Below, one piece after another: positions 1-64,000 of a DNA stretch of 64,000 bases; the first letter of the stretch is position 1, and every line of letters begins with the position of its first letter. The stretch spans positions 62,001-126,000 of the forward strand of contig NZ_FOYS01000004.1 of the NCBI RefSeq assembly GCF_900115785.1, written 5' to 3'. The translations under genes were made by a program, and so were the position numbers. The notes under the pieces are model-generated. The model ran no database searches, had not been told where the DNA came from, and worked only from the letters and a program-made list of their open reading frames with translations. The stretch comes from Halogeometricum limi. Lineage in GTDB: Archaea > Halobacteriota > Halobacteria > Halobacteriales > Haloferacaceae.

Positions 1-1864
1 CATCTCCGACCAGGTGTCGTTCACACGACCGTACGAACGCGACGGGCGAACGTTCATGGCGTTCGTTAGCCCCGTCCAACTGAAGTCCGACCGCGTGGTC
101 GTCGTGGTCGCGGACCTGAGCTACGTCGAACTGACGCTCGACACCGCCGTCGAGGGGAGTTTCGCGCAGGTGCTCACCGGCGACGGTGCGGTCCAGTTCG
201 ACGCCTCCGGAGGCGAGTACTACGGCGACTACGCCGAGGCGAACGCGACGGCGCTCACCGACGGCACCGCGGGCAACGCCGGCGTCTACGAGGAGACGTC
301 CAACGGCGTGATGGACGAACGCCACCTCGTCGCCTACGCGCCCGTCGCCGGCACCGACCTCGTGACGGTCGTTCACGCGCCCGCCGCCGCGGTGTACAGC
401 GTCGAACAGTCCGTCCTCACCAAACTCGGAGCGCTCCTCCTCGCCGTCGGCGGCGGCTTCGTCGCCCTCGGCGGCATCATCCACGGCACGACCGTCTCCC
501 CGCTTTCCACGCTCGCGGGCCGCGTCGAACGCCTCCGCGACGGTGACCTCGACGTGTCGCTCCCCGGCGGTCGAACCGACGAGTTCGGCTCCGTCGTCGA
601 CGGCGTCGACGCCCTCCGCGACGACCTGCAGTCTCAGCGCGCGGACGCCCGCCGCTACAGCGACGTGATGAGCGAAGCGGCGGACGGCGACCTGACGGTC
701 CGCATGGACCGCGACTCCGACTCCGACGACATGGTGACTATCGCCACCGCGTTCAACGAGATGGTCGAGGAGCTAGAGACCACCCTCGTCGCCGTCACGG
801 CGTTCGGCGAGACGGTGGCCGAGCGCAGTTCGGGCGTCGCCGACGGCGCGGCCGAGGTGAGCATCGCGAGCGACGAGATAGCCCGGTCGGTCGAGCAGAT
901 ATCCGCCGGGGCGGGCGACCAGGCCGACCACCTCGCCGACCTCTCCGGCGAGATGGGCGACCTCTCGGCGTCCGTACAGGAGGTGTCGGCGACGACGGAC
1001 GACCTCGCGTCCGGGGCCGCCGCCGTCGCAGAGAAGGCGGACGACGGTCGCGAAGCGGCGAACGAAGCGCTCGACGGCGTCGAAGCCATCGAGGCGGAGA
1101 CGCACGAAGCGGTCGCTCTCGTGGAGGCGTTGGACGACGAGATAGCCCGCATCAGCAACGTCACCGGCGTCATCGCGGACCTCGCAGAGCAGACGAACAT
1201 CCTCGCGCTGAACGCGTCCATCGAGGCGTCGCGGGCGGGCGAGGCGGGCGCTGGCTTCGCCGTCGTCGCCGACGAGGTGAAACACCTCGCAGAGGAGACG
1301 GCGACGTACGCCGAGACCATCGAGGACCACGTGGCGACGCTGGAGACGAAGCGTGCGGACGTCGTCGCCGGCATCGAACAGATGCGCGAACAGGTGGAAC
1401 TGGGCGCGTCCGACGTGGACGAAGCGCTCTCGTCGTTCGACGAAATCGCCGCCGGAGTGAGTCAGAACAGCGCGAGCGTCGAACAGGTCGCCGCCGCGAC
1501 GGCCCAGCAAGCGAGCGCCACCGAAGAGGTGCTGTCGATGGCCGACGAACTCGCGGGCATCGGAGAGGAGACGACGGCCGAAGCCGAGAACGTCTCCGCG
1601 GCGGCCGAAGAACAGACCGCGACGCTGAGCGAAGTCTCCTCCGGCGCGAGTCGCCTCGCCGACCGTGCGGGCGAACTGACCGACCTCCTCGACGCGTTCG
1701 AGGTGTCCGCCGCGAACGCGGACGTAACAGACCTCACGGAACTCGACGCCGACACGGCCGAACTGCTCGAAGAGAACTTCGGTGACGATTCGACGGAGGC
1801 CGACCCGACGGGAGCGACCCGCTCTGTGGCCGCGCGGTCACCCGTCACCAGCGACGACGACTGA
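1..1864 (+). CDS. Methyl-accepting chemotaxis transducer (5' partial)
   Basis: Haloarchaeal transducer protein that passes a sensory signal to the CheA/CheW chemotaxis complex at the membrane. The reading frame is open to the window edge, so the start lies upstream and the GTG at 14 is probably internal. Visible order: the end of an extracytoplasmic sensor region (about residues 1-130), one transmembrane helix (about 135-158), a HAMP segment (about 160-210), a second HAMP-like segment, then the long MA signalling domain. The conserved signalling hairpin tip, with the motif [20 protein letters not shown], lies at about residues 388-410. The acidic C-terminal tail is usual for halophiles. The ligand cannot be told. 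The family call is very secure. Confidence 0.95.
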
Positions 1865-1987
1865 CGGCGATTGACGACTGAGGACGACCGACCGCGACGC
1901 GTCGGTGACCGACGACTCACCGCGCCTGACGGGGGCGAGTCGGCGTCCGACCGGCGTTCTTTTCCGTCGACTCTCGAATCCTCCTTC

Positions 1988-2503
1988 GTGTCCGAGACGA
2001 CAACCCGCGTCGAGAAGCGCCTCCGCTCCGAACATCGCGAGGTACTGGACGGACTCGTCGCCTGCGCGGACGCCGTCGTCGCCGAGTGGGCGAGTGAAAA
2101 CGGGGACTGGGACGAAGGAGACGACGAGTCGAACGAAGGAGACGACGAGTCGAACGAAGGAGACGACGAGTCGAACGAAGGAGACGACGAGTCGGCTGCG
2201 GCGTGGACGACCGACCGCGACAGCGTCGTCCCCGCCCTCGAACACGCACTGGACGCCTCCGGACTCCTCTTGCACCTCCCGAACGTCCTCGCCGACCTGG
2301 TGAGCGTGACGGGCCATCCGATGCCCGCCCCGCCCGTCGCCGCCCCGCCGTACGTCGTCGTCACGAGCGAAGGCGTCCTCCTTCGGGCGTCGCTCGACGG
2401 CGCACGACTCGTCGTGTCGCTCCGCGTTTTCGCGGTCGAACCCGACGCGGAGACGCGGTACGTGAGAAGAGACGGCGTCGCCGTCGGCGTCGAACTCCGC
2501 TGA
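1988..2503 (+). CDS. Haloarchaeal hypothetical protein with acidic 7-residue repeats
   Basis: Not recognised as a named family; it resembles conserved haloarchaeal hypothetical proteins. Residues about 43-69 carry four tandem copies of EGDDESN (the last one degenerate), encoded by 21-bp direct repeats. The C-terminal half has a compact hydrophobic core including APPYVVVTSEGVLLRASLDG. The frame is open back to a TTG at 1871, 7 nt after the transducer stop. I prefer the GTG at 1988 because the residues before it are low-complexity and the MSETTTRVEKRL start looks like a natural N-terminus. It follows the transducer on the same strand, so co-transcription is possible. No function is assigned. 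Confidence 0.7.
   Translation: MSETTTRVEKRLRSEHREVLDGLVACADAVVAEWASENGDWDEGDDESNEGDDESNEGDDESNEGDDESAAAWTTDRDSVVPALEHALDASGLLLHLPNVLADLVSVTGHPMPAPPVAAPPYVVVTSEGVLLRASLDGARLVVSLRVFAVEPDAETRYVRRDGVAVGVELR
2114..2194 (+). repeat. 21-bp tandem direct repeat (about 4 copies)
   Basis: Four head-to-tail copies of gaaggagacgacgagtcgaac (the fourth stops after 18 bases). All are in frame inside the hypothetical gene, where each copy adds EGDDESN. The copies are identical, which suggests recent slippage expansion. Confidence 0.95.
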
Positions 2504-2509
2504 CCCGGC

Positions 2510-2833
2510 CTACATCTGGTAGCGTCGTTCGTCGTCGCGTTGCGGGTACTGGTCCTGGCCGGTCATCTCCTCGTACGTCATCCCCGAGAGGTACTCGTCG
2601 TACGTCACGTCGTAGCCCTGCCGCAGGTGGAAATCGAGCGTCCCGCGGTCGACGGTGGTTTGAAACAGCAGGTGGACGGCGCGGCGGAGCAGTTCGTCGA
2701 CCTCGTCGGTTTCGAACGCCGCGGAGAGCATCGCCAGTTCGTGGCGCGTCTCGCGGTCGAGCGACACCGTCGACTCGGCGTCGATGTCGGTGTAGGCGGC
2801 CTCTACGTCGTCTGTGAGTTCGTCGAGTCCCAT
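2510..2833 (-). CDS. Small acidic haloarchaeal hypothetical protein
   Basis: A 107-residue acidic protein, not recognised by name. It has a predicted helical N-terminal part (MGLDELTDDVEAAYTDID) and a middle section ETRHELAMLSAAFETDEVDELLRRA that reads like an RHH-type or helical dimerisation segment. A tyrosine-rich C-terminus follows (YDVTYDEYLSGMTYEEM). The ATG at 2833 is used; an in-frame GTG two codons upstream (2839) is an alternative. It lies convergent to the preceding hypothetical gene with only 6 bp between their stops. Role unknown. Confidence 0.7.
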   Translation of the reverse strand: MGLDELTDDVEAAYTDIDAESTVSLDRETRHELAMLSAAFETDEVDELLRRAVHLLFQTTVDRGTLDFHLRQGYDVTYDEYLSGMTYEEMTGQDQYPQRDDERRYQM

Positions 2834-2884
2834 ACCCACGGCCGAGAACGGCGGGAGGTAAGGCTCCTGCGACTCCGCGCGGCG

Positions 2885-3541
2885 TCAGTCGTACCCGGCC
2901 AGCGACCCCCGAACGAGTTTCGCCTCCGCGCGGCGGAGGTGTTCGCCGACGGTGCTGGCCGACAGACCGAGTTCGTCCGCGAGTCGTTCGTGCGTCGTCC
3001 CGCGCGGCGCGTCGTAGTAGCCGCGTTCGACGGCGGCGCGGACGACGGTCAGTTGTCGGTCGGTCAGCGTCGCGGCCGGAAACTCGCCGCCGACGTCGAA
3101 CTCCGTCACCGACTCCACCTCGAACGCCACCCCGTCGGTGAGCGTCTCCACCGCGCGAGCGACGTCGTCCGCGGGGCCGACGAGGTTCCCGCGGACGCGA
3201 CCCCCGCGGTAGACCATCGGACGGACGACGACCAACCCGCCGCGCGTCAGCGCGTCGAAAAGCGCCGTCAGCGGCATCGTCGCGACCAGCGTGACGTGCA
3301 GCGCGAACCACGGACCGCCGGTGTGCTGGACGTCGTACGCGTGGACGTCGGGGACGCCCGCGAGTGCCGCCTCGAACCGGACGCTGTCGCCGCGGACGAC
3401 GAACAGGGCGGCGGGCCGTTCGCCCCCGAGCGTCCAGTTGACCAGACGCGTCTCGCGGACCCAGTCGCTCGCGGCCAGCAGGTCGAACAGCGGTCGTCTG
3501 AGCGCGCCCTCCGGCGACGCGCTGAATCGAACGTGTCGCAC
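2885..3541 (-). CDS. Bat-type helix-turn-helix transcriptional regulator
   Basis: Haloarchaeal regulator of the bacterio-opsin activator (Bat) type. An N-terminal sensor-like domain of about 155 residues is followed by the C-terminal HTH_10 domain: LTDRQLTVVRAAVERGYYD leads into a helix-turn-helix at ADELGLSASTVGEHLRRAE. Such proteins bind DNA; the effector and targets are unknown. I place the start at the GTG at 3541. A strong TATA-like sequence (minus strand tttatatgg, 3562-3570) overlaps the nearby ATG at 3565 and lies 25 nt upstream of 3541, the spacing of a leaderless haloarchaeal transcript. If another promoter is used, the ATG at 3565 adds eight residues. It is divergent from the FAD monooxygenase. 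Confidence 0.85.
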   Translation of the reverse strand: MRHVRFSASPEGALRRPLFDLLAASDWVRETRLVNWTLGGERPAALFVVRGDSVRFEAALAGVPDVHAYDVQHTGGPWFALHVTLVATMPLTALFDALTRGGLVVVRPMVYRGGRVRGNLVGPADDVARAVETLTDGVAFEVESVTEFDVGGEFPAATLTDRQLTVVRAAVERGYYDAPRGTTHERLADELGLSASTVGEHLRRAEAKLVRGSLAGYD

Positions 3542-3561
3542 GCCGGGAAGAGTATTTGAAT

Positions 3562-3570
3562 CCATATAAA
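3562..3570 (-). promoter_or_regulatory. TATA-like box of the bat-type regulator
   Basis: Minus-strand tttatatgg centred about 25 nt upstream of the GTG at 3541. This matches the position of haloarchaeal TATA boxes in leaderless promoters. Confidence 0.5.
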
Positions 3571-3625
3571 CACACCACGCATAGCCGGAGAAACGGCCAC
3601 TCCGCTGGGCGACCTACGCTCGGGC

Positions 3626-4963
3626 ATGGGACCAGAGACCGACGACGCGAACGGGCGGGAACGGCGCGGAACCGAGCGCGAACTGGAGACGGACGTGGTC
3701 GTCGTCGGTGCGGGTCCCGGTGGGTGCGTCCTGAGCGGCCTCCTCGCGCGGAGCGGTGTCCGGACGACGCTCCTCGAACGCCACGCGACGCTGGACCGCG
3801 AGTTCAGGGGGTTCGCCTTCCAACCGTCGGCGCTTCGCATCTTCGACCAGATGGGCGTCTTGGCCGACGTTCTCGACCTCCCGCACGAGCGGATGTCGCG
3901 GTTCGCCGTCGTCGTCTACGGACGGTCCTACACGTTCGCCGACTTCACGACGCTCGCCCCGCCGCACGACTTCGTCCTCTCTATCGAGCAGTCACCACTT
4001 CTCCGGACGCTCGTCGACGACGCTACGCGGTTCGACTGCTTCGACTTCCGCCCCGCGACGGTCGTCCGGGACCTCCTCGTCGAAGACGGCGTCGTCACCG
4101 GCGTCCGTGCGAGAGACCGCGAGACGGGCGAGAGCCTGACGGTACGGGCGCGACTCGTCGTCGGCGCGGACGGGCGGTTCTCGACGGTTCGCGAGGCGGC
4201 GGGCATCGACGCGGGACTGGTCGACACCGACTTCGAAATCGTCTGGACGAAGGTGCCGGGGTGGGCCTCCCACGACATCCAGGCCCGCATCGGCGACGAC
4301 GGCCCCCTCCTGTACTTCGGTCTCGGGTCGAACGTCCAACTCGGGTGGGTGATTCCGAAGGGAACCTATCCCGACCTCCGCGCGGCCGGCATCGAGGCGT
4401 TCCGCGACCGAATCGCCGCGGTCGACCCGCGCCTCCGACCCGCACTGGAAGACTCGCTGACCGACTTCGAGCAGTGTTCGCTCCTGGACGTGTCGCCGGG
4501 GTTCGCCCCCGAGTGGACGCGCGACGGCCTCGCTCTCCTCGGCGACGCCGCCCACGTCGCCTCACCGCTGGGAGGGCAGGGGAACGCGCTGGCGATTCAG
4601 GACGCCGCCGCCCTCCACGCCGCCGTCGTTCCGGCCCTCCGCGAGAGCGAGGGCGTCGTCGCCGAGGACGCACTCGAACCGTACGCGACCCGCCGGAGGT
4701 CCGCGGTCAGAGAGGTACTCGACGCCCAACTCGTCGGCCAACGAGTCCTCTCGCGACTCGTGGTCCGCGACGACGTACCGTCCGTGCTCCGCCGAACCGC
4801 GCTTCGGGCGGGGGCGACGCTCGCGCGTCTCCCGCCGGCCCACGCCCGAATCCGGTCGCTCCTCGCGTTCGGTCCCGACCCGGTGGACGTGACGACGGCC
4901 CTGTTCGACCCCGTCGAGACGGCCGCCCGCGACTCCCCCTCGTCGGCGAATCAGCATCCATAA
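3626..4963 (+). CDS. FAD-dependent monooxygenase (aromatic hydroxylase type)
   Basis: Flavoprotein of the PHBH/UbiH-like class that hydroxylates or epoxidises an organic substrate using NAD(P)H and oxygen. It has the N-terminal Rossmann dinucleotide fold VVVVGAGPGGCVLSGLLA (about residues 24-41) ending in an acidic residue (LLERHA). The mid-protein DG motif is at GADGRFSTVREAAG (about 181-194), and the GD motif at LLGDAAHVASPLGGQGNAL (about 302-320) contacts FAD ribityl. Length (445 aa) is normal. The haloarchaeal substrate is unknown. The start is ATG 3626, and mutY begins 25 bp after its stop, so they may be co-transcribed. Confidence 0.85.
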   Translation: MGPETDDANGRERRGTERELETDVVVVGAGPGGCVLSGLLARSGVRTTLLERHATLDREFRGFAFQPSALRIFDQMGVLADVLDLPHERMSRFAVVVYGRSYTFADFTTLAPPHDFVLSIEQSPLLRTLVDDATRFDCFDFRPATVVRDLLVEDGVVTGVRARDRETGESLTVRARLVVGADGRFSTVREAAGIDAGLVDTDFEIVWTKVPGWASHDIQARIGDDGPLLYFGLGSNVQLGWVIPKGTYPDLRAAGIEAFRDRIAAVDPRLRPALEDSLTDFEQCSLLDVSPGFAPEWTRDGLALLGDAAHVASPLGGQGNALAIQDAAALHAAVVPALRESEGVVAEDALEPYATRRRSAVREVLDAQLVGQRVLSRLVVRDDVPSVLRRTALRAGATLARLPPAHARIRSLLAFGPDPVDVTTALFDPVETAARDSPSSANQHP

Positions 4964-4988
4964 ACGCCCGCCGACCAACCGAGAGACG

Positions 4989-5939
4989 ATGACCGACGGC
5001 CACGCTTCGTCGCTCGACGACGGCGACGCCCCCGCCCTCCCGGAGGACCTCGACGCGGTTCGCGACGCCCTCGTCTCGTGGTACGAGGCGGACCACCGCG
5101 ACTTCCCGTGGCGGCGGACCGAAGACCCCTACGAGATTCTCGTGAGCGAGGTGATGAGCCAGCAGACGCAACTCGGCCGCGTCGTGAAGGCGTGGGAGGA
5201 CTTCCTCGACGAGTGGCCGACCACCGCCGACCTCGCGGCCGCAGACCGAAGCGACGTCGTCGCCTTCTGGAGTTCGCACAGTCTCGGCTACAACAACCGC
5301 GCGAAGTACCTGCACGAGGCCGCCCGACAGGTCCGAGAGGAGTACGACGGCGAGTTCCCGCAGACGCCCGACGAACTCTCCGAACTGATGGGCGTCGGCC
5401 CCTACACGGCCAACGCCGTCGCCTCGTTCGCGTTCAACAACGGGGACGCCGTGGTGGACACGAACGTCAAACGGGTTCTGCACCGCGCGTTTGACGAAAT
5501 CCATAATGCGGACGATCCGGACTACGAAACCCTCGCGAACGCCCTTATGCCGCCCGGAGAGTCACGTATGTGGAACAACGCGATTATGGAATTGGGCGGA
5601 GTGGCCTGTCAAAAGACTCCGAAGTGTGACGAGGAGGGTTGTCCGTGGCGGAAATGGTGCTACGCGTACGAGACGGGTGATTTTACTGCGCCGGACGTTC
5701 CGACGCAGCCTGAGTTCGAGGGGAGTCGACGGCAGTTTCGGGGGCGGATTGTTCGAGTGCTAAGTGAGTACGACGAACTGTCACTGGACGAACTGGGACC
5801 AAAGATTCGTGTCGACTATAATCCTGAAGGGAATCACGGCAGAGAATGGCTTCGAGAACTGCTCAGTGACCTATCCGACGATGGATTGATCCACATGAAA
5901 AATTGCGACGGCACTACTATTGCCCAACTTCGCAGGTAA
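4989..5939 (+). CDS. mutY: A/G-specific adenine glycosylase MutY (hybrid: native N-half, element-borne C-half)
   Basis: Base-excision repair glycosylase that removes A opposite 8-oxoG. The HhH-GPD core is present: EVMSQQTQ with the catalytic Glu region, helix-hairpin-helix MGVGPYTANAVASFAF, then VDTNVKRV with the catalytic Asp. A four-Cys [4Fe-4S] loop CQKTPKCDEEGCPWRKWC follows. The first 164 codons have host-like GC-rich codons. From about 5482 onward codon use turns AT-rich while the protein stays MutY. The displaced original C-terminal half lies at 31246-31707. I infer that an integrated element cut mutY at accgcgc and supplied its own 3' end, so this hybrid should be functional. Confidence 0.93.
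   Translation: MTDGHASSLDDGDAPALPEDLDAVRDALVSWYEADHRDFPWRRTEDPYEILVSEVMSQQTQLGRVVKAWEDFLDEWPTTADLAAADRSDVVAFWSSHSLGYNNRAKYLHEAARQVREEYDGEFPQTPDELSELMGVGPYTANAVASFAFNNGDAVVDTNVKRVLHRAFDEIHNADDPDYETLANALMPPGESRMWNNAIMELGGVACQKTPKCDEEGCPWRKWCYAYETGDFTAPDVPTQPEFEGSRRQFRGRIVRVLSEYDELSLDELGPKIRVDYNPEGNHGREWLRELLSDLSDDGLIHMKNCDGTTIAQLRR
5482..5488 (+). other. Left attachment core (attL) inside mutY
   Basis: The sequence accgcgc is shared with the right junction and continues imperfectly (gtttgac here, cttcgac at the right). Seven bases fit the 6-8 bp overlap cut by tyrosine recombinases. The exact crossover is inferred. Confidence 0.7.
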
Positions 5940-6064
5940 GTCAATATAGAACAAAGCCACTATTATCAACTTCTATAGCTAAGTTAGATTTCAAGGTTAG
6001 AGATTGGTACTATCGGGAATACAGTGGATTGAATATCATTTGAGCTTGATTGTAGAAACATTTT

Positions 6065-7147
6065 TTGAGGAAAACCGATAGCAGCTCAATTTTTGACGAC
6101 TCGAGAAAGTCATTTATATACACGATAGGTATCAATAATGGACTGATGAATCTCGTAAGGGATAGTCTCCAACAGGCACCTGACCCGCTAGATCACATAA
6201 AAATCAATAACATGGCGATTTCTGATCTGGCATTTGAATTGAAGAACGCTAAGTTAGAGATCCCCGAATGGCGACATTCGATATTTCTTGATGAAAATGA
6301 TCCAGACGAGTCTGTTGAGAGTGTCATTAATTACATTCTTGTCGGTAATTCGATAAATTTTCAGTTCCGGGATTACGAATCTGGAGAAAAATTCCGATCA
6401 GAATATAACGGACAGACCTGGACAGGAGCGTTTGGTATGTGGGCGTGTTTGAAGCGTGCCTGTGATAATGGAATACCCATTACGAATGGTGAATATTTGC
6501 AGTCTCTGTCACAAAGTGATGTAGAAAATATTTTCCACACATCTTCTGGACCAGATATCCCACTTCTGAATGAGAGAGTCAAAATACTTAATCAGATTGG
6601 GGAAATTCTAGTAAATAAATACGACGGCAATTTCTCATCAGTAGTGTCTGGAGCTGCAAGCTATCTCTATCATGACGGGAATGGTCTCCTTGAGATCCTG
6701 AATGAAGATTTCCCTCCATATCGAGACTGTGCTACAATAGCTACCGAACATGGTGATAGAGAAATTCACTTTCTAAAACGCTCTCAACTCGCAATAGCAG
6801 TTCTCTATGGAAGATTTCATGAGAGTAACAAATTTATGATACACGATCCAATGGAATTTACGGTGTTTTCAGATTACAACATACCCAATATCCTAAGATA
6901 TTATGACATACTGGAATACGATCGATCATTAACGGAAAAAATCGATTCTGGCGAATTTATTGAAGAATGTAGCCAGATGGAGCTCGAACTTCGTATTGCA
7001 ACGATACGTGCAGCCGATAGACTTCTCCTCAAGTTAAATGAATACCACGAAGATCAGATAACTGCTCCCCAGTTAGATTGGGAGCTATTCCAGAAACGTG
7101 ATTCGGTAGACACCAAACCTCATAAATCAATTACTACTAACTATTGA
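6065..7147 (+). CDS. Queuosine-salvage-type protein (Qng1 / DUF2419 family)
   Basis: Resembles the queuosine-5'-phosphate N-glycosylase family (DUF2419), which frees the 7-deazaguanine base queuine from its nucleotide. Family signatures: GIPIT (136-140), IPLLNERVKILNQIGEIL (about 165-182), FPPYRD (216-221), the KRSQL segment (238-242) and the FSDYNIP motif (268-274), which keeps the family's conserved Asp. The 360-aa length suits the family. Haloarchaea make archaeosine, not queuosine, so the substrate here may be another 7-deazaguanine nucleotide, perhaps one from modified DNA. That is inference from its place beside the DpdA/QueF operon. The start is TTG 6065, the first start codon after a stop at 6053; ATG 6146 is an alternative. 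Confidence 0.75.
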   Translation: MRKTDSSSIFDDSRKSFIYTIGINNGLMNLVRDSLQQAPDPLDHIKINNMAISDLAFELKNAKLEIPEWRHSIFLDENDPDESVESVINYILVGNSINFQFRDYESGEKFRSEYNGQTWTGAFGMWACLKRACDNGIPITNGEYLQSLSQSDVENIFHTSSGPDIPLLNERVKILNQIGEILVNKYDGNFSSVVSGAASYLYHDGNGLLEILNEDFPPYRDCATIATEHGDREIHFLKRSQLAIAVLYGRFHESNKFMIHDPMEFTVFSDYNIPNILRYYDILEYDRSLTEKIDSGEFIEECSQMELELRIATIRAADRLLLKLNEYHEDQITAPQLDWELFQKRDSVDTKPHKSITTNY

Positions 7148-7156
7148 GGATAATAT

Positions 7157-7166
7157 CCTATATAGG
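7157..7166 (+). promoter_or_regulatory. TATA box of the membrane-protein gene
   Basis: cctatatagg is centred 25-26 nt upstream of the ATG at 7187, consistent with a leaderless transcript that is separate from the Qng1-like gene. Confidence 0.55.
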
Positions 7167-7186
7167 AGAGGGGTTAGTACACTAGT

Positions 7187-8020
7187 ATGAGCGACGAGAG
7201 AGATAATTCAACTGAGCCCGAACCCAGTCCGGAGAATAGCATAAGCGCCCGTGAAGAATTTCTACTCCAAATGTATGATCAGCTTTGGGAAAGTGTGGAA
7301 CGTGTTGAAGGGGGAATTTGGTCATTCATCGCGGCTTTTGCAGCCATCGCAGTTTCATTTTCAGCTGGATTCCAAGGGTCGATTTCGATCTTCTACGCAG
7401 CAGTCTTCTCAATAATCATTGGATTTTGGGGAATGAACCTTTCAATTGTATCCTCTCGCTGGTTCAATAGGAATCTCATTCAAATATCAAATATAGAGAG
7501 TGAATTTTTAGAAGACAACGACTACGATAAAATTATACCAAGAGATTATGAAGAACCAGGTAATAGATTCTTTTTTCAAACATTGGACTTTTATAATTTA
7601 AATTTCTTAGCCTTCGCATCCGCCATATTTGTTATTCTTATGGCTATGTTTTCTAGTTCCTCCTCTAATGGTGTAGATGTTGTCGACCAATTACGAATAC
7701 TCATTTTAACATTGATTGGATCTGGGATTACGTACTATCATTATCAGATCTCAGACGAACATATTGAACATATGCGCCGAAATACCAAGCAAATTAAAAG
7801 ATCCAATCAGAATACTTACAATAACACGCCTTTGAGATTGGTAGTAGCCGTTTCAGTAATTTCCATTATACTACTTACAGTCTCAATCTTCGGAAATAGG
7901 ATCACATCAAACATTAGTGGGATTCAAACCATTCCAAATTTGATATGTATGTATATTCTCTCTACGATAGGAGCACTAATAATTTGCTTTGGGTTCGTGG
8001 AAATCATAGGAAAATATTGA
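7187..8020 (+). CDS. Six-helix membrane protein, possible effector
   Basis: Not recognised by name. An acidic soluble head (1-42) is followed by hydrophobic segments at about 43-62, 66-88, 138-155, 164-185, 215-235 and 250-275. These form three hairpin pairs separated by charged loops of about 50 and 30 residues. The segment MYDQLWESVERVEGGIWSF just before the first helix recalls small membrane proteins found near defence loci. It has its own TATA box at 7157, is AT-rich like the element and is convergent to the 126-aa gene. A membrane-acting effector is possible, but this is inference; only the topology is visible. Confidence 0.75.
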   Translation: MSDERDNSTEPEPSPENSISAREEFLLQMYDQLWESVERVEGGIWSFIAAFAAIAVSFSAGFQGSISIFYAAVFSIIIGFWGMNLSIVSSRWFNRNLIQISNIESEFLEDNDYDKIIPRDYEEPGNRFFFQTLDFYNLNFLAFASAIFVILMAMFSSSSSNGVDVVDQLRILILTLIGSGITYYHYQISDEHIEHMRRNTKQIKRSNQNTYNNTPLRLVVAVSVISIILLTVSIFGNRITSNISGIQTIPNLICMYILSTIGALIICFGFVEIIGKY

Positions 8021-8238
8021 TTGTTATCCACCCCACCCATAATATATGTCCAGAAATAGGGCATATCATCCACTAAAATATTAAACTTGAGGCCATATTG
8101 ATTGGAAAAATTGGATTGATTAATTGTGTATGTTATATCTTATTGAAAGACATTAACTGAGTTTTGTTTAACAAATATTGTTGTATATTTACGATATGAA
8201 CCCTACTCAAATTGAGAGAGGATAACGAGCATACGGCT

Positions 8239-8619
8239 TCAAGAACGATTGTTCTGACCTAATACCGATATTTCTACACGATGTGAGACTTTGACGTTAG
8301 AGCGACTAAATGAGAATACTTTGTACACATTATCTTCCTTGTCTTGTACCAGAGTGGTCGTGGACCGATCCTCTTTCAGCCGGAATATCCCAAAGTGAGA
8401 ATAGCCGTCGTTCGCCAGGGATCTAAGATCTTCGTGGGAACAATTATGAAGATCACCAACCTCAATGAGTTTCCCTATGTAATCGGCCACGTCATGTTCG
8501 CGGAGATAGCGTAACTGGTACCAAATTGTATCGTCTTTATCTTCTTGAGAAGCCTCGAATTCTGACAGTTGGTTCAATAATATACTGGATGAATCAATAT
8601 CATTATCGTTGTCAACCAT
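8239..8619 (-). CDS. Hypothetical protein (126 aa), element cargo
   Basis: Not recognised. It is a small, very acidic soluble protein with no membrane segment. A central part, WYQLRYLREHDVADYIGKLI, looks helical (possibly winged-helix-like), followed by a beta-rich end with FGIFRLKEDRS and VYKVFSFSRSNVKVS. It lies 105 bp downstream of the 821-aa PglZ gene on the same strand, so it could be the last gene of that operon or have its own promoter. The ATG at 8619 is the only good start. Codon use matches the AT-rich element. Confidence 0.6.
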   Translation of the reverse strand: MVDNDNDIDSSSILLNQLSEFEASQEDKDDTIWYQLRYLREHDVADYIGKLIEVGDLHNCSHEDLRSLANDGYSHFGIFRLKEDRSTTTLVQDKEDNVYKVFSFSRSNVKVSHRVEISVLGQNNRS

Positions 8620-8724
8620 CTTGCCCTATCATGGATCAGATTTGATAAGAAAGTATCGTTACAAGTGGACTGGACGAGCAATAATTCGTGATTGAGAATC
8701 CAGTCTGACGGATTCAACGAGTAG

Positions 8725-11190
8725 TCAGGCCCGCAACTCGTTATCGATCAAACTAGTATCAAACTCTACAAACGGAATGAACATTTCGTCGAATGTGAAC
8801 GCTCCGTGAGTAGCAGTCATATCTTCTTTTTCGGAATAGTACCGCCGTTTAAACCGAAGCGTTCGACCATCGCACTTGTCTTTCGTCAAGGCTCTGAGCT
8901 CTTGCATGGTTTGCTTAGGTAGGATCTCGAACCATTGATTTTCTGGGTTCTTCCCGAAAGAATTGCTTTGTTGGTTATTATCTTTAAGCCCTGCAACCCG
9001 TTGACCAAGATCTTGATAGTATTCACCTCTGTTTTTCAAGGCGTTCAATCCCTCTCCTGATGTCAGTGATTTTCTGGAATTGGCGGTACGGACCATTCCG
9101 TGATCCGCCGTAAGAATAGGTAGTATATTGTCGCCGAGTCGCTTGGTAAGTTGTTTCACAAACGTTGCCAAATCATCTGCCACACCAGGTATCAATGAGT
9201 CTGCGATGTGGTCAGTGCCTTCGTGTAGTTGGTCGATTTGATTATGCTGGAGAAAGTGAACCGACTTCTCGTACTGGTTTACAACGTCTGCAATGTGTTT
9301 AACAGTCTCTTTCTGGAATGCAGCGTCCTCTGCCCTGAGCCCTTCCAAATGTACGAAGTTGTCTGCAGCACTTCCGAGAACTTCGCTGAAGCCGCCTGCG
9401 CCATCATGGAGATAGCTCAAAGCTTGAGTATATGCACCCGCTCTTCGGGCACGGTCGAAGAGGTTCCCCTCTGGCGGATTGATTGCTTTTTGAATATCGT
9501 CTCTGCCATGCTCAATCGGGAATTGGCCTGTGAAAAGCGAATAATGGCCTGCCCCTGTTTCTGACGGGAAGATTGTCGTCATGGGCGTGTTTGAGGCAAC
9601 CCCATTTTTGGCCCAATCGCTGATTTTCTCGTTGTTGTGAGTTGCTTCAAGCCATTGGCGTAGACCGAATCCATCAGATACAATCACGAGAATGTGATCG
9701 TGATTATCGAGGAGTTTTTCAACCTTAGTTGGGATATCAGTGATCATCGCGACTTCTCGCGATGTGGGATCTGTGTTTGCCCACTGGCGATAAGTATCAC
9801 GGATGTAGTCTTCACACACTCTAAGGACGGCATCTGCTATTTTCCTCTCTGTTTCCCCGAACTGAGTCGATAAAGACGCTTCCCGGTCGAGTTGATCATC
9901 GTATAATTCGATACAATCTGTTGGAGACTCTGGTGACGTCGGGGAGAGTGCCGAAATCATCTCCCGGGCGTCAGTTAGATTCGATCGGGTTTTCGCAGCT
10001 TCTTCCGATGCAACCGGTTCAATGAAATCTTCGATCTCTTCGAGTCTGGTTATTAGCTTATTCACCTGACTTTCTTCGTTCGCAATCGCTGTATCAAGAT
10101 CTGATAGAAGGATATCCGATTCTAGGGCATCAACCACTGTTTGAATCCCACTTGTTGGAGAACTTGAAAACAGAGCTAATGGAATCTGATCCAGATTATT
10201 GATTATGTTCTCTTTGAGTTCTTTTGGTCGACTCTCCCTCACATGTCGTCGTATCTCGTCTATTCCGATATCGATTGAATCAATCGACCGGAGTGCGCCT
10301 TTCTCATCTGCGAGCTGTTGAGCCATCTCATAGCTCTCGGGAGAGGCAATGTTAACAAGAACAGACCGGAAGTCCGAGTCCAGATCGGTCAATTCAGTAC
10401 TTATACTGAGTTCGTTTTTTGCCTTCTCGAGCTTCGTATCAATAAGCATATTAGACCGTGACGCTGCAGCTTCTTGAGCATGGGATAACAAAGCATACGA
10501 CTCCCATTCGGTCTTCGCTCCTCGTGTTGCCTTTGCGTACGAAAGCGCCTGTTCACCTGATAGTGTTTTTTCGTTTTCTCTGATCCATCCCATGTGGATC
10601 GCCCACGCTTCATGTTCCAACGTGACTTTCGCAGGCTCCTCCAATGCGAAAATGAAATCATCACTGGTGAGAAGCTCTCGAAGAATCGTCTTTCGTATCT
10701 GTTCAGGAGAGTCTGCGTTGCGACACTCTGCTACTAATACTGGCTGTTTATCAATCAGTGCTGGAAGAGGGATTCCTGATTGACCCTTTCTCTTTGCTAT
10801 CAGGAGCTCAAGAGCGTTCACACGGAGAGAGAGATCACACTCATCGTCAGCATTGATCAAGTCTTGGTACTGCATAACATCCGAGAACCGGAGGGAAAAG
10901 CGAACCTTTGATAGTACCTCTGTGAGGTCGTCGAAGTACTGGATTACTTGTGGAGCGTCTTTGACCTGTGATCGGGCTGCTATCGCTTCCCAATTTGCGG
11001 CAAAACTGTCAAAGTCCCTGGTGATATACAGCTGTGTAACTGCTCCACGATCTGCACTATTTCGGATTTCCCGAATTGACGACGCGTCCATCACATCGAT
11101 CAATTCTGCTGAATCACCCTCAGGGCTGACTACCTCAGGTGAGGGACCTTCCCTTCGATACCAGTGATCAGGGTCTTCAACTATATACAT
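8725..11190 (-). CDS. pglZ: PglZ-domain protein, large form (module 2, D2)
   Basis: Protein with a C-terminal alkaline-phosphatase-superfamily PglZ domain, the hallmark family of BREX and Pgl phage-defence systems. The N-terminal 490 residues are mostly helical. The PglZ core has the metal Asp in VIVSDGFG (D506), the nucleophile region TTIFPSETGAGHYSLFTGQ (538-556), LTADHGMV (DHG 696-698) and a late ATHGAF metal ligand (H795). All ligands look intact, so metal-dependent phosphodiesterase or nuclease activity is plausible. The 821-aa length matches BREX PglZ. It is the last gene of the ten-gene run, 2 bp after the C2 ATPase. A shorter second PglZ protein lies at 18276-19394. Confidence 0.85.
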   Translation of the reverse strand: MYIVEDPDHWYRREGPSPEVVSPEGDSAELIDVMDASSIREIRNSADRGAVTQLYITRDFDSFAANWEAIAARSQVKDAPQVIQYFDDLTEVLSKVRFSLRFSDVMQYQDLINADDECDLSLRVNALELLIAKRKGQSGIPLPALIDKQPVLVAECRNADSPEQIRKTILRELLTSDDFIFALEEPAKVTLEHEAWAIHMGWIRENEKTLSGEQALSYAKATRGAKTEWESYALLSHAQEAAASRSNMLIDTKLEKAKNELSISTELTDLDSDFRSVLVNIASPESYEMAQQLADEKGALRSIDSIDIGIDEIRRHVRESRPKELKENIINNLDQIPLALFSSSPTSGIQTVVDALESDILLSDLDTAIANEESQVNKLITRLEEIEDFIEPVASEEAAKTRSNLTDAREMISALSPTSPESPTDCIELYDDQLDREASLSTQFGETERKIADAVLRVCEDYIRDTYRQWANTDPTSREVAMITDIPTKVEKLLDNHDHILVIVSDGFGLRQWLEATHNNEKISDWAKNGVASNTPMTTIFPSETGAGHYSLFTGQFPIEHGRDDIQKAINPPEGNLFDRARRAGAYTQALSYLHDGAGGFSEVLGSAADNFVHLEGLRAEDAAFQKETVKHIADVVNQYEKSVHFLQHNQIDQLHEGTDHIADSLIPGVADDLATFVKQLTKRLGDNILPILTADHGMVRTANSRKSLTSGEGLNALKNRGEYYQDLGQRVAGLKDNNQQSNSFGKNPENQWFEILPKQTMQELRALTKDKCDGRTLRFKRRYYSEKEDMTATHGAFTFDEMFIPFVEFDTSLIDNELRA

Positions 11191-11192
11191 AT

Positions 11193-14100
11193 CTATTTGA
11201 TAGTTACTTGTCCATCGAATCCCATACTCAGATCGCCAGTACTGATCAATGAGTTCAGTGCGCTCACTACCTCGCTCTTTGATTCGAGGAAGTCCTCATC
11301 AGGAATTTCACGTGCGATATCGTCTGGAGTAACGGTTTGTCTGGACCGAACCATCTTTTTGATCCGTTCTTCAATAGGGACCCGGTCAATCTCTCCTGCA
11401 TCGGAGATACGTTCGATACGATTGAGAATCGACTCTATGCGATCCACAGGTTTGCTCTTCAGTGGTCTGCTACGAATGTCCTCGATTTCTTTGCGTCGAC
11501 CTGGGGGAAGGTTTTCCTTCTCAGACTGGTAGTAGTCCTCTTCGATATCTTTGAGTTCCTCAGCGAAGGTGGAAAACTTCTCTCCATCGCTCATGAATTC
11601 TTCATAGTTTTCACGAATAGTAGCAAGTCCATACACTGTCGACGGCCTGACCTCAAGTACTTCTGATGCGGCGTCCTCAATGGTTTCACTGAATGCAGAA
11701 AAGTCGTCTCTCCAATTTTGGGCACGTTGCCGGGCACTTGCAGTCTGAATCTGAGAGAGTATAGTCCAATTTGGTTGTGAGCTTATTTCCCTTACATGAG
11801 CTCTGATCTCCTGTACTTCATCGGTGATCGAGCTCGTGCGGCGACGTATTTCTTTATCCACTTCGTTCCGCTTTTCCTGGGCGTTTTCGTATAGCTCAGC
11901 CGCGTCCTGCACAGTGGATTCTATTGAGTCTATGCTCTCTTCCGATACCCCCCGGAAGCTTGTATTTTCGATTTCTTCTGTCGCACTGATGAGCGCCTCA
12001 CCAGCAGCGTCATACAGATTGATTACCTCTGCAGCGTCGTCGCTCAGGTCGATGTCTCTGTCAACATCGTATTCACTAAGATCTGTCTCCTCTAGCGATT
12101 GGAACTTTTCTAGGAGTTTTGCACTTTCTCGAACTACTCGCTTAGAGAGGTTAATCCGAGTGTCAAAGGTCTCAATGGCATCTACAGCATCTCTGACAGC
12201 CTTCGGATCTGGTCTTACTGTAGAAAAGTCTCGGAGAACTCTGTTAACAGCATCGTCATCATTATATTCGTTATAGACCCCTATCTTCTTAAACTCTGGT
12301 AGTATGTCATCATGAACTGCTTGCAAGGATTCAAAGACGTTACTCTCGCTGTCTGCATCCAGCTCTTGTTCAAGGAATCGTCGAGCACCGTTTGACAGGT
12401 CACTCGATTTTGATTGGAGGATGTTGACCTCGTTGAAATATTGAGTTGAGCTATAATCTGTATCGGGATCTGACTCTTTGATTTCCTCAATTCTTCGACT
12501 GGTTTGAACTAGTTTTAGTGCGTAATCCGTTGTATTGAACTTCTCTACCGCCTTGATTGTTGCTTCGTGGAACTCTTGGATGCTCTCGATTAATTTCTCA
12601 ACGGGGTTTGATGTGCCATCATTATTATGTTTTTTTATTTGCTCGATTTGATCTTCACAGACTCCCTGAAGACGAACGATCTCATCTCGGTTTGGAATTA
12701 CGTTCCTTTGGAAACTTTCTGGGAACTCTGGCGAAGTAAGCCATTCTGCAACTTCGTTCACCCCATCAAAAAATATCTTAGCTTCATACGAGCTATCTGA
12801 TGTCCGTTGGATTGTACTGTCCTCAATGCGCACCTTGCCACGCTTTTCGAGAATCGTAAGGAACTCTCTGATGTCTGGGATCGGGTAACCCTCCACAGAC
12901 ATGTGGTTGAAGAGTTTATCCTGATGAATCATCCCATCGTCCTCGTTTTTTATACTATCCAGGATAAGCGACTCAGATTTTGATACCTTCAGTTCGATAG
13001 TTTTTATTGAAGAAGATTGTACTTCGTTCGCGAGGTCATACTTGACCCATTCGTCCATGTAATTTTCGACCGATCCTTGACCATCTGCTTTCCCGATCTC
13101 TTTGATATCTTCCCATGTCAGTTCCGCTCGTGATAGTCCTTCTTCAATCGCGTTCAGATATGCATCCTTCGCATTACTATTCATTCGACCAAGCGGACCC
13201 GGATAGTGTGGATAGACTCGAGTAAATTGGTCCGCTACCCTATTGCCGAATTCGAACTCATCAATATCAAGAGCGTGGCCGACCACTTTTGTTTGGATCC
13301 CAGACATTAGCGCATGAGCACCTTCCGGAAGTTCACTTTTTAATTGACGGTAGCCACAGATCCACTTCTCGAGCTTGTATTCTATGTTTTCAACCTCGTA
13401 GGACCAGTTTTGCTTAAGTGAACCCGGCTCAATGGCCAGAATCCTTTGATTGCTGTAGTTGTGGTTACCGTAGTCAATCGTGATTACGAGCTCGGCGTCT
13501 TGGTCGTCTCGAATCTCCTCCAGTTCTTCAGGAGACTGATTCCCGACTGCAACAAGAAGACGTCGGTCATGAAAGTCTCCGTATGTACTTTTGACAATGA
13601 AATAATGTTCATCGTCATTATGGCTTCCAGGAATTAGCTCACTTTTGAACGGATCAGTATCTTGGAGTACAGCACAGAGGTTACGATAGAGGATCTCTTC
13701 ATCTACCATAACATTGGACATGGTATTCTCAACAATCCGTTTTAGTTCTCCAGCTGTCTCTGCTTCTCCCTCTTTTAGCAGAGCATCAAGTTTCCCACCC
13801 GACAGCTCGTATTTTAGTGTGCTTCCACTCTGTCGACGAGTAAGCCACCCTCTCTCATGCAGATGCTCAATCCGATCATCAAGACTATTCTCATCTAAGT
13901 GAAGTACTTCTAGTAACTCAGATCGAGAAATACCCACATCAAGGGTTGCAGCAATACTCGAGAGAACTCCCATCTCATCAAATTTCTTGATTTGATTAAA
14001 TTGATCTCTGACAAAAAAGCCCCCGTCACCAGCTGTGAGGGCGTCCGTAGAGAGGAATATATCGCCGGGACTTACCCATCGAGTTTCGTCATTCTTGAAG

Positions 14101-15179
14101 AATAAATTATATCCATCCTTCATCAGTTTAATCGCAGTCCGATTTGAGTCTGCTCGATCTGCAATCTGATGAATCGCTCGTAGAGTCGTAGTATGGAGTG
14201 GAAATACGTCGCTATTATCTACTTCCGGAAGATCTACACCTTTTCGAACAAGATATTTCTCTCTTCGTAGTTTCCAGGTTTCGAGCAGTTCCTCTTCGTT
14301 GAGGGGACGCAGTCGTACATGTTGTCTCGGCGTCGGACCAAACATTCGGTCCATCATTGCAGCGTGGACCTGTTCGAACCGGTTCCACTGATCCCGAGGT
14401 GCGGTCATAATCATCAGGACCGGTGTCTCTTGGTCAATTTCGTCGAAGAACTCCCGATACTTATCGAGATCTTCGAAGCTTACGTCTTCTCCACGAACGA
14501 TGCCTTCGATCTCGTCCATGAGAAGAACGACTGCGTCGTAAAGTTCCTCATTGACGATCGACTTACATCCTTCCGAGAAAGCTATGCCCGCATCCTGGCC
14601 TTGTCGCTTCTGAACCTCGCGATCTTTGAATCGAGCTTCTGCCTCCTCACGACTTAACCCTAGTTTGACAAATTCGTCAATGACCGCTTCTGTTTCGTCA
14701 TCTTGGACATCAGAGATCTTCTCAGCAGCGTCAGGACCGATCTCTGCTTTTACCCGCTCACGCAGTGCTTCAACGATATCTGCCGGATTACTAGTGAAAT
14801 TGAAGGGGTCTAAAGTCAGGAGATTCATCCCCTCGGGGCAGACAATCTCTTCCTCGTTTTGGAGGAGTTTATGGATCTGAGAAAGGAAGTGGGTTTTTCC
14901 GTCACCGTATTGGCCAACTACCCCGTACCCCTTCATTTCCGGATATCCCGCAGGAGAATTTTTGTACTCGCCGAGTAGCTCTTTGATGTTGGCAAGACCA
15001 TCGGTGTGTACGTCGCCCAGTGAAGTGAGAGCAGCGTACTGTTCGATCTTTTCTTTAATTTCCCCTTTTTCGTATTGACCTGGTTTTGTCTTTCCTAGTT
15101 TGACAACGGTTCTGAACGCACTACTGTCTTGTTTGAAATACTTGCTGGGAGGGCCCTGAACGATTGATTGTGAAGACAT
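11193..15179 (-). CDS. Very large P-loop ATPase with coiled coils, BrxC/PglY-like (module 2, C2)
   Basis: 1328-aa ATPase. Walker A is GQYGDGKT (residues 89-96) and Walker B is AVVLLMDE (216-223). A following MTAPRDQWNRF stretch resembles a sensor region of AAA+/STAND-like ATPases. Winged-helix-like segments occur near 400-460 (LGVISRSELLEVLHL-type). From about residue 820 to the end the protein is dominated by long charged coiled coils. Size, P-loop style and position before a PglZ gene resemble BrxC/PglY of BREX, but direct family membership is inferred. DpdH of the bacterial Dpd system is another large-ATPase alternative. It overlaps B2 by 1 bp. Confidence 0.75.
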   Translation of the reverse strand: MSSQSIVQGPPSKYFKQDSSAFRTVVKLGKTKPGQYEKGEIKEKIEQYAALTSLGDVHTDGLANIKELLGEYKNSPAGYPEMKGYGVVGQYGDGKTHFLSQIHKLLQNEEEIVCPEGMNLLTLDPFNFTSNPADIVEALRERVKAEIGPDAAEKISDVQDDETEAVIDEFVKLGLSREEAEARFKDREVQKRQGQDAGIAFSEGCKSIVNEELYDAVVLLMDEIEGIVRGEDVSFEDLDKYREFFDEIDQETPVLMIMTAPRDQWNRFEQVHAAMMDRMFGPTPRQHVRLRPLNEEELLETWKLRREKYLVRKGVDLPEVDNSDVFPLHTTTLRAIHQIADRADSNRTAIKLMKDGYNLFFKNDETRWVSPGDIFLSTDALTAGDGGFFVRDQFNQIKKFDEMGVLSSIAATLDVGISRSELLEVLHLDENSLDDRIEHLHERGWLTRRQSGSTLKYELSGGKLDALLKEGEAETAGELKRIVENTMSNVMVDEEILYRNLCAVLQDTDPFKSELIPGSHNDDEHYFIVKSTYGDFHDRRLLVAVGNQSPEELEEIRDDQDAELVITIDYGNHNYSNQRILAIEPGSLKQNWSYEVENIEYKLEKWICGYRQLKSELPEGAHALMSGIQTKVVGHALDIDEFEFGNRVADQFTRVYPHYPGPLGRMNSNAKDAYLNAIEEGLSRAELTWEDIKEIGKADGQGSVENYMDEWVKYDLANEVQSSSIKTIELKVSKSESLILDSIKNEDDGMIHQDKLFNHMSVEGYPIPDIREFLTILEKRGKVRIEDSTIQRTSDSSYEAKIFFDGVNEVAEWLTSPEFPESFQRNVIPNRDEIVRLQGVCEDQIEQIKKHNNDGTSNPVEKLIESIQEFHEATIKAVEKFNTTDYALKLVQTSRRIEEIKESDPDTDYSSTQYFNEVNILQSKSSDLSNGARRFLEQELDADSESNVFESLQAVHDDILPEFKKIGVYNEYNDDDAVNRVLRDFSTVRPDPKAVRDAVDAIETFDTRINLSKRVVRESAKLLEKFQSLEETDLSEYDVDRDIDLSDDAAEVINLYDAAGEALISATEEIENTSFRGVSEESIDSIESTVQDAAELYENAQEKRNEVDKEIRRRTSSITDEVQEIRAHVREISSQPNWTILSQIQTASARQRAQNWRDDFSAFSETIEDAASEVLEVRPSTVYGLATIRENYEEFMSDGEKFSTFAEELKDIEEDYYQSEKENLPPGRRKEIEDIRSRPLKSKPVDRIESILNRIERISDAGEIDRVPIEERIKKMVRSRQTVTPDDIAREIPDEDFLESKSEVVSALNSLISTGDLSMGFDGQVTIK

Positions 15180-15784
15180 TATTCTTTATTTGCTTTGATG
15201 AAGGAATTAACCACTGTATGGTATCCGAAGGTCTCTGCAGGATCTGTGTTTATCTCTGGAGAGACTGTGTCCATTGGTGATGCGTCTTTGAGGTTTGACA
15301 GTAAGTGATCCACCGTAAATGTATCCATTTTGTTCAGTTGGGTGTTAACAATACGCATTCCTCGAATTACTGTCTCAAACCACTCGTTAGTATAGTACTC
15401 TGGAAAGACAAGCCAAACTGAACGTTCGTATGAACTTAACGGATGTTCTATATACTCGTGAATCTGTTCTAAGTACGTTCGTTCTTTTGGAATTACGTCA
15501 AAGTTGTCTATGACTACAACTTCAGATCCGTCAACCTTGTCCTCTAATTCTGAACTTGACGTAGAATCCAACAGCTGAGAAGCTGGTAAATAGAGAAATT
15601 CAGACCCTTCTTCCCTTAAGAAATGGCGAATGGCAAAAGTCTTCCCGGCTCCGATTCCACCGTAGATTCTAAGATCATGATCCTGGTCTAATTCTTCGGT
15701 CAACAGTTTCTGATGACTAGTAAGTGAGTACTCTTCAGGTGACGACCAAAGAGCCTCTAATAGTCGATTTCCCAATTTGTTCAT
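15179..15784 (-). CDS. Small P-loop ATPase (module 2, B2)
   Basis: 201-aa protein of compact AAA/ORC-like type. Walker A is GGIGAGKT (42-49) with Walker B EVVVIDNFD (88-96). A later aromatic stretch, SVWLVFPEYYTNEWF, takes the place of a sensor strand. There is no obvious extra domain. It sits between A2 and the giant ATPase C2 and overlaps C2 by one base, so the two are probably translated together. Its counterpart in module 1 is the 170-aa protein at 23329-23841, which has the same layout but little sequence identity. By position it corresponds to brxB in BREX operons; real homology to BrxB (DUF1788) is not shown here. Confidence 0.7.
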   Translation of the reverse strand: MNKLGNRLLEALWSSPEEYSLTSHQKLLTEELDQDHDLRIYGGIGAGKTFAIRHFLREEGSEFLYLPASQLLDSTSSSELEDKVDGSEVVVIDNFDVIPKERTYLEQIHEYIEHPLSSYERSVWLVFPEYYTNEWFETVIRGMRIVNTQLNKMDTFTVDHLLSNLKDASPMDTVSPEINTDPAETFGYHTVVNSFIKANKE

Positions 15785-15799
15785 CCTCTATACAAGAAG

Positions 15800-16618
15800 T
15801 CATAGTAGGGTATCTTGTAAATCATTGGGTCCAATGTTTCCGACCTGAATGTCAAACACCCCCCCAAATGGATTAGTTCGTGCGCTATCACCCATCGTGC
15901 CATACGTGAAGAGAGAATATCGGTCTCTGGTTTGTCTCAGCAATTGTTCTGTTCCTTCATCAGAACAATTCACCAGCCTTGGAAGACGCTGACGCAAGTA
16001 TGGTGCCTCGAGTGTTTGGTGATTTTGTCCCAAGAGATAGACACCATATGGAATTGATTCAGGGACTGCTTGGTCACGAGTAATCAGTTTCCATTTTTTC
16101 TCATCACCCGGTTGGTCTACATTCAATAATTTGAAATCGTCTATGAGATGAAGTGCGTTCCTCACAGAGTTCTCTTTCGAGGTCGAACTGGTGTCACTAA
16201 TCGTAATCATCCGCTCATGGATCTCTTCTGCACTCAACGATTGAGATGCAGATCGCAGAATATCCAGGGTATATGCTATTGTCGGCATTCCTCGCATGTG
16301 TTGGATGAGAATGTCGTCAAGTAGATCGCTCCTTTTTGCTTTAATCACGTAACCAGCGAACTCTCCGCTATCTGTTGGTGAATTATCTGAACCCAGAAAT
16401 CCGAATTTTTTCAATAATGCATTTGTCTCTTCGCCGGCGCTAGTGCTCGCGCCCGCATACTTTTCGAATTCCTCAATCAGCCGATCCCGATCGTAATCAA
16501 CTTTCTCGCCTACGTGGTAGATAATGTGGAGAAATTTTCGAAGGTTGTCTCGACTGCGTGCCCGTACATGTTGACACTTCGCGGGCGTATTATCTATGTT
16601 GGCAAAGTATAATTCCAT
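15800..16618 (-). CDS. Winged-helix-like accessory protein (module 2, A2)
   Basis: 272-aa protein of unknown function. Residues about 40-90 read as a winged helix (DRLIEEFEKYAG, then LLKKFGFLGSDNSPTDSGE). The LLKKFGFL...TDSGE block (68-86) aligns with VLKKMGVL...TERGE (62-80) in the protein at 23828-24691, so the two are probable paralogues. A second HTH-like stretch is at AEEIHERMITISDTSSTSKENSVRNALHLI. It follows the GNAT gene with no gap and precedes B2 by 15 bp. By position it parallels BrxA, a DNA-binding BREX protein, or DpdG. This is an inference from context. Confidence 0.65.
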   Translation of the reverse strand: MELYFANIDNTPAKCQHVRARSRDNLRKFLHIIYHVGEKVDYDRDRLIEEFEKYAGASTSAGEETNALLKKFGFLGSDNSPTDSGEFAGYVIKAKRSDLLDDILIQHMRGMPTIAYTLDILRSASQSLSAEEIHERMITISDTSSTSKENSVRNALHLIDDFKLLNVDQPGDEKKWKLITRDQAVPESIPYGVYLLGQNHQTLEAPYLRQRLPRLVNCSDEGTEQLLRQTRDRYSLFTYGTMGDSARTNPFGGVFDIQVGNIGPNDLQDTLL

Positions 16619-17101
16619 TTATATTTCCTTCTTCATGAGCGCCATTTCTCGTCCCCCATCCGTTGTCCTCGTTGACGTAACCTGGAAGTCCATAGTTAGC
16701 CAGAACTGTTTTGCATCACTTGAAGCAGCTGTTTCAGCTATCAATACAGTTTTCCCTGCCTCTTTGGCGTAATTCTCTGAGGCTTCGATTAAGTCCGCAC
16801 CGAGGCCTGTACTACGGAAGTCCGGGTGAACAGCTATTAACCGTACTTGAGCTTGCCCTGGCTTTAGAACTCGTGATTCACACCAAACCATAGAAGCGCC
16901 GATCACCTCCTCCGTTTCGTTGTCATCAGTAAATAGTATATCCCGTCCTTCATTGCTGACTGCTCGTTCTAACCCATCACGATAGGTATACCAGTGAAGC
17001 TCCTTCTTAATCTGATTGTGGTTATACAATCGTTGAATTCGATCAATGTCCTCCGGGCGTGCAGTTTTAATCGCTGAGCGTTCAAACTCATTAGAAGTCA
17101 T
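16619..17101 (-). CDS. GNAT-family N-acetyltransferase (element cargo)
   Basis: 160-aa acyltransferase of the GNAT fold. The acetyl-CoA pyrophosphate-binding loop is seen in VRLIAVHPDFRSTGLGADLI (about 87-106: beta4, then a RxxGxG/A-type loop with RSTGLG), followed by helix ASENYAKEAG. The substrate is unknown. It is embedded between the HerA ATPase (1-bp overlap) and A2 (no gap), so it belongs to the operon. Two ideas are acylation of a protein partner, or acylation of the aminomethyl group of a preQ1-type base. Both are inference only. The fold call is good. Confidence 0.8.
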   Translation of the reverse strand: MTSNEFERSAIKTARPEDIDRIQRLYNHNQIKKELHWYTYRDGLERAVSNEGRDILFTDDNETEEVIGASMVWCESRVLKPGQAQVRLIAVHPDFRSTGLGADLIEASENYAKEAGKTVLIAETAASSDAKQFWLTMDFQVTSTRTTDGGREMALMKKEI

Positions 17102-18279
17102 TAGTTTTCACCACCTCCGTGTCTGCTCCGACGTGGCCGCATCTGAACAATTGAAATGCTCTCATCTTCATCATCTACATAAACGGCTTGGCCAACCCGG
17201 TCCAATTTTTGGATATATGTCTTTAGTTCGCTACTCATATAATCCTGAGAAAGTCGGTTCAATTCTTGGATGTCCTCACGAGTCGTGATCTTATGACAGA
17301 GGATAACATCACACTGAGAAACCATATCATGATCTAATGCCGATGGTTGTTGGGTTGCTACGGTAAGAGAAACGCCGGGCTGCCTGCCCTCCTTGACCCA
17401 CCGAATTAAGATGTCTTTCGAGAGGGAGGACTCACCAGAGGGAACGAAATTATGAGCCTCATCAATGAATAGCCAGACTCGAGGGACGTCGACTTGAAGC
17501 TCCAATTCTTCGCGTTTTCGTGCTTTGATTCGTCTTTTAAATAAGTCCCTGCACAGCACCGATACAACAAGATTCCGCAGACCGTACTTACCTGGATCCA
17601 CAACACTCAGATCAAGTACGTTCAGGCTCGTCTCATCTAGACGATCCCATATCGGAGTATACGTATCGCTGAACAGCCCCCAGTCTCGGGACATCTCCAG
17701 ACGGTTGAGCAGCGCTTCTTTCGTTCGCTCGTTGGATTGAGCATCGCCCTCTACCGTATCAATAATATCATCCAAATTGAACTCATTTCCCTGCTGTCGG
17801 GACAAGTTTCGTATCGCCCTGTAGAGGGTGATCCCCATTGGCTTATTGATATTCAAGTCAAACAAATCACACCAGCCATCGGGCGAAATGTCAGATGGAT
17901 TGATCTTTATCGCGCTGACTTCAAGTCCTCTCCGCTTCATCTCTGATAGAACTTCTTCACCATATCGCTCCTTCGGATTGCCTGGAACGAGAAGGTTGAC
18001 GCGGTACGCTCGCGACTGAAGTCCCCAGTCCCATAAGCTGTTCTGTTGTTCTTCATTTTCACTAACCATTGTCCAATATATTCCCATTGGGTCAACGATG
18101 AGAGGAACAACACCCTGGGTGTGGTCGTGGACTTCCTCAATGATGTCTCCCATCGAGTAACTCTTACCACTTCCCCGTTTTCCACAAATGAAGACTGCCC
18201 TGGAATGCGAGCCGTCTACGTACTCTTCTTCGTCTGTATCCAGTTCCTTCCCAATAAATAGTTCAATTTCGTCTTTCAT
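17101..18279 (-). CDS. HerA/DUF87-like ATPase
   Basis: 392-aa hexameric-type DNA-translocating ATPase of the HerA-FtsK superfamily. Walker A is GKRGSGKS (33-40) and VDPMGIYW follows the beta2 strand. Walker B is VWLFIDEAHNFVP (268-280, D273-E274). The HerA-type arginine/sensor region WVKEGRQPGVSLTVATQQPSALD (294-316) and a final CDVILCHKIT strand complete the fold. The family often pairs with nucleases such as NurA or SIR2 in defence loci; here it sits between PglZ D1 (4-bp overlap) and the GNAT (1-bp overlap). It may move DNA for the two modules. The family call is secure, the role inferred. Confidence 0.85.
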   Translation of the reverse strand: MKDEIELFIGKELDTDEEEYVDGSHSRAVFICGKRGSGKSYSMGDIIEEVHDHTQGVVPLIVDPMGIYWTMVSENEEQQNSLWDWGLQSRAYRVNLLVPGNPKERYGEEVLSEMKRRGLEVSAIKINPSDISPDGWCDLFDLNINKPMGITLYRAIRNLSRQQGNEFNLDDIIDTVEGDAQSNERTKEALLNRLEMSRDWGLFSDTYTPIWDRLDETSLNVLDLSVVDPGKYGLRNLVVSVLCRDLFKRRIKARKREELELQVDVPRVWLFIDEAHNFVPSGESSLSKDILIRWVKEGRQPGVSLTVATQQPSALDHDMVSQCDVILCHKITTREDIQELNRLSQDYMSSELKTYIQKLDRVGQAVYVDDEDESISIVQMRPRRSRHGGGEN

Positions 18280-19394
18280 TCTGAATCCTCCGAATTGCGA
18301 AACAGCAGTGGTACGAGTGACTCCTCATACGACAGTCCTCCATGAATTCCAAACTCGTCATGATGGAATTCCCGTGAGACAAACGGGTAGGGGAATACTG
18401 TGTACGTACTGCCATAAGCATCGAGCAGCTTTGCATCCCCTTGGACGCCGATTTTTGACTTTGCATACCGCATGTTGCTTTGACCATTTGTAGTCAGAAT
18501 ACTCATATGTGGCTCAAATTCTTTCCGCCACAAGATCCCGTGATCTGCCGTTAGAATAAATAGGTATGAATCGACTTGTTCGTCTAAGACCTCGCAGATT
18601 GCGTCAATATCTTGTTGGAGCTTCTTAATCTCATGATTGATGTCTGACTCTCGAACTTCCTTTCCGTCGTGGGCATCACCATCTAGTGCTCGTCTGCTAA
18701 TTTGAATGAACGTCCGATGGTCGCTCAGCCTTCGGTTTTCCAGATCACTAATGATCTCCTCAGATGTCCGAACCCTCGTCAGTTCCGAATCGCTGAAGTT
18801 CTCAAAAACGAGCTTGTTGAGATCGTTGTAACTCTCCTTATCCCAGTAACTGTAACCTCGCCGCCGCATGAATCCTCGCTTGACTAAGTGATCAACGATT
18901 GGCTTATTATCATGGCCGAATACAATATTTCGGTATCCAATTGGTGTAATAGTTGGTCCGTTGACTAAGCAGGGTTCTCCTTCAAGCTCCGTACCTTGCA
19001 CATCTTTGTATCCCAGCCCGTCAGCAATCATCAGAACGACTACCGACTCATCAGTCAGATAGTCCAATATCCGCCGCTTGATGTCTCGCTGAGTTAGTAG
19101 ATATTCCTCAACTTCTTCATACTTGGTTCCGATAATCTTATTTAGTGCTGGGGAAAGTGGGTCGTGATCGATCGACATTGAGGGGTAGGTAGTCGATGTT
19201 TTCACCCTCGGCTCTTTGATCGCGACGTTCCTTTCGAAACTCTTCGATGGATTATCTAGCTCATCTTCGAACTGCTTCTCTGACTCGAATAACTCAAGCT
19301 CTTCTTGCAAATAGAGATAGCTCAGCGGATGATCAACATCGACTACTACGGGATGAGATTTTGCCTCATCGACGACTTCCTCTAGTTTTGCCAT
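18276..19394 (-). CDS. PglZ-type phosphatase-superfamily protein, short form (module 1, D1)
   Basis: 372-aa protein that keeps the alkaline-phosphatase/PglZ metal motifs: VLMIADGLGY (D125), PTITPIGYRNIVFG in the nucleophile region (147-160, where the usual T-x-TG is altered to VFG), FILTADHGILW (DHG 284-286) and IHGGLSYEESLVPL (HGG 351-353). It lacks the long helical N-terminal part of the 821-aa PglZ at 8725-11190. It overlaps the C1 ATPase by 1 bp and HerA by 4 bp. It is expected to be a metal-dependent phosphoesterase-like component. The altered nucleophile region means catalysis may differ or be lost. Confidence 0.8.
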   Translation of the reverse strand: MAKLEEVVDEAKSHPVVVDVDHPLSYLYLQEELELFESEKQFEDELDNPSKSFERNVAIKEPRVKTSTTYPSMSIDHDPLSPALNKIIGTKYEEVEEYLLTQRDIKRRILDYLTDESVVVLMIADGLGYKDVQGTELEGEPCLVNGPTITPIGYRNIVFGHDNKPIVDHLVKRGFMRRRGYSYWDKESYNDLNKLVFENFSDSELTRVRTSEEIISDLENRRLSDHRTFIQISRRALDGDAHDGKEVRESDINHEIKKLQQDIDAICEVLDEQVDSYLFILTADHGILWRKEFEPHMSILTTNGQSNMRYAKSKIGVQGDAKLLDAYGSTYTVFPYPFVSREFHHDEFGIHGGLSYEESLVPLLFRNSEDSE

Positions 19395-22300
19395 TATTTC
19401 TCAGGTAGATCTCGGAACCGTTTTTGAACAGATAGGTCGAGAAGGTTTAATTTGAATAACTTTGCTAGCTTCACTGCGATTTCCTCTGGGTCTTCCGCCT
19501 CTTCACCTTGAGACTCCAAAATCTCATCGAGTTGGATCTGTTCCCCGAAATCTAGTTTCTCGTAGAGCTCTTGGATATCGTCAGACTTCGGTCGAACAGG
19601 ACGGTTGAGAGCATCTACTTCGTCACTAAGAGTGTCGACTTGCCTCCGAATCTCTGCGAGATTATCAGCAATCTCTGAACCCACCTCTTCACTATTCTGG
19701 AGAGACCAATCAGTTGTCGATTCAGAGACCTCTGAGAGTGCTTCGTATTGGGACTCAAGTTCGTGTGCAATCTCGTCAATCTCCGCACCCCTCGGAACTG
19801 TTTGGAAGCGCTTTGACCGTGAGACTGTTCTCTGCATATCGCTGAGACGACTTTCCATGGGGTCAATAACGTCTGAGTTCAACGTATCCAGAAACTCGGT
19901 TTCCAGATTGTCATATGATTGATCTGGATCCGCTTCAGAGAACTGAACTCGAAGTCCCGGATGCCCCCCATTCGCCGTAGATAGGATATTCTCTAACCGT
20001 TCTTTTTCTCTTTCGAATGCCTTCCGCTTCTGGCCGACCCGCTCGTCGAACTCGTCCTGGATCGCTTTAAATTCACCTTGGTAGGTATCTGCAGCCGTCA
20101 ACAATTCTCTGCCATGCTCAGAGAACTGCTCTGCGATACGTGTAAGCAACCGATCGAGCTTGTTCTCAAACTCATCTTCACCGGAGCGCTCCGTAAACCG
20201 CATAATTCGCTCATCTAGATCGACTGCCCGACCAGCTAGCGTTCGCCAATCTTCAAATCCACCACAGTACTGCTCCTGTTTTTCTATTTCTCCTTCTATT
20301 TCTTCTAGTCGACTCTTTTCGTTTTCACGGGTTTCTGAGAGCTCGATTACCGTCTCAACATTCGGATTCTGCGTATCATTGAGAGTCTTATCTATCTTCG
20401 AAGCCACGTTTCCAGCACGCGAGCCTTGATACTCTAATTGATTGTTGATCTTCGTTCGTTGTTTGTTCAAGTGCCGATTGAATGTGGCAGGAACTTCGAC
20501 CTTGTCCAGAAGATCTGATTCACTACGTCGCTTTAGCGACTCAGCTCGATCAGATAGCTCTTCGAGCGCCCGCTGATTACTGTGAAATTGGGATTTTATC
20601 TCTTCATCAACTGACCGCTTCAGGTTCGTAACTTCTTCTCGGAGATCTTCGAGAGTACCTTCGTCATCGGGAGAGGTATTTTCGATTTGTGTGAGTATTC
20701 TCTCACCCGTGTCTTTTAACTGTTCAGCTGAAGAAGATTCCTTAGGAACCCTATCGAGTCGGGAGAGAGCTTGTTCTAAATCTGGTTCGATATCTTCCTT
20801 ACGGACTGCTGTTTCGACACGAACTAAACTGCCATCCTCCTCGTCAAGATATTGTCGAGCGGTGAGCAGTCGTAGAATCTGGTCAAATTCCTCGTCAGTA
20901 TAACCTTCTTTCTCTGCAATTGCGGTTGCTTTCGTTTTACTCAGAGTTGCCCCTGCCTCGTCTTCGGGGAAATTCTCCAATATCACTTGCTCAAGAGGAT
21001 GCAACGCGAATGTGATTTCCGCAGTATCTGCATCTCCATGCCCCCAATCGAGGTCGATCAGGTCTTCATACTTGCTCGTGAGTTTTGTTCGAAGACTGGA
21101 ATGGTTCTTAACATTGAATGCGTCGCCGAGAGCGTCTTTGTCAACTACTACAGATCGACGACCCTGCTTTTGGGTGAGTCCAAGGTTTAGTACCGAGCTC
21201 TCGAGAGCGGACGTATATTCACCGACCAGTTTCGTGATACTATTTCCCTTGTATAAGGTGTGGTAATTTGGATATTGGTTTCGCATCACCGATCGGAACA
21301 GATCGTCGACCATGCGCTCGCGCAGTCTACGGATTCGGATATGACCTGGTGCCTGGTTTCGTAGTTCGTCATCGAAGAGGATCTCGATTGTCTCCGTGAT
21401 CAGGTTCTCTCGGAGGTTTTCTAAGGATTGAACCTCAGCGAGCGTCATATTATCTTCCTCGCTGTTGAGTTCACGATTAATCCGACTCGTCAGCGCGAGC
21501 ATTAGCAGAGGGGTGACGGAACGAGGGTTCATGTAATCCTTGAGCTTCCGAATACGCTGAGGAAGATCCCCCTTCATCAACGTCTCTTTTAGATCAAGTA
21601 CGATCTGATACGTCTCGTTTTCTTCCAGCTCATTCAGGCCTTCCTCGACCAGATATTTGTGGTCAAGGTAGAACCCCAGCTTGAGATCTGCATCTGAATC
21701 AATTCCATTCTCTGAGTAGACGTCACCTATATCTTGTTGTCGTCCCGTGACCCGCACATAGAGCCCGCGGTTCGGGTAATTCGGGTCGAAAGTACCTTCC
21801 CGATAGGATTCTAGCGTTTGCGCATGTAGCTGATTAGATTCACGAACTGTCCACCCTGTTTTCGATTGTCCCCGTCCCCGAGAGGGAAGGAGTTTTGGGA
21901 TAACATGGTCGTTGAATGCTTTGATCGCGTCAGCTACGTCTTCATCATTCTCTTCGAATTCTCGCCAGAAGTCCCGAAGAACCTCACTTCCGACAGAGAT
22001 GTCAGGGTCACCCTCAACAATATCGACTAATGTAAAGCCGTCTGCGTAATATGTGAGGAGAGTACCCTGGAGCTCCTGACTGAGTTCCTCTATAGTATCC
22101 TTCAATCCATAGGTAGCTGAGACGTCTTCTGTGACACCATTCGGGAAGGCTGCCATGAGCTTGATCGCTCGTTCATGATCCTCCGTCTCTGCTACATCTG
22201 CTGCCATAGCCTCAGCGACCGCACCGCGGACTTTTTGTTGCGGTTCTGTGAACCTAAGGCGGTTATCGATATATGCCTCAATATACTCAATAGGCGTAAA

Positions 22301-23332
22301 CGTGCTTTCCGATTCGATATATTGAGTCACCGCCAAACCCATGGCATCAATTACGGTTCGAGGACCACGACTGAGATCGTCGCGTGTTGCATACTGTCCG
22401 ATTGCAATCAAGGTCTCTTCCGGAATGATCTCATCTTTATAATCCTCAAATTCGTATTTTTCCGCATAATGGTCCCAGAGACGTTTTGGGAATTCATGAT
22501 CGTATGTAGAGGTTAGATTTAATAGCAGGTTGTTCTCTCGAACTCGGTCGAGAATATCCGCACCTCGTTCATTAATAACTGCTAGCTGTTCATCAGGGAT
22601 CGAGAACATCATACCGAATGAGACTGTTCGCGGGTTGAAACCCCAGATTATAGAACGGAGTTCCTCTTCCGCATGAGAATACGAGTGTTTCTTGAAAAAC
22701 TGTTGGACCTCATCAGGGAAAACAACTAACCCCTCGTAACCTGCCTCTTGGACGAGATCTGTTGCTTTGAGGAAGAATTCAACGAGGACCTCTGCTGGTA
22801 AGTCCTCATTCATTCGACCGCTTTCTTGGAGGCCGGTGATTATGTCGCTCAATTTGTCTGCTTCAATATCGTGTTCCTGACCTGCCTCTTCAGCAATTTC
22901 ACTAATCCCTTTGCGCTGGTATTTTTCTCTAAGCTGCCTAACTTGATCGGTATAGCGGTCAGCGAGCTTGTGCTCAAGCCATCCCGTTGTCGCTTCTAAG
23001 ACGTCAATGAGAGATGAAAGGATGAACGGCGGGACAGCAACATAATTTTCATTCTCGCACTTTTCCCAGAAGCTGATTGATGTACTGGTTTTTCCATAGG
23101 CGTACTTGCCAGCGATAATCCCGATGGTTCCATCTCCTTCCCCAAGATTCTTGAGAAGCCTTTCTTCAGTCTCTGAAGTATCCCCTAGTGAGAGATGTGT
23201 ACGAAGATGGTCACGATACTGCTCTTCGACTTCGCGTGGACTGTCTCGCAAGTGACGAGCCTGGACAGTGTCTACTACTTCTTCTTTCTGGGCGATTTCT
23301 TGGAGACGGGAGAGTTGATTTTGAGTGCTCAT
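19394..23332 (-). CDS. Very large P-loop ATPase with coiled coils, BrxC/PglY-like (module 1, C1)
   Basis: 1312-aa ATPase. Walker A is GKYAYGKT (75-82) and Walker B GLVVFPDEVQ (201-210). A long helical/winged-helix middle follows, including a GYTDEEFDQILRLLTARQYL HTH-like segment. The last 450 residues are strongly charged coiled coils (for example SRLEEIEGEIEKQEQ). It is nearly the same length as, and has the same plan as, C2 (1328 aa), with the shared G-(K/Q)-Y-x-x-GKT P-loop style, but sequence similarity is otherwise low. It overlaps B1 by 4 bp and D1 by 1 bp. It resembles BrxC/PglY in size and context; the exact family needs profile comparison. Confidence 0.75.
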   Translation of the reverse strand: MSTQNQLSRLQEIAQKEEVVDTVQARHLRDSPREVEEQYRDHLRTHLSLGDTSETEERLLKNLGEGDGTIGIIAGKYAYGKTSTSISFWEKCENENYVAVPPFILSSLIDVLEATTGWLEHKLADRYTDQVRQLREKYQRKGISEIAEEAGQEHDIEADKLSDIITGLQESGRMNEDLPAEVLVEFFLKATDLVQEAGYEGLVVFPDEVQQFFKKHSYSHAEEELRSIIWGFNPRTVSFGMMFSIPDEQLAVINERGADILDRVRENNLLLNLTSTYDHEFPKRLWDHYAEKYEFEDYKDEIIPEETLIAIGQYATRDDLSRGPRTVIDAMGLAVTQYIESESTFTPIEYIEAYIDNRLRFTEPQQKVRGAVAEAMAADVAETEDHERAIKLMAAFPNGVTEDVSATYGLKDTIEELSQELQGTLLTYYADGFTLVDIVEGDPDISVGSEVLRDFWREFEENDEDVADAIKAFNDHVIPKLLPSRGRGQSKTGWTVRESNQLHAQTLESYREGTFDPNYPNRGLYVRVTGRQQDIGDVYSENGIDSDADLKLGFYLDHKYLVEEGLNELEENETYQIVLDLKETLMKGDLPQRIRKLKDYMNPRSVTPLLMLALTSRINRELNSEEDNMTLAEVQSLENLRENLITETIEILFDDELRNQAPGHIRIRRLRERMVDDLFRSVMRNQYPNYHTLYKGNSITKLVGEYTSALESSVLNLGLTQKQGRRSVVVDKDALGDAFNVKNHSSLRTKLTSKYEDLIDLDWGHGDADTAEITFALHPLEQVILENFPEDEAGATLSKTKATAIAEKEGYTDEEFDQILRLLTARQYLDEEDGSLVRVETAVRKEDIEPDLEQALSRLDRVPKESSSAEQLKDTGERILTQIENTSPDDEGTLEDLREEVTNLKRSVDEEIKSQFHSNQRALEELSDRAESLKRRSESDLLDKVEVPATFNRHLNKQRTKINNQLEYQGSRAGNVASKIDKTLNDTQNPNVETVIELSETRENEKSRLEEIEGEIEKQEQYCGGFEDWRTLAGRAVDLDERIMRFTERSGEDEFENKLDRLLTRIAEQFSEHGRELLTAADTYQGEFKAIQDEFDERVGQKRKAFEREKERLENILSTANGGHPGLRVQFSEADPDQSYDNLETEFLDTLNSDVIDPMESRLSDMQRTVSRSKRFQTVPRGAEIDEIAHELESQYEALSEVSESTTDWSLQNSEEVGSEIADNLAEIRRQVDTLSDEVDALNRPVRPKSDDIQELYEKLDFGEQIQLDEILESQGEEAEDPEEIAVKLAKLFKLNLLDLSVQKRFRDLPEK

Positions 23333-23841
23333 GAGTGGTACCGGTTAAGATAGTTTCTAGTAGAGTCAAGTGAAGTCATCTCCGGATTAATGTTGTGTTT
23401 TGAGATGTTGATCCAGTTATCAATAATCTCTTCTTCTTCTTCGGTTGTCAAGCTCATACTTACTTGTGGAATTGTTTCTGCGTGACGTATAGGATGACGA
23501 GTGAGTAAGATACAATTAGAAATATAGTTCAGTTGACAATGTGCGCGAGTGGACCTGGCTTCAACTCGCCCAGAGGGAGCATCATCTACGACGACGTATT
23601 CCGATGCCACACTACTGAGCGGCCATTTCGTGTAAGACCATCCTTCATTTGAAAGGACCCATGCGAGGAACGTCTTTCCGCAGGAAGAACCGGCAGATAA
23701 TACTACTAACCGATGAGTCTCCAGTTTGTTTTCAACTTTTGTGAGTACCTCTTCCTGGCTTTCTACCAGCATCTCTCGAGATGCTTTTTGCTTCAATCTG
23801 TTTGAAAGGTCCAGCAGAGGGGCTAAGTTAGATGAGGTCAT
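23329..23841 (-). CDS. Small P-loop ATPase (module 1, B1)
   Basis: 170-aa protein. Walker A is AGSSCGKT (50-57), with Ala in the first position. Walker B is EYVVVDD (81-87) and an ILLTRHP stretch (sensor-like, about 111-117) follows. It is a minimal one-domain ATPase with no other recognisable domain. It overlaps A1 by 14 bp and C1 by 4 bp, so its output is coupled to both. It is the counterpart of the 201-aa protein at 15179-15784. By position it recalls BrxB, which is suggestive only. Confidence 0.7.
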   Translation of the reverse strand: MTSSNLAPLLDLSNRLKQKASREMLVESQEEVLTKVENKLETHRLVVLSAGSSCGKTFLAWVLSNEGWSYTKWPLSSVASEYVVVDDAPSGRVEARSTRAHCQLNYISNCILLTRHPIRHAETIPQVSMSLTTEEEEEIIDNWINISKHNINPEMTSLDSTRNYLNRYHS

Positions 23842-24691
23842 GGTAGTTGACAGGGTCTGACAGTCGAACTTGCTTTGCCATCCCGGTAGAAACTTCTAGA
23901 TGGTCGAATTCGCGAGCCCATTCAAGAACTTCGTCGAAGCCAGACTCGTCGAGAACGAGGATTCGACAGAGTGTTTCAATATTCTCGTTGTTTAGAATTA
24001 AGGCTGTTCCATAATCTGTATTCGACTCTTGATAAAGGAAATCGATTGCGACAAGAAGCATCTCTGCCGGTGCAAAGCTGCGAATTTGGAATTTCTCCTC
24101 CATCTCATTATTCGTATGTTGACCTTCTTCTATCACAGGTGGAGAGAGCTCTCTGAGATATTGAAATGCTCCGGAGATGCTTCGAGGGCCAATAGAGACC
24201 TCGTCCCGAATCGAGGTTAGTTCTTCCTGAGCTTGTTCAAAGATGGCTTCCGCGATCTCCTCGCGCGATTTTTTCGTACTAACTGGGTTAACGGGACTGT
24301 TGTCGATGAGGTAATCTACGACGGCTCCATAGGTCCACGATGACATTTCTCGATTTTTTGGCGGTACACCTTCTGCAGCGTCAATTCGATCTCGGGTATA
24401 GAAGAGATGATGTAGGATATTTTTGAAGAGTCGAATGTCGTGGTACATTACTTCAACTAGTTGTTCGCCGCGCTCTGTCCGGGTGGTTGCAGTTTCTAGA
24501 ACACCCATCTTCTTGAGGACAGTGGGGACTTCACGCTCGGTTTGATAGCCGACTTCGTATCCGAACTCTTCAGCAAGTTCGTAGACCTCTTTTCCACTTG
24601 ACGCATCCGGGTATTGGTCAAGAATATCGAGATACTGATAACACCATTCGGGGTTCGCTCCATCTCGAATGTGAAATGAAATGCGGGCCAT
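23828..24691 (-). CDS. Winged-helix-like accessory protein (module 1, A1)
   Basis: About 287-aa protein of unknown function. The winged-helix-like region is at about residues 35-85 (numbered from 24703): GKEVYELAEEFGYEVGYQT, then VLKKMGVLETATTRTERGEQL, the block shared with A2. A long helical C-terminal half includes LRELSPPVIEEG and SFAPAEMLLVAIDFLYQE. The frame allows ATG at 24703, but a TATA-like box centred near 24719 lies 28 nt from the ATG at 24691, so I prefer 24691. It may bind DNA as BrxA does, or be a DpdG-like factor. This is inference. Confidence 0.65.
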   Translation of the reverse strand: MARISFHIRDGANPEWCYQYLDILDQYPDASSGKEVYELAEEFGYEVGYQTEREVPTVLKKMGVLETATTRTERGEQLVEVMYHDIRLFKNILHHLFYTRDRIDAAEGVPPKNREMSSWTYGAVVDYLIDNSPVNPVSTKKSREEIAEAIFEQAQEELTSIRDEVSIGPRSISGAFQYLRELSPPVIEEGQHTNNEMEEKFQIRSFAPAEMLLVAIDFLYQESNTDYGTALILNNENIETLCRILVLDESGFDEVLEWAREFDHLEVSTGMAKQVRLSDPVNYHDLI

Positions 24692-24713
24692 GCTCACCAT
24701 CATTGGCTGTGAC

Positions 24714-24725
24714 TATTTAAAATAT
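24714..24725 (-). promoter_or_regulatory. Possible internal promoter before module 1
   Basis: Minus-strand tattttaaatag is an AT-rich TATA-like element about 28 nt upstream of the ATG at 24691, in the 56-bp gap after dpdA. It could drive the A1-to-D2 part apart from queF-dpdA. Confidence 0.4.
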
Positions 24726-24759
24726 TACTGAGAACCCATGTGATAGAGCTAGTCACGAG

Positions 24760-25764
24760 TTATGATATGGATCGGAGGATAGTAGTGTATCTCGACTTAT
24801 CATTCATCAGATCTAACATCTCTTCAGTTGAATAGCTGTTTATCGATTCCGCCATATCTCGAAGTACTATGAGATTATGTAGAATTCGGATAATGCGAGA
24901 ATCGCGTAGCTTATCATAAGATGCACAGAATGGGCATTTGTGACCCGTTTCCTTCTTGAGTTCCTCTAGATCACTTCGGAAAACTTTCGGACCAGTGCGG
25001 TCGGTTTTATGAGTGACGTTCCGGGGAGTTCGGAAGGGGAAGTATATGTCCCCGTATCCGGCTGCCCGAAGCCAACTGGAGCAGTCAAATGAATCGACTC
25101 CCAATTTTCCTAAGACTGGTATAGCAGTTGGGCCTCCAACACCAAATGCGTGAATTTTCAACCCTCGCTCGTGTGCGAGGTTAACGGCATATCGCAAAGT
25201 CTCTGCTACTCGTTCAGAGATGAAGTTAATTCCATTGTTTTTCCCGAATGTCTCGAAGCTCCCAAACCCAACGGTTTGAATCTGATCTAACTCGGAGTAT
25301 GTGTCAATACAGTCCGTAATGTGGGGATACTTACTGCCTTGAATGACTGGGACTGCTCGAGATTTCAATTCCTCAGGTAGAAAGTGATAGGAAAGCTTTG
25401 CATTCGTTCTAGTCTCTTTAACCTTTCTCTCAACAGTCTCATCGTCGTCATCACTCAGTGGAACATTATCCGGGAGTACGTACTGGTGAGCCCAACGGTT
25501 CTTATCATAGAAGGGCATAATGTAGTTATACAACTCATCAAAGTCGCCGTTATTGGTCTGGACGTGATACCCTCCCGAGTCAAACATCACATTCACGCCT
25601 TCTTTGCTCAACTGCTTCATTTCCTCGGTTAGCCCATCTCCCGTAGAAATCGGAGTGTATATGAGCGGATCCAGCGCTTCTAATGTGCCATATTCGCGCA
25701 GAAGATGCTCTTTAAATTTCCTGACCGTCGACGGACTTACCGTCATAGATGCATAGAGTTTCAT
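24760..25764 (-). CDS. dpdA: DpdA-like DNA 7-deazaguanine transglycosylase (TGT family)
   Basis: 334-aa TIM-barrel enzyme of the tRNA-guanine transglycosylase superfamily, which swaps guanine for a 7-deazaguanine base. The general-base Asp is in MFDSGGY (D62), the HAFGVGGP segment at 205-212 is conserved, and the nucleophile Asp is in VDSFDCSSW (D227). A CPFC...H zinc-site remnant (C277, C280, H296) follows. It lacks the C-terminal PUA/tRNA-binding domains of archaeal ArcTGT and is much shorter, which points to the DNA-acting DpdA branch known from Dpd islands and viruses. It sits between QueF and the PglZ modules. Sure of the superfamily, fairly sure of DpdA. Confidence 0.8.
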   Translation of the reverse strand: MKLYASMTVSPSTVRKFKEHLLREYGTLEALDPLIYTPISTGDGLTEEMKQLSKEGVNVMFDSGGYHVQTNNGDFDELYNYIMPFYDKNRWAHQYVLPDNVPLSDDDDETVERKVKETRTNAKLSYHFLPEELKSRAVPVIQGSKYPHITDCIDTYSELDQIQTVGFGSFETFGKNNGINFISERVAETLRYAVNLAHERGLKIHAFGVGGPTAIPVLGKLGVDSFDCSSWLRAAGYGDIYFPFRTPRNVTHKTDRTGPKVFRSDLEELKKETGHKCPFCASYDKLRDSRIIRILHNLIVLRDMAESINSYSTEEMLDLMNDKSRYTTILRSIS

Positions 25765-25818
25765 TTAAATACCCCAAGATGACAACTCTACACTGTGCGG
25801 ATTAGATTCCATCAAATT

Positions 25819-26196
25819 CTACTTTTCTTCTGAAGATTCGACAGTAGTGTAAATTCCACCGCGGGCTTTGAATTCGATCTCCACATGGACGGAATGTGGA
25901 GCAACTGCTTCTGCGATATGATTACAGATATCTGAGGCAGCTGCCTCATGCCAAATTCCCTTATCTCTGTATTCGAATAGATAGTCTCGCAGGCTCTTTT
26001 CTTCGATTATACGTTGATCTGGCTCATAGGTGATGTTCAATACCCCATGGTCTGGTCGTCCTGTGACAGGACAAACGTGAGTGAATTCCGGAAACTCAAG
26101 ATTCACTTTAACATCGCCGAATTCGTTAGAAAAGGATTGGAGATCAGGCTCTACACGTTCACACTCGATATCCTCTGCATCAGCGTACGTGCTCAT
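25819..26196 (-). CDS. queF: QueF-like preQ0-modifying enzyme
   Basis: 125-aa T-fold protein of the QueF family. QueF reduces preQ0 (7-cyano-7-deazaguanine) to preQ1 with NADPH; archaeal QueF-L instead makes the amidine found in archaeosine. The catalytic pair is intact with exact spacing: Cys in HVCPVTGRPD (C42) and Asp seven residues on (D49). The EEKSLRDYL block (65-73) resembles the NADPH motif E-x-K-S-h-(K/R), and HE (83-84) is conserved. This favours the reductase. It is shorter than usual type I QueF. As first gene of the operon beside DpdA, it predicts a preQ1-type base in DNA. PreQ0 would come from the host archaeosine pathway. Confidence 0.85.
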   Translation of the reverse strand: MSTYADAEDIECERVEPDLQSFSNEFGDVKVNLEFPEFTHVCPVTGRPDHGVLNITYEPDQRIIEEKSLRDYLFEYRDKGIWHEAAASDICNHIAEAVAPHSVHVEIEFKARGGIYTTVESSEEK

Positions 26197-26222
26197 GTAT
26201 TGTCAGTCGAAGTATTCACAAC

Positions 26223-26230
26223 ATATAATT
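26223..26230 (-). promoter_or_regulatory. TATA box of the queF-dpdA-PglZ operon
   Basis: Minus-strand aattatat (within acaattatatgttg) centred about 30 nt upstream of the ATG at 26196. This is the expected place for a haloarchaeal promoter with a very short leader. Confidence 0.55.
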
Positions 26231-27066
26231 GTATTGTAGCGAGAACAGTCTGTTATTGGTTCACACATCCTAAAGTAGCTCGCAGCTTTGACGACTTTAC
26301 AGCATTTCTTTGCAGATTATTGCAGGCAGTGAAGCCACTTACTCATCGTGGGATAGTTTAGTTGCAACCATCCCATAGACACCAAAGGCAGAAGTTGAAT
26401 AGACAGCGATATAACAACTGTATCTAAATTATGTCTGCAGAGTATTTGCCAATTTATTTGTATATGTCGCTTCCTGCTGCTGTACCGGCCACCGTCTGGT
26501 TCAGTTGGTTTCCAGTACATATGCCAGAAACTGCTGGCATCGCTCAGATACCTCGTGAATGAGACCATGAGACACTCCGGTAACGCACTGTAACGTACCA
26601 GATAATGGTTTACAAACCTGTTCTGACCCTACAGCGAGTAGAGATCGAGAAATACGACGTAACACACTGTTACAGGTCTTTGAGACGGCCACCTATTGTT
26701 TGGTCCAACGAGTTCGACTTCAGGAGATACAGTAGGTTCCACACAGTATTCTGGATATGCTCTCGCCATCTTGACCCACAAATCAATAATTGGTGTACTT
26801 ACCCTGACCAGAAGTATCATCTGCCATTAGATGGCTGTTCGGAGTAAAATCAGACATCTCCAGTCAGGGGTTGGCTGTCTGTTCAGGTTCATTTCAGTCT
26901 ACTCTCAATGTAGCATATTGTAGGTGTATTTACCGCCGAGCTATCTTCCAGATCGTGCCAAAAAATTGGGCTGGTTCAGCAAAACCAGATAGTTGATGAA
27001 GCGTCTATCTTGCTCGATACCCTCTTCTGGAAAGAACCTTGTATCATATACTGAATATTCAAAGTT

Positions 27067-27106
27067 ACAATTGGGAATGAGTATGCGATCCACCAATTCT
27101 TATTGG
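27067..27106 (+). promoter_or_regulatory. Operator-like palindrome, distal copy
   Basis: Contains acaattggga and, 14 bp later, caccaattcttattgg. Its ccaattcttattgg (27093-27106) matches the proximal palindrome at 27240-27253 at 13 of 14 positions. Probable binding site of the nearby RHH or HTH regulator. Confidence 0.45.
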
Positions 27107-27210
27107 TATACGGCCACCGGTAGCTGACTAATTTACGAATCAAAGAGATATTTTGATATTGAGGGCAGTTTAACATCCTCATACCCGATATTCTAGCTCA
27201 TCTGCTGTCA

Positions 27211-27253
27211 CTAATTGGGGAACACCAATTCACCAATCCCCAATTCTAATTGG
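27211..27253 (+). promoter_or_regulatory. Operator-like palindrome cluster, proximal copy
   Basis: A perfect 14-bp palindrome, ccaattctaattgg (27240-27253), lies immediately upstream of a TATA-like ctctaaata. An overlapping 9-bp inverted repeat aattgggga / tccccaatt (27213-27221 and 27237-27245) and a further ccaatt at 27225 lie in the same 43 bp. The site would allow an autoregulator to block the promoter. Confidence 0.55.
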
Positions 27254-27255
27254 CC

Positions 27256-27264
27256 CTCTAAATA
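27256..27264 (+). promoter_or_regulatory. TATA-like box of the integrase operon
   Basis: ctctaaata is centred about 27 nt upstream of the ATG at 27288 and directly follows the palindromic operator. Confidence 0.5.
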
Positions 27265-27287
27265 CTCAATTCAGCTCTCTCAGGGTG

Positions 27288-27497
27288 ATGACGTCGAACA
27301 CGTCAAGAGCATTCGCAGGTCGGCTCCCCGTCGACGAAGCGAAGCTCTTCGAAGCAGCGGTGGAAGAGTCGAACAGAACGAAATCCGATCTCGTGCGGCG
27401 GGCGATTCAGTACTACGTCAGTAAGAATCCAGACCGGCTGGAAGTTCTCTATCCAGACGATTCTCTGGAGCGGTTCACGCTGGAGTTGATGGACTGA
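27288..27497 (+). CDS. Ribbon-helix-helix (CopG/Arc-type) DNA-binding protein
   Basis: 69-aa regulator with the RHH pattern: a short strand FAGRLPVDEAKLF, then helix AAVEESNRTKSDLVRRAIQYYV with the typical T/N-x-S-D-L-V-R-R turn. It probably dimerises and binds the CCAATT palindromes just upstream, repressing its own operon; the palindromes are seen, the binding is inferred. The ATG at 27288 is chosen because the TATA box lies 27 nt upstream; a GTG at 27285 is adjacent. Its stop overlaps the next start (TGATG). It is the first gene of the plus-strand integrase operon. Confidence 0.75.
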   Translation: MTSNTSRAFAGRLPVDEAKLFEAAVEESNRTKSDLVRRAIQYYVSKNPDRLEVLYPDDSLERFTLELMD

Positions 27498-27727
27498 TGG
27501 CTGAAAACCAGGTGCCGACCATCGTCTACAACGAGCCTGAGGGACGTGAGGCTCGTATCGCGCGAGATGCGAACGGCGTCGCGATCGGAGTCGCCCTATT
27601 CTTCACTCCGGGAGAACTCGCAGCTGTCGGCGTTGACCCCGCGAGAACAGATATCGTTCGACTGCGGTTTGTCGACGGCGAAATAGACCTCGCACCAGCA
27701 GGAGCGAGAGAGTACCCATCAGCGTAG
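27497..27727 (+). CDS. Small haloarchaeal hypothetical protein (76 aa)
   Basis: Beta-rich, acidic 76-residue protein of unknown function. It shows an AbrB/SpoVT-like or small barrel rhythm: ARIARDANGVAIGVALFFTP, then VRLRFVDGEIDLAP. It overlaps the RHH gene by one base, so the two could be a regulatory or toxin-antitoxin-like pair, though no toxin motif is visible. Such small proteins often accompany integrases on haloarchaeal elements. Confidence 0.6.
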   Translation: MAENQVPTIVYNEPEGREARIARDANGVAIGVALFFTPGELAAVGVDPARTDIVRLRFVDGEIDLAPAGAREYPSA

Positions 27728-27782
27728 CCGTTGCGAATTGAGGAAACGGCTAAATCAGATGTTCCCGTTGCCTACATTAGAA

Positions 27783-28037
27783 ATGGATAATCCCCACGAA
27801 GACGGTGAGGGACGGGACGACGAGGGTAAGTTCTCGACGAAATACTCTCCAGAGGATTTCCTCAGCGCACTAGACCAATTAGGTGGCTCAGGGTCGACGA
27901 AGGAGATCGCAGACGAAGTCGGCTGTTCCAGGCGGACAGCGAACTATCGCCTCTCTGACCTCGAAGACGAAGGGCGAATCAACTCGCGCGAGGTCGGACG
28001 CTCGATTCTGTGGCAGGTGAACGAAGATGGCGAATAG
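27783..28037 (+). CDS. Winged-helix transcriptional regulator (84 aa)
   Basis: Small winged helix-turn-helix protein. After an acidic tail (MDNPHEDGEGRDDEGKFS), YSPEDFLSALDQLGGSGSTKEIADEVGCSRRTANYRLSDLEDEGRIN forms an ArsR/MarR-like HTH and wing. The start at ATG 27783 is preferred over a distant in-frame codon at 27738 because the extra 15 residues do not fit the family. It overlaps the next gene by 11 bp. It probably regulates excision or integration genes; target not visible. Confidence 0.75.
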   Translation: MDNPHEDGEGRDDEGKFSTKYSPEDFLSALDQLGGSGSTKEIADEVGCSRRTANYRLSDLEDEGRINSREVGRSILWQVNEDGE

Positions 28038-28464
28038 CCGCCACGCAGCGACGTATCCGAGCGAGGAGCAGTATCAGCGGTGGCAGGACCGCGCGAACGA
28101 GATGGGGATGTCCACTTCGGAATTCATCGAAGCGATGGTCGAGGCGGGGATGAAGAAGTTCACCGCAACCGTCGAGCCCGACGAAACGAACCAAGAGCTC
28201 CGAGATCAGCGACGGGAACTGAAAGACGAACTCGACCACACGCGGAGCCGAATACGAGAACTGGAGGACATGGTCTACCACGGAGAGCGCCGGACCATCA
28301 AACGCTACGTCGACGACAATCCGGGCGCGACGTACGACGAGATCATCCAGCACCTCATCGAGACCGTCCCCAGCAGAGTCACCACCCATCTCGGTGACCT
28401 CGAAGGAGACGAACTCCGCTACGAGGACGAAGGCTACTACCCGGTCACCGGAGACCATCTCTGA
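28027..28464 (+). CDS. Coiled-coil RHH-like accessory protein of the integrase operon
   Basis: 145-aa protein. The N-terminus RHAATYPSEEQYQRWQDRANEMGMSTSEFIEAMVEAGMKK reads as a ribbon-helix-helix domain. A coiled coil (about 55-85, ELRDQRRELKDELDHTRSRI) follows, then a C-terminal winged-helix-like segment (ATYDEIIQHLIETVPSRVTTHL). This layout is common for genes just upstream of haloarchaeal integrases. It could be a recombination directionality or arm-binding factor, which is inference. Its stop overlaps the next ATG by one base. Confidence 0.65.
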   Translation: MANSRHAATYPSEEQYQRWQDRANEMGMSTSEFIEAMVEAGMKKFTATVEPDETNQELRDQRRELKDELDHTRSRIRELEDMVYHGERRTIKRYVDDNPGATYDEIIQHLIETVPSRVTTHLGDLEGDELRYEDEGYYPVTGDHL

Positions 28465-29009
28465 TGGTCCAAGGCGACGCCGACACAGCCGAACTCGCTA
28501 CCAACGAATTCGGAGAGCGAGACGTCGAATACTGGCTGGGAGTGTACAAGTCGATAGACGAGGTTCCGACCCGATATCGACTGGAGAGTTTCTCGTCCGA
28601 ATTCGCTGGACAGGACACGTGGAGTGACTACTTGGATACGCGTGACGACCTCGCGGAGTCGACGAAGAAGAACTCGTGGTATCCGTGCGGCGACCGCTTC
28701 AAGAAGTTCATGCGAGAGAAAGTAGGGCGACACCACGCACTCGCTCACCCGGACGACATAGAGTCGTACCTGAGTCACATCAAAGACGGCGGTTACTCGA
28801 TCAAGGTCACGGAGCGGTCGTCGAACACCGTCTACTATCAGCACCTCTCCCCGCTGAAGACGTTCTTCGCGTGGTTGGTCCACCACGTCGACTACCCGCA
28901 CGTCTACAATCCGGTTCTACTGGCGGCCCACGCGGGCGGGATAACGTGCGAGGTGTGGTACTGGCAGACCGAATACAAACCCGGCTACGCGGAGCGACAG
29001 GATGAGTGA
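28464..29009 (+). CDS. Recombinase-like protein with only a core-binding domain
   Basis: 181 aa. Residues about 60-155 look like the SAM-like DNA core-binding domain of tyrosine recombinases (DRFKKFMREKVGRHH, DIESYLSHI, YYQHLSPLKTFFAWLVHHV, YNPVLLA). No catalytic domain follows: no R...HxxR...Y series is visible before the stop. It overlaps the catalytic integrase by 8 bp. It may help the integrase recognise att sites, act as an excisionase-like factor, or be a truncated recombinase. The intact coupled frame argues for a maintained gene. Confidence 0.65.
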   Translation: MVQGDADTAELATNEFGERDVEYWLGVYKSIDEVPTRYRLESFSSEFAGQDTWSDYLDTRDDLAESTKKNSWYPCGDRFKKFMREKVGRHHALAHPDDIESYLSHIKDGGYSIKVTERSSNTVYYQHLSPLKTFFAWLVHHVDYPHVYNPVLLAAHAGGITCEVWYWQTEYKPGYAERQDE

Positions 29010-30108
29010 AAACCAAGCAACCCACGAGACGATAGCACAGGCGTTCGGTCGAACGACCGACCCGCTGGCAGAGTACGACGGCCGATTCAAGCAGCTCGAC
29101 GTAGACCCGTTCCAGCTCTGGTTAGAAGAGCAGGTCTACACGAAGGAGTACGCGAAGGGGACGGTCAAGGCGTTAGAGCGTCCGATCGATCAGTGGTGCG
29201 AGTTCATGGCCGAACGGCACGACCGCCACCCGGCAGTTCCGACGACGAGCCACGTCATGGACTTCGCTCACTACTATCTGGAGGAGCGAGGCAACTCGAA
29301 GAACACGGTCGGCGTGAAGTTGGGTACGCTCAGCCGAGTGTTCCGCTACTTCCAGAGCGAGCCTGCCTTTCCCCACCCGACGGATTTCAATCCGTTTGAC
29401 GCCGCGAAGGGGAAGATCGATCTGAACGGCGACGACCCGAAGGAACCGCGTCCGATTCCGCTGGAGGAACTTCAGAGCGTTCTGCAGAACGAGGTCAAAC
29501 ACGTCCGCGATAGGGCGCTCATCGTCATGCAGTTCAAGCTCGGCCTCCGGGCGTCGGAGACATCGAACATCAAACTGAGCGAGATCCACATCGCCAACGC
29601 GGAATTGCAGGACCACTACGAGGAATTGGGCACGCACCCGGCGCTTGAAGGGAGACCGAACGCGGTCTTCATCCCCCACGACCGAGAGCGGAACAAGTCG
29701 GAGCGCCCGCGCGTGCTGCCATTAGACGACGAACTTCGTCGAGTGTTGCTCCAGTATCTGCTCTGTCGACCGGACAACGGTGAGCCGTGGCTGTTCCTCT
29801 CGAAATCGGGTGGGCGAAAGGTCGGTCACACGAACATCAACGACGTTTGGAAGAAGTACTTCCGACCGGAGTATGGTCCGAACGAGCGATATCGCGGCGT
29901 GTCGTCACACTACGGTCGCCACTATTTCACGACGTGGTTCAGTATCGAGAGAGAGTGGCCACGTGACCTCATCAAGTACCTTCGCGGTGATCGACAGAGC
30001 GGCGGGAAGATTCGGTCGACACGAGACGCTATCGACTCGTACATTCACGCGTGGTACGAGGACATAGAAGATCGGTACCGGGAGGAGATCTACAAACTTA
30101 GAATATGA
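29002..30108 (+). CDS. Tyrosine recombinase / integrase
   Basis: 368-aa site-specific recombinase. The N-terminal core-binding domain spans about residues 35-130 (KEYAKGTVKALERPIDQWCEF). The catalytic domain has Arg in FKLGLRASETSNI (about 189), HxxR in SSHYGRHYF (about 303-307) and nucleophile Tyr in AIDSYIHAW (about 346). It lies about 1.15 kb from the right attachment core, so it is the probable enzyme for integration into and excision from mutY. It is the last gene of a six-gene overlapping operon. GC is higher than in the cargo, suggesting a longer stay in haloarchaea or a separate origin. Confidence 0.93.
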   Translation: MSENQATHETIAQAFGRTTDPLAEYDGRFKQLDVDPFQLWLEEQVYTKEYAKGTVKALERPIDQWCEFMAERHDRHPAVPTTSHVMDFAHYYLEERGNSKNTVGVKLGTLSRVFRYFQSEPAFPHPTDFNPFDAAKGKIDLNGDDPKEPRPIPLEELQSVLQNEVKHVRDRALIVMQFKLGLRASETSNIKLSEIHIANAELQDHYEELGTHPALEGRPNAVFIPHDRERNKSERPRVLPLDDELRRVLLQYLLCRPDNGEPWLFLSKSGGRKVGHTNINDVWKKYFRPEYGPNERYRGVSSHYGRHYFTTWFSIEREWPRDLIKYLRGDRQSGGKIRSTRDAIDSYIHAWYEDIEDRYREEIYKLRI

Positions 30109-30137
30109 TCGAACCGGAGAGAAGAAACAAAAATCGT

Positions 30138-30827
30138 CTAACGGCTCGCAATTTTCGCTTTCGCCGCGGTATTTTTTCGACTGAATGATGTGATTTTCAC
30201 ATTTACCACATCATCCACAGCGATATCTTCCGGTACGTCTTTCACAAAGATCTGAAAGCCTTGGTATGTACCTCTCAGATCTCGTCTACCAGAGTGATGG
30301 TCCGTCTCTTCTTCTAACAAGATTTCGTATACGCCACCCAGCTCGACTGGTGGTTCCCTTTCTTGAGCGTCTTTATGCGCCATGTACGATTCTTCAACCT
30401 TATTGTTGGGTTCATCTGGCGTAATTGAGCTATCACTCGCGCCTGCAGAAAATCGAGTCTCCTCCCCGTACTCACCACTGTCCGACTTTTCGATGTCGTC
30501 CGTGAAGTCACCTACAGACATTTCAGCCCCCTCCTCCTCTGCCCTCTCGTAGGCTCGAATTACTTCCTTCTTGAGAATGTCCTCAATCTCATTTGACTCG
30601 CGGGTTTCGACTTTGTAGCTTGTCTGGCTGGCTTCTCCCTCAGAAAAATATCTCTTCTCACCGATGACTACTCCCTCATCTCTAACCGCTGTTATGAATG
30701 CCTTTTTAGTATCGGTACTGTGAGAAGATGACGTCTGAGAACCAGCAGAGTTCCGCTTTCTGACTTTCTGTGCGACTTTGACCGCACCGACTACTGCAGC
30801 GAGCCCAGCCAAGTATGGAGCAACCAT
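30138..30827 (-). CDS. Membrane-anchored TRAM-domain protein
   Basis: 229 aa. A hydrophobic N-terminal anchor (PYLAGLAAVVGAVKVAQKV, about 4-22) is followed by a Ser-rich linker and a charged region, then a C-terminal TRAM-like beta-barrel (about 165-225: ELGGVYEILLEEETDHHSG, VKDVPEDIAVDDVVNVKI). TRAM domains bind RNA and are common as small chaperone-like proteins in archaea. A membrane-tethered TRAM is unusual. The gene faces the integrase operon tail-to-tail with a 29-bp gap. Function inside the element is unknown. Confidence 0.7.
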   Translation of the reverse strand: MVAPYLAGLAAVVGAVKVAQKVRKRNSAGSQTSSSHSTDTKKAFITAVRDEGVVIGEKRYFSEGEASQTSYKVETRESNEIEDILKKEVIRAYERAEEEGAEMSVGDFTDDIEKSDSGEYGEETRFSAGASDSSITPDEPNNKVEESYMAHKDAQEREPPVELGGVYEILLEEETDHHSGRRDLRGTYQGFQIFVKDVPEDIAVDDVVNVKITSFSRKNTAAKAKIASR

Positions 30828-30900
30828 GTAGAAAAATAAACAGGTTAGTATATATTACTAACGCACTATTCAGTTGTTCAGAAAATTGGCAAGAAGAGGA

Positions 30901-31047
30901 CTACTCCTCGTGCTTCGGACCTCGGGTGAACTTTTTGCTCTCTTTATCTCGGTAGCGTTCCGCCTCCTCGTTGTACTCCTCGCGAGTAATGGCGTTCTTC
31001 ACCTTGTCGACTCCCTTCTTTACCTTGTTAGAGGCTTTCTCGGGCAT
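30901..31047 (-). CDS. Small, highly charged 48-aa protein
   Basis: Short gene on the minus strand, ATG at 31047 and TAG at 30901. The product begins MPEKASNKVKKGVDKVKNAI and ends FTRGPKHEE; it is rich in Lys, Glu and Arg and probably helical. GC and codon use look protein-coding (mostly C/G third positions amid AT-rich flanks). No family is recognised. It lies upstream of the TRAM gene on the same strand, 73 bp away, between that gene and the right attachment site. It could be a DNA-binding or excision accessory factor; that is a guess. Confidence 0.55.
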   Translation of the reverse strand: MPEKASNKVKKGVDKVKNAITREEYNEEAERYRDKESKKFTRGPKHEE

Positions 31048-31225
31048 ACGGTCCAAAGTTTTGCTACGTTATCATATTATGGTTTCTACCAGTTTCAGAT
31101 TTTGACTAGTAACTTCAAATTTGATTATTCCCGTCCTCTATCAAACGTGTATCTACTGGGTAGCGACAGTATACCTCGGTATTTGGCCATTCACAATCTC
31201 TGTACGTCGTTTCTAGCCGGACACT

Positions 31226-31241
31226 GACCTCAATCGAGGTC
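31226..31241. repeat. Perfect hairpin next to the right att core
   Basis: gacctc-aatc-gaggtc is a 6-bp perfect inverted repeat with a 4-nt loop, ending 20 bp before the right attachment core. It could be a recombinase arm site or a terminator. Confidence 0.5.
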
Positions 31242-31245
31242 TATT

Positions 31246-31707
31246 ATGAATTTCGCCCATAACCGCGCCTTCGACGTCCCCGACGACGACGCCGCGTTCG
31301 AACGCGTCGCGCAGTTCGTCATGCCCGACGGCGAGTCGAGAGTCTGGAACAACGCCATCATGGAACTGGGGGGCGTCGCCTGCGGGAAGACGCCACAGTG
31401 TGACGAGGCGGGGTGTCCGTGGCGCAGATGGTGTCACGCCTACGAGACGGGCGATTTCACCGCGCCGGACGTGCCGACGCAACCGAGTTTCGAGGGGAGT
31501 CGCCGCCAGTTTCGGGGTCGCGTGATTCGCGTCCTCGGCGAGTACGACGAACTCTCCCTGGACGAGTTGGGGCCGCGGGTTCGGGTCGACTACGGCGGCG
31601 ACACCGGGGAAGACTGGCTTCGCGGGTTGCTCTCGGACTTGGAGGGAGACGAGTTGGTGTCCGTCGCGGAGACGCAGAACGGCGTCGTCGCGCGTCTGCG
31701 CGAGTAA
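31246..31707 (+). pseudogene. mutY: Orphan native 3' half of mutY
   Basis: This is the original C-terminal half of MutY displaced by the element. After an element-provided ATG and four codons (MNFAH) it reads N-R-A-F-D-V and continues with WNNAIMELGGVACGKTPQC and the [4Fe-4S] cysteines CGKTPQCDEAGCPWRRWC. It ends in a MutY-type C-terminal domain. Codons are GC-rich like the host. It closely parallels the C-half at 5482-5939. It lacks the catalytic HhH domain, so it cannot act as a glycosylase. It has no frameshift, and the fortuitous ATG means it might still be translated. Excision would restore native mutY. Confidence 0.9.
31262..31268 (+). other. Right attachment core (attR)
   Basis: accgcgc at the point where native mutY sequence resumes. 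It matches the left core at 5482-5488. Crossover placement within this block is inferred. Confidence 0.7.
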
Positions 31708-31826
31708 TCGCTCTCTCCGAACCGTTCCGAGGTCCGAGGGGCGCGTCGTACGAGGGGACCGACCCGATAGCGACCAGTTCGACGTTCGCCGGGGCGTTCA
31801 AAGGGACCGACCCCGACTGTGCGCTC

Positions 31827-33089
31827 ATGGTCGGTGAGTCGGCAACGTTGCTCGTTTTTCTGGCCGGGTTGACGCTCGTTCTGGCGACCGCGCACGCCCT
31901 CGGAGCGGTCGCCGACCGACTGGGTTTCGCGCCGGTCGTCGGCGAACTCCTCACGGGCCTCGTCCTCGGTCCAGCGGTCCTCGGCGTCCTCGCTCCGAGG
32001 CTTACGGCTCTCGTCGTCCCCGTTCCGGACCGGTTGGCGGCGCTCGCGTCGCTCGGGCTCGTCCTCCTGTTGGTGCTGGCCGGAACGGAAGTCGACGTCG
32101 CGACGCTCCGGCGACACGTCGGTCCGACGGTCGCACTCGCCGCGGGAGCCTCGGTCGTGCCGTTCGTCTTGGGGTTCGCACTGGGATGGACGCTCCCCGA
32201 GAGCTACCTCGTAGACCCGGAGCAGCGGCTCTCGTTCGCGTTGTTCCTCGCGACGGCGCTGAGTATCTCCGCGGTCCCCGTCGCCGTTCGCGTCCTCGTC
32301 GACCTCGACGCGATGGACCGGGCGGTGGGGCAACTCACGCTCTCCGCCGCCGTCGTTATCGACGCGGCGGGATGGGTCGCACTCACCGTCGTGTCCGACG
32401 TCGCTCGGCAGGGACACGTGACGGCGTCCGCGCTCGGTCGGACGGTCCTCGCGCTCGTCGGATTCGTCGCCCTCGCCGTCGTCGCCGGCCCGCGAATCGT
32501 CGAACGGGCCTTCGACGTGGTCGCTCGCGCCCGGTCGCCCGCTCTGACGGGCTTCTCGCTCGTCGTCATCACCGGATTCGCGGCGGCGACTGCCTCGCTC
32601 GCGCTCGGACTCGAAGCCGTTCTCGGGGCGTTCGTCGCGGGCGTCCTCGTGAGAGACCGACTGAGCGGGGAGAGCGCTCGAGTGTTTCAGGTCGTCACGC
32701 TCGGACTGTTCGCACCGCTGTTCTTCGCGACCGCTGGGCTCCGCGTCGACCTGAGCGGCGTGTTCACGGTCGAGACGCTTCTGGTCGGGGGAGTCACGCT
32801 CGCCGTCGCCGTCCTCGGAAAGTTCCTCGGAGTCGCACTCGGTGCGGCGTTCACCGACCTCTCTCGCGCGGAGACGGTGTGCCTCGCGGTCGGTCTCAAC
32901 GCTCGCGGAGCGATGGAAATCGTCGTGGCGGCGCTCGGGTTGAGCCTCGGAATCCTCACGCCGACGCTCTACAGCGTCGTCGTTCTCGTCGCTATCGTGA
33001 CGTCCGTGATGACGCCGCCGCTCCTCCGTCGGGCGCTCTCGCGTCTCCCTGAGGAGGTCCCGTCGACTGGACCCCACGGACAGGAGTGA
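31827..33089 (+). CDS. CPA2-family cation/proton antiporter (KefB/NapA type)
   Basis: 420-aa membrane antiporter that exchanges Na+ or K+ for protons. About 12 hydrophobic helices are visible. Typical segments include GVVADRLG-like ALGAVADRLGFAPVVGELLTGLVLGP and the helix with LSISAVPVAVRVLVDLDAMDRAVGQLTLSAAVVIDAAGW, which carries the conserved transport Asp. No C-terminal TrkA-N domain follows, so it is a short-form antiporter. The reading frame extends far upstream through the mutY remnant. The ATG at 31827 is chosen because it starts the membrane domain and upstream residues are non-family. Confidence 0.88.
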   Translation: MVGESATLLVFLAGLTLVLATAHALGAVADRLGFAPVVGELLTGLVLGPAVLGVLAPRLTALVVPVPDRLAALASLGLVLLLVLAGTEVDVATLRRHVGPTVALAAGASVVPFVLGFALGWTLPESYLVDPEQRLSFALFLATALSISAVPVAVRVLVDLDAMDRAVGQLTLSAAVVIDAAGWVALTVVSDVARQGHVTASALGRTVLALVGFVALAVVAGPRIVERAFDVVARARSPALTGFSLVVITGFAAATASLALGLEAVLGAFVAGVLVRDRLSGESARVFQVVTLGLFAPLFFATAGLRVDLSGVFTVETLLVGGVTLAVAVLGKFLGVALGAAFTDLSRAETVCLAVGLNARGAMEIVVAALGLSLGILTPTLYSVVVLVAIVTSVMTPPLLRRALSRLPEEVPSTGPHGQE

Positions 33090-33130
33090 CGACGGCCACC
33101 CCTCGATTACCCCTCAGCTACCAGTCCCGC

Positions 33131-34198
33131 TCAGTCGTCCAACGCCACGTCGTCGGGGTCGACGGCGACGAACGACCCGTCGGCGCGGGCGGACTCGTAC
33201 GCCGCCTCGGTGACGGCCGTCACGCGGAGGCCGTCGAGCGCCGTCGCCACCGGTCGTTCGCCCGTCTCGATGGCGTCGACGAACGCCTCGGCCTTCGTCG
33301 GTTGGTCCTTCCGGGAGAGTCGCGGCCGGTACTCCCCGCTCTCGTCGTCTATCTCGGCGTACTCGCTCGGTTCCCAGTCCCGGCTGTCGAGCGTCACTGC
33401 GCCGTCTTCGTCCCACATCCGGACGTGTTCGCGCATGCACGGCGTCTCGCCCGAGAGCGAGAACGTCGCCGTCGCGTCGTTGGTAAAGCGAACCGTGACG
33501 TTCGCGCGGCCGTCGACGCGCTTCTCGTCGTCGAGAAAGTGCATGTTCGCCGAGACGGCCTCGGGGGTGAGGCCGGTGCTCCAGAGGACGCCGTCCAAGA
33601 GGTGACTCCCGGTGTCGTAGAGGTAGCCGCCGCCCGAGAGGTCGGGGTCCTGTCGCCACGCGCCCTCGAACCGGTCGACCCAGTCCTGTGAGACTTCGGC
33701 GGTTATCCAGCGCGGTTCGCGCCCGTCCTCGTTCCACACCTCCTTGGCCGCTCTGAACGCCGGGTAGAGGTGTCGCTGGTAGCCGACCATCAGCACCTCG
33801 TCGCGTTCGGCGTCGCGTTCGACGAGGTCGCGGGCATCGTCTAAGTCGGTCGTCAGCGGTTTGTCGCAGAGGACGTGGAGGTCACGCTCGAACGCCGCGA
33901 GAATCTGGTCGTAGTGCAGCGTGTGCGGCGTCCCGATGAGCACCGCGTCCAGTTCCTCCGCCTCCAGCATCGTCTCGTAGTCGGTGTACTGCGAGTCGGC
34001 GTCGACGCCGAGTTCCTCGCCGGCTTCTTCGAGGACGTCCTCGGCGATATCGACGACGGCGACGACGGCCGCGTCCTCGTGTTCGACGAACCCTTCGCCG
34101 ACCGCCTTCCCGATGAACCCGCCGCCGACGATGCCGACCCGAAGGGGGGCGTGTTCGGCGTCGGCAGCGTCGCTCTCTTCGACTGCTGTGTTGCTCAT
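33131..34198 (-). CDS. Gfo/Idh/MocA-family oxidoreductase
   Basis: 355-aa NAD(P)-dependent dehydrogenase of sugars, inositols or similar. An N-terminal Rossmann fold with VGIVGGGFIGKAVGEGF (about 20-36) is followed by the family DKP motif in VLCDKPLTTD (usual EKP), and a C-terminal alpha/beta dimerisation domain includes GGGYLYDTGSHLLDGVLW. The substrate is not predictable. The ATG at 34198 is used. It is convergent to the antiporter gene. Confidence 0.88.
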   Translation of the reverse strand: MSNTAVEESDAADAEHAPLRVGIVGGGFIGKAVGEGFVEHEDAAVVAVVDIAEDVLEEAGEELGVDADSQYTDYETMLEAEELDAVLIGTPHTLHYDQILAAFERDLHVLCDKPLTTDLDDARDLVERDAERDEVLMVGYQRHLYPAFRAAKEVWNEDGREPRWITAEVSQDWVDRFEGAWRQDPDLSGGGYLYDTGSHLLDGVLWSTGLTPEAVSANMHFLDDEKRVDGRANVTVRFTNDATATFSLSGETPCMREHVRMWDEDGAVTLDSRDWEPSEYAEIDDESGEYRPRLSRKDQPTKAEAFVDAIETGERPVATALDGLRVTAVTEAAYESARADGSFVAVDPDDVALDD

Positions 34199-34414
34199 GC
34201 CGGTGCGACTCGGGGAGGCGTGATAGCCGCTGGGGTTCTGGCCAGTTTGATGGGGAAGCCACGAGAGACCGTCGGCGGTGTCCGCGTCTCGCGGTGTCCG
34301 GCGCTGCCGTGCCGTGCTGAACAGTCAGGGTGCGTCGGTGCCTGCGACCGGTCCGACGCATCTTCCGAGACGAAGGGCTTCCACTTTATGCACGTCGTGG
34401 CCGTAGGCTGTTGT

Positions 34415-34834
34415 ATGATAGCACGGATTCTCGTCCCGATGGACGATTCGGAGATGGCGCAGCGAGCGCTCGAGTACGCTCTCGAGAACCATCCCGAGGC
34501 GGATATCACGGTCCTGCACGTCGCGGGCAACCCGTCACTGATGGCGGGCGCGGCCACGGCACTCGCTCTCGAGGAGAATCCGGAAGCGGCCGCCGAAGAG
34601 CACGCGAAGGTGGTATTCGAAGACGCCCGGGAACTCGCCGCCGAGCACGGTGTCGAGATTACCACCGAAGTTCAGATGGGCCACCCGGCCCGGGCGATTC
34701 TGAACAGAGCGGACGACTTCGACGCGGTCGTACTCGGGAGCCACAGCGGTTCGTTAGTCGACCGACTGGTCATCGGGAACATCGCGCAGAAGGTGGTCCG
34801 CCAGTCGCCGGTCCCGGTCGTCGTCGCCCGGTGA
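34415..34834 (+). CDS. Universal stress protein (UspA family)
   Basis: 139-aa single-domain USP. It starts with MIARILVPMDDSEMAQRALEYA and ends with the nucleotide-binding pattern VLGSHSGS...VIGNIAQKVVRQSPVPVVVV-like. The G-x2-G-x9-G(S/T) motif is slightly altered (GSHSG then IGN). USPs respond to stress, often binding ATP. The frame is open far upstream into antisense of the neighbouring gene; the ATG at 34415 is where family similarity begins. Confidence 0.88.
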   Translation: MIARILVPMDDSEMAQRALEYALENHPEADITVLHVAGNPSLMAGAATALALEENPEAAAEEHAKVVFEDARELAAEHGVEITTEVQMGHPARAILNRADDFDAVVLGSHSGSLVDRLVIGNIAQKVVRQSPVPVVVAR

Positions 34835-34950
34835 GCGGCGGCGAGGACGGTCGTCGGACAGCTCTGCCTCCCGTCAGGTACCGACTGTCTCCGCAGGGCG
34901 GCTAATAGTATATCTCCGTTGGAAGCGTCTCTCTAGACGAGTGAGCCGAA

Positions 34951-35319
34951 ATGACTTCGAGACGATACCTCGGATGGGCGGTCGGAATCGTCGCCGTCGT
35001 GGCCGCGTTCCTCCTCGGAACGACCGTCGCCTTCGGCGGGGGCACGACGGGCGGGTGGATGACTCCTGGTGGCTGGATGGCACCCGGAGGCTGGATGGGG
35101 ATGGGAATGGGGGCCTGGGGGTTCGGGATGCTGTTCGTCGGCCTCCTCTGGATGGCCCTCCTCGTCGGCGTCCCGGTGGCGTTCGGCTACTGGTACGTCA
35201 CGCGGCGCGACGAGACGAGAGCCGACCCGGCGATGGACGAACTCCGGAGCCAGTACGCTCGCGGCGAGATAGACGAAGGGGAGTACGAGTCGCGCCGACG
35301 GCGTCTGATGGGCCAGTAG
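34951..35319 (+). CDS. SHOCT-domain membrane protein with GGWM repeats
   Basis: 122 aa. A signal-like first helix (GWAVGIVAVVAAFLLGTTVAF) is followed by a Gly/Trp/Met-rich loop with three GGWM copies and MGMGMGAWGF. A second helix (MLFVGLLWMALLVGVPVAFGYWYV) precedes a C-terminal SHOCT motif, MDELRSQYARGEIDEGEYESRRRRL. SHOCT proteins are short, often oligomerising, with unknown roles. The Met-rich loop could contact metal ions (inference). A second SHOCT protein lies at 42669. Confidence 0.85.
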   Translation: MTSRRYLGWAVGIVAVVAAFLLGTTVAFGGGTTGGWMTPGGWMAPGGWMGMGMGAWGFGMLFVGLLWMALLVGVPVAFGYWYVTRRDETRADPAMDELRSQYARGEIDEGEYESRRRRLMGQ

Positions 35320-35382
35320 GCGACGTGCTGAACGTTCGCGGGTCCGCACACAGCTTTTAGGCTCGGCCGCAGACCCACGAGT

Positions 35383-35964
35383 ATGGCAGAGACACACGTC
35401 GTCGCCGTCTGCGGGAGTCTCAGGGAGCGAAGCTACACCAGACTCGCACTCGAACGCGCCCTCGAAGGCGTCCGGGAGGCGGGTGGTACCGGGGAGATTC
35501 TCGACTTGCGCACGTACGACCTCCCCGTGCTCGACGCCGACGAGGACGCGCAGGGCGACAGCGTCGAAGTCGTCGAGCGAATCCGCGAGGCAGACGCGTT
35601 GATACTCGGAACGCCCGTCTACCACGGGTCGTACTCGGGCGTGCTGAAGAACGCGCTGGACTACTGCGGGTTCGACGAGTTCGACGGGAAGACGGTCGGA
35701 CTCCTCGCCGTCGCGGGCGGCGGATTTCCGGTGACGGCGCTGGAACACCTCCGCTCGGTCTGCCGGGCGTTGAACGCGTGGGTGCTCCCCCATCAGGCCG
35801 CGTTGCCGCACGTCTCCTCGCAGTTCGACGCGGGCGCGTTGGCGAACGAGGGGCTAGAAAAGCGCGTGCACGTCCTCGGCCGCCGCGTCGTGGAGTACGC
35901 GAGCATCGAACCCGACCCGGCGACGTTCGAGGCGGGCGAGAACGTCGGCGCGAGTGGCAAGTAA
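35383..35964 (+). CDS. NADPH-dependent FMN reductase
   Basis: 193-aa flavodoxin-fold reductase. The FMN phosphate loop is at CGSLRERSYTRLALERAL (about 9-26) and the second flavin loop at LGTPVYHGSYSGVLKNALDYCG (about 78-99). It reduces FMN or azo/quinone compounds with NADPH. Length and both motifs are standard. The start is ATG 35383. No operon partner is obvious. Confidence 0.9.
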   Translation: MAETHVVAVCGSLRERSYTRLALERALEGVREAGGTGEILDLRTYDLPVLDADEDAQGDSVEVVERIREADALILGTPVYHGSYSGVLKNALDYCGFDEFDGKTVGLLAVAGGGFPVTALEHLRSVCRALNAWVLPHQAALPHVSSQFDAGALANEGLEKRVHVLGRRVVEYASIEPDPATFEAGENVGASGK

Positions 35965-36037
35965 GCGGTCCGACACCACGCCGCGACCCGGGGCGAATGG
36001 ACAATCGTTTTGACGTTCGCTCGCACCCGAACGAGAT

Positions 36038-36625
36038 ATGCACGCCATCACGAAGAGCGGGTGGATTGAGGTCATCACGGGGTCGATGTTCTCCGGGAAG
36101 ACGGAGGAACTCCTCCGTCGTCTGCGACGCGCCGAAATCGCGGGGCAGGAGGTGGCGGTGTTCAAACCCGCCGTCGACGACCGGTACGGTGAGACGACGG
36201 TGGGGTCGCACGCCGGCAGTCAGTGGGAGGCGCACGTCGTCCCCTCCGAGGGCGAGGAGATGTGGGAAGTCACGGAGAAACTGAACGGCGAGGACGTCGT
36301 CGCCATCGACGAGGCGAACTTCTTCTCCGCGGAACTCGTCGATATCTGCGAACACCTCGCCGCCGACGGCCGGCGCGTCCTCGTCTCGGGCACCGACCAG
36401 ACGTTCCGCGCGGAACCGTTCGAACCGCTCCCGCAACTGATGGCGCTCGCCGAGTACGTCGACAAACTGCAGGCAATCTGTACTGTCTGTGGCGAACCCG
36501 CGAGCCGAAACCAGCGACTCGTCGACGGCGAACCCGCGCACGCCGACGGCCCCACTATCGTCGTCGGCGCGGAGGAGTCCTACGAGGCCCGGTGTCGCAA
36601 CTGTCATACGCTCCGACGCGACTAG
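36038..36625 (+). CDS. tdk: Thymidine kinase
   Basis: 195-aa type II thymidine kinase of the dTMP salvage pathway. P-loop GSMFSGKTEELL (about 15-26), Walker B-like VVAIDEANFF (about 88-97) and a zinc lasso with cysteines in CTVCGEP and CRNCHT. Length and motif order match bacterial and haloarchaeal Tdk. The start is ATG 36038, and the next gene begins 10 bp after the stop. Confidence 0.95.
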   Translation: MHAITKSGWIEVITGSMFSGKTEELLRRLRRAEIAGQEVAVFKPAVDDRYGETTVGSHAGSQWEAHVVPSEGEEMWEVTEKLNGEDVVAIDEANFFSAELVDICEHLAADGRRVLVSGTDQTFRAEPFEPLPQLMALAEYVDKLQAICTVCGEPASRNQRLVDGEPAHADGPTIVVGAEESYEARCRNCHTLRRD

Positions 36626-36635
36626 TCTAGACGAC

Positions 36636-37238
36636 GTGACCACCTGGGTAGAGAATCCGGAAGGCGGGCGCGAACGCGGCCCGCGCGGCATCGTTCGAGC
36701 GTGGGTCGAAGTGCTCGTTCGCCCCCGGCGGTTCTTCGAGAACGGCGTCGCCCCCGGCGACCAAGCGCCCGGACTCGTGTTCGCCATCGTCGTCGCCGTC
36801 GCGTACACGACGGGACTGTTCGCGACGACGCCCGCACGAATCCCGTCGCTCGCCGGCGGGCCGGGCGTCTCCGCCCTCGTCGCACTCGCGGCCGTCGCCC
36901 TCCTCCTCGCGCCGGCGACGTTACATCTCACCGCCGCGATACAGACCGTTCTGCTCGTGCTCACCGTCCGCTCCCGCGGCGGTATCAGCGAGACGGTGCA
37001 GGTCCTCGCGTACGCGTCGGCGCCGTGCGTCCTCGCGGGACTCCCGATTCCGGAACTCCGCGCCGTCTGCGCGCTCTACGGGGCGATACTCCTCTTCGTC
37101 GGCCTGAGCGAACGGCACGGCGTGAGCGTCCCGCACGCCGCCGTCGCCGGCGGCGTCCCCGCGGCGTTGCTGTTCGGGTACGTCTTCGGCGGGTTCGAGG
37201 CGATGCAGTCGCTCCTCCGCGGCGCGGGACTCCTCTGA
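36636..37238 (+). CDS. YIP1-family membrane protein
   Basis: 200-aa membrane protein with about five helices. The entry pattern WVEVLVRPRRFFENGVAPGDQAPGLVFAI is typical of Yip1-domain proteins, followed by TAAIQTVLLVLT and SETVQVLAYASAPCVLAGLPIP. Role in archaea unknown. GTG at 36636 is chosen, 10 bp after the thymidine kinase stop; the open frame upstream only overlaps tdk. Confidence 0.8.
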   Translation: MTTWVENPEGGRERGPRGIVRAWVEVLVRPRRFFENGVAPGDQAPGLVFAIVVAVAYTTGLFATTPARIPSLAGGPGVSALVALAAVALLLAPATLHLTAAIQTVLLVLTVRSRGGISETVQVLAYASAPCVLAGLPIPELRAVCALYGAILLFVGLSERHGVSVPHAAVAGGVPAALLFGYVFGGFEAMQSLLRGAGLL

Positions 37239-37391
37239 CGCTCGACGCCGGGCGGAATATGTGTAGTCAGATGTCAGTTCCGGCGTCCCGTCGGCGAATC
37301 CGTCGGAAAAACGGAGGAACGACGGGGAGACGGGGTCGTTTCCGAGAGTGATTCGACAAGGGTTTTAGTCCCGGGTCGTTTGTTGCACGCA

Positions 37392-39545
37392 ATGGATTGG
37401 ATTACGCACGACGAAGACGTTTGGTTCGAGTTTCGAGGGAATTCCCCTCATCAGCTGACGCCGGGGCGCTACTACAAGGGTGAAGTCGACGGGTTCGCGG
37501 AGTTCGGTGTGTTCGTCGACCTCGCACCGGGCGTGACGGGACTGCTGCACCGCAGCGAATTGGACCGCCGCTTGGAGAGTCTCGACTGGGACGCGGGCGA
37601 CACCGTGTTCGTTCAGGTGAAGAACATCCGCGACAACGGGAACATCGACCTCGGCTGGTCCATCCGCCAGACCGAACGCGAGTTCCGCGGGTCGAAGGTT
37701 CACGACCCGGACGGCGACGACGACGGCAAACCCGTCGAGAAGTCCGACGACGACGACTCCGGCCCGGTGAAGAAGAAGCCGAAGGGGATGTCCACGAAGT
37801 CCAAAGAGCGCAACGGCGAGAGCCAGACGACGGCCGACGACACGGAAGACGAGGCCGACCACGACGAAGCCGATTCGGAAGTCGCCGCCGCCGCGGCGTC
37901 GGAAGCGACCACCGACGACCATCAAGCGGCCGAGACGGAGTCTGCGGAGTCTGACGCGACCGACTTCGACGAGAGCGAGGACGGTGCGTCCGACGAGGAG
38001 CGATTCACGCTCGTCACCGTCGACAGTCTCGGTGACCGCGTCGGCGAGGAAATCCGCCTCGAAGGCGAAGTCGTCAGCACGCGACAGACCGGCGGCCCGA
38101 CCATCTTCGAGATTCGCGACGAGACGGGCGTCGTCGACTGCGCGGCGTTCGTCGAAGCCGGCGTCCGCGCGTACCCCGACATCGGTGAGGGCGACGTCGT
38201 TCGCCTCGACGGCGAAGTCGAACTGCGACGCGACGAACTCCAGGTCGAGACCGAAGAACTGGTCGCCCTCGACGGCGACGAGAAGCAGGCCGTCTTCCAG
38301 CGTCTCGAAGACGCACTCGCCGCGAAGGCCCGGCCCGAGACGGTCGAACCGCTGGCCGACCACGCGCCCGTCGAAGCCGTCGTCGAGCAACTCCGCGACG
38401 CCGCGGAGGTTCTCAACCGCGCCATCCTCGAATCGCGACCCATCGTCGTCCGCCACCCCGCGACGGCCGACGGCTACGTCGCCGGTGCCGCCGTCGAACG
38501 CGCCGTCCTCCCGCGCATCCGCGACGAGCACGAACGCGCCGACGCCGAGTACCACTACTTCACCCGCCGACCGCTCGACGACCCCGTCTACGGCATGGAC
38601 GCGGCGACGAACGACGTGACGCGGATGCTGCAGGACAACGAGCGACACGACGAGAAACTACCGCTCGTCCTCCTCATCGGCGTCGGCGCGACGGCCGAGT
38701 CGCTGGACGGTCTCGGTCTCCTCGACGTCTACGGCGCGAAGCGCGTCGTCGTCGACGCCGCCACCGCGGACGAGGAAGTCGCCGACGCGGCCGACGTCGT
38801 CGTCAACCCCGGACTCGCCGGCGCAGACGCCGCCGACCTGTCGACGGGCGCGCTGGGTGCGAACCTCGCCGCCGCCCTCGACACGGACGTGCGCGACGAC
38901 GTGGCCCACCTCCCCGCCGTCAGCTACTGGGAGGGGACGCCCGAGGCGTACGTGACGCTCGCCGAAGAGGCCGGCTACGACGCCGACCGGACGCGCGAAC
39001 TCCGCGAGGCCATCGCGCTCGAAGCCTACTACCAGTCCTACGAGGACAAGCGCGAACTCATCACGGACCTGCTGTTCGACGACGGCGTCTCTGCCGGTGC
39101 ACAGCGCGCCGGCGGCGACGCCGTCGAGGGCAACCTCGCCGGCCACATCGCCGAGCAGTTCCGCATCAAACTCGACACGGAAGTCGAGACGGCGCAGGCG
39201 AACCTCGACGTGCGCGAGGAGGGCGACGTGACCGTCGCCGTCTTGGACGCCGACGCCTACACCCACCGCTTCGACTTCCCGCCCACGTCGCTTCTCGTCG
39301 ACGAACTCCACCGTCGCAACCGCGAGGGCGACAACTACGTCACCGTCGCCACCTCGATGGACGAACTGTTCGTCCGCGCGACGGGCGACGTCGACATCCG
39401 CGAAATCGCCGCCGCGGCGCGCGAAGCCGTCCCCGAGGGCGGCGTCACCGCCATCGCCGTGCGCGACAACCGCATCGAGTTCCTCTCCGGCGCCCGCGAC
39501 GCCGTCGTCGACGCCGTCATCGACGCCGCCGTCGACCAGTTCTGA
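37392..39545 (+). CDS. S1/OB-fold and DHH-domain protein (RecJ-like)
   Basis: 717-aa haloarchaeal RecJ-related protein. Order: S1 RNA-binding domain (about 15-75, GRYYKGEVDGFAEFGVFVDL), acidic low-complexity linker (about 105-200), OB-fold nucleic acid domain (about 205-300, LEGEVVSTRQTGGPTIFEI), DHH-like phosphoesterase core, and a C-terminal DHHA1-type end. The DHH core looks degenerate: the classical DxDxxGS is replaced by VVRHPATADGYVAGAA, so nuclease activity is uncertain. ATG 37392 is chosen over a TTG at 37380. It may act in replication or repair with GINS/MCM, as archaeal RecJ-like proteins do; that role is general family knowledge. Confidence 0.85.
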   Translation: MDWITHDEDVWFEFRGNSPHQLTPGRYYKGEVDGFAEFGVFVDLAPGVTGLLHRSELDRRLESLDWDAGDTVFVQVKNIRDNGNIDLGWSIRQTEREFRGSKVHDPDGDDDGKPVEKSDDDDSGPVKKKPKGMSTKSKERNGESQTTADDTEDEADHDEADSEVAAAAASEATTDDHQAAETESAESDATDFDESEDGASDEERFTLVTVDSLGDRVGEEIRLEGEVVSTRQTGGPTIFEIRDETGVVDCAAFVEAGVRAYPDIGEGDVVRLDGEVELRRDELQVETEELVALDGDEKQAVFQRLEDALAAKARPETVEPLADHAPVEAVVEQLRDAAEVLNRAILESRPIVVRHPATADGYVAGAAVERAVLPRIRDEHERADAEYHYFTRRPLDDPVYGMDAATNDVTRMLQDNERHDEKLPLVLLIGVGATAESLDGLGLLDVYGAKRVVVDAATADEEVADAADVVVNPGLAGADAADLSTGALGANLAAALDTDVRDDVAHLPAVSYWEGTPEAYVTLAEEAGYDADRTRELREAIALEAYYQSYEDKRELITDLLFDDGVSAGAQRAGGDAVEGNLAGHIAEQFRIKLDTEVETAQANLDVREEGDVTVAVLDADAYTHRFDFPPTSLLVDELHRRNREGDNYVTVATSMDELFVRATGDVDIREIAAAAREAVPEGGVTAIAVRDNRIEFLSGARDAVVDAVIDAAVDQF

Positions 39546-39633
39546 GCGGTTCTCTCTCGACGCGCTCTTCTCTCTGTTCTTTCGACGCCCGCGAGCGACA
39601 CCCTTAACCCCGAAACGGCGCGATTGAGACCCA

Positions 39634-39681
39634 ATGAGTTCCTTCGTTCACCTGTCGGTCCCGGCGGTGGTGGTGCCGTGA
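39634..39681 (+). CDS. Possible 15-codon upstream ORF before elp3
   Basis: ATG at 39634 encodes MSSFVHLSVPAVVVP and its TGA overlaps the GTG start of elp3 (GTGA). A TATA-like cttaac near 39603-39608 lies about 28 nt before this ATG, so the mRNA could be leaderless for the small ORF and elp3 translated by coupling. Confidence 0.3.
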   Translation: MSSFVHLSVPAVVVP

Positions 39682-41360
39682 GCACCGACGCCGACGCCGA
39701 CGCCGAGACGAACCCGGACGACCCGACGGAGACGGACGCGTTCCGCCGCACCTGCGAGTCGCTGGTCGAGCGGATTCTCGACGGCGAGGTGGGCCGCGAC
39801 GACCTGGAGTCCGCGAAGCTGAACGCCTGCTCGGAGCACTCCTCGCCGAAGGTGCCGAAGAACGCCGAGATTCTCCAGTACGCGCCGAAGAGTCGGCGCG
39901 ACGAGGTCAAAGAGGTGGTCCGCCGCAAGCCCGTCCGAACCGCGTCGGGCGTCTCGCCCGTCGCCATCATGACCTCCCCGCACATGTGCCCGCACGGGAA
40001 GTGTCTGTACTGCCCCGGCGGCCCGGCCTCCGAGTTCTCCTCCTCGCAGTCGTACACGGGTCACGAACCCGCCGCCGCCCGCGGCGTCCAGAACGACTAC
40101 GACCCGTACGGACAGGTCACGCTCCGCCTCGAACAACTCCGCCACATCGGTCACCCCGTCGACAAAGTCGAACTCATCCTGATGGGCGGGACGATGACCG
40201 CGCGGAGTCACGACTACCAGGAGTGGTTCGTCAAGCGCGCACTGGAGGCGATGAACGACTACGACCTCGACTCGGAACCCCAACCCGCCGAGGACCAGTC
40301 GTTCAAGCCCGACCCCGAGGACGTGGAGTTCCGCTACCTCGAAGACGTCATCGCGGAGAACGAGACGGCCGACATCAGGAACATCGGGACGACGTTCGAG
40401 ACGAAGCCCGACTGGTGCGACCCCGAACAGATAGACCGGATGCTCGACCTCGGAGCGACGAAAGTGGAGGTGGGCGTCCAGACCACCTACGAGCGAATCA
40501 ACCGCGACATGCACCGCGGCCACGGCGTCCAGGCCTCCATCGACGCGAACCGTCGCCTCCGCGACTCGGCGTTCAAGGTGGGCTTTCACATGATGCCCGG
40601 CCAACCCGGGATGACCAAGGAGATGTGCGTGGAGGACTTCCGGCAGTTGTTCGAGAACTCGGACTGGCGGCCCGACTACTTGAAAATATACCCGACGCTC
40701 GTCGTCCGCGACACCATCACCTACGACATGTGGCGGCGCGAGGAGTACGACCCGCTCGACAACGAGGAAGCCGCCGACGTGGTGGCCGAGGTGATGGGGA
40801 TGATTCCGAAGTACACGCGCCTGCAACGCGTCCAGCGTGACATCCCCGCGGACTTCATCGACGCGGGCGTCTGGAAGTCGAACCTCCGGCAACTGGCCGA
40901 GCAACGCGCCGAAGAGAGGGGTATCGAAGTGAACGACGTCCGCGCCCGCGAGGTGGGCATGAACGACGCCGACCCGGACCCGGAACGCGTCGAACTGCAG
41001 GTGGAGACGTACGAGGCCGCCGAGGGGACCGAACACTTCATGTCGTTCGAGGACCCCGCGGAGAACCTCCTCATCGGGTTCTGTCGCCTCCGGTTCCCGC
41101 ACGACCCCGTCCGCAGAGAACTCCAGAACGCCGCGCTCGTCCGCGAACTCCACGTCTACGGCTCCGAAGTCGGACTCGGCGGCGAGGGCGACTGGCAGCA
41201 CAAGGGCTACGGCCGTCGCCTCCTCGAACACGCCGAATCGATGGCTCGCGACGCCGGCTACGACAAGGTGAGCGTCATCTCGGGTATCGGCGTCCGCGAG
41301 TACTACAAGAACAAACTCGGCTACCATCAGGACGGTCCGTACGTCTCGAAGCGATTCTGA
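39678..41360 (+). CDS. elp3: Elp3: tRNA uridine-34 carboxymethylation enzyme (radical SAM/GNAT)
   Basis: 560-aa archaeal Elp3, which uses acetyl-CoA and radical SAM chemistry to add a carboxymethyl-type group at C5 of wobble uridine. The radical SAM cluster cysteines are in CPHGKCLYCPGG (about 101-112), MGGTMTAR lies next to the SAM site, and ETKPDWC and GATKVEVGVQTTYE follow. The C-terminal GNAT domain has WQHKGYGRRLLEHAE and ends in YYKNKLGYHQDGPYVSK. GTG 39678 is chosen because the 18 codons before it are not family-like. Confidence 0.95.
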   Translation: MSTDADADAETNPDDPTETDAFRRTCESLVERILDGEVGRDDLESAKLNACSEHSSPKVPKNAEILQYAPKSRRDEVKEVVRRKPVRTASGVSPVAIMTSPHMCPHGKCLYCPGGPASEFSSSQSYTGHEPAAARGVQNDYDPYGQVTLRLEQLRHIGHPVDKVELILMGGTMTARSHDYQEWFVKRALEAMNDYDLDSEPQPAEDQSFKPDPEDVEFRYLEDVIAENETADIRNIGTTFETKPDWCDPEQIDRMLDLGATKVEVGVQTTYERINRDMHRGHGVQASIDANRRLRDSAFKVGFHMMPGQPGMTKEMCVEDFRQLFENSDWRPDYLKIYPTLVVRDTITYDMWRREEYDPLDNEEAADVVAEVMGMIPKYTRLQRVQRDIPADFIDAGVWKSNLRQLAEQRAEERGIEVNDVRAREVGMNDADPDPERVELQVETYEAAEGTEHFMSFEDPAENLLIGFCRLRFPHDPVRRELQNAALVRELHVYGSEVGLGGEGDWQHKGYGRRLLEHAESMARDAGYDKVSVISGIGVREYYKNKLGYHQDGPYVSKRF

Positions 41361-41375
41361 GAGCGGTAGTCGTCG

Positions 41376-41432
41376 TGCGGCGCGGTACGGTGCGGTGGCG
41401 GTGCGGTACGGCGCGGTGCGGTGCGGTGTTTT
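41376..41432 (+). repeat. Short GGTGCGG/GGTACGG degenerate repeats
   Basis: A run of ggtgcgg, ggtacgg and gcgcgg units (about 57 bp) after the elp3 stop, followed by ttttt. It is simple G-rich sequence and may be part of the elp3 termination zone. Confidence 0.6.
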
Positions 41433-41441
41433 TCCTCCAGG

Positions 41442-41476
41442 TTTTGCGGGGGCGAGCGGAGCGAGCCCCCGGAAAA
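41442..41476. repeat. Long imperfect inverted repeat between elp3 and DUF2891 gene
   Basis: tttt-g-cgggggc on the left pairs with gcccccg-g-aaaa on the right around an 11-nt loop gagcggagcga (one G-G mismatch). It could form a strong hairpin; possible terminator or dispersed haloarchaeal repeat. Confidence 0.6.
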
Positions 41477-41526
41477 AGTGGAATACCACCGCTCGAACTA
41501 AGTTCGGGCTGTCGAAACTCACGCGA

Positions 41527-42600
41527 ATGAACGACGTGACGGTGGACGTGACGGCGGCCCTCGCCGGGCGGAGAGACTGGTCGGACCCCGAACTGGCGGG
41601 GCGACTCGCACACCACCCGCTCGAAGCACTGGAGACGGAGTACCCCCACTACGTCCGCGAGGTGAACTCGCCGGACGGCGTCGTCCGCCCGCGAGAGAGA
41701 AATCCCGTGTTCTACGGCTGTTACGACTGGCACTCGGCGGTCCACAGCCACTGGACGCTCGTCCGCCAACTCCGACTGTTCGACGACCACCCGAGTCGGA
41801 CCGAAATCGTCCGGAGTATCGACGCGCGACTGACGCCCGAGAACGTCGCCACCGAAGTCGAGTGGTTCGAGGAGCATCCGACGTTCGAGAAGCCGTACGG
41901 GTGGGCGTGGCTCCTCCACTTCGACGCGGAACTGTCGCTGTGGGAGGGCGGACGCGCCGACGAGTGGCGGACGACGCTCGCCCCACTCGCGGAGACGGTC
42001 CGGACGCTCGTCGACGAGCGGTTTCTCGCGCAGGACCGGCCGTTCCGCGTGGGGACGCACGGCAACTCCGCGTTCGCCCTGCACTGTCTGCACGACTACG
42101 CGAGAACGACCGGAGACGACGCACTCGAACGCGCCGTCGCGGAGACGGCAGTCGCGTTCTACGCGGACGACGAGTCGTACCCCGTGGCGTACGAGCCACT
42201 CGGCTGGGACTTTCTGTCGCCGTCGCTGGTGGAGGCGGACCTGATGCGACGCGTGTACGACGGTGAGGCGTTTCGCGAGTGGGCCGACCGGTTCTTCCCC
42301 GACGTGCGGACGGACCCGCACGCGTCGCTCTTGGACCCCGTCGGCGTCGACGCGGACCCCGAGGAGGGCGTCGCTCTCCATCTGGTCGGACTGAACGTCT
42401 CGAAGGCGTGGGCGCTTTCGGACGTGGCGACGGCCCTCGGCGACCACGAGTACGCCGGGCCGTTCGAAGAGAGCGCGCAGCGACACGCCGAATGCGGCCT
42501 CGAACAGGCGTTCACCGACGACTACGCCGGGTCGCACTGGCTGTCGTCGTTCGTGCTCTACCTCCTCTCGCGAGGGGAGGGCGGTATCGCGTCCGCCTGA
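41527..42600 (+). CDS. DUF2891 family protein
   Basis: 357-aa protein of the DUF2891 family, thought to have an alpha/alpha-barrel fold like glycoside-processing enzymes. Visible family patterns: NPVFYGCYDWHSAVHSHW, KPYGWAWLLHF, YEPLGWDFLSPSLVEADLM and a C-terminal AGSHWLSSFVLYLL. There is no signal peptide. Enzymatic role unknown. The ATG at 41527 is used; the upstream open frame runs only through the GC-rich repeats. Confidence 0.85.
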   Translation: MNDVTVDVTAALAGRRDWSDPELAGRLAHHPLEALETEYPHYVREVNSPDGVVRPRERNPVFYGCYDWHSAVHSHWTLVRQLRLFDDHPSRTEIVRSIDARLTPENVATEVEWFEEHPTFEKPYGWAWLLHFDAELSLWEGGRADEWRTTLAPLAETVRTLVDERFLAQDRPFRVGTHGNSAFALHCLHDYARTTGDDALERAVAETAVAFYADDESYPVAYEPLGWDFLSPSLVEADLMRRVYDGEAFREWADRFFPDVRTDPHASLLDPVGVDADPEEGVALHLVGLNVSKAWALSDVATALGDHEYAGPFEESAQRHAECGLEQAFTDDYAGSHWLSSFVLYLLSRGEGGIASA

Positions 42601-42668
42601 GACCGAAGACACCCCGCCCCCGCGACACGACGAACGGAACTTATGGTTCGCTGACGAGACGTGCGGGT

Positions 42669-43025
42669 ATGGTCTCGTTGCGAAGTCGTCCGCGGGTCGT
42701 CGCCGCGGCACTCGTCCTCTTCACTACCGGCGTCGCGTTCCTCCTTTCGGGCGGACTCGTCCTCGGTGCCGGCTTCTGTGTGCTCGCCGTCGTCCTCGCT
42801 CGCGCCGCACCGCGCGACGCCGAGTCGCCCGAACCGAACGAGGTTCCGCCCGAGACGTCTGACACCGCCCTCGCGACGCTCCGGACCCGCTACGCCCGCG
42901 GCGAACTCTCCGAGGAACAGTTCGAGGCGAAACTGGAACGACTCGTCGACGTCGAGACGCTCGAAGACGTCGAAGAGAGCGTGGAACGACGGCGCGAGAG
43001 AGAGCGAGCGTCCGAACGCGAGTGA
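42669..43025 (+). CDS. SHOCT-domain membrane protein
   Basis: 118 aa. Two closely spaced hydrophobic helices (about 10-45: VVAAALVLFTTGVAFLL and GLVLGAGFCVLAVVLA) precede a C-terminal SHOCT motif, LATLRTRYARGELSEEQFEAKLERL, and a charged tail. It is the same type as the protein at 34951 but without its GGWM loop. Role unknown. Confidence 0.8.
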   Translation: MVSLRSRPRVVAAALVLFTTGVAFLLSGGLVLGAGFCVLAVVLARAAPRDAESPEPNEVPPETSDTALATLRTRYARGELSEEQFEAKLERLVDVETLEDVEESVERRRERERASERE

Positions 43026-43151
43026 GTCGCCTCCCGGCGGCCACGTATCAAATCTGATTTCTCTCAGGAGAACTTATGTGTCGGTGCCGTCGTCTGTTCG
43101 ACGACGCATGACCAGTCGCGTACCGAACGAAGCTCTCAGTCGACGGACGAG

Positions 43152-44363
43152 ATGCAGATGATGCTGCTCGAAGAACTGTTGACGGGGGTTCGGTCGTCGC
43201 TCGCACAACTGGCGACCACGGAGGCACGACTGGGCGCGACGGCGGTGTTGTTCGGCCTCGCCGTGAGTGTCGCGGCGTTGCTCGCTCCGCGTGCGGTGAC
43301 CCGTGCCGCCGTCACGTTCGACCGGCGAGTGCTGTCCGACCCGCGCGTGCCCGAACCGGTGACGGAGGCGCGGTGGCTCTTGCCACCGTCGCTCGTCGTC
43401 AGGTCGCTCCAAACGGTCGTCGTCGTCACGACGGCCCTCGCCGTCCTCGTCGTCTGGGGGCGCGAGGACCTCGCTCTCGCGACGACGGTGTTTCTCGCCT
43501 CGCTCGTTCCGCACGTGGTTCGGATACTCTTGACCGTCGCACTCCTCGCGGGGGCGTACGTCGGAACGGACACGCTGGAGTCGTGGCTGTCGTCGTACGC
43601 CGCCGACTCCGACCGCATCAACGAACACCAGCAGGGAATCGTCTTCCGCGTCCTCCAGTTGGTCGTTCTCGCCGCCGTCGGACTGGCGACCATCACGCTG
43701 TGGGACCCCAACCTGTTGGACGGCCTCCTCGTCGGTGCGGGGTTCTTGGGAATCGTCGTCGGGATGGCCGCGAGACAGACGCTCGGGTCGCTCATCGCCG
43801 GGTTCGTCCTGATGTTCTCGCGGCCGTTCGAAATCGGCGACTGGGTGGAGATAGACGGCGAGGAGGGCATCGTCTCCGACATCACGATAATCAACACCCG
43901 ACTCCGCAACTTCGACGGCGAAACGGTGGTGTTTCCGAACGACCGCGCGACGAACGCGACAATCACGAATCGGACGCGCCGGGACCAACTCCGCCTGACC
44001 GTGGACGTCGGCGTCGACTACGAGACGGACCTCGACGTGGCCGTCGACGTGGCGGAGGCGGCCGTCGAAGACGTGGACGTCGTCGCCGACGTCCCCGCGC
44101 CGAACGTCCTCCCGACGACGTTCGGTGACTCTTCGGTCGGACTCAAGGTGCGATTCTGGATAAAACATCCCTCCGCACCACGCCGCGCGAAGGCCAACGC
44201 CGCCGTCGTTCGCGCGGTGAAGTCGGCGTTCGACGCGAACGACATCAAGATACCCTACCCGCAGCGAGAACTGCACGGCCGCGAGGAGGTGGGCGGGTTC
44301 GTCGTCCGACGGACCGGACGAGAGGCGGAGACGCCGAACCGCGTCAGCACCGGCGGCGACTGA
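43152..44363 (+). CDS. mscS: MscS-type mechanosensitive ion channel
   Basis: 403-aa channel that opens on membrane stretch during osmotic downshift. Four to five N-terminal helices come first. The pore helix and beta domain contain LLVGAGFLGIVVGMAARQTLG and SLIAGFVLMFSRPFEIGDWVEI (about 195-240), and a C-terminal cytoplasmic domain holds FPNDRATNATITNRTRRD. Typical MscS architecture. ATG 43152 is used; a second ATG lies two codons on. Confidence 0.92.
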   Translation: MQMMLLEELLTGVRSSLAQLATTEARLGATAVLFGLAVSVAALLAPRAVTRAAVTFDRRVLSDPRVPEPVTEARWLLPPSLVVRSLQTVVVVTTALAVLVVWGREDLALATTVFLASLVPHVVRILLTVALLAGAYVGTDTLESWLSSYAADSDRINEHQQGIVFRVLQLVVLAAVGLATITLWDPNLLDGLLVGAGFLGIVVGMAARQTLGSLIAGFVLMFSRPFEIGDWVEIDGEEGIVSDITIINTRLRNFDGETVVFPNDRATNATITNRTRRDQLRLTVDVGVDYETDLDVAVDVAEAAVEDVDVVADVPAPNVLPTTFGDSSVGLKVRFWIKHPSAPRRAKANAAVVRAVKSAFDANDIKIPYPQRELHGREEVGGFVVRRTGREAETPNRVSTGGD

Positions 44364-44387
44364 GCGCGCCCTTCGACCGTTCTTCGG

Positions 44388-44852
44388 TCACTCCTCGGCG
44401 TCCAACCGCTTGTGCATCTCGATGTGCGGGATACCGGCGTCCTCGAACTCCTCGCCGCGGCACTCGTAGCCGAGCGATTCGTAGAACGGTTGCACGCGAA
44501 TCTGGGCGTTGAGCATCACGTTCGGAAAGCCGGCGTCCCGCGCCTCACGCTCGGCGGCCCGCATGATTCTGCTTCCCCACCCGTCCTCTCGCACGTCCGC
44601 GGCGACGACGACGCGTTCGACCTTCACCGTCTCGTCGTCGTACGCGCGGAGGCGGGCCGCGCCGACGACGCGTCCGTCGTCGTAGGCGACGAAGTGCGTC
44701 GCGTCGGCGCTCGGTTCGTCGTACTGGTCCCACTCCAGAGACTCGTCGACGCCCTGTTCCTCGACGAACACCTCGCGGCGGATGGCGAACGCGTCCTCGC
44801 GTTCCGCGTCGGTCCGGACAGCGAAGACGCCGCTCCGATTCGAGTCGGTCAT
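44388..44852 (-). CDS. GNAT-family acetyltransferase (ElaA-like)
   Basis: 154 aa. REVFVEEQGVDESLEWDQYD (about 24-43) and HFVAYDDGRVVGAARLR are typical of the ElaA/YjcF subgroup. The acetyl-CoA loop is at VVAADVREDGWGSRIMRAAE (about 82-101), with YESLGYECRGEEF at the end. Substrate unknown. It is divergent from rqcH. Confidence 0.88.
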   Translation of the reverse strand: MTDSNRSGVFAVRTDAEREDAFAIRREVFVEEQGVDESLEWDQYDEPSADATHFVAYDDGRVVGAARLRAYDDETVKVERVVVAADVREDGWGSRIMRAAEREARDAGFPNVMLNAQIRVQPFYESLGYECRGEEFEDAGIPHIEMHKRLDAEE

Positions 44853-44965
44853 CGTCGGTCAGACGGGCCGGGGTGGGCTGAGCGTTTCGGCTTGGGCGAC
44901 TCGGACCGACGCGGACGCGTCGGTCGAACGTGCGGCTTTTCATCCGCGCGCGAGAACGGAGGGGT

Positions 44966-47074
44966 ATGGATCCGAAGCGGGAGTTGACGAGCGTCGACCT
45001 CAGCGCTCTCGTCACCGAGTTGAACCGGTACGAGGGGGCGAAAGTCGACAAGGCGTATCTCTACGGCGACGACCTGCTTCGCCTCAAGATGCGGGACTTC
45101 GACCGCGGGCGAATCGAACTCTTCCTCGAAGTCGGCGACGTGAAGCGAGCGCACACGGCGAAACCGGAGCACGTTCCGGACGCACCCGGTCGGCCGCCGA
45201 ACTTCGCGATGATGTTGCGGAACCGCCTGAACGGGGCGGACTTCGCGGGCGTCGAACAGTACGAGTTCGACCGCATCCTCACGTTCGACTTCGAACGCGG
45301 CGACGAGAACACGAGCATCGTCGTCGAACTGTTCGGACAGGGCAACATCGCCGTGTTGGACGAGACGGGCGAAGTCGTCCGCAGTCTGGAGACGGTTCGG
45401 TTGAAGTCTCGAACCGTCGCCCCCGGCGCGCAGTACGAGTTCCCCGCCTCGCGTCTACACCCCTTCACGGTCAGTTACGAGGGGTTCAAACGCCGGATGG
45501 ACGACTCCGACACGGACGTGGTGCGGACGCTGGCGACGCAGGTGAACCTCGGCGGCCTCTACGCCGAGGAGTTCTGCACCCGCGCGGGCGTCGAGAAGAC
45601 GATGGACATAGAGGACGCGGGCGACGACGAGTACCGCGCCGTCTACGACGCCATCCAGACGTTCCACGAACGGCTGAAATCGGGCGACTTCGACCCGCGC
45701 GTCTACGAGGAGGACGGCGCCGTCGTCGACGCGACGCCGTTCCCACTGGAAGAACACGAGGCCGACGGCCTGAACAGCGAGTCGCACGACACGTTCAACG
45801 ACGCGTTGGACGAGTACTTCTACAGACTCGACCGGACCGCCGAGGACGAACCCGACGAGGAACCCGGGTCGAACCGCCCCGACTTCGAGGCGGAGATAGA
45901 GAAGAAAGAGCGCATCATCGCCCAGCAGGAGGGGGCTATCGAGGGCTTCGAAGAGCAGGCGCAGAAGGAGAGAGAACGCGCCGAACTCCTCTACGCCAAC
46001 TACGAACTGGTCAACGAGGTGCTCACGACCGTTCGGAGCGCCCGCGAGGAGAACGTCCCGTGGGACGATATCCGCCAGACGCTCGAAGACGGCGCGGAAC
46101 GGGGGATTCCGGCCGCCGAAGCCGTCGTCGACGTGGACGGCGCGGAGGGGACGGTGACCGTCGACATCGACGGGACGCGCGTGGAAGTCGTCGTCGACAC
46201 CGGCGTCGAGAAGAACGCCGACCGTCTGTACAAGGAGGCGAAACGCGTCGAGGAGAAGAAGAAGGGTGCGCTGGCGGCCATCGAGGACACGCGCGAGCAG
46301 TTGGCCGACGTGAAAGCGCGCAGAGAGGAGTGGGAGGCGGGCGACGAAGAGGAGATGGACGACGAGGACGACGAACCCGAGGAGGTCGATTGGCTCTCTC
46401 GCTCCTCTATCCCGCTCCGAACCGAGGAGTACTGGTACGAACGGTTCCGCTGGTTCCACACCTCCGACGGCTACCTCGTCATCGGCGGACGAAACGCCGA
46501 CCAGAACGAGGAGATAGTGAAGAAATACCTGAACAAACACGACCTGTTCTTCCACACGCAGGCGCACGGCGGCCCCGTCACCGTCGTCAAGGCCACCGGC
46601 CCCTCCGAACCCTCGAAACCGGTCGAGTTCCCCGACGCCACGAAGGAGGAGGCGGCGCAGTTCGCCGTCTCGTACTCCTCCATCTGGAAGGAGGGACGGT
46701 TCGCCGACGAGGCGTACATGGTCTCGGCCGACCAGGTGTCGAAGACGCCCGAGTCCGGCGAGTACCTCGAGAAGGGAGCGTTCGCCGTCCGAGGCGACCG
46801 GACCTACTTCCGCGACGTCGAGGCGCGAGTCTCCGTCGGCATCCAGTGCGACGGCGAGACGCGCGTCCTCGGCGGGCCGCCGTCGGCCATCGAAGACCGG
46901 GTGGCCGCGTCCGTCCGCCTCCAACCGGGCCGGTACGCGCAGAACGACGCCGCGAAGATGGTCTACCGGAAGTTCCGCGACGCGTTCGCGGACCAGTCGT
47001 TCGTTCGAAAGGTCGCCAGTCCGGACAAGATTCAGGAGTTCCTTCCCCCGGGTGGGAGCGAAATCGTCGAATAA
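44966..47074 (+). CDS. rqcH: Ribosome rescue protein RqcH (NFACT family)
   Basis: 702-aa homologue of Rqc2/NEMF/RqcH, which binds split 60S/50S subunits carrying stalled peptidyl-tRNA and adds C-terminal Ala tails. The N-terminal NFACT-N domain starts MDPKRELTSVDLSALVTEL, with RPPNFAMMLRNRL near residue 85. A long coiled coil (about 310-480) follows, then NFACT-R with YWYERFRWFHTSDGYLVIGG and KHDLFFHTQAHGGP (about 490-545). ATG 44966 is chosen; an upstream in-frame start would add 12 basic non-family residues. Pelota, another rescue factor, lies 1.7 kb downstream. Confidence 0.92.
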   Translation: MDPKRELTSVDLSALVTELNRYEGAKVDKAYLYGDDLLRLKMRDFDRGRIELFLEVGDVKRAHTAKPEHVPDAPGRPPNFAMMLRNRLNGADFAGVEQYEFDRILTFDFERGDENTSIVVELFGQGNIAVLDETGEVVRSLETVRLKSRTVAPGAQYEFPASRLHPFTVSYEGFKRRMDDSDTDVVRTLATQVNLGGLYAEEFCTRAGVEKTMDIEDAGDDEYRAVYDAIQTFHERLKSGDFDPRVYEEDGAVVDATPFPLEEHEADGLNSESHDTFNDALDEYFYRLDRTAEDEPDEEPGSNRPDFEAEIEKKERIIAQQEGAIEGFEEQAQKERERAELLYANYELVNEVLTTVRSAREENVPWDDIRQTLEDGAERGIPAAEAVVDVDGAEGTVTVDIDGTRVEVVVDTGVEKNADRLYKEAKRVEEKKKGALAAIEDTREQLADVKARREEWEAGDEEEMDDEDDEPEEVDWLSRSSIPLRTEEYWYERFRWFHTSDGYLVIGGRNADQNEEIVKKYLNKHDLFFHTQAHGGPVTVVKATGPSEPSKPVEFPDATKEEAAQFAVSYSSIWKEGRFADEAYMVSADQVSKTPESGEYLEKGAFAVRGDRTYFRDVEARVSVGIQCDGETRVLGGPPSAIEDRVAASVRLQPGRYAQNDAAKMVYRKFRDAFADQSFVRKVASPDKIQEFLPPGGSEIVE

Positions 47075-47293
47075 CCGGCGAGCGGCCTTCTTCCGGCGAG
47101 GTGGCTAATCGCCGGACGGCGAAGTAATACTCTGTTATTCTTACTGTACGCTGTACATATTTATCTCCGGAGGCGCTGTCTCTACGTCCGAGCGTACACT
47201 CCGTCCTACTGACGGAAAATATCACCATGGCCACATTACGAAACGGTGGCCACACGGCCGGTAGAGGGGGCAGGAGGACGCTCGTGATACACT

Positions 47294-48004
47294 ATGATTA
47301 GCGAGTCACTCAACTACGTACGAAACGACGAGGACTGGATTCGGACCGTCCTCATCGGTGGTGTCCTGAGCTTACTGAGCTTCCTCGTCGTCCCGACGAT
47401 TCTCGTCGCCGGCTACCTCGTCCGCGTCATCCGTTCGACGATGCACGGCGAAGAGAAACCCCCGGCGTTCGACGACTGGGGCGACCTGGCGATGGACGGA
47501 CTGAAGGCGGCTATCATCGGGTTCGTCTACATGCTCATCCCCGGCATCGTCGCCGGCGTCCTCGTCGGCGGGAGCATCTTCACCATCGTCCTCGGACAGG
47601 GTTCGAACGGAGCCAGCATCCTCGGGAGCATCGGCGTCGTCGTCGGCCTCCTCGTGGCGTTCGTGCTCGGTCTCCTGGCGGCCTACGTCATCCCCGCGGC
47701 GGTGGCGAACTTCGCGGAGACCGACAGTCTCGGAAAGGGCTTCGCTATCGGCGAACTCCGACCGATACTCACCTCGGGTAAGTACTTCACGGCGTGGATT
47801 ACCGGCTTCGCCATCATCCTCGCGGCCAGCATCGTCACGGGCGTTCTGAGCGTCGTTCCGCTCCTCAACCTCGTCATCGGTGCGTTCCTGACGTTCTACG
47901 CCGCGGTGGCCGCCTACTACCTCATCGGGAACGCGTGGGGCGAACTCCACGACATCCAGATGCAGGAGAGCGACGAACGGCCCGACGAACAGGCCGCCAT
48001 CTGA
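47294..48004 (+). CDS. DUF4013 membrane protein (first of a tandem pair)
   Basis: 236-aa membrane protein with about five helices: the start MISESLNYVRNDEDWIRTVLIGG, then YLVRVIRSTMHGEEKPPAFDDWG and YVIPAAVANFAE. These are DUF4013 hallmarks. Function unknown. It is followed 71 bp later by a paralogue. A possible leader ORF (ATG 47227, 24 codons) overlaps its start, and a TATA-like atatttat lies near 47157. Confidence 0.85.
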   Translation: MISESLNYVRNDEDWIRTVLIGGVLSLLSFLVVPTILVAGYLVRVIRSTMHGEEKPPAFDDWGDLAMDGLKAAIIGFVYMLIPGIVAGVLVGGSIFTIVLGQGSNGASILGSIGVVVGLLVAFVLGLLAAYVIPAAVANFAETDSLGKGFAIGELRPILTSGKYFTAWITGFAIILAASIVTGVLSVVPLLNLVIGAFLTFYAAVAAYYLIGNAWGELHDIQMQESDERPDEQAAI

Positions 48005-48075
48005 GCGGCCGGCCCTTCCTCCTCGGATTTCGAGTTGATAAAGAGTTAACTCTCCAACGGGTGTCGGTTCCTGCA

Positions 48076-48756
48076 ATGTTAGGTGACGCCCTATCGTACC
48101 CGCGAAACAACCCCGACTGGATACCGACGATACTCATCGGCGGCGTCCTGAGCGTCCTCGGTGTCCTGATTCTCCCGATATTCATCGTCCAAGGCTACTC
48201 CGTCCGCGTCATGCGGAGTGCGGCGAAGGGGGAGACGTCCGCCCCCTCCTTCACCGACTGGGGCGGCCTCACCGTCGACGGCCTCAAACTGTTCGTCATC
48301 AGTATCGCCTACGCGCTCCTCATCGTGATACCGATAGTCGCCGTGACCGTCGTCTTGGGTCTGGGGTCGACGCTCGCGGACCCGACGACCGGTCCGAGCG
48401 CCGCGTTCGGCGTCGCGACGCTTCTGGGCTTCCTCGTCATCGGTCTGTTCGGCCTCGCCATCGGTTACTTCGCGCCCGCGGGCTACGCTAACTTCGCCGT
48501 CGAGGACTCCCTCGGCGCGGCGTTCGACGTCTCCACCATCGTCTCGGCGGCGACGACGGGCGAGTACTTCACCGCGTGGGTCCTCGCCGTCCTCGTCGGT
48601 CTCGTCGGCGGACTCCTCGGCGGTGCCCTCTCCGTCGTCATCGTGGGTATCTTCGTCGTCTTCTACGTCCAAATCGTCGTCTACTACCTGTTCGGCCGCG
48701 GGTTCGCGAAAGGACTCGGGAAGAAGCGCCGGGCCGCCGCCGAGTCGAACGTCTAA
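48076..48756 (+). CDS. DUF4013 membrane protein (second of a tandem pair)
   Basis: 226-aa paralogue of the preceding protein with the same plan: [60 protein letters not shown]. Five or six hydrophobic helices and a basic C-terminus. The ATG at 48076 aligns with the start of its neighbour; the longer open frame upstream belongs to a different gene's shadow. A tandem duplication is likely. Confidence 0.85.
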
Positions 48757-48794
48757 ACAGTAGCACCTTTCCCCGCCCGCCTCGCACGTCGCGT

Positions 48795-49862
48795 ATGCGC
48801 ATTTCGAGTCGCGGACGCGGCGAGGAGGGCCGCGAACGCATCACGCTCGTCCCCGAGAACGTGGACGACCTCTGGCACCTCTCGCACGTCCTCGAATCGG
48901 GCGATTTGGTCTCCGGCGACACCACCCGCCGCATCCAACGCGACGACGACCAGATGCGGGACACCGGCGGACAACGCGAACACCTGCACGTCACCATCAG
49001 CGTCGACGACGTGGAGTTCGCTCGCTTCGCCAACCGCCTCCGCGTCGGCGGCGAAATCGTCGGCTGTTCGCGGGAGGACCAACTCGGTCACCACCACACG
49101 CTCAACGTCGAAGAGCACGACGAGGTGACCGTCGAGAAACACTTCAAACCGGACCAGAAGAAGCGAATCGAAGAGGCCGAACAGGCCGCAGAGAACCCCG
49201 ACGTCGTCATCGCAACCGTCGAAGAGGGCGAGGCGCACGTCCACACCGTCGCCCAGTACGGCACCGAAGAGCGGTTCTCCTTCACCGCGCCGACGGGGAA
49301 AGGCGAGTACGCCCGGCCGCGGTCCGAACTGTTCGCCGAACTCGGGAAAGCGCTCGCCCGGATGGACGTCGACGCCATCATCCTCGCCGGCCCCGGGTTC
49401 ACGAAACAGGACGCCCGCGACTACATCGCGGAGAACCACCGCGACGTGGTCGACAAGATAACCGTCGTCGACACGTCCAGCGTCGGCGACAGGGGCGTTC
49501 ACGAGGTGCTCAAGCGCGGCGCGGTGGACGAGGTGCAGACGCAGACGCGCATCTCGAAGGAGGCGGACCTCTTGGACGACCTGATGGAGGGCATCGCGAC
49601 GGGCGAGAAGGTCACGTACGGCGTCGATTCGACGGCCGAAGCGGCCGAGTTCGGGGCCGTCGAGACGTTGCTCGTCCTCGACGAACGCCTCCGTGAGGAA
49701 AGACAGGGCGCGGGCGAGTGGGACGTCGACGTGAACGAACTCATCCAGACCGTCGAACGGCAGGGCGGCGAAGTCGCCGTGTTCTCCTCGGAGTTCGACC
49801 CCGGCCGACAGTTGAAGAATCTGGGCGGCATCGCGGCCCTCCTCCGGTACCGTCTACAGTAG
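48795..49862 (+). CDS. pelA: Pelota (ribosome stalling rescue factor)
   Basis: 355-aa archaeal Pelota, the eRF1 paralogue that with aEF1A and ABCE1 splits stalled ribosomes. The N-terminal eRF1_1-like domain has [18 protein letters not shown] (about 15-32). The central domain contains [17 protein letters not shown] (about 195-211). The C-terminal domain ends with [16 protein letters not shown]. No GGQ motif is present, as expected for Pelota. ATG 48795 starts the family match. Confidence 0.95.
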
Positions 49863-49927
49863 GTCGCAGAGAGACTCGACGAGACGACCGACCGAAACGT
49901 TTTGCTCGCGGCGTGCCAACTCATCTC

Positions 49928-50368
49928 GTGGTTCGGCACGGAATTAGACGCGCGATTCGACGGGTCGACCGTTACTTGGACCTGACGTTCTTCGCCGGGA
50001 TGGAAGTCTGGACGCTCGTCGTTCCGACGCTGTGGTTCCTCCTGGCCGCGCGGCCAGCGGAGGCGGTGTCGCTGTCGGCGATGACCACCGTCTGCGTTAG
50101 CCCGTTCGCCGTCGCCGCCTTCCGCGGCGGCTACGTTGGCGGCGGACGCTGGCCCAAGCCCGGACACTACGGGACGCTGGCCGCCCGTTCGGCGTACTAC
50201 AGCCTCGTCGTCGGCGCGGCGACGTATCTCGGCGTCGTCTCGCAGGTACGCTGGGGGTCGTTCCTCCTCGGTATCGTCGTCCCGGCGGTGGTGTGCGTCG
50301 CCGCTCTCGCGGCGCTCCCGCGCGTCCTCGGCGCGTTCGCGCGCCTCTCGCGGGTCCGTCTCTACTAG
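49928..50368 (+). CDS. Haloarchaeal membrane protein (146 aa)
   Basis: Small membrane protein with about four helices (MEVWTLVVPTLWFLLA, VSLSAMTTVCVSPFAVAAF, YYSLVVGAATYLGVV, LLGIVVPAVVCVAAL). There is a basic N-terminus (RHGIRRAIRRVDRY) and a Gly-rich loop, GGYVGGGRWPKPGHYG. No family name is recognised. GTG 49928 is used, the first start after the Pelota gene. Confidence 0.7.
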   Translation: MVRHGIRRAIRRVDRYLDLTFFAGMEVWTLVVPTLWFLLAARPAEAVSLSAMTTVCVSPFAVAAFRGGYVGGGRWPKPGHYGTLAARSAYYSLVVGAATYLGVVSQVRWGSFLLGIVVPAVVCVAALAALPRVLGAFARLSRVRLY

Positions 50369-50379
50369 CTTTCGCTTCG

Positions 50380-51378
50380 TTACTCCCCGGTCAGCGCGTC
50401 GCTGGCGGGCGCGAAGTCGATGGTCGTGCCGAGGCCCTCCGCTTTCGCCTTCTCGTAGAGCAGGTACGCGCCAGCGACGGTTTCGATGCCCGTCCCACCG
50501 CTATCGAAGACGGTTATCTCCTCGTCGTCCTCGCGGCCCGGAACCTCGCCCGCGACGACGTCGCCGAGTTCGGCGTAGACGTGGTCCTCGCTGACGACGC
50601 CCTCCTCCAGCGCGTGGAGGAACGACCCGGCGTCCTTCGTCGCGCGGTCACGCAGGTCGGGGACGTACTTCGCGCGTTCGATGGTCGTCGCGTCGAGTTC
50701 GCGCTTGCCGGGCGCGTACTGGCCCATCGCGGTGACGTGCGCGCCGGGTTCGAGTTTGTCGCCGTCGAACACCGGTTCGGAGGCGTTCGTCGCGGTGACG
50801 ACGATATCGGCGCCTTCCACGGCGGCGGCGGGGGAGGCGACGGCGGCGACGCTCGTGTCCAGCGCTCGGTCCATCTCGCCCGCGAACGCCTCGCGGTGCT
50901 CCTTCGTCGGCGAGTACACCCAGACGGTGTCGAGGTCGCGAACCGTCGCGATGGCGCGCAGTTGACCGCGGGCCTGCGCCCCACTGCCGAAGACGGCCAG
51001 CGTCGACGCGTCCTCGCGGGCGAGGGCGTCGACGCCGACGGCGCCGGCGGCACCGGTCTTGAACGGGTTCATGCTCGCGCCGTCGAGGAGGGCAAGCGGT
51101 TCGCCCGACTCGGCGTCGAACACGGGCGTCATGAACCACGCGTCCCGTTCGCCAAAGCCCGCGCTGTACATGTACCCGCCCATCGCACCCGTCTCCGGGA
51201 GGACGGCGGCGTACGTCGTGAGAAAGCCCGGCGGTTCCTCGTTCGTGAGCTTCGTCCGCGGTTCTGCGGGCGCACCCTCGCCGCGCTGTCGGTACCCCTC
51301 GCGGACGGCGTCGACGAACTCCGCGGGCGTCGCGAGTCCGGTCACGTCGTCGCTCGTCAAGAACAGCGTCTCCGTCAT
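50380..51378 (-). CDS. Ornithine cyclodeaminase / mu-crystallin family protein
   Basis: 332-aa NAD(P)-binding enzyme of the OCD/alanine dehydrogenase family. The N-terminal substrate domain includes RTKLTNEEPPGFLTTYAAV and GGYMYSAGFGERDAW. The Rossmann nucleotide site is at LAVFGSGAQARGQLRAIA (about 128-145), with a closing VFDSGGTGIETVAGAYLLY. Members deaminate ornithine, reduce ketimines or act as alanine dehydrogenase; the substrate here is not certain. Standard length. Confidence 0.88.
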   Translation of the reverse strand: MTETLFLTSDDVTGLATPAEFVDAVREGYRQRGEGAPAEPRTKLTNEEPPGFLTTYAAVLPETGAMGGYMYSAGFGERDAWFMTPVFDAESGEPLALLDGASMNPFKTGAAGAVGVDALAREDASTLAVFGSGAQARGQLRAIATVRDLDTVWVYSPTKEHREAFAGEMDRALDTSVAAVASPAAAVEGADIVVTATNASEPVFDGDKLEPGAHVTAMGQYAPGKRELDATTIERAKYVPDLRDRATKDAGSFLHALEEGVVSEDHVYAELGDVVAGEVPGREDDEEITVFDSGGTGIETVAGAYLLYEKAKAEGLGTTIDFAPASDALTGE

Positions 51379-51540
51379 GCCTCATCCCTCGGACGCCAGC
51401 GGCATGAACGTGCGGGGAACGGCAGACGGCGAGTGGAGACGGTGCGTCGAGACGGTGAGTGGCGGCGACGCCGTGGCTCGGTCGGTGGGTAATAATAGAA
51501 GGTCGCTGCGCCGAGTCGTCGATGTGACAGGGAGAGACGA

Positions 51541-51789
51541 CTAGTCGGCGTCGACGGGCGTTGCGGGGTTCGAGCGCGTGGTGGTCGACACGTCCGTCTC
51601 GACGGACTGGCTCGCACCAGCCGAGACGGGTCCGTTGACGAACAACGCGTGACCGATGATGCAGGCGGCGACGCCTGCGGCGATTGGGACGGCCTGCGTC
51701 AGGCCGAACCCGGCGACGGTGAGTGTTCCAGTGAGTCCGAACAGTGCGACTGGAATGAGTCCGAGAACGTAGTCGTAGTACCCTGTCAT
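51541..51789 (-). CDS. Small haloarchaeal membrane protein (82 aa)
   Basis: Two hydrophobic helices (YDYVLGLIPVALFGLTGTLTV-like and AVPIAAGVAACIIGHALF) with a Ser/Thr-rich C-terminal tail. This type is common in haloarchaea, of unknown role. ATG 51789 is chosen over an in-frame upstream codon because the extra residues are Cys/Arg-rich and lie in the AT-rich promoter zone. It is upstream of and divergent from the MFS gene. Confidence 0.65.
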   Translation of the reverse strand: MTGYYDYVLGLIPVALFGLTGTLTVAGFGLTQAVPIAAGVAACIIGHALFVNGPVSAGASQSVETDVSTTTRSNPATPVDAD

Positions 51790-52044
51790 AATACATACTA
51801 TATTACGAGAACAACTGATATAATTCTTTCCCATGGGCCACCCATACGTCTCGCATCACTATCGAATAGGATTCTCATAAGTTATGGGGGAGTGATGGAG
51901 GTACGGGTGCCCTGTGTACATTTTTCTCTCATTTCGTACACGAATTAATTACTGTATACCACAGTGGAATATTTTATCTCTCAGTTCGGTTCACAGACTG
52001 CCCACATCGGAGCGTTCAACTGTACCCTCGTACGACTCACCGAC

Positions 52045-53379
52045 GTGAATCGGAACGACCGTTCGATAGTCGCGCTCGTGATGCTCGCCCACGGGATGGT
52101 GCATACGTACGAGTTGTCCATCCCCATCTTCGTCTCCATCTGGTTGGTGGAGTTCGACGTGGTCAACCTCGGCCTCACGCAGTTGGAGGTGACGGCGGCG
52201 ACGCTCGGGTTGGTCGTGACCGCGGGGTACGGACTGTTCGGCGTCGGCGCGCTTCCCGGCGGCATCCTCGTGGACCGCCTCGGGTCGCGACGCCTCATCT
52301 CGCTGTGTCTGTTCGGGATGGCCGGGTCGTTCGTCCTCCTCGGCCTCTCTCCGAGTCTCGTCGTCGTCACGCTGGCACTGCTCTTTTGGGGTGCCGCCGC
52401 CAGCGTCTACCACCCCGCCGGACTGGCGCTCATCTCGAAGGGCGTCGAAGAACGCGGAACGGGGTTCGCCTACCACGGCATCGCCGGCAACGTCGGCATC
52501 GGTCTCGGACCGCTCCTCACGGCTATCCTGCTCTTGTTCCTCGATTGGACCACCGTCGCCATCGTCCTCGCCGTGCCCGCACTCGGCGCGGGCCTGTACG
52601 CCACGCGCGCGAAGTTCGACGAGACGGCCGCCGTCGGCGCCGGTGAGGGCGGGTCCTCGAAGGCCGACGCGGGCGTCGACTCGCTCGGCGAACTGCTCTC
52701 GGAGTCGAAGCGCCTGTTCGCGGGCGGGTTCGTCGTCGTCTTCCTCGTCGTCATGTGCTCGGGGCTGTTCTATCGCGGCGTGCTCACGTTCCTCCCGAAC
52801 CTCTTGGAGGGACTCGACGCGTTCGCTCCCGTCCCCCTCGCGTCGCTCCTTCCGGCCGCCGTCGCCGACGCTCTCGGCGTCGAAGCGGGGTCGGGCCGAA
52901 CGCTCCAACCGGAACGGTACTTCTACTCCGGACTGCTCATGGTCGGCGTCCTCGGGCAGTACGCCGGCGGCAAACTCACGGACCGCCTGCCCGTCGAGTA
53001 CGGACTCGTCGGGTCGTTCGGCGGCCTCGCCATCCTCGCCGTGCTCTTCTTACCCGTCGCGGGCGCGGGCCTCGTCCCGCTTCTCGCGTTCGGCGCGGTG
53101 CTCGGCTTCTTCCTGTTCGTCATCCAGCCGTTCTATCAGGCCACCGTCGCGGAGTACACCCCGGCGGGCACGCGCGGCCTCTCGTACGGCTTCACCTACC
53201 TCGGGGTGTTCGGCGTCGGCGCACTCGGCGGCGCACTCGCCGGAGCCATCCTGACGTACGCGACGCCCGCCGTCCTGTTCACGACGCTCGCCGGTATCGC
53301 CGTTCTCGGTGCGCTGTTCGGACTGTATCTCGCGCGGAAGAACGGGTCGTCCGCCGGGTCCGACGCCGCGTCGAACTGA
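52045..53379 (+). CDS. MFS transporter
   Basis: 444-aa major facilitator with 12 expected helices. The MFS loop motif between helices 2 and 3 is present as GGILVDRLGSRRLI (about 72-85), and its repeat GGKLTDRLPVEYGLV lies before the second half. A hydrophilic central loop (about 190-220) carries GAGEGGSSKADAG. Substrate unknown. GTG 52045 is chosen as start; the open frame back to 51964 adds non-membrane residues. Confidence 0.88.
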   Translation: MNRNDRSIVALVMLAHGMVHTYELSIPIFVSIWLVEFDVVNLGLTQLEVTAATLGLVVTAGYGLFGVGALPGGILVDRLGSRRLISLCLFGMAGSFVLLGLSPSLVVVTLALLFWGAAASVYHPAGLALISKGVEERGTGFAYHGIAGNVGIGLGPLLTAILLLFLDWTTVAIVLAVPALGAGLYATRAKFDETAAVGAGEGGSSKADAGVDSLGELLSESKRLFAGGFVVVFLVVMCSGLFYRGVLTFLPNLLEGLDAFAPVPLASLLPAAVADALGVEAGSGRTLQPERYFYSGLLMVGVLGQYAGGKLTDRLPVEYGLVGSFGGLAILAVLFLPVAGAGLVPLLAFGAVLGFFLFVIQPFYQATVAEYTPAGTRGLSYGFTYLGVFGVGALGGALAGAILTYATPAVLFTTLAGIAVLGALFGLYLARKNGSSAGSDAASN

Positions 53380-53391
53380 CGAGACGACGCG

Positions 53392-54459
53392 TCACGCGAC
53401 GTCGACGCCTCGAACCTCGAATCGAGCGCCACCGTCTCGACTCTCGCGAACGCCGACGGTCCAGCCGTGGCTCTCGGCTATCTTCCGGACGATAGCGAGT
53501 CCGAACCCCGTCCCGTCGGCCGAGTTCGTGTAGCCGTCGTCGAACACCGAGTCTCGCTCCGCCGGCGGGATGCCCGGGCCGTCGTCGTCGACGAAGAAAC
53601 CCTCGCCGTCGTCGAGTCGTCCGACGCGGACGACGACAGCCTCGTCGGCGTGGTCCACGCAGTTCCGAAACAGGTTCTCGAACAGTTGTTGGAGGAACGC
53701 GGGGTCGGCGTCGACCCTCTGCTCGTCCGCCGTCTCGAACGAGAGTGTCGCTCGCTTCGTCTCGACCGTCTCCCACGCTCTTCGGGCGACGGACTGGACG
53801 GAGACGGACGTCGGGTCCACCGCGTCGGTTCCCACGCGAGCGAGGGTCAGCACGCCCTCGATTATCGTCTCCATCCGCTCTAACGACCGCTCGACGGCGT
53901 CGAGGTGGTCCGTTCCGGCGTCTCGCTCTCGTGCGAGTTCGAGGTTCCCTATCGCCACGTTGAGCGGGTTTCGCAGGTCGTGACTCAGCGCGTTCGCGAC
54001 GCCTTCGAGCCGTTCGTTCTGTCTGTCCAGCCGGTTGCGCTGGTCGCGGAGGAGACGCACCTGACGAACGCGCAGTCGCTCCCAGCGGACGAGTCCGACG
54101 AGGAGCAGTCCGACCCCGGCGATCATCGACCCGTCCTCTAACACGGTGAGCACGGCCGTCGGATGGGCGAGAAACTCGTCGAGGACGTCGGTCACGGCCC
54201 GTATCGTGAGAAGCGTGATTCCGAAGAGCACCGGGGTGGACGCGTATCCGACCCGTTCTCTGGGGTTGGCGGTCAGTTCTCTCGACGACGACACCGCGAA
54301 CAGGCCGGCGACGGCGACGACGAGGAACACCGATTCGACGACCGCTTGACTCGTCACGGTCGTGTTGTCGACGGGGAACGCGAGTAACTGGGCGACGGTC
54401 ACGACGACGACGAGAGCGAGGAGGAGAGACGGCTTCGCACCCGCCGCGTACCGTTCCAT
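53392..54459 (-). CDS. Sensor histidine kinase
   Basis: 355-aa membrane-bound kinase. About four to six N-terminal helices (1-130) are followed by a short coiled linker. The H-box is at NALSHDLRNPLNVAIGNLEL (His near residue 156), the N-box at QLFENLFRNCVDHAD, G1 at VDDDGPGIP and G2 at GTGFGLAIVRKIAESHGW. It lacks a receiver or PAS domain. The partner is not nearby. Haloarchaeal membrane kinases of this kind often sense membrane or light/redox state; the signal is unknown. Confidence 0.92.
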   Translation of the reverse strand: MERYAAGAKPSLLLALVVVVTVAQLLAFPVDNTTVTSQAVVESVFLVVAVAGLFAVSSSRELTANPRERVGYASTPVLFGITLLTIRAVTDVLDEFLAHPTAVLTVLEDGSMIAGVGLLLVGLVRWERLRVRQVRLLRDQRNRLDRQNERLEGVANALSHDLRNPLNVAIGNLELARERDAGTDHLDAVERSLERMETIIEGVLTLARVGTDAVDPTSVSVQSVARRAWETVETKRATLSFETADEQRVDADPAFLQQLFENLFRNCVDHADEAVVVRVGRLDDGEGFFVDDDGPGIPPAERDSVFDDGYTNSADGTGFGLAIVRKIAESHGWTVGVRESRDGGARFEVRGVDVA

Positions 54460-54573
54460 GTCCCTTCGAGGCGAACCCCGAGCATAGCTCTGATGATACG
54501 CACGCTGTCAGTTACTGCCGAGCGAGGACGCGCGGAGAACGGAACCGAATGGAACGACCGCGGAGAAACGGGG

Positions 54574-54996
54574 TTACGCGAAGAGCTTGAAGTAGAGCCA
54601 GCGCCAGCCGACGAGGGCGACGAGGCCCGTCACGACGATGACGACGGCGAACACGACGGCGAAACCGCCCTCGAACAGCGGAGACGCGCGGAGACCGAGG
54701 CCGAGAACCGACCCCGGAATCCAGCCGCGAATCGCCAGCGGAATCGCGGACTTCGCGGTTTCGGCCGCCCCGGCGGAGTACGCGCCGATGAGCGTCCCGA
54801 AGACGGCCCATCCGAGCAAGAACGGAACGAGCGTCAGTATCCACCCGACCGGTTCCGCCGAGAGGTAGTCCACGCCGTTGTGGTTGACGACACCGAAGGT
54901 CAACACGCCCGCCAACGCGAGGAAGTCACCCACTGCGAGGGGGGCCGCGCCGGCGTCGAGTCGTTCGTCGAGGAACGAACTGTTCGAGGTTCCCAT
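54574..54996 (-). CDS. DUF3054 membrane protein
   Basis: 140-aa membrane protein with about four helices: GDFLALAGVLTFGVVNHNGVDYL, PFLLGWAVFGTLIGAYS, PLAIRGWIPGSVLGLGLR and a C-terminal FAVVFAVVIVVTGLVALVGWR. These fit DUF3054. Role unknown. ATG 54996 (MGTSNSSFLDERLD) is favoured over 55020. Confidence 0.85.
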   Translation of the reverse strand: MGTSNSSFLDERLDAGAAPLAVGDFLALAGVLTFGVVNHNGVDYLSAEPVGWILTLVPFLLGWAVFGTLIGAYSAGAAETAKSAIPLAIRGWIPGSVLGLGLRASPLFEGGFAVVFAVVIVVTGLVALVGWRWLYFKLFA

Positions 54997-55119
54997 ACCC
55001 GTGGATTCGGAGCGTCCCACATGACTCTCTCGTTTTCTGGTCGGTCCACGCCTCGCTCGCTCGTCCGGGGAGAGCTGTCAGCGGGTAAGAACTATACTGC
55101 CGCTCCGAGAACTGACCGT

Positions 55120-55347
55120 ATGGACCTTCCACGGAACGTCGGTGGGAGGGACCGCATCCTCCGAGGCGTCCTCGGCGTCTGGTTGGTCGTCGTCGCCGTC
55201 GCCGCCTACTCCGAAGACCGCAGACTCTCCGCCGCCGTCGCCGGACTCTCGGGGGCGGGCCTCCTCCAGAACGCCGCGACGGGGTTCTGCGGTGGTAACT
55301 TCCTCTTCGGCATCGACACGACGGACGACGCCTGTGCGCTCGACTGA
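55120..55347 (+). CDS. YgaP-type (DUF2892) small membrane protein
   Basis: 75 aa, two hydrophobic helices. The family start NVGGRDRILRGVLGVWLVV and the C-terminal CGGNFLFGIDTTD pattern, with a cysteine before the second loop, match DUF2892. Function unknown; relatives occur near sulfur-transfer genes. ATG 55120 is used, preceded by an AT-rich actatac about 28 nt upstream. Confidence 0.82.
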   Translation: MDLPRNVGGRDRILRGVLGVWLVVVAVAAYSEDRRLSAAVAGLSGAGLLQNAATGFCGGNFLFGIDTTDDACALD

Positions 55348-55365
55348 GCGGACCACACCGGGCTC

Positions 55366-55959
55366 TCAGTCGTCTTCGACGCGCCCGACGACGACGTACT
55401 CGAAGCCGCCCGAGACGATTCTGGCGTTCAACCCCGCCCGTTCGAGCACGTCGCAGAGTTCGTCGGGCGTCCAGAACTGCGAGTCGAACCCGATGGCGCG
55501 TTCGGCGAGGACGAGTCCTCGCCCGCGGAGCGTCCGCGGACCGAACTCCTGAATCACGACGACGCCGCCGGGGACGACGACGCGGGCCGCCTCGCGAACC
55601 GCCCGTTCGGGGTCCGGGAGGTGGTGAAGCGCGTCGACGACGACGACGGCGTCCACGCTGTCGTCTCGCATCGGGAGCGTCCCGGCGTCGGCGTGGACGG
55701 CTTCCCGGCCGTCGTCGCGCGCGCGTTCGAGCATCCCGCGCGAGAAGTCCACGACGGTCGGTTCGGGGCCGTCGCGGGCGAGTGCGCGCGTCGCGCGTCC
55801 GGTTCCGCCCGCCACGTCCAGCACCCGTTCGACCGGGCGGCGAGCGAACGCGAGTCCCGCCCGAAGCGAGTCGGCGTCGGCGGCGGGCATCGCGGCGTCG
55901 TAGAGACGGGCGATTCGGTCGAAGAACTGCACGTCGCCGGGGCCGTGGAGTCGGGACAT
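55366..55959 (-). CDS. Class I SAM-dependent methyltransferase
   Basis: 197-aa UbiE-like methyltransferase. Motif I is LDVAGGTGRATRALA (about 47-61), with acidic beta2 end VVDFSRGML, post-I DAGTLPMRDDSVD and VVVVDALHHLPDPERAVRE as motif II region. The substrate (lipid quinone, small molecule or protein) is not clear. ATG 55959 is preferred to 56001 because family similarity begins at QFFDRIARLYD. Confidence 0.88.
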   Translation of the reverse strand: MSRLHGPGDVQFFDRIARLYDAAMPAADADSLRAGLAFARRPVERVLDVAGGTGRATRALARDGPEPTVVDFSRGMLERARDDGREAVHADAGTLPMRDDSVDAVVVVDALHHLPDPERAVREAARVVVPGGVVVIQEFGPRTLRGRGLVLAERAIGFDSQFWTPDELCDVLERAGLNARIVSGGFEYVVVGRVEDD

Positions 55960-56025
55960 ACGCGCCGTACGGTAGCGAGCGTGAAGAACCGACGCACTCA
56001 TTCGTCCGACTCTCCACCGACGAGT

Positions 56026-56697
56026 ATGGAGTTCGTCGTCCTCGGGTGGCCGGACGACGGGCCGACGCTTCGGTTGGACTACCGTCGGTTCGCCTACGCC
56101 GGGAAGTTCGTCATGTCGAACACGGGGAAAGCCGTGGCGCTCGACCGGTGGGACACGATGCCGACACAGTCGCGGGAGTACGACTCGAACGTCGTCGCCG
56201 CCGTCGCGTTCAACGAGGACCGCACCGACGAGACGACGCTGTGGCTTCGCTACGTCTCCGTCCGCGCCGACAGACGAGGCGAGTCTCTCGGCCCGCGACT
56301 CTGCGCGTTCGTCGTCGACGCGGCGCGGAGCGAACGCTACGAGACGCTCAGGATAGCCGTCAACAACCCGTTCGCCTACGCCGCCCTCTACAAAGTCGGC
56401 TTCGCGTGGACGGGCGAGACGACGGGCCTCGCGGAACTCGTCCTCGAACGTCCCGCCGACGCGCCCGCACCGCGGACGCGAGAGCGGTATCAGTCCGGCC
56501 TCGAACGCTACCGGGACCGCGAGTTGAGCGACGAAGAACGGACGTTCGTGGACGCCAACGAGGGCTCCGGGCCGCCGGAACTGCTCTCGGTCCTGTACGC
56601 CGTCGACGCCGACGCCGGAAGCGACGACGACGCCGGAGGCGGAGTGGACGGCGACGCCGAGGACGGGGCCGACGCCGGGACGGACACGGGACGTTGA
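56026..56697 (+). CDS. GNAT-family acetyltransferase (haloarchaeal)
   Basis: 223 aa. The acetyl-CoA loop is at YVSVRADRRGESLGPRLCAFVVD (R-x-x-G-x-x-L/G type, about 77-99), followed by NNPFAYAALYKVGFAWTG, the beta5-alpha4 ending of the GNAT fold. An acidic Gly/Asp-rich tail of about 30 residues ends the protein. Substrate unknown. ATG 56026 is used. It precedes fen by 27 bp and may be co-transcribed with it. Confidence 0.82.
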   Translation: MEFVVLGWPDDGPTLRLDYRRFAYAGKFVMSNTGKAVALDRWDTMPTQSREYDSNVVAAVAFNEDRTDETTLWLRYVSVRADRRGESLGPRLCAFVVDAARSERYETLRIAVNNPFAYAALYKVGFAWTGETTGLAELVLERPADAPAPRTRERYQSGLERYRDRELSDEERTFVDANEGSGPPELLSVLYAVDADAGSDDDAGGGVDGDAEDGADAGTDTGR

Positions 56698-56724
56698 TAC
56701 CCCCGGCGGCCCTACCCGAGGCCG

Positions 56725-57705
56725 ATGGGTAACGCAGACTTACGGACGCTCGCCGCACTCTCCGACGTGTCGTTCGACGACGTCGCCGGGAGCGTCGTCG
56801 CCGTGGACGCGCACAACTGGCTGTACCGCTACCTCACGACGACGGTCAAGTTCACCAACAGCGACGTCTACACGACGAGCGAGGGCGACGAAGTGGCGAA
56901 CCTCGTCGGCATCGTCCAGGGCCTCCCGAAGTTCTTCGAACACGACCTGGTCCCGGTGTTCGTCTTCGACGGCGGCGTCACGGAGTTGAAAGACGCCGAG
57001 GTGTCCGAACGCCGGGCGCAACGCGAGAAGGCCGAGGAGTTGAAACAGGCGGCCGAGGAACGCGGCGACGACCTGGCGGCGTCCCGACTGGAGGCGCGAA
57101 CGCAGCGACTCACGGACGTGATTCACGAGACGAGTCGCGGCCTCCTCGAACGACTCGACGTGCCCGTCGTCGAAGCCCCCGCCGAGGGCGAGGCGCAGGC
57201 GTCCCACATCGCAAAGCGCGGCGACGCCGATTACGTCGGCAGCGAGGACTACGACACCCTGCTCTTCGGCGCGCCGTACACGCTCCGACAACTCACCTCG
57301 AAGGGCGACCCCGAACTGATGGACCTGGAAGCGACGCTCGCGGACCTCGACGTGACGCAGGAACAACTCGTCGACATCGCAATCCTCTGCGGAACCGACT
57401 TCAACGAGGGCATCTCCGGCGTCGGCCCGAAGACGGCGCTGAAGGAGGTGAAAGAACACGGCGACCTGTGGGCGGTGCTCGAAGCCAGAGACGCCTACAT
57501 CGAGAACGCCGACCGGGTGAGAGAACTGTTCTTCGACCCCCCCGTCACCGACGACTACGAGTTCGACACCGACATCTCGCCGGATATCGAGGCGGCCCGC
57601 GCCTACGTCACCGACGAGTGGGAAGTTCCCGAAGCGAAGGTCGAACGCGCCTTCGACCGCATCGAGGAGTCGCTCGTCCAGACCGGGCTGGACCAGTGGA
57701 CGTGA
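56725..57705 (+). CDS. fen: Flap endonuclease FEN-1
   Basis: 326-aa structure-specific nuclease that removes 5' flaps in Okazaki-fragment maturation and repair. N-region [14 protein letters not shown] (about 26-39) with metal Asp and VFVFDGG (Asp). I-region [16 protein letters not shown] (about 150-165), then [12 protein letters not shown] and [19 protein letters not shown] with the remaining acidic ligands and H2TH. The C-terminal PCNA-binding PIP box is QTGLDQWT. All key residues present. Confidence 0.96.
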
Positions 57706-57760
57706 ACCGAAAGTACGGACGAACGACACGTTTGTAACGCCCGAGCGAAAACCTCGGTGC

Positions 57761-59104
57761 ATGGTCCCGCAGCCCTCTCTCACGCGCCGGACCCTCCTCG
57801 GCGGCGTCGGTGCCGCACTCGGCGCGAGTCTCGTCGGTACCGGACTGTTCGCTCCGACGTGGCTCCCCGACGCCGTGACGGACGAACTGCTCAGATACTA
57901 TCCCGAACCGGCGGACAACTACCTCTGGCGGCCGCCGGTGTCGGAGTCGCACGCGGACGCCGCCGTCGAACGCCTCGCGGAGACGGTCGAAGCGGCGAAC
58001 CGGCTGGCCGAACGAGTCGACGAGGAGTCGCTGTCGGACGACCAGTCGTACTACTTCCGCATCGGCCGCGACCCCTCGGGCGGTTGGCTCGGGTCGGCGC
58101 GAGACGCCTCGGACCCGCGGGAACGACTGTTCAACGCGACGTACGGGATGCAGTTCGCGGGCGAAGCGCTCGGCTACCTGAAGCTTCACTTCGACGAACT
58201 CGACGCCGAGGACGTCGTCGAACGAGGGGACAGACTCCGAACCGCCGCGGCCGACGTGCACGACTCCGTGCGCGACTACCGCGTCTCGGACCCGAGACGT
58301 GACCTCGCGTATCTCTACTCCGTCGAGAAGTATCTCGGACTCGTCAGACTCGACTCGCACCGAGGCGGCGTCTTCCTCGGCGGCACCGCAGACGCGGAGG
58401 AGTACGACGAACGGGACGTGGCGGGGACGGTGGGGTCGCACCTGCAGGCCGAACAGCGACTCGCGGACGCTCGCCACTACCGCGACCAGTACCGCGAGAA
58501 TCTCGGGGACGACGCCCGGCCGTACGCCGACCAGTTGGACGGTGCCCTCTCGCGACTCACCGCGATGGCGAACGACTACCCGCGACGGCACGACTTGCAG
58601 GAGAGACTGCGCGAGGAGGACGTCGACCAGTCCACACCGCTCGGCGCGGCGCGGTGGGAACTGTTCACGCTCGGCTACGACGACGACTTCCGGTTCGGCT
58701 TCGACGATGACGGCTACCGACCGAACCACCGCGTCCAACACGTCGTCGAGACGGCGTGGGCCGTCCTCGCTCGTCGGGCACACGAGTTCGCCCTCGACGA
58801 ACTCGACGTCTCGCCCGGCGACACGGGCTACGACTCCGGCCGGACCCTGAAGGCGAAACGGCGCGCGATGCGGACGTTCCGGTCCGTACGCGAGGCGTAC
58901 GACTCGCCGTTCGCGGGCGTCCTCGCACAGGAGGCGGCCAGTCGCATCCGCGCGGGCGACATCGGCCTCGGGAGTCGCTGGGACGCCGCCGCCGACGACA
59001 GACCGGCGTGGCAGGACCGCGTCGAGTCGACGACGTACTACCTGATGGGGAACGGGACGATGCGCGAACTCGGCGACGTTCTCGGCGTGATTCTGGCGCG
59101 GTAG
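57761..59104 (+). CDS. Tat-signal haloarchaeal hypothetical protein
   Basis: 447 aa. A twin-arginine signal, LTRRTLLGGVGAALGASLVG (residues 7-26), predicts export in folded form, the usual haloarchaeal route. The mature part is acidic and mostly helical, with no known catalytic motif recognised. It is probably a secreted or membrane-anchored protein of unknown function. It lies convergent to the aminotransferase. Confidence 0.82.
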   Translation: MVPQPSLTRRTLLGGVGAALGASLVGTGLFAPTWLPDAVTDELLRYYPEPADNYLWRPPVSESHADAAVERLAETVEAANRLAERVDEESLSDDQSYYFRIGRDPSGGWLGSARDASDPRERLFNATYGMQFAGEALGYLKLHFDELDAEDVVERGDRLRTAAADVHDSVRDYRVSDPRRDLAYLYSVEKYLGLVRLDSHRGGVFLGGTADAEEYDERDVAGTVGSHLQAEQRLADARHYRDQYRENLGDDARPYADQLDGALSRLTAMANDYPRRHDLQERLREEDVDQSTPLGAARWELFTLGYDDDFRFGFDDDGYRPNHRVQHVVETAWAVLARRAHEFALDELDVSPGDTGYDSGRTLKAKRRAMRTFRSVREAYDSPFAGVLAQEAASRIRAGDIGLGSRWDAAADDRPAWQDRVESTTYYLMGNGTMRELGDVLGVILAR

Positions 59105-59123
59105 CGCAGACGGCGACTCCCCG

Positions 59124-60473
59124 TCACTCGCACTCTTCGACCGCTTCGCAGAACAGCGAGGCACCCAACTCGATTTCTCGCTCGGTCACGTCGAGGGGCG
59201 GCAGGATGCGAATCACGTCGTAGCCGCAGGCGAGCGTGAGAAGCCCCTTCTGGAGGCAGGCCTCCTGCACGTCGTTTCGCCGTTCTTTCGAGTCGAACTC
59301 GACGCCGAGCATGAGGCCCTTCCCGCGGACGTCGGTGACCGAGGACAGGCCGGCGTCGCGGACGAGTTCTTGGAACTGTCGTCCGCGTTCGACGGCGTTC
59401 TCCATGAGGTCGTAGTCGCGGATGGCGTCGAGCGTCAGTGCGCCCTGAAGCGAGGAGATGATGTCTCCCGCGCCCCACGTCGAGGAGATGCGCGATTTCT
59501 CCTCGGGGAACACGTCTTTCCGGGAGATGGTCGCACCGACGCGAAGACCCTTCGCGGAGGTGATGACGTCGGGTTCGATGGCGTAGTGGTCCGAGCCCCA
59601 CATCTTCCCGGTTCGGCCGACGCCGGACTGAATCTCGTCGGCGACGAGCGTGATGTCGTGTTCCGTCACCAGCGAGTCCAGTTCCTCCATGAACGCGTCC
59701 GAGGGGAAGCGGTAGCCGCCCTCGCCCTGTATCGGTTCTAAGATGACGTAGGCCACGTCGTCGGGATGGACGTGTCCCTCGTCGGGGTCGAGTTTCTTCC
59801 GCAGGCGGGAGACGGGCGACTCGTCGGGGAAGAAGCCGCAGTCGCACGTGGCGGGCGAGCACCCGGTGTCCTCGCAGAACGGCACGTCGATGATACCCGA
59901 AATCTCGGGGAACCGCCGCCGGTAGACGGACTTCGAACGGTTCAACGAGAGTGCGCCGAGCGTTCGTCCGTGGAACGCGCCCTCGAAGGTGACGCCGTAC
60001 TTCGCGCCGCCGGAGGCGTCGTAGGCTATCTTGATGCCGTTCTCGACGGCCTCCGCACCGGAGTTCGAGAGGAACACCGTGTCCATGCCGTACTGCGAGG
60101 TGGCTTCGACCAGCCGGTCCATGAGTCCGGCGGGGCCAGGGAACTCCTCTTCGCCCGGCGAACTGCCGTCGGAGACGTAGAAGTCCTGTCCCGCTATCTT
60201 CAGCGGGTCGACGAGGTCGAACTCGCGGAGGCGGCCCATTATCTTCGGGTTGTTGTAGCCGAGTGGAGCGGCCGCGACGTGACTCGTGAAGTCGAGGAGG
60301 ACGTTTCCGTCCACGTCCGTGCAGAACGGCCCTTCGGCGTCGGCGGTAACGTCCCACACGAAGTCGTAGACGTACGTGCTCGGGGCGGCGTTCGAGCGGT
60401 GGTAATCGACCCACGCGCGTGCGTTTTCACCCGGGAGGGAGTCGACCTGCGGGGTCGCGGTGTCTCGGTCCAT
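59124..60473 (-). CDS. Class III PLP-dependent aminotransferase
   Basis: 449-aa fold-type I aminotransferase (acetylornithine/GABA/4-aminobutyrate or lysine type). SNSGAEAVENGIK (about 118-130) binds the phosphate, VILEPIQGEGGY carries the ring-contact region, and VADEIQSGVGRTG the PLP Asp. The Schiff-base lysine is in TSAKGLRVGA. It has a cysteine-rich insertion, FCEDTGCSPATCDCGFF (about 200-216), not usual in the family. The amino donor cannot be told. ATG 60473 is preferred over 60494. Confidence 0.9.
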   Translation of the reverse strand: MDRDTATPQVDSLPGENARAWVDYHRSNAAPSTYVYDFVWDVTADAEGPFCTDVDGNVLLDFTSHVAAAPLGYNNPKIMGRLREFDLVDPLKIAGQDFYVSDGSSPGEEEFPGPAGLMDRLVEATSQYGMDTVFLSNSGAEAVENGIKIAYDASGGAKYGVTFEGAFHGRTLGALSLNRSKSVYRRRFPEISGIIDVPFCEDTGCSPATCDCGFFPDESPVSRLRKKLDPDEGHVHPDDVAYVILEPIQGEGGYRFPSDAFMEELDSLVTEHDITLVADEIQSGVGRTGKMWGSDHYAIEPDVITSAKGLRVGATISRKDVFPEEKSRISSTWGAGDIISSLQGALTLDAIRDYDLMENAVERGRQFQELVRDAGLSSVTDVRGKGLMLGVEFDSKERRNDVQEACLQKGLLTLACGYDVIRILPPLDVTEREIELGASLFCEAVEECE

Positions 60474-60527
60474 GCACGTCCGTCTGCGTCCCACGTGTTA
60501 AGAAGTTCGTTCGTTCGTGATAGACTC

Positions 60528-61832
60528 TCAGAGCAGGCCGAGGAAGACGAAAAGCGCCGTGAGCGCACCGGTGACGACGAGGAGCACGACGGACCAGATG
60601 GCGACGACGCGCGCGAAGCGACGCGGTCCGCCCAGAGAGAACAGCACCTTCACGAGGACGCTGGACGCCGTCGCGAGGAGGACTGCGACGGTCGCCGTCG
60701 AGGAGTCGATGGTTCCGCTCCGGTAGAGCAACACCGCCGTCGTCGTCGCGCCCGCCGAGGAGACGAACCCCGAGACGAACGAACTGGCGTAGAGGCCGGC
60801 CCGACCCAACTCGCTCTGCGCCAAGGAGCCGACGACGAGGATGGTGAGGAAGACGAGACCGAACGCCAGCGCGTTCCGGAGCGAGAACGGACTCTCCAGG
60901 GGAATATCCACCCGTTCGCTCCAGTCGGCGGCGTACCACGCGGCGACGAGGCTCCCGACGACGAGACTGCCCAACGGGAGGGCGACGCCGTACAGCACGC
61001 CGCCCGAGAGCGTGAAGCCGACGGCGATGACGAGGTTCCGAACGGCCATCGCTGCGTCGGCGAGGAGGACGGCGGCGACGCCGTACCGGTAGGCGTCGGG
61101 ACGTTGCCGCACGTGGTCGAGCATCGTCCCGACGACGGCCGAGGAGGAGGCGAGACCGCCGAAGAATCCCGTCACCGCGATTCCGCGGCCGCCGTACTGC
61201 TGGACGACGGCGTAGTTGACGATGCCGATAGCCGCGACGGTGACGACCATGAGCCACGCCACGCGCGGTTCGACTTCGACGCCGAACACGGGGTACGGTT
61301 CCGCCGGGAGAAGCGGGTAGGCGACGAACGCGAGGATGGCGAACTCCGTCGTCGAGCGCAGTTCCTCCCGTTCCAGACTCCCCGCGAGGCCGTGCAGTTC
61401 GCGCTTCAACACGAGGAGCAACGAGGAGACGACGGCGACGGAGACGCCCTCCAGGACGCGGCCGAGGGCGACGAGCGTCCCCACCCCGTACGCCGCCATC
61501 AGCGACATCGACGTGGTGAGAGAGAGGCTGTCGGCGTCGCCGGTGGTGAGGCCGCGGGCGGCGAGCAGGACGCCCTGGACGACGACGAGGACGGCACCGA
61601 CGGTGAGGAGGGCGACGCCGAGTATCGACTCGACGGCGATGAGCGTGAACACGCCGCCGACGAGACTCGCGAGACTGAACGTCCGGATACCGGCGGACTT
61701 CTCGGACCACTCGCGCTCTAAGCCGAGGAACATCCCCAACAGCGCCGCGAGGACGAGTCTGACGACGTCGTTCGAGAGGGACGCGGACACCACGTCCCCG
61801 CCCTGTAGGACGAACGGAGCGAGAGAGGACAT
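60528..61832 (-). CDS. MgtC/SapB-DUF4010 membrane protein
   Basis: 434-aa membrane protein with about 12 helices. The N-terminal MgtC-like part has LVLAALLGMFLGLEREWSEKSAGIRTFSL (about 26-54), including the conserved LGxEREW and AGIRTF. The C-terminal DUF4010 part has SSAGATTTAVLLYRSG. Role unknown, possibly ion or metabolite transport. Complete by length. Confidence 0.9.
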   Translation of the reverse strand: MSSLAPFVLQGGDVVSASLSNDVVRLVLAALLGMFLGLEREWSEKSAGIRTFSLASLVGGVFTLIAVESILGVALLTVGAVLVVVQGVLLAARGLTTGDADSLSLTTSMSLMAAYGVGTLVALGRVLEGVSVAVVSSLLLVLKRELHGLAGSLEREELRSTTEFAILAFVAYPLLPAEPYPVFGVEVEPRVAWLMVVTVAAIGIVNYAVVQQYGGRGIAVTGFFGGLASSSAVVGTMLDHVRQRPDAYRYGVAAVLLADAAMAVRNLVIAVGFTLSGGVLYGVALPLGSLVVGSLVAAWYAADWSERVDIPLESPFSLRNALAFGLVFLTILVVGSLAQSELGRAGLYASSFVSGFVSSAGATTTAVLLYRSGTIDSSTATVAVLLATASSVLVKVLFSLGGPRRFARVVAIWSVVLLVVTGALTALFVFLGLL

Positions 61833-61934
61833 CCAGTAGCCTACGCGCGGCGGCGGGTTTAATTCGTTGCGGCAGTCGACGAAACCCGTTAGATTCGCGA
61901 CAGACTTTTGCCGACGGACGGTCCGTTCTCTGGT

Positions 61935-63185
61935 ATGTCCCTCCTCGACATGGACCGTTCACGCGTGGCTTGGTGGTCTCTCGGTGCGGTTCTCGCGGCG
62001 GCACTCGTCTTCGTCTTCTACTCGTTCGTCGGCACGTTCGTCTTCGGCATCTTCCTCTACTACGCGACGCGGCCCATCTACCGCCGCCTCAAGCGACGCG
62101 TCCGACCGCCGAGTCTCGCCGCCGCCATCGCCCTGTTCGCTCTCGCCCTGCCCGCACTGGGCCTCGTCGGCTACGCGTTCGCCATCGTCGTCAACGAACT
62201 GGTGAAACTGACGAACTCGGGCGTGTTCGACCTCTCTCAGTACCCCATCACGACCGACCAACTCGCTCGGTTCACCGACCCGAACACGCTGTTGGCGTTC
62301 GACTTCTCGGACGTGTCCGAAGCGCAGGTGTCGCAACTGCTGTCGTCGCTCGGGTCGGCCGCCGACACGCTGGCGTTCTTCGGCATCGGACTGATCCACC
62401 TGTTCGTCATGACCGCACTCGCGTTCTACCTGCTGCGCGACGACAAACGGTTCGCCCGGTGGTTCAGAACGCAGTTCTCCGACGACAGAGGCGTCATGGA
62501 GGCGTACGTGACCGCCGTCGACCGCGACTTCAAGAACATCTTCTTCGGGAACATTCTCAACGCCGCCCTCACGGGGACTATCGGCGTCATCGCCTACACG
62601 CTCTTGAACGTCGTCGCGCCGCCGGAGATAGCGATTCCCGGGGCGGCACTCGTCGGATTACTCGCGGGTGTCGCCAGCCTCATCCCCGTCGTCGGGATGA
62701 AACTCGTCTACGTTCCCGTCGCACTCTATCTCGCCGGTCTCTCGTACTTCTCGAACCCGACGGGATTCTGGTTCGTCATCCTCTTCGTCGCCGTCTCCTT
62801 CGTCGTCGTCGACACCATCCCGGACCTCGTTCTCCGACCGTACGTCTCGGGGCGCGGTCTCCACGTCGGCGCGGTGATGATCGCGTACACGTTCGGTCCA
62901 CTGCTGTTCGGGTGGTACGGTATCTTCTTCGCGCCGATGATACTCGTCCTCGTCGTCAACTTCGCGAAGTACGTGCTCCCGGAACTGGTCCGCGGAACGC
63001 CGATTCAACCGTACGCCGTCGACCCCGCGGCCGCCGAAATCGAGGTGGGCGGCACCGAGTCGACGGACGAAGCGGTGCCGGCCGACGAAGCGGTCGAAGA
63101 GGCACCGACGGACGACGTGGTGAAAGAGACGCCGACGGGCGGCGACGCTCCCGACCGAAGCGACGAGAGTTCATCGCCGTCCTGA
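61935..63185 (+). CDS. AI-2E family transporter (PerM/TqsA-like permease)
   Basis: 416-aa membrane permease of the AI-2E family with 7-8 helices and a large loop. Hallmarks: LYYATRPIYRRLKRR near the start, AFYLLRDDKRFARWF mid-protein, and GLLAGVASLIPVVGMKLVYVPVA in the C-terminal half. The last 50 residues are acidic low complexity. Substrate unknown; some relatives are Na+/H+ antiporters. ATG 61935 is used. Confidence 0.88.
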   Translation: MSLLDMDRSRVAWWSLGAVLAAALVFVFYSFVGTFVFGIFLYYATRPIYRRLKRRVRPPSLAAAIALFALALPALGLVGYAFAIVVNELVKLTNSGVFDLSQYPITTDQLARFTDPNTLLAFDFSDVSEAQVSQLLSSLGSAADTLAFFGIGLIHLFVMTALAFYLLRDDKRFARWFRTQFSDDRGVMEAYVTAVDRDFKNIFFGNILNAALTGTIGVIAYTLLNVVAPPEIAIPGAALVGLLAGVASLIPVVGMKLVYVPVALYLAGLSYFSNPTGFWFVILFVAVSFVVVDTIPDLVLRPYVSGRGLHVGAVMIAYTFGPLLFGWYGIFFAPMILVLVVNFAKYVLPELVRGTPIQPYAVDPAAAEIEVGGTESTDEAVPADEAVEEAPTDDVVKETPTGGDAPDRSDESSSPS

Positions 63186-63228
63186 TAGGACCGACAGAGA
63201 TGTCGACTGAGGTAGAAGAACGGCTCGA

Positions 63229-63525
63229 CTACGCGCGGACGCCGCTGTACTCGATGTCGATGTAGTTTCCTTCCCAGTCTTTCCGGGCCTCTATCTCGCG
63301 ACGGCCGCGGCGGGTCAGCGTGTAGTAGTTCGTCCGCCTGTCACGTTGTCCCTTCTCGACCAGCCCTTTCTCGACGAGGGTGTCGAGGTTGGGGTAGAGA
63401 CGGCCGTGATGAATCTCCTTTTCGTAGTAATCTTCGAGTTCCTCTTTGATAGCGAGTCCGTGCGGTTCGTCCAAGCCGGCGATTACGTACAGCAGGTCAC
63501 GCTGAAATCCTGTCAAGTCGTACAT
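63229..63525 (-). CDS. PadR-family transcriptional regulator
   Basis: 98-aa winged-helix regulator. It starts MYDLTGFQRDLLYVIAGLDE, with recognition part AIKEELEDYYEKEIHHGRLYPNLDTLVEKGLVEKG and wing RDRRTNYYTLTRRG, the classic PadR/PF03551 pattern. The target is unknown. ATG 63525 is favoured since haloarchaeal homologues begin near MYDLT. Confidence 0.9.
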   Translation of the reverse strand: MYDLTGFQRDLLYVIAGLDEPHGLAIKEELEDYYEKEIHHGRLYPNLDTLVEKGLVEKGQRDRRTNYYTLTRRGRREIEARKDWEGNYIDIEYSGVRA

Positions 63526-63738
63526 CGGTAAATTCAACTAGACCCTTATTGTCTGATTGAAATAAACATATCGGAGAACGACCGTTCCTAGAGAGTGTTA
63601 AGACAGGAAAAATCGGATATTCTCTCCGGCAGTTCGTGTAAATTTGCTTTCAGGAACCGGGGCTGATGCGGGTTGGCGGGGGAACCTCTCGCTCTGGCGA
63701 CGGTTGCGATTTATGTCTCCGGTGGTCGTAGTTCCCCT

Positions 63739-64000
63739 ATGCCCGAGACGATACTGTTCGAGAGCGAGTCCCCACACACCCGCGAAGAAGTCGCGGCGTA
63801 CCTCCACACTGTCGCGGACGCACTGGGCGACGGCCGCCCGATATCGCTCACCGCGGGCGACCAGTCGGTCGAGATGGACGTTCCAGAGCGCGTGACGTTC
63901 GAGGTGAAAGCCGAACACGAGACGGAGACGGGCGCGACGACTGGCGAACTGAGCGTCGAGTTCGAAGTCGCGTGGGACGAAGACGGGACGGACGAGTCGC
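63739..64000 (+). CDS. Amphi-Trp domain protein (3' partial)
   Basis: Partial gene, 87 codons visible; the stop lies beyond the window. It begins MPETILFESESPHTREEVAAYL and has the beta-rich HTVADALGDG...VEMDVPERVTFEVKAEHE of the amphi-Trp domain common in haloarchaea. The role is unknown. ATG 63739 is the clear start. Confidence 0.8.
   Translation, partial: MPETILFESESPHTREEVAAYLHTVADALGDGRPISLTAGDQSVEMDVPERVTFEVKAEHETETGATTGELSVEFEVAWDEDGTDES

Follow-up and report, generated by a model that had tools for sequence, protein, structure and literature searches.

A separate archaeal branch of the Q_salvage/Qng1 family, represented by mobile-element cargo in Halogeometricum limi

A 64,000-nucleotide stretch of the Halogeometricum limi genome (hereafter the window) contains a gene of the Q_salvage/DUF2419 family, in which characterized Qng1 enzymes are found. 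The gene belongs to a separate archaeal branch of this family, named here type B. It is cargo of a mobile element that also encodes a BREX-related capture (BRC) system, and it is not a conserved constituent of that system. As the best explanation of its function, which we judge to be about an even call, type B proteins would be nucleoside-5'-monophosphate N-glycosidases of nucleotide salvage or catabolism, acting most likely on 7-deazaguanine (deoxy)nucleotides.

RESULTS

Family membership, fold and catalytic residues

The open reading frame, listed with a TTG start as encoding 360 amino acids (Table 1), matched the PF10343 Q_salvage profile with an E-value of 1.5e-59 and 202 bits (cut-off 25), and was the sole Q_salvage match in the H. 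limi genome. The best relatives of solved structure identified by phmmer were Qng1 from S. thermophilus (7u07/7uk3, E ~1e-40) and from human (7ugk, E 2.5e-34). The true start is probably the in-frame ATG at position 6146, giving a protein of 333 amino acids, since homologues start near residue 28–31 and residues 1–28 of the structural model have pLDDT values below 50; the 27 residues added by the TTG start are without counterpart in homologues.

An AlphaFold2 model of the protein (pLDDT 80.6) was matched by Foldseek to the Qng1 crystal structures 7u07, 7u91 and 7ugk with TM-scores of 0.78–0.80 and E-values down to 8e-22, evidencing a Qng1 fold. No other convincing match to the model was obtained by Foldseek, HhH DNA glycosylases (AGOG, MagIII) appearing at E-values of 0.04 or worse. 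Residue mapping placed the active-site residues K199 and D231 of S. thermophilus Qng1 at K238 and D270 of the window protein; the mapping covers these two positions, which are the ones replaced in crystal entries 7u5a (K199C) and 7ulc (D231N). The motifs GIPIT, FPPYRD and FSDYNIP were all found. Thus, the DUF2419 homology and family motifs claimed in a first-pass annotation, which was made from the sequence alone and asked for a profile search, were confirmed by the profile, PDB and fold matches. Overall, the protein shares with S. thermophilus and human Qng1 a common Pfam family, the fold (TM ~0.79), the catalytic Asp and Lys, and 25–30% identity.

An integrative element in mutY

GC content drops from ~0.68 to 0.38–0.49 between ~5.9 and ~27 kb of the window. 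Intact mutY and a mutY fragment located on the far side of this region are 79% identical at the nucleotide level over 273 bases, GC is lower in the 3' part of the intact gene, and integrase-type genes are present, which indicates that an element of ~25.7 kb integrated in mutY and re-supplied the 3' end of the gene. The 3' half of the host's own mutY now lies 25 kb downstream, the end of mutY having been replaced by the element-borne copy.

The left end of the element consists of the Qng1-like gene and a membrane-protein gene, both with a GC content of 0.38–0.40, below that of the rest of the defence island; the remainder of the element is a defence block on the other strand. The membrane-protein gene follows on the same strand after a gap of 39 bases, and is the likely operon partner of the Qng1-like gene. 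Its product is an orphan, with no homologues found in 169 other genomes of the family, in plasmids or in viral contigs, and it does not accompany other Qng1 genes. PADLOC returned no defence family for the Qng1-like protein, and Rfam and tRNA scans of the window returned nothing. A viral origin of the Qng1-like gene was rejected, as no homologue was found in viral contigs or phage records, and so was a plasmid origin, as the only homologue among plasmids was a Variovorax protein 28% identical.

The defence block is convergent with the Qng1-like gene and transcribed towards it, the closest gene of the block being the one that encodes a 126-residue protein. Relatives of this protein found by tblastn (37–53% identity) adjoin four of the six other haloarchaeal BRC loci, and it is possibly an unrecognised BRC accessory. 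The second BREX-like cassette is arranged in tandem with BRC and lacks a modification enzyme. It was not found at the six other BRC loci, and its proteins showed no clear similarity to their BRC counterparts by blastp.

Table 1. Features at and around the integrative element (positions in the window)
Feature	Position	Strand	Basis or remark
mutY, intact, 3' part supplied by the element (left junction)	4989..5939	+	GC drop within gene; identity to right-hand copy
Qng1-like gene (type B Q_salvage/DUF2419)	6065..7147	+	PF10343, PDB matches, fold, residue mapping; probable start ATG 6146
Multi-span membrane protein, 277 aa	7187..8020	+	no Pfam match; weak SspF match, E 5e-4
126-aa protein, no assigned function	8239..8619	-	tblastn
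Second BREX-like cassette	8725..16618	-	between BRC and Qng1-like gene
Second cassette: PglZ-type	8725..11190	-	
Second cassette: AAA ATPase, 1328 aa	11193..15179	-	
Second cassette: small AAA NTPase	15179..15784	-	
Second cassette: 272-aa protein	15800..16618	-	
BRC operon	16619..26196	-	profile matches, gene order, PMC12839542
BRC: GNAT	16619..17101	-	
BRC: HerA	17101..18279	-	
BRC: PglZ	18276..19394	-	
BRC: BrxC-like ATPase	19394..23332	-	gene order and size; weak profile match
BRC: STAND NTPase	23329..23841	-	gene order and size; weak profile match
BRC: DUF4007/BrxA-like	23828..24703	-	gene order and size; weak profile match
BRC: DpdA/TGT	24760..25764	-	
BRC: QueF	25819..26196	-	
Integrase-type: N-terminal SAM-like domain	28464..29009	+	
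Integrase-type: tyrosine recombinase	29002..30108	+	
Displaced 3' half of the host's original mutY (right junction)	31246..31707	+	similarity to left copy

Relation to the BRC operon and to other DpdA-like systems

The first-pass annotation had placed the gene next to a DpdA/QueF operon. Judged by its gene content and order, this operon is a BRC system, a published defence type that includes a TGT and whose seven named components do not comprise Qng1 (PMC12839542). The likeness extends to PglZ, a BrxC-like ATPase, a STAND NTPase, a DUF4007-like protein, HerA, GNAT and TGT, the DUF4007, STAND and BrxC labels following gene order and size in the published system, with weak profile matches. The haloarchaeal loci differ from it by the addition of QueF. 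As to the reported adjacency, both the operon and the Qng1-like gene do reside in the same island, but dpdA lies 17.6 kb off.

BRC-type DpdA proteins (44–50% identical) were found in 7 of 392 Halobacteriales genomes, the window genome included, and the loci keep the same eight genes, among them QueF; for genome G146 this holds up to the ATPase gene, within which the stretch covered ends, ahead of the last three genes. Qng1 was present in three of the 392 genomes and in a single BRC genome, an overlap of one (p = 0.05). Qng1 was rejected as a BRC component, its presence not being conserved among the haloarchaeal BRC genomes.

In the GTDB family of the window genome (170 genomes), four genomes, each from a different genus, carried Qng1. 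All four had more than the usual two TGT-family genes, versus 46 of the 170 genomes overall (hypergeometric p = 0.005), where the counts of TGT matches include a few split genes. In three Qng1-bearing genomes (G199, G251 and G766) the extra TGTs occur in a different, Dpd-like arrangement. This haloarchaeal block (L060:6704-16031, L061, L062) comprises DUF6884, a TGT, a GHKL ATPase and a TGT-DUF5591 protein, along with large helicase-like and HNH-repeat proteins; DUF6884 is weakly similar to the DpdC family, and the GHKL-type ATPase was not picked out in G251. The Dpd-like island adjoins QueD/QueE/QueC genes in two genomes. In Haloplanus ruber (G199), Qng1 is located ~6 kb from an extra DpdA-like TGT, and the Dpd-like block and a QueD-QueE-FolE-QueC operon lie ~2–10 kb from it. 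Qng1 is far from the extra TGTs in G251, and on another contig in the fragmented assembly of G766. The co-occurrence with dpdA that the first-pass annotation proposed to check was seen in part: six of the seven BRC/dpdA genomes lack Qng1, whereas every Qng1 genome has extra DpdA-like TGTs, with one more physically linked case.

The bacterial Dpd system (DpdA/B/C) resembles the present one in having, within an element, a TGT-family enzyme thought to put 7-deazaguanine into DNA. Classical Dpd is not known to have a Qng1 component. The Dpd-like loci of G199, G251 and G766 differ from it in their use of DUF6884, two TGTs and a GHKL ATPase.

QueF and the predicted DNA mark

A QueF protein of ~125 amino acids is encoded in all seven haloarchaeal BRC loci (in the window and at L071, L073, L075, L076, L078 and L081). 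It contains the catalytic Cys/Asp (CPxxxxPD) and an E-x-K-[SA]-L NADPH-type motif, and its best PDB match was the B. subtilis preQ0 reductase. The DNA mark proposed for BRC is dPreQ0 (PMC12839542). The presence in the operon of a QueF with reductase signatures plus a GNAT suggests that the mark of haloarchaeal BRC would instead be preQ1 or N-acetyl-preQ1.

Two branches of archaeal Qng1-family proteins

Qng1-family genes are commoner in DPANN archaea than in haloarchaea, occurring in 25 of the 236 genomes from the phylum to which a Nanoarchaeota MAG belongs and on one Micrarchaeota contig. In a maximum-likelihood tree, Qng1 from S. thermophilus and human grouped with 11 archaeal proteins (type A), and all four haloarchaeal proteins grouped with ten from DPANN (type B; both names are used only here), with a support of 98/93 for the split, which was recovered in 100% of bootstrap trees. 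The window protein is thus of type B, outside the clade of characterized Qng1 enzymes. Type B proteins have neither the W-G-x-P-K-W motif nor the acidic residue found at S. thermophilus position 207 (D207), and contain a conserved LYxDGxG insertion. In the same phylum, ~13 genomes of another family (f21; L012-L024) encode ~300-residue proteins that match PF10343 in part and weakly (E 1e-7 to 3e-4), which perhaps constitute a third, divergent Q_salvage branch.

The two types differ in their association with TGT. A TGT was found in nine of 11 DPANN genomes with only type A versus one of nine with only type B (Fisher p = 0.005; 0.015 after merging near-duplicates), counts that include MAGs, possibly incomplete; the TGTs of these genomes are bacterial-like by score and length. 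When types were pooled, Qng1 and TGT were unassociated in the DPANN sample (11/22 versus 11/20), the association emerging only after the split. Because the sequences had prompted this split before the tree bore it out, the p-value is not fully pre-registered. Where type B occurs in the absence of a TGT, this speaks against its recycling bases for such an enzyme in those genomes.

The TGT-family genes of H. limi are two of the haloarchaeal core type (best 296 bits) and the island dpdA; no bacterial-type TGT (409–590 bits), such as would serve queuine or preQ1 on tRNA, was found in this genome. The earlier premise that archaea should not use queuosine is thus upheld for this genome, but it does not apply to archaea in general, because queuosine-pathway genes have been reported in 34 archaeal genomes, DPANN and Methanosarcinales included (PMC8204110). 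In one Nanoarchaeota/DPANN genome (G848, L131:5824-7943), a type A Qng1 gene directly adjoins a TGT gene with a bacterial-like score of 450 bits, which suggests real queuosine salvage in some archaea.

Gene neighbourhoods of type B

Neighbourhoods of type B genes were read by eye and represent about four independent contexts, the sister genomes G851 and G995 counting as one event. In G995, the gene is located between ribose-5-phosphate isomerase B (RpiB) and ribulose-phosphate 3-epimerase (Rpe) genes; the same pair flanks it in G851, where the epimerase gene overlaps type B by 4 bases. On the Micrarchaeota contig (L009), the gene immediately next to type B resembles cytidine deaminase (sub-threshold match), and genes for a pfkB/ribokinase-family protein, transaldolase and transketolase lie at a distance of ~5 kb or less. 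In G878, type B is followed by genes for a nucleotide pyrophosphatase-type protein and a nucleoside phosphorylase. Near the gene of the haloarchaeon G766 are an IU-nucleoside hydrolase, an adenine deaminase (by reading), a cytidine deaminase, nucleoside 2-deoxyribosyltransferases and an ECF-type transporter. In two sister DPANN genomes (L118:7980-8414, L119:8037-8453), a pyrimidine-dimer DNA glycosylase-type gene adjoins type B (PF03013 shown for G878). The window copy has no nucleotide-metabolism gene among its neighbours, and hence the role proposed for the window gene rests on clade membership.

DISCUSSION

Characterized Qng1 frees only queuine, from queuosine (Q) or its 5'-monophosphate (PMC11130926). 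By the same chemistry, a type B protein would hydrolyse the N-glycosidic bond of a nucleoside 5'-monophosphate, and the resulting free base and (deoxy)ribose-5-phosphate could enter nucleotide salvage or catabolism. The salvage role is proposed because ribose-5-phosphate and bases would be usable by the products of genes found next to type B. That the base would be a 7-deazaguanine is suggested by the known specificity of the family (PMC11130926) and by the haloarchaeal co-occurrence with extra DpdA-like TGTs; ordinary nucleotides may also be substrates. In most archaea, 7-deazaguanine nucleotides would come from tRNA containing archaeosine; in haloarchaea that have DpdA-type systems, modified DNA would be a source.

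Much of this evidence could also be read as pointing to a general purine/pyrimidine NMP nucleosidase that feeds ribose-5-phosphate to central metabolism, is unrelated to 7-deazaguanines and came into the island as a chance passenger. The pentose-phosphate enzymes (RpiB, Rpe, transaldolase, transketolase), deaminases and nucleoside hydrolase encoded near type B would suit such an enzyme, as would the dearth of TGT in most type B genomes and the divergence of type B from type A around W-G-x-P-K-W and at S. thermophilus D207. We nevertheless consider it unlikely, though the most serious of the rivals, given the narrow specificity of known Qng1 and the extra DpdA-like TGT genes of all four haloarchaeal carriers, one of them near a preQ0 operon. 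Queuosine salvage proper, in which queuosine nucleotides of bacterial origin would yield queuine for the island DpdA or a core TGT, agrees with the conserved catalytic residues and with the co-occurrence of type A homologues and bacterial-type TGTs in other archaea. It appears very improbable for a type B protein in a genome devoid of bacterial-type TGT, and the QueF gene of the operon indicates that the cell produces preQ1.

Two further readings assign the protein to defence. The first-pass annotation saw in it a possible glycosidic-bond-cleaving part of the dpdA system, which would either strip 7-deazaguanine bases from DNA or recycle them specifically for the island DpdA. The common element, the presence of DpdA, QueF and GNAT, and the distant resemblance of the fold to the DNA glycosylases AGOG and MagIII are in favour of this. 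However, no dedicated link exists in six of seven haloarchaeal BRC genomes, the gene is on the opposite strand from dpdA, published BRC has no such component (PMC12839542), and characterized relatives act on mononucleotides; nothing ties Qng1 to the BRC machinery, leaving base removal from intact DNA unsupported and the reading as a whole highly doubtful. Slightly less so, although still improbable, is a separate small defence module made up of the Qng1-like and membrane proteins, which might, for instance, destroy nucleotides when the cell is infected, the membrane protein serving as its sensor or effector. The close spacing, shared strand and distinctly low GC of the two genes, the defence-rich integrative element and the weak likeness of the membrane protein to SspF fit such a module, but PADLOC has no family for Qng1, the membrane protein is an orphan missing beside other Qng1 genes, and other haloarchaeal and DPANN homologues adjoin metabolic genes.

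A nucleotide-recycling accessory is a more likely role for the window protein than an active component of the adjacent defence system that marks DNA. As a special case of nucleotide salvage, the recycling of bases from degraded modified DNA, also put forward in the first-pass annotation, retains partial support from the extra DpdA-like TGTs (p = 0.005). A fuller version, tentative and with somewhat less than even chances, is that type B constitutes an unrecognised class of archaeal N-glycosidases, acting probably on 7-deazaguanine NMPs from tRNA or modified DNA, which would work without a TGT and, in haloarchaea, recycle the base of DpdA systems.

Archaeal DUF2419 proteins should not be annotated as queuosine salvage enzymes. 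The reductase signatures of QueF in the BRC operon lead us to expect a DNA mark based on preQ1, perhaps in acetylated form. The type B branch hints at a nucleotide-catabolic step that would be new for archaea and at a way in which the bases of 7-deazaguanine-modified DNA might be recycled.

Follow-up and report, generated by a model that had tools for sequence, protein, structure and literature searches.

We propose that a conserved operon of haloarchaea encodes a BREX-Related Capture (BRC) defence system with its own supply of preQ1, in which a transglycosylase of the DpdA/TGT family would mark host DNA as self by inserting this base, a reading to which we assign somewhat better than even chances. 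The broader prediction, that archaeal DNA would carry a chemical mark of self, is a strong one, drawn from the retention of both the nitrile reductase QueF and DpdA in every haloarchaeal relative of the operon. The operon lies in a 64,000-nt stretch of the Halogeometricum limi genome (GCF_900115785.1, NZ_FOYS01000004.1, positions 62,001-126,000, forward strand), hereafter the window. The original prediction had regarded the link between a TGT-family enzyme and PglZ as new, but this link had already been published as the BRC architecture in January 2026 (Rakesh & Krishnan, NAR 2026, PMC12839542). That paper, on 45 taxa, proposes dPreQ0 as the DNA base and makes no mention of QueF. The new element here is that, judging from gene content, QueF is an obligatory component of the haloarchaeal branch, and this sets the haloarchaeal locus apart from the published BRC systems.

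On the minus strand of the window the genes are arranged in the order QueF, DpdA, a 291-aa protein in the BrxA position, STAND, BrxC/DUF6079, PglZ, HerA and GNAT, with the QueF and DpdA genes being the opening pair of this longer unit (Table 1). HerA, the BrxC-type ATPase, the GNAT and the TGT can be recognized by profile, and PglZ, STAND and DUF4007 are tentatively assigned by position and weak profiles. HerA scores 51.1 bits with PF01935 against a cut-off of 23.2, and the BrxC-type ATPase of the window remains below the PF10923 cut-off of 22.2 bits (16.2), with its Haloplanus orthologue rising above it (27.3). The short PglZ protein scores 12.6 bits with PF08665, below the cut-off of 25, and matches the PADLOC PglZ model at 5e-4; its DGLGY/DGLSY and T(A/S)DHG motifs are mostly kept among the relatives. 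The STAND NTPase reaches 17.7 bits with nSTAND3 against a cut-off of 27.2 and has an intact P-loop, and the 291-aa protein, which has no Pfam matches, is tentatively assigned to DUF4007 by its conserved position only. By architecture, the locus is thus best placed with the BRC systems, with which it shares the combination of BrxC-type ATPase, HerA, GNAT and TGT with a putative PglZ, a putative STAND NTPase and a BrxA-position protein in one operon, and among which GNAT-TGT fusions are also seen. It differs from the published systems in that the haloarchaeal branch always adds QueF, with the predicted base being of the preQ1 type rather than preQ0, and in that the window carries an appended second PglZ/ATPase cassette.

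Table 1. Genes of the operon and of the surrounding element, in coordinates of the window
Feature	Position	Strand	Evidence
QueF, preQ0 to preQ1 nitrile reductase	25819..26196	-	TIGR03139 110.2 bits, PF14489 76.9 bits
DpdA/TGT-family transglycosylase, PUA-less	24760..25764	-	PF01702 37 bits; AlphaFold and Foldseek TGT fold
291-aa protein, DUF4007/BrxA position	23828..24703	-	orthologue at the equivalent place in every locus
Small STAND/AAA NTPase, BrxB position	23329..23841	-	P-loop GSSCGKT; position conserved
BrxC/DUF6079-type large ATPase	19394..23332	-	PF10923 16.2 bits; 27.3 bits in Haloplanus orthologue
Short PglZ-family protein (alkaline phosphatase superfamily), presumed nuclease effector	18276..19394	-	BREX_PglZ_4 2.5e-6
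HerA/FtsK-type DNA translocase	17101..18279	-	PF01935 51.1 bits; PADLOC HerA 1e-23
GNAT acyltransferase	16619..17101	-	PF13673 38 bits
Second cassette gene 1: 272-aa BrxA-position protein	15800..16618	-	operon continuity; weak DUF5343
Second cassette gene 2: small AAA ATPase	15179..15784	-	PF00004 20.6 bits, just under cut-off
Second cassette gene 3: 1328-aa ATPase	11193..15179	-	weak AAA_22
Second cassette gene 4: 821-aa PglZ-family protein	8725..11190	-	PF01663 50.6 bits, PglZ 22.4 bits
126-aa protein of unknown function	8239..8619	-	recurs next to BRC loci
Queuosine-salvage nucleoside hydrolase, Qng1/DUF2419-type	6065..7147	+	PF10343 202 bits
Two tyrosine-recombinase genes	28464-29009, 29002-30108	+	PF00589 38.5 bits, PF02899

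The window QueF, a protein of 125 aa, exceeds the cut-offs of both TIGR03139 (QueF-II; 110.2 bits against 86.9) and PF14489 (76.9 against 27.3). Its Cys42 and Asp49 are separated by exactly 7 positions, as in Bacillus subtilis QueF, and its HE and EEKSLR segments align in register with the HE and ESKSLK of the latter, the NADPH block having diverged to EEKSLR in place of ESKSLK, a point against the preQ1 reading. The active-site features noted in the original prediction are thus upheld by alignment, and by sequence the protein is a canonical unimodal QueF. The NADPH motif, E-x-K-S/A-L-K/R, is present in every QueF copy of the BRC loci. With TIGR03139 the window and type 1 QueFs (the sublineages are described below) score 110-148 bits, the type 2 form (Haloplanus) 82 and that of the halovirus HVTV-1 78. 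The occurrence of preQ1 in the DNA of HVTV-1, cited in support of the original prediction, is corroborated by the literature: about 30% of G in this QueF-bearing virus is dPreQ1, and phage Dp-1, which has a QueF homologue, likewise has dPreQ1 (PMC6884629). Given its canonical reductase features and scores, we favour a preQ1-type base, rather than preQ0 only, as the predicted product of this QueF.

Window-type DpdA is present in 8 of 392 haloarchaeal genomes, the window genome included, and QueF in 11, namely all eight with DpdA and three others. QueF is thus found in 8/8 genomes with DpdA as against 3/384 without it (Fisher exact p=1.3e-14), and in all eight it lies inside or adjoining the operon. 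The seven other loci, from several families, repeat this set of eight genes and its order; the one departure is the QueF of one genome (G019), which is encoded past the GNAT on the opposite strand. A ninth locus, on a Haloplanus plasmid, has QueF after the GNAT and is flanked at its opposite end by queC, queE and queD. The QueF gene shares 4 nt with that of DpdA in five relatives (G135, G068, G245, G167 and G043). Searches with the BrxC-type ATPase hit exactly the eight genomes that have DpdA, which implies that the haloarchaeal unit appears all or nothing, and no BRC locus without a TGT was found in the 392 haloarchaeal genomes or in plasmids. A scan of genome contigs with a strict DpdA pattern gave four loci, and a DpdA scan of viral contigs none. 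Carriers of the operon include Halorientalis regularis and Haloplanus sp. HW8-1.

The QueF proteins of these loci fall into several sublineages. Six loci have type 1, G019 and Haloplanus have type 2, and the window has one of its own, closest to that of B. subtilis (42% identity). The type 2 group also holds copies from outside BRC loci. This distribution is suggestive of repeated recruitment of QueF into the haloarchaeal operon from two or three lineages, a count that is inexact because the QueF tree is short and weakly resolved. Retention of QueF by the operon while its lineage varies is the pattern expected if the QueF product is needed. Separately, one of the three QueF genes outside BRC loci directly precedes a DUF6610 gene in an apparent provirus (L060:9760-10933), and a DUF6610 homologue is also encoded by HVTV-1 (gp69; L073:6644-7804). 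DUF6610 was therefore considered as a candidate for the transglycosylase that HVTV-1 seems to lack. It contains an H-x-LGG-x-P...S-x-D stretch of TGT-like character, and this one region can be aligned, at low probability, with four TGT families; its structural model is TIM-barrel-like and matches the generic TIM-barrel type only.

The window DpdA (334 aa) matches PF01702 at 37 bits against a cut-off of 26.3. This TGT domain is its sole Pfam match, and the same search found no PUA domain. Asp62 (DSGGY) and Asp227 (SFDCSSW), which align with the base and the nucleophile of TGTs, are invariant across the relatives, as are the presumed zinc ligands C277, C280 and H296. Both catalytic residues and the lack of a PUA domain are therefore as originally described. 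An AlphaFold model (pLDDT 89, pTM 0.89) finds archaeal and bacterial TGTs as its best matches in a Foldseek search of the PDB, with probability 1.00. The protein scores 39.9 with the TgtA equivalog model (cut-off 350) and 14.6 with that of bacterial DpdA, NF041059 (cut-off 200). In a tree of TGTs that includes long branches, those of phage 9g DpdA and E. coli TGT, the BRC transglycosylases group together in a single clade, have 9g DpdA alongside, and are split from the tRNA TGTs with support of 99/98. The grouping with tRNA enzymes that had been named as evidence against the original prediction is thus not seen. The separate clade, the low TgtA score and the operon context together favour DNA rather than tRNA as the acceptor. 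Beyond this clade, haloarchaea have at least three further TGT families (about 345, 415 and 668 aa) in which both catalytic aspartates are kept (L009-L019, L072); these lie outside the tRNA TGT clade, and some adjoin preQ0 genes or BREX-type ATPases. A different Halobacteriota lineage encodes a 373-aa TGT together with a DUF5591 protein, a 1413-aa NTPase and HerA (L082:8757-16331), another apparent TGT-HerA system.

That preQ0 would come from the host, as originally suggested, agrees with the genome. QueC is absent from the element that bears the operon and is encoded on another contig (246 bits), and a canonical TgtA is also encoded (296 bits), along with a 606-aa frame resembling ArcS that gives a shorter match to the TGT family. 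With host TgtA, ArcS-like and QueC genes, the preQ0 used for archaeosine should be available. No QueF was found in the window genome outside the element.

The element itself is integrative (5510..31707) and sits inside mutY, with low GC, a GC step and tyrosine recombinases. It carries a diverged replacement for the 3' half of mutY (5510-5939, +), and the native half has been displaced to about 31284-31707 (+), as judged from register-matched homology and from the translations. In the window genome the second PglZ/ATPase/AAA cassette (8725-16618, -) joins the end of the operon without a gap. A duplication of the first cassette was ruled out as its origin, the two being non-orthologous: the 1328-aa ATPase does not match the profile of the first BrxC-type ATPase. 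This cassette is absent from the other BRC loci and has no match among plasmids. Homologues of the 126-aa protein (8239-8619), with the core pattern IFR-(L/M)-x-DRSTT, adjoin BRC operons in G135, G068, G043, G019 and the Haloplanus plasmid. Queuosine-salvage genes of the PF10343 family occur in three of 392 haloarchaea (window 6065-7147, L090:14746-15780 and L091:9094-10116); the one in G080 adjoins apparent QueD, QueE, FolE and QueC genes and two other TGT paralogues. The enzyme may recycle 7-deazaguanine bases from DNA. As a component of BRC it is unsupported, being associated with one BRC locus only and having another copy beside preQ0 genes.

The GNAT is found in all nine haloarchaeal loci. 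It is fused to the N-terminus of the TGT in two bacterial relatives, G397 and Oscillatoria (loci L081 and L041), and is adjacent to the TGT in Desulfovirgula (L056); an N-terminal segment resembling F-x-x-R-x-x-L-x-x-A is common to the haloarchaeal and bacterial GNATs. Since preQ1 bears a free primary amine, its N-acylation would be chemically natural, and we tentatively raise the possibility, less probable than the insertion of preQ1 itself, that the final mark is an N-acylated preQ1 such as N-acetyl-7-aminomethyl-7-deazaguanine, with QueF making the amine, DpdA inserting the base and the GNAT acylating it. QueF is not present in the bacterial BRC operons examined, nor, above cut-off, in three of the four bacterial BRC genomes tested (G392, G393 and G397), these being MAGs or draft assemblies that may be incomplete. 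Hence preQ1 does not appear to be general to BRC, and the presence of the GNAT in QueF-less bacterial systems weakens the case for its action on preQ1; it may act on some other substrate. A supply of QueF to the bacterial systems from the queuosine pathway of their carriers was also considered and is unsupported, with QueF above cut-off in one genome of the four.

Several other readings of the QueF-DpdA pair were weighed. The inserted base could be preQ0, giving dPreQ0 as proposed by the BRC authors, with QueF serving another purpose; we hold this to be unlikely. Dpd-type DpdA does put preQ0 into DNA (PMC6884629), QueF is missing from bacterial BRC operons and the host produces preQ0, but no haloarchaeal case is without QueF, and the gene is hardly found outside them. 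Moreover, the pathway would end in dPreQ1 whether QueF reduces free preQ0 or dPreQ0 already in the DNA. Quite improbable, in our view, is that QueF acts like the archaeosine synthase QueF-L, which would place archaeosine (dG+) in the DNA. Sequence separates QueF from QueF-L only with difficulty (PMC6884629). The window protein has a weak match to QueF-L 5jyx (E=0.0019), as against 3e-19 to the B. subtilis reductase structures. QueF-L lacks the NADPH motif that all the BRC copies have, and the window and type 1 QueFs outscore that of HVTV-1, a virus with dPreQ1. Thus, of the two kinds of base named in the original prediction, the preQ1 type gains support from the canonical QueF and its strict co-occurrence with DpdA, and the archaeosine type is the less supported.

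That the pair instead makes preQ1-tRNA and merely accompanies the defence genes is also unlikely. The closest folds in the PDB are tRNA TGTs, with no DNA-acting TGT among the matches listed, and changes in tRNA are capable of acting in defence; yet the host already carries TgtA and the ArcS-like gene, and the PUA-less DpdA, remote from the TgtA equivalog and in a clade of its own, shares its operon with DNA-handling proteins. Since the locus lies in a mobile element with other cargo, QueF might be in a defence island by accident, an explanation with practically negligible odds given the presence of QueF in all eight genomes and the plasmid, in adjacent or overlapping genes and from distinct lineages.

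The preferred reading, insertion of preQ1 into DNA, has parallels in other systems. Like the Dpd islands of bacteria, the haloarchaeal operon links a TGT-family enzyme predicted to put a 7-deazaguanine in DNA to restriction genes, but profile searches of the operon proteins found no DpdB or DpdC, DpdA is far from the Dpd equivalog (14.6 against 200) and QueF replaces DpdC. With HVTV-1, itself a haloarchaeal virus, and Dp-1 it shares a QueF-family protein giving dPreQ1 in DNA (PMC6884629), although theirs serves viral genome protection rather than being part of a host operon, and HVTV-1 is reported to be without a recognised DpdA. BREX type 4 and other phosphorothioate-based systems are similar in that their restriction part is of the PglZ/BrxC type and their DNA mark is not a methyl group (PMC12839542), this mark being a backbone sulphur and not a base exchange. 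In contrast to BREX types 1-3, the operon has no methyltransferase, with PglX/BrxX and other methyltransferases not found among its proteins in profile searches.

We know of no BRC system whose chemistry has been characterized. From the gene set we infer a route in which preQ0, produced by the host for tRNA archaeosine, would be converted by QueF to preQ1 (7-aminomethyl-7-deazaguanine), which DpdA would then swap for guanine in host DNA, with the BrxA-position and STAND/BrxC proteins presumably helping to select the sites. Acylation of the base is a possible role for the GNAT, as is action on the DpdA product. The preQ1-type mark would serve as a self label in defence, and unmarked invader DNA would be attacked by PglZ together with BrxC and HerA. 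Because QueF is so strictly paired with the system, the prediction is a sharp one: dPreQ1 or an acyl derivative of it in archaeal chromosomal DNA. Were this borne out, a hypermodified guanine would be what tells a PglZ-type restriction machine of Archaea that DNA is self, and one could test what the puzzling GNAT-TGT fusions act on. An acyl-preQ1, if true, would to our knowledge be the first 7-deazaguanine DNA mark of a host chromosome in Archaea and the first acylated one to act as a self label. For viruses like HVTV-1, their own dPreQ1 could allow evasion of such a system.
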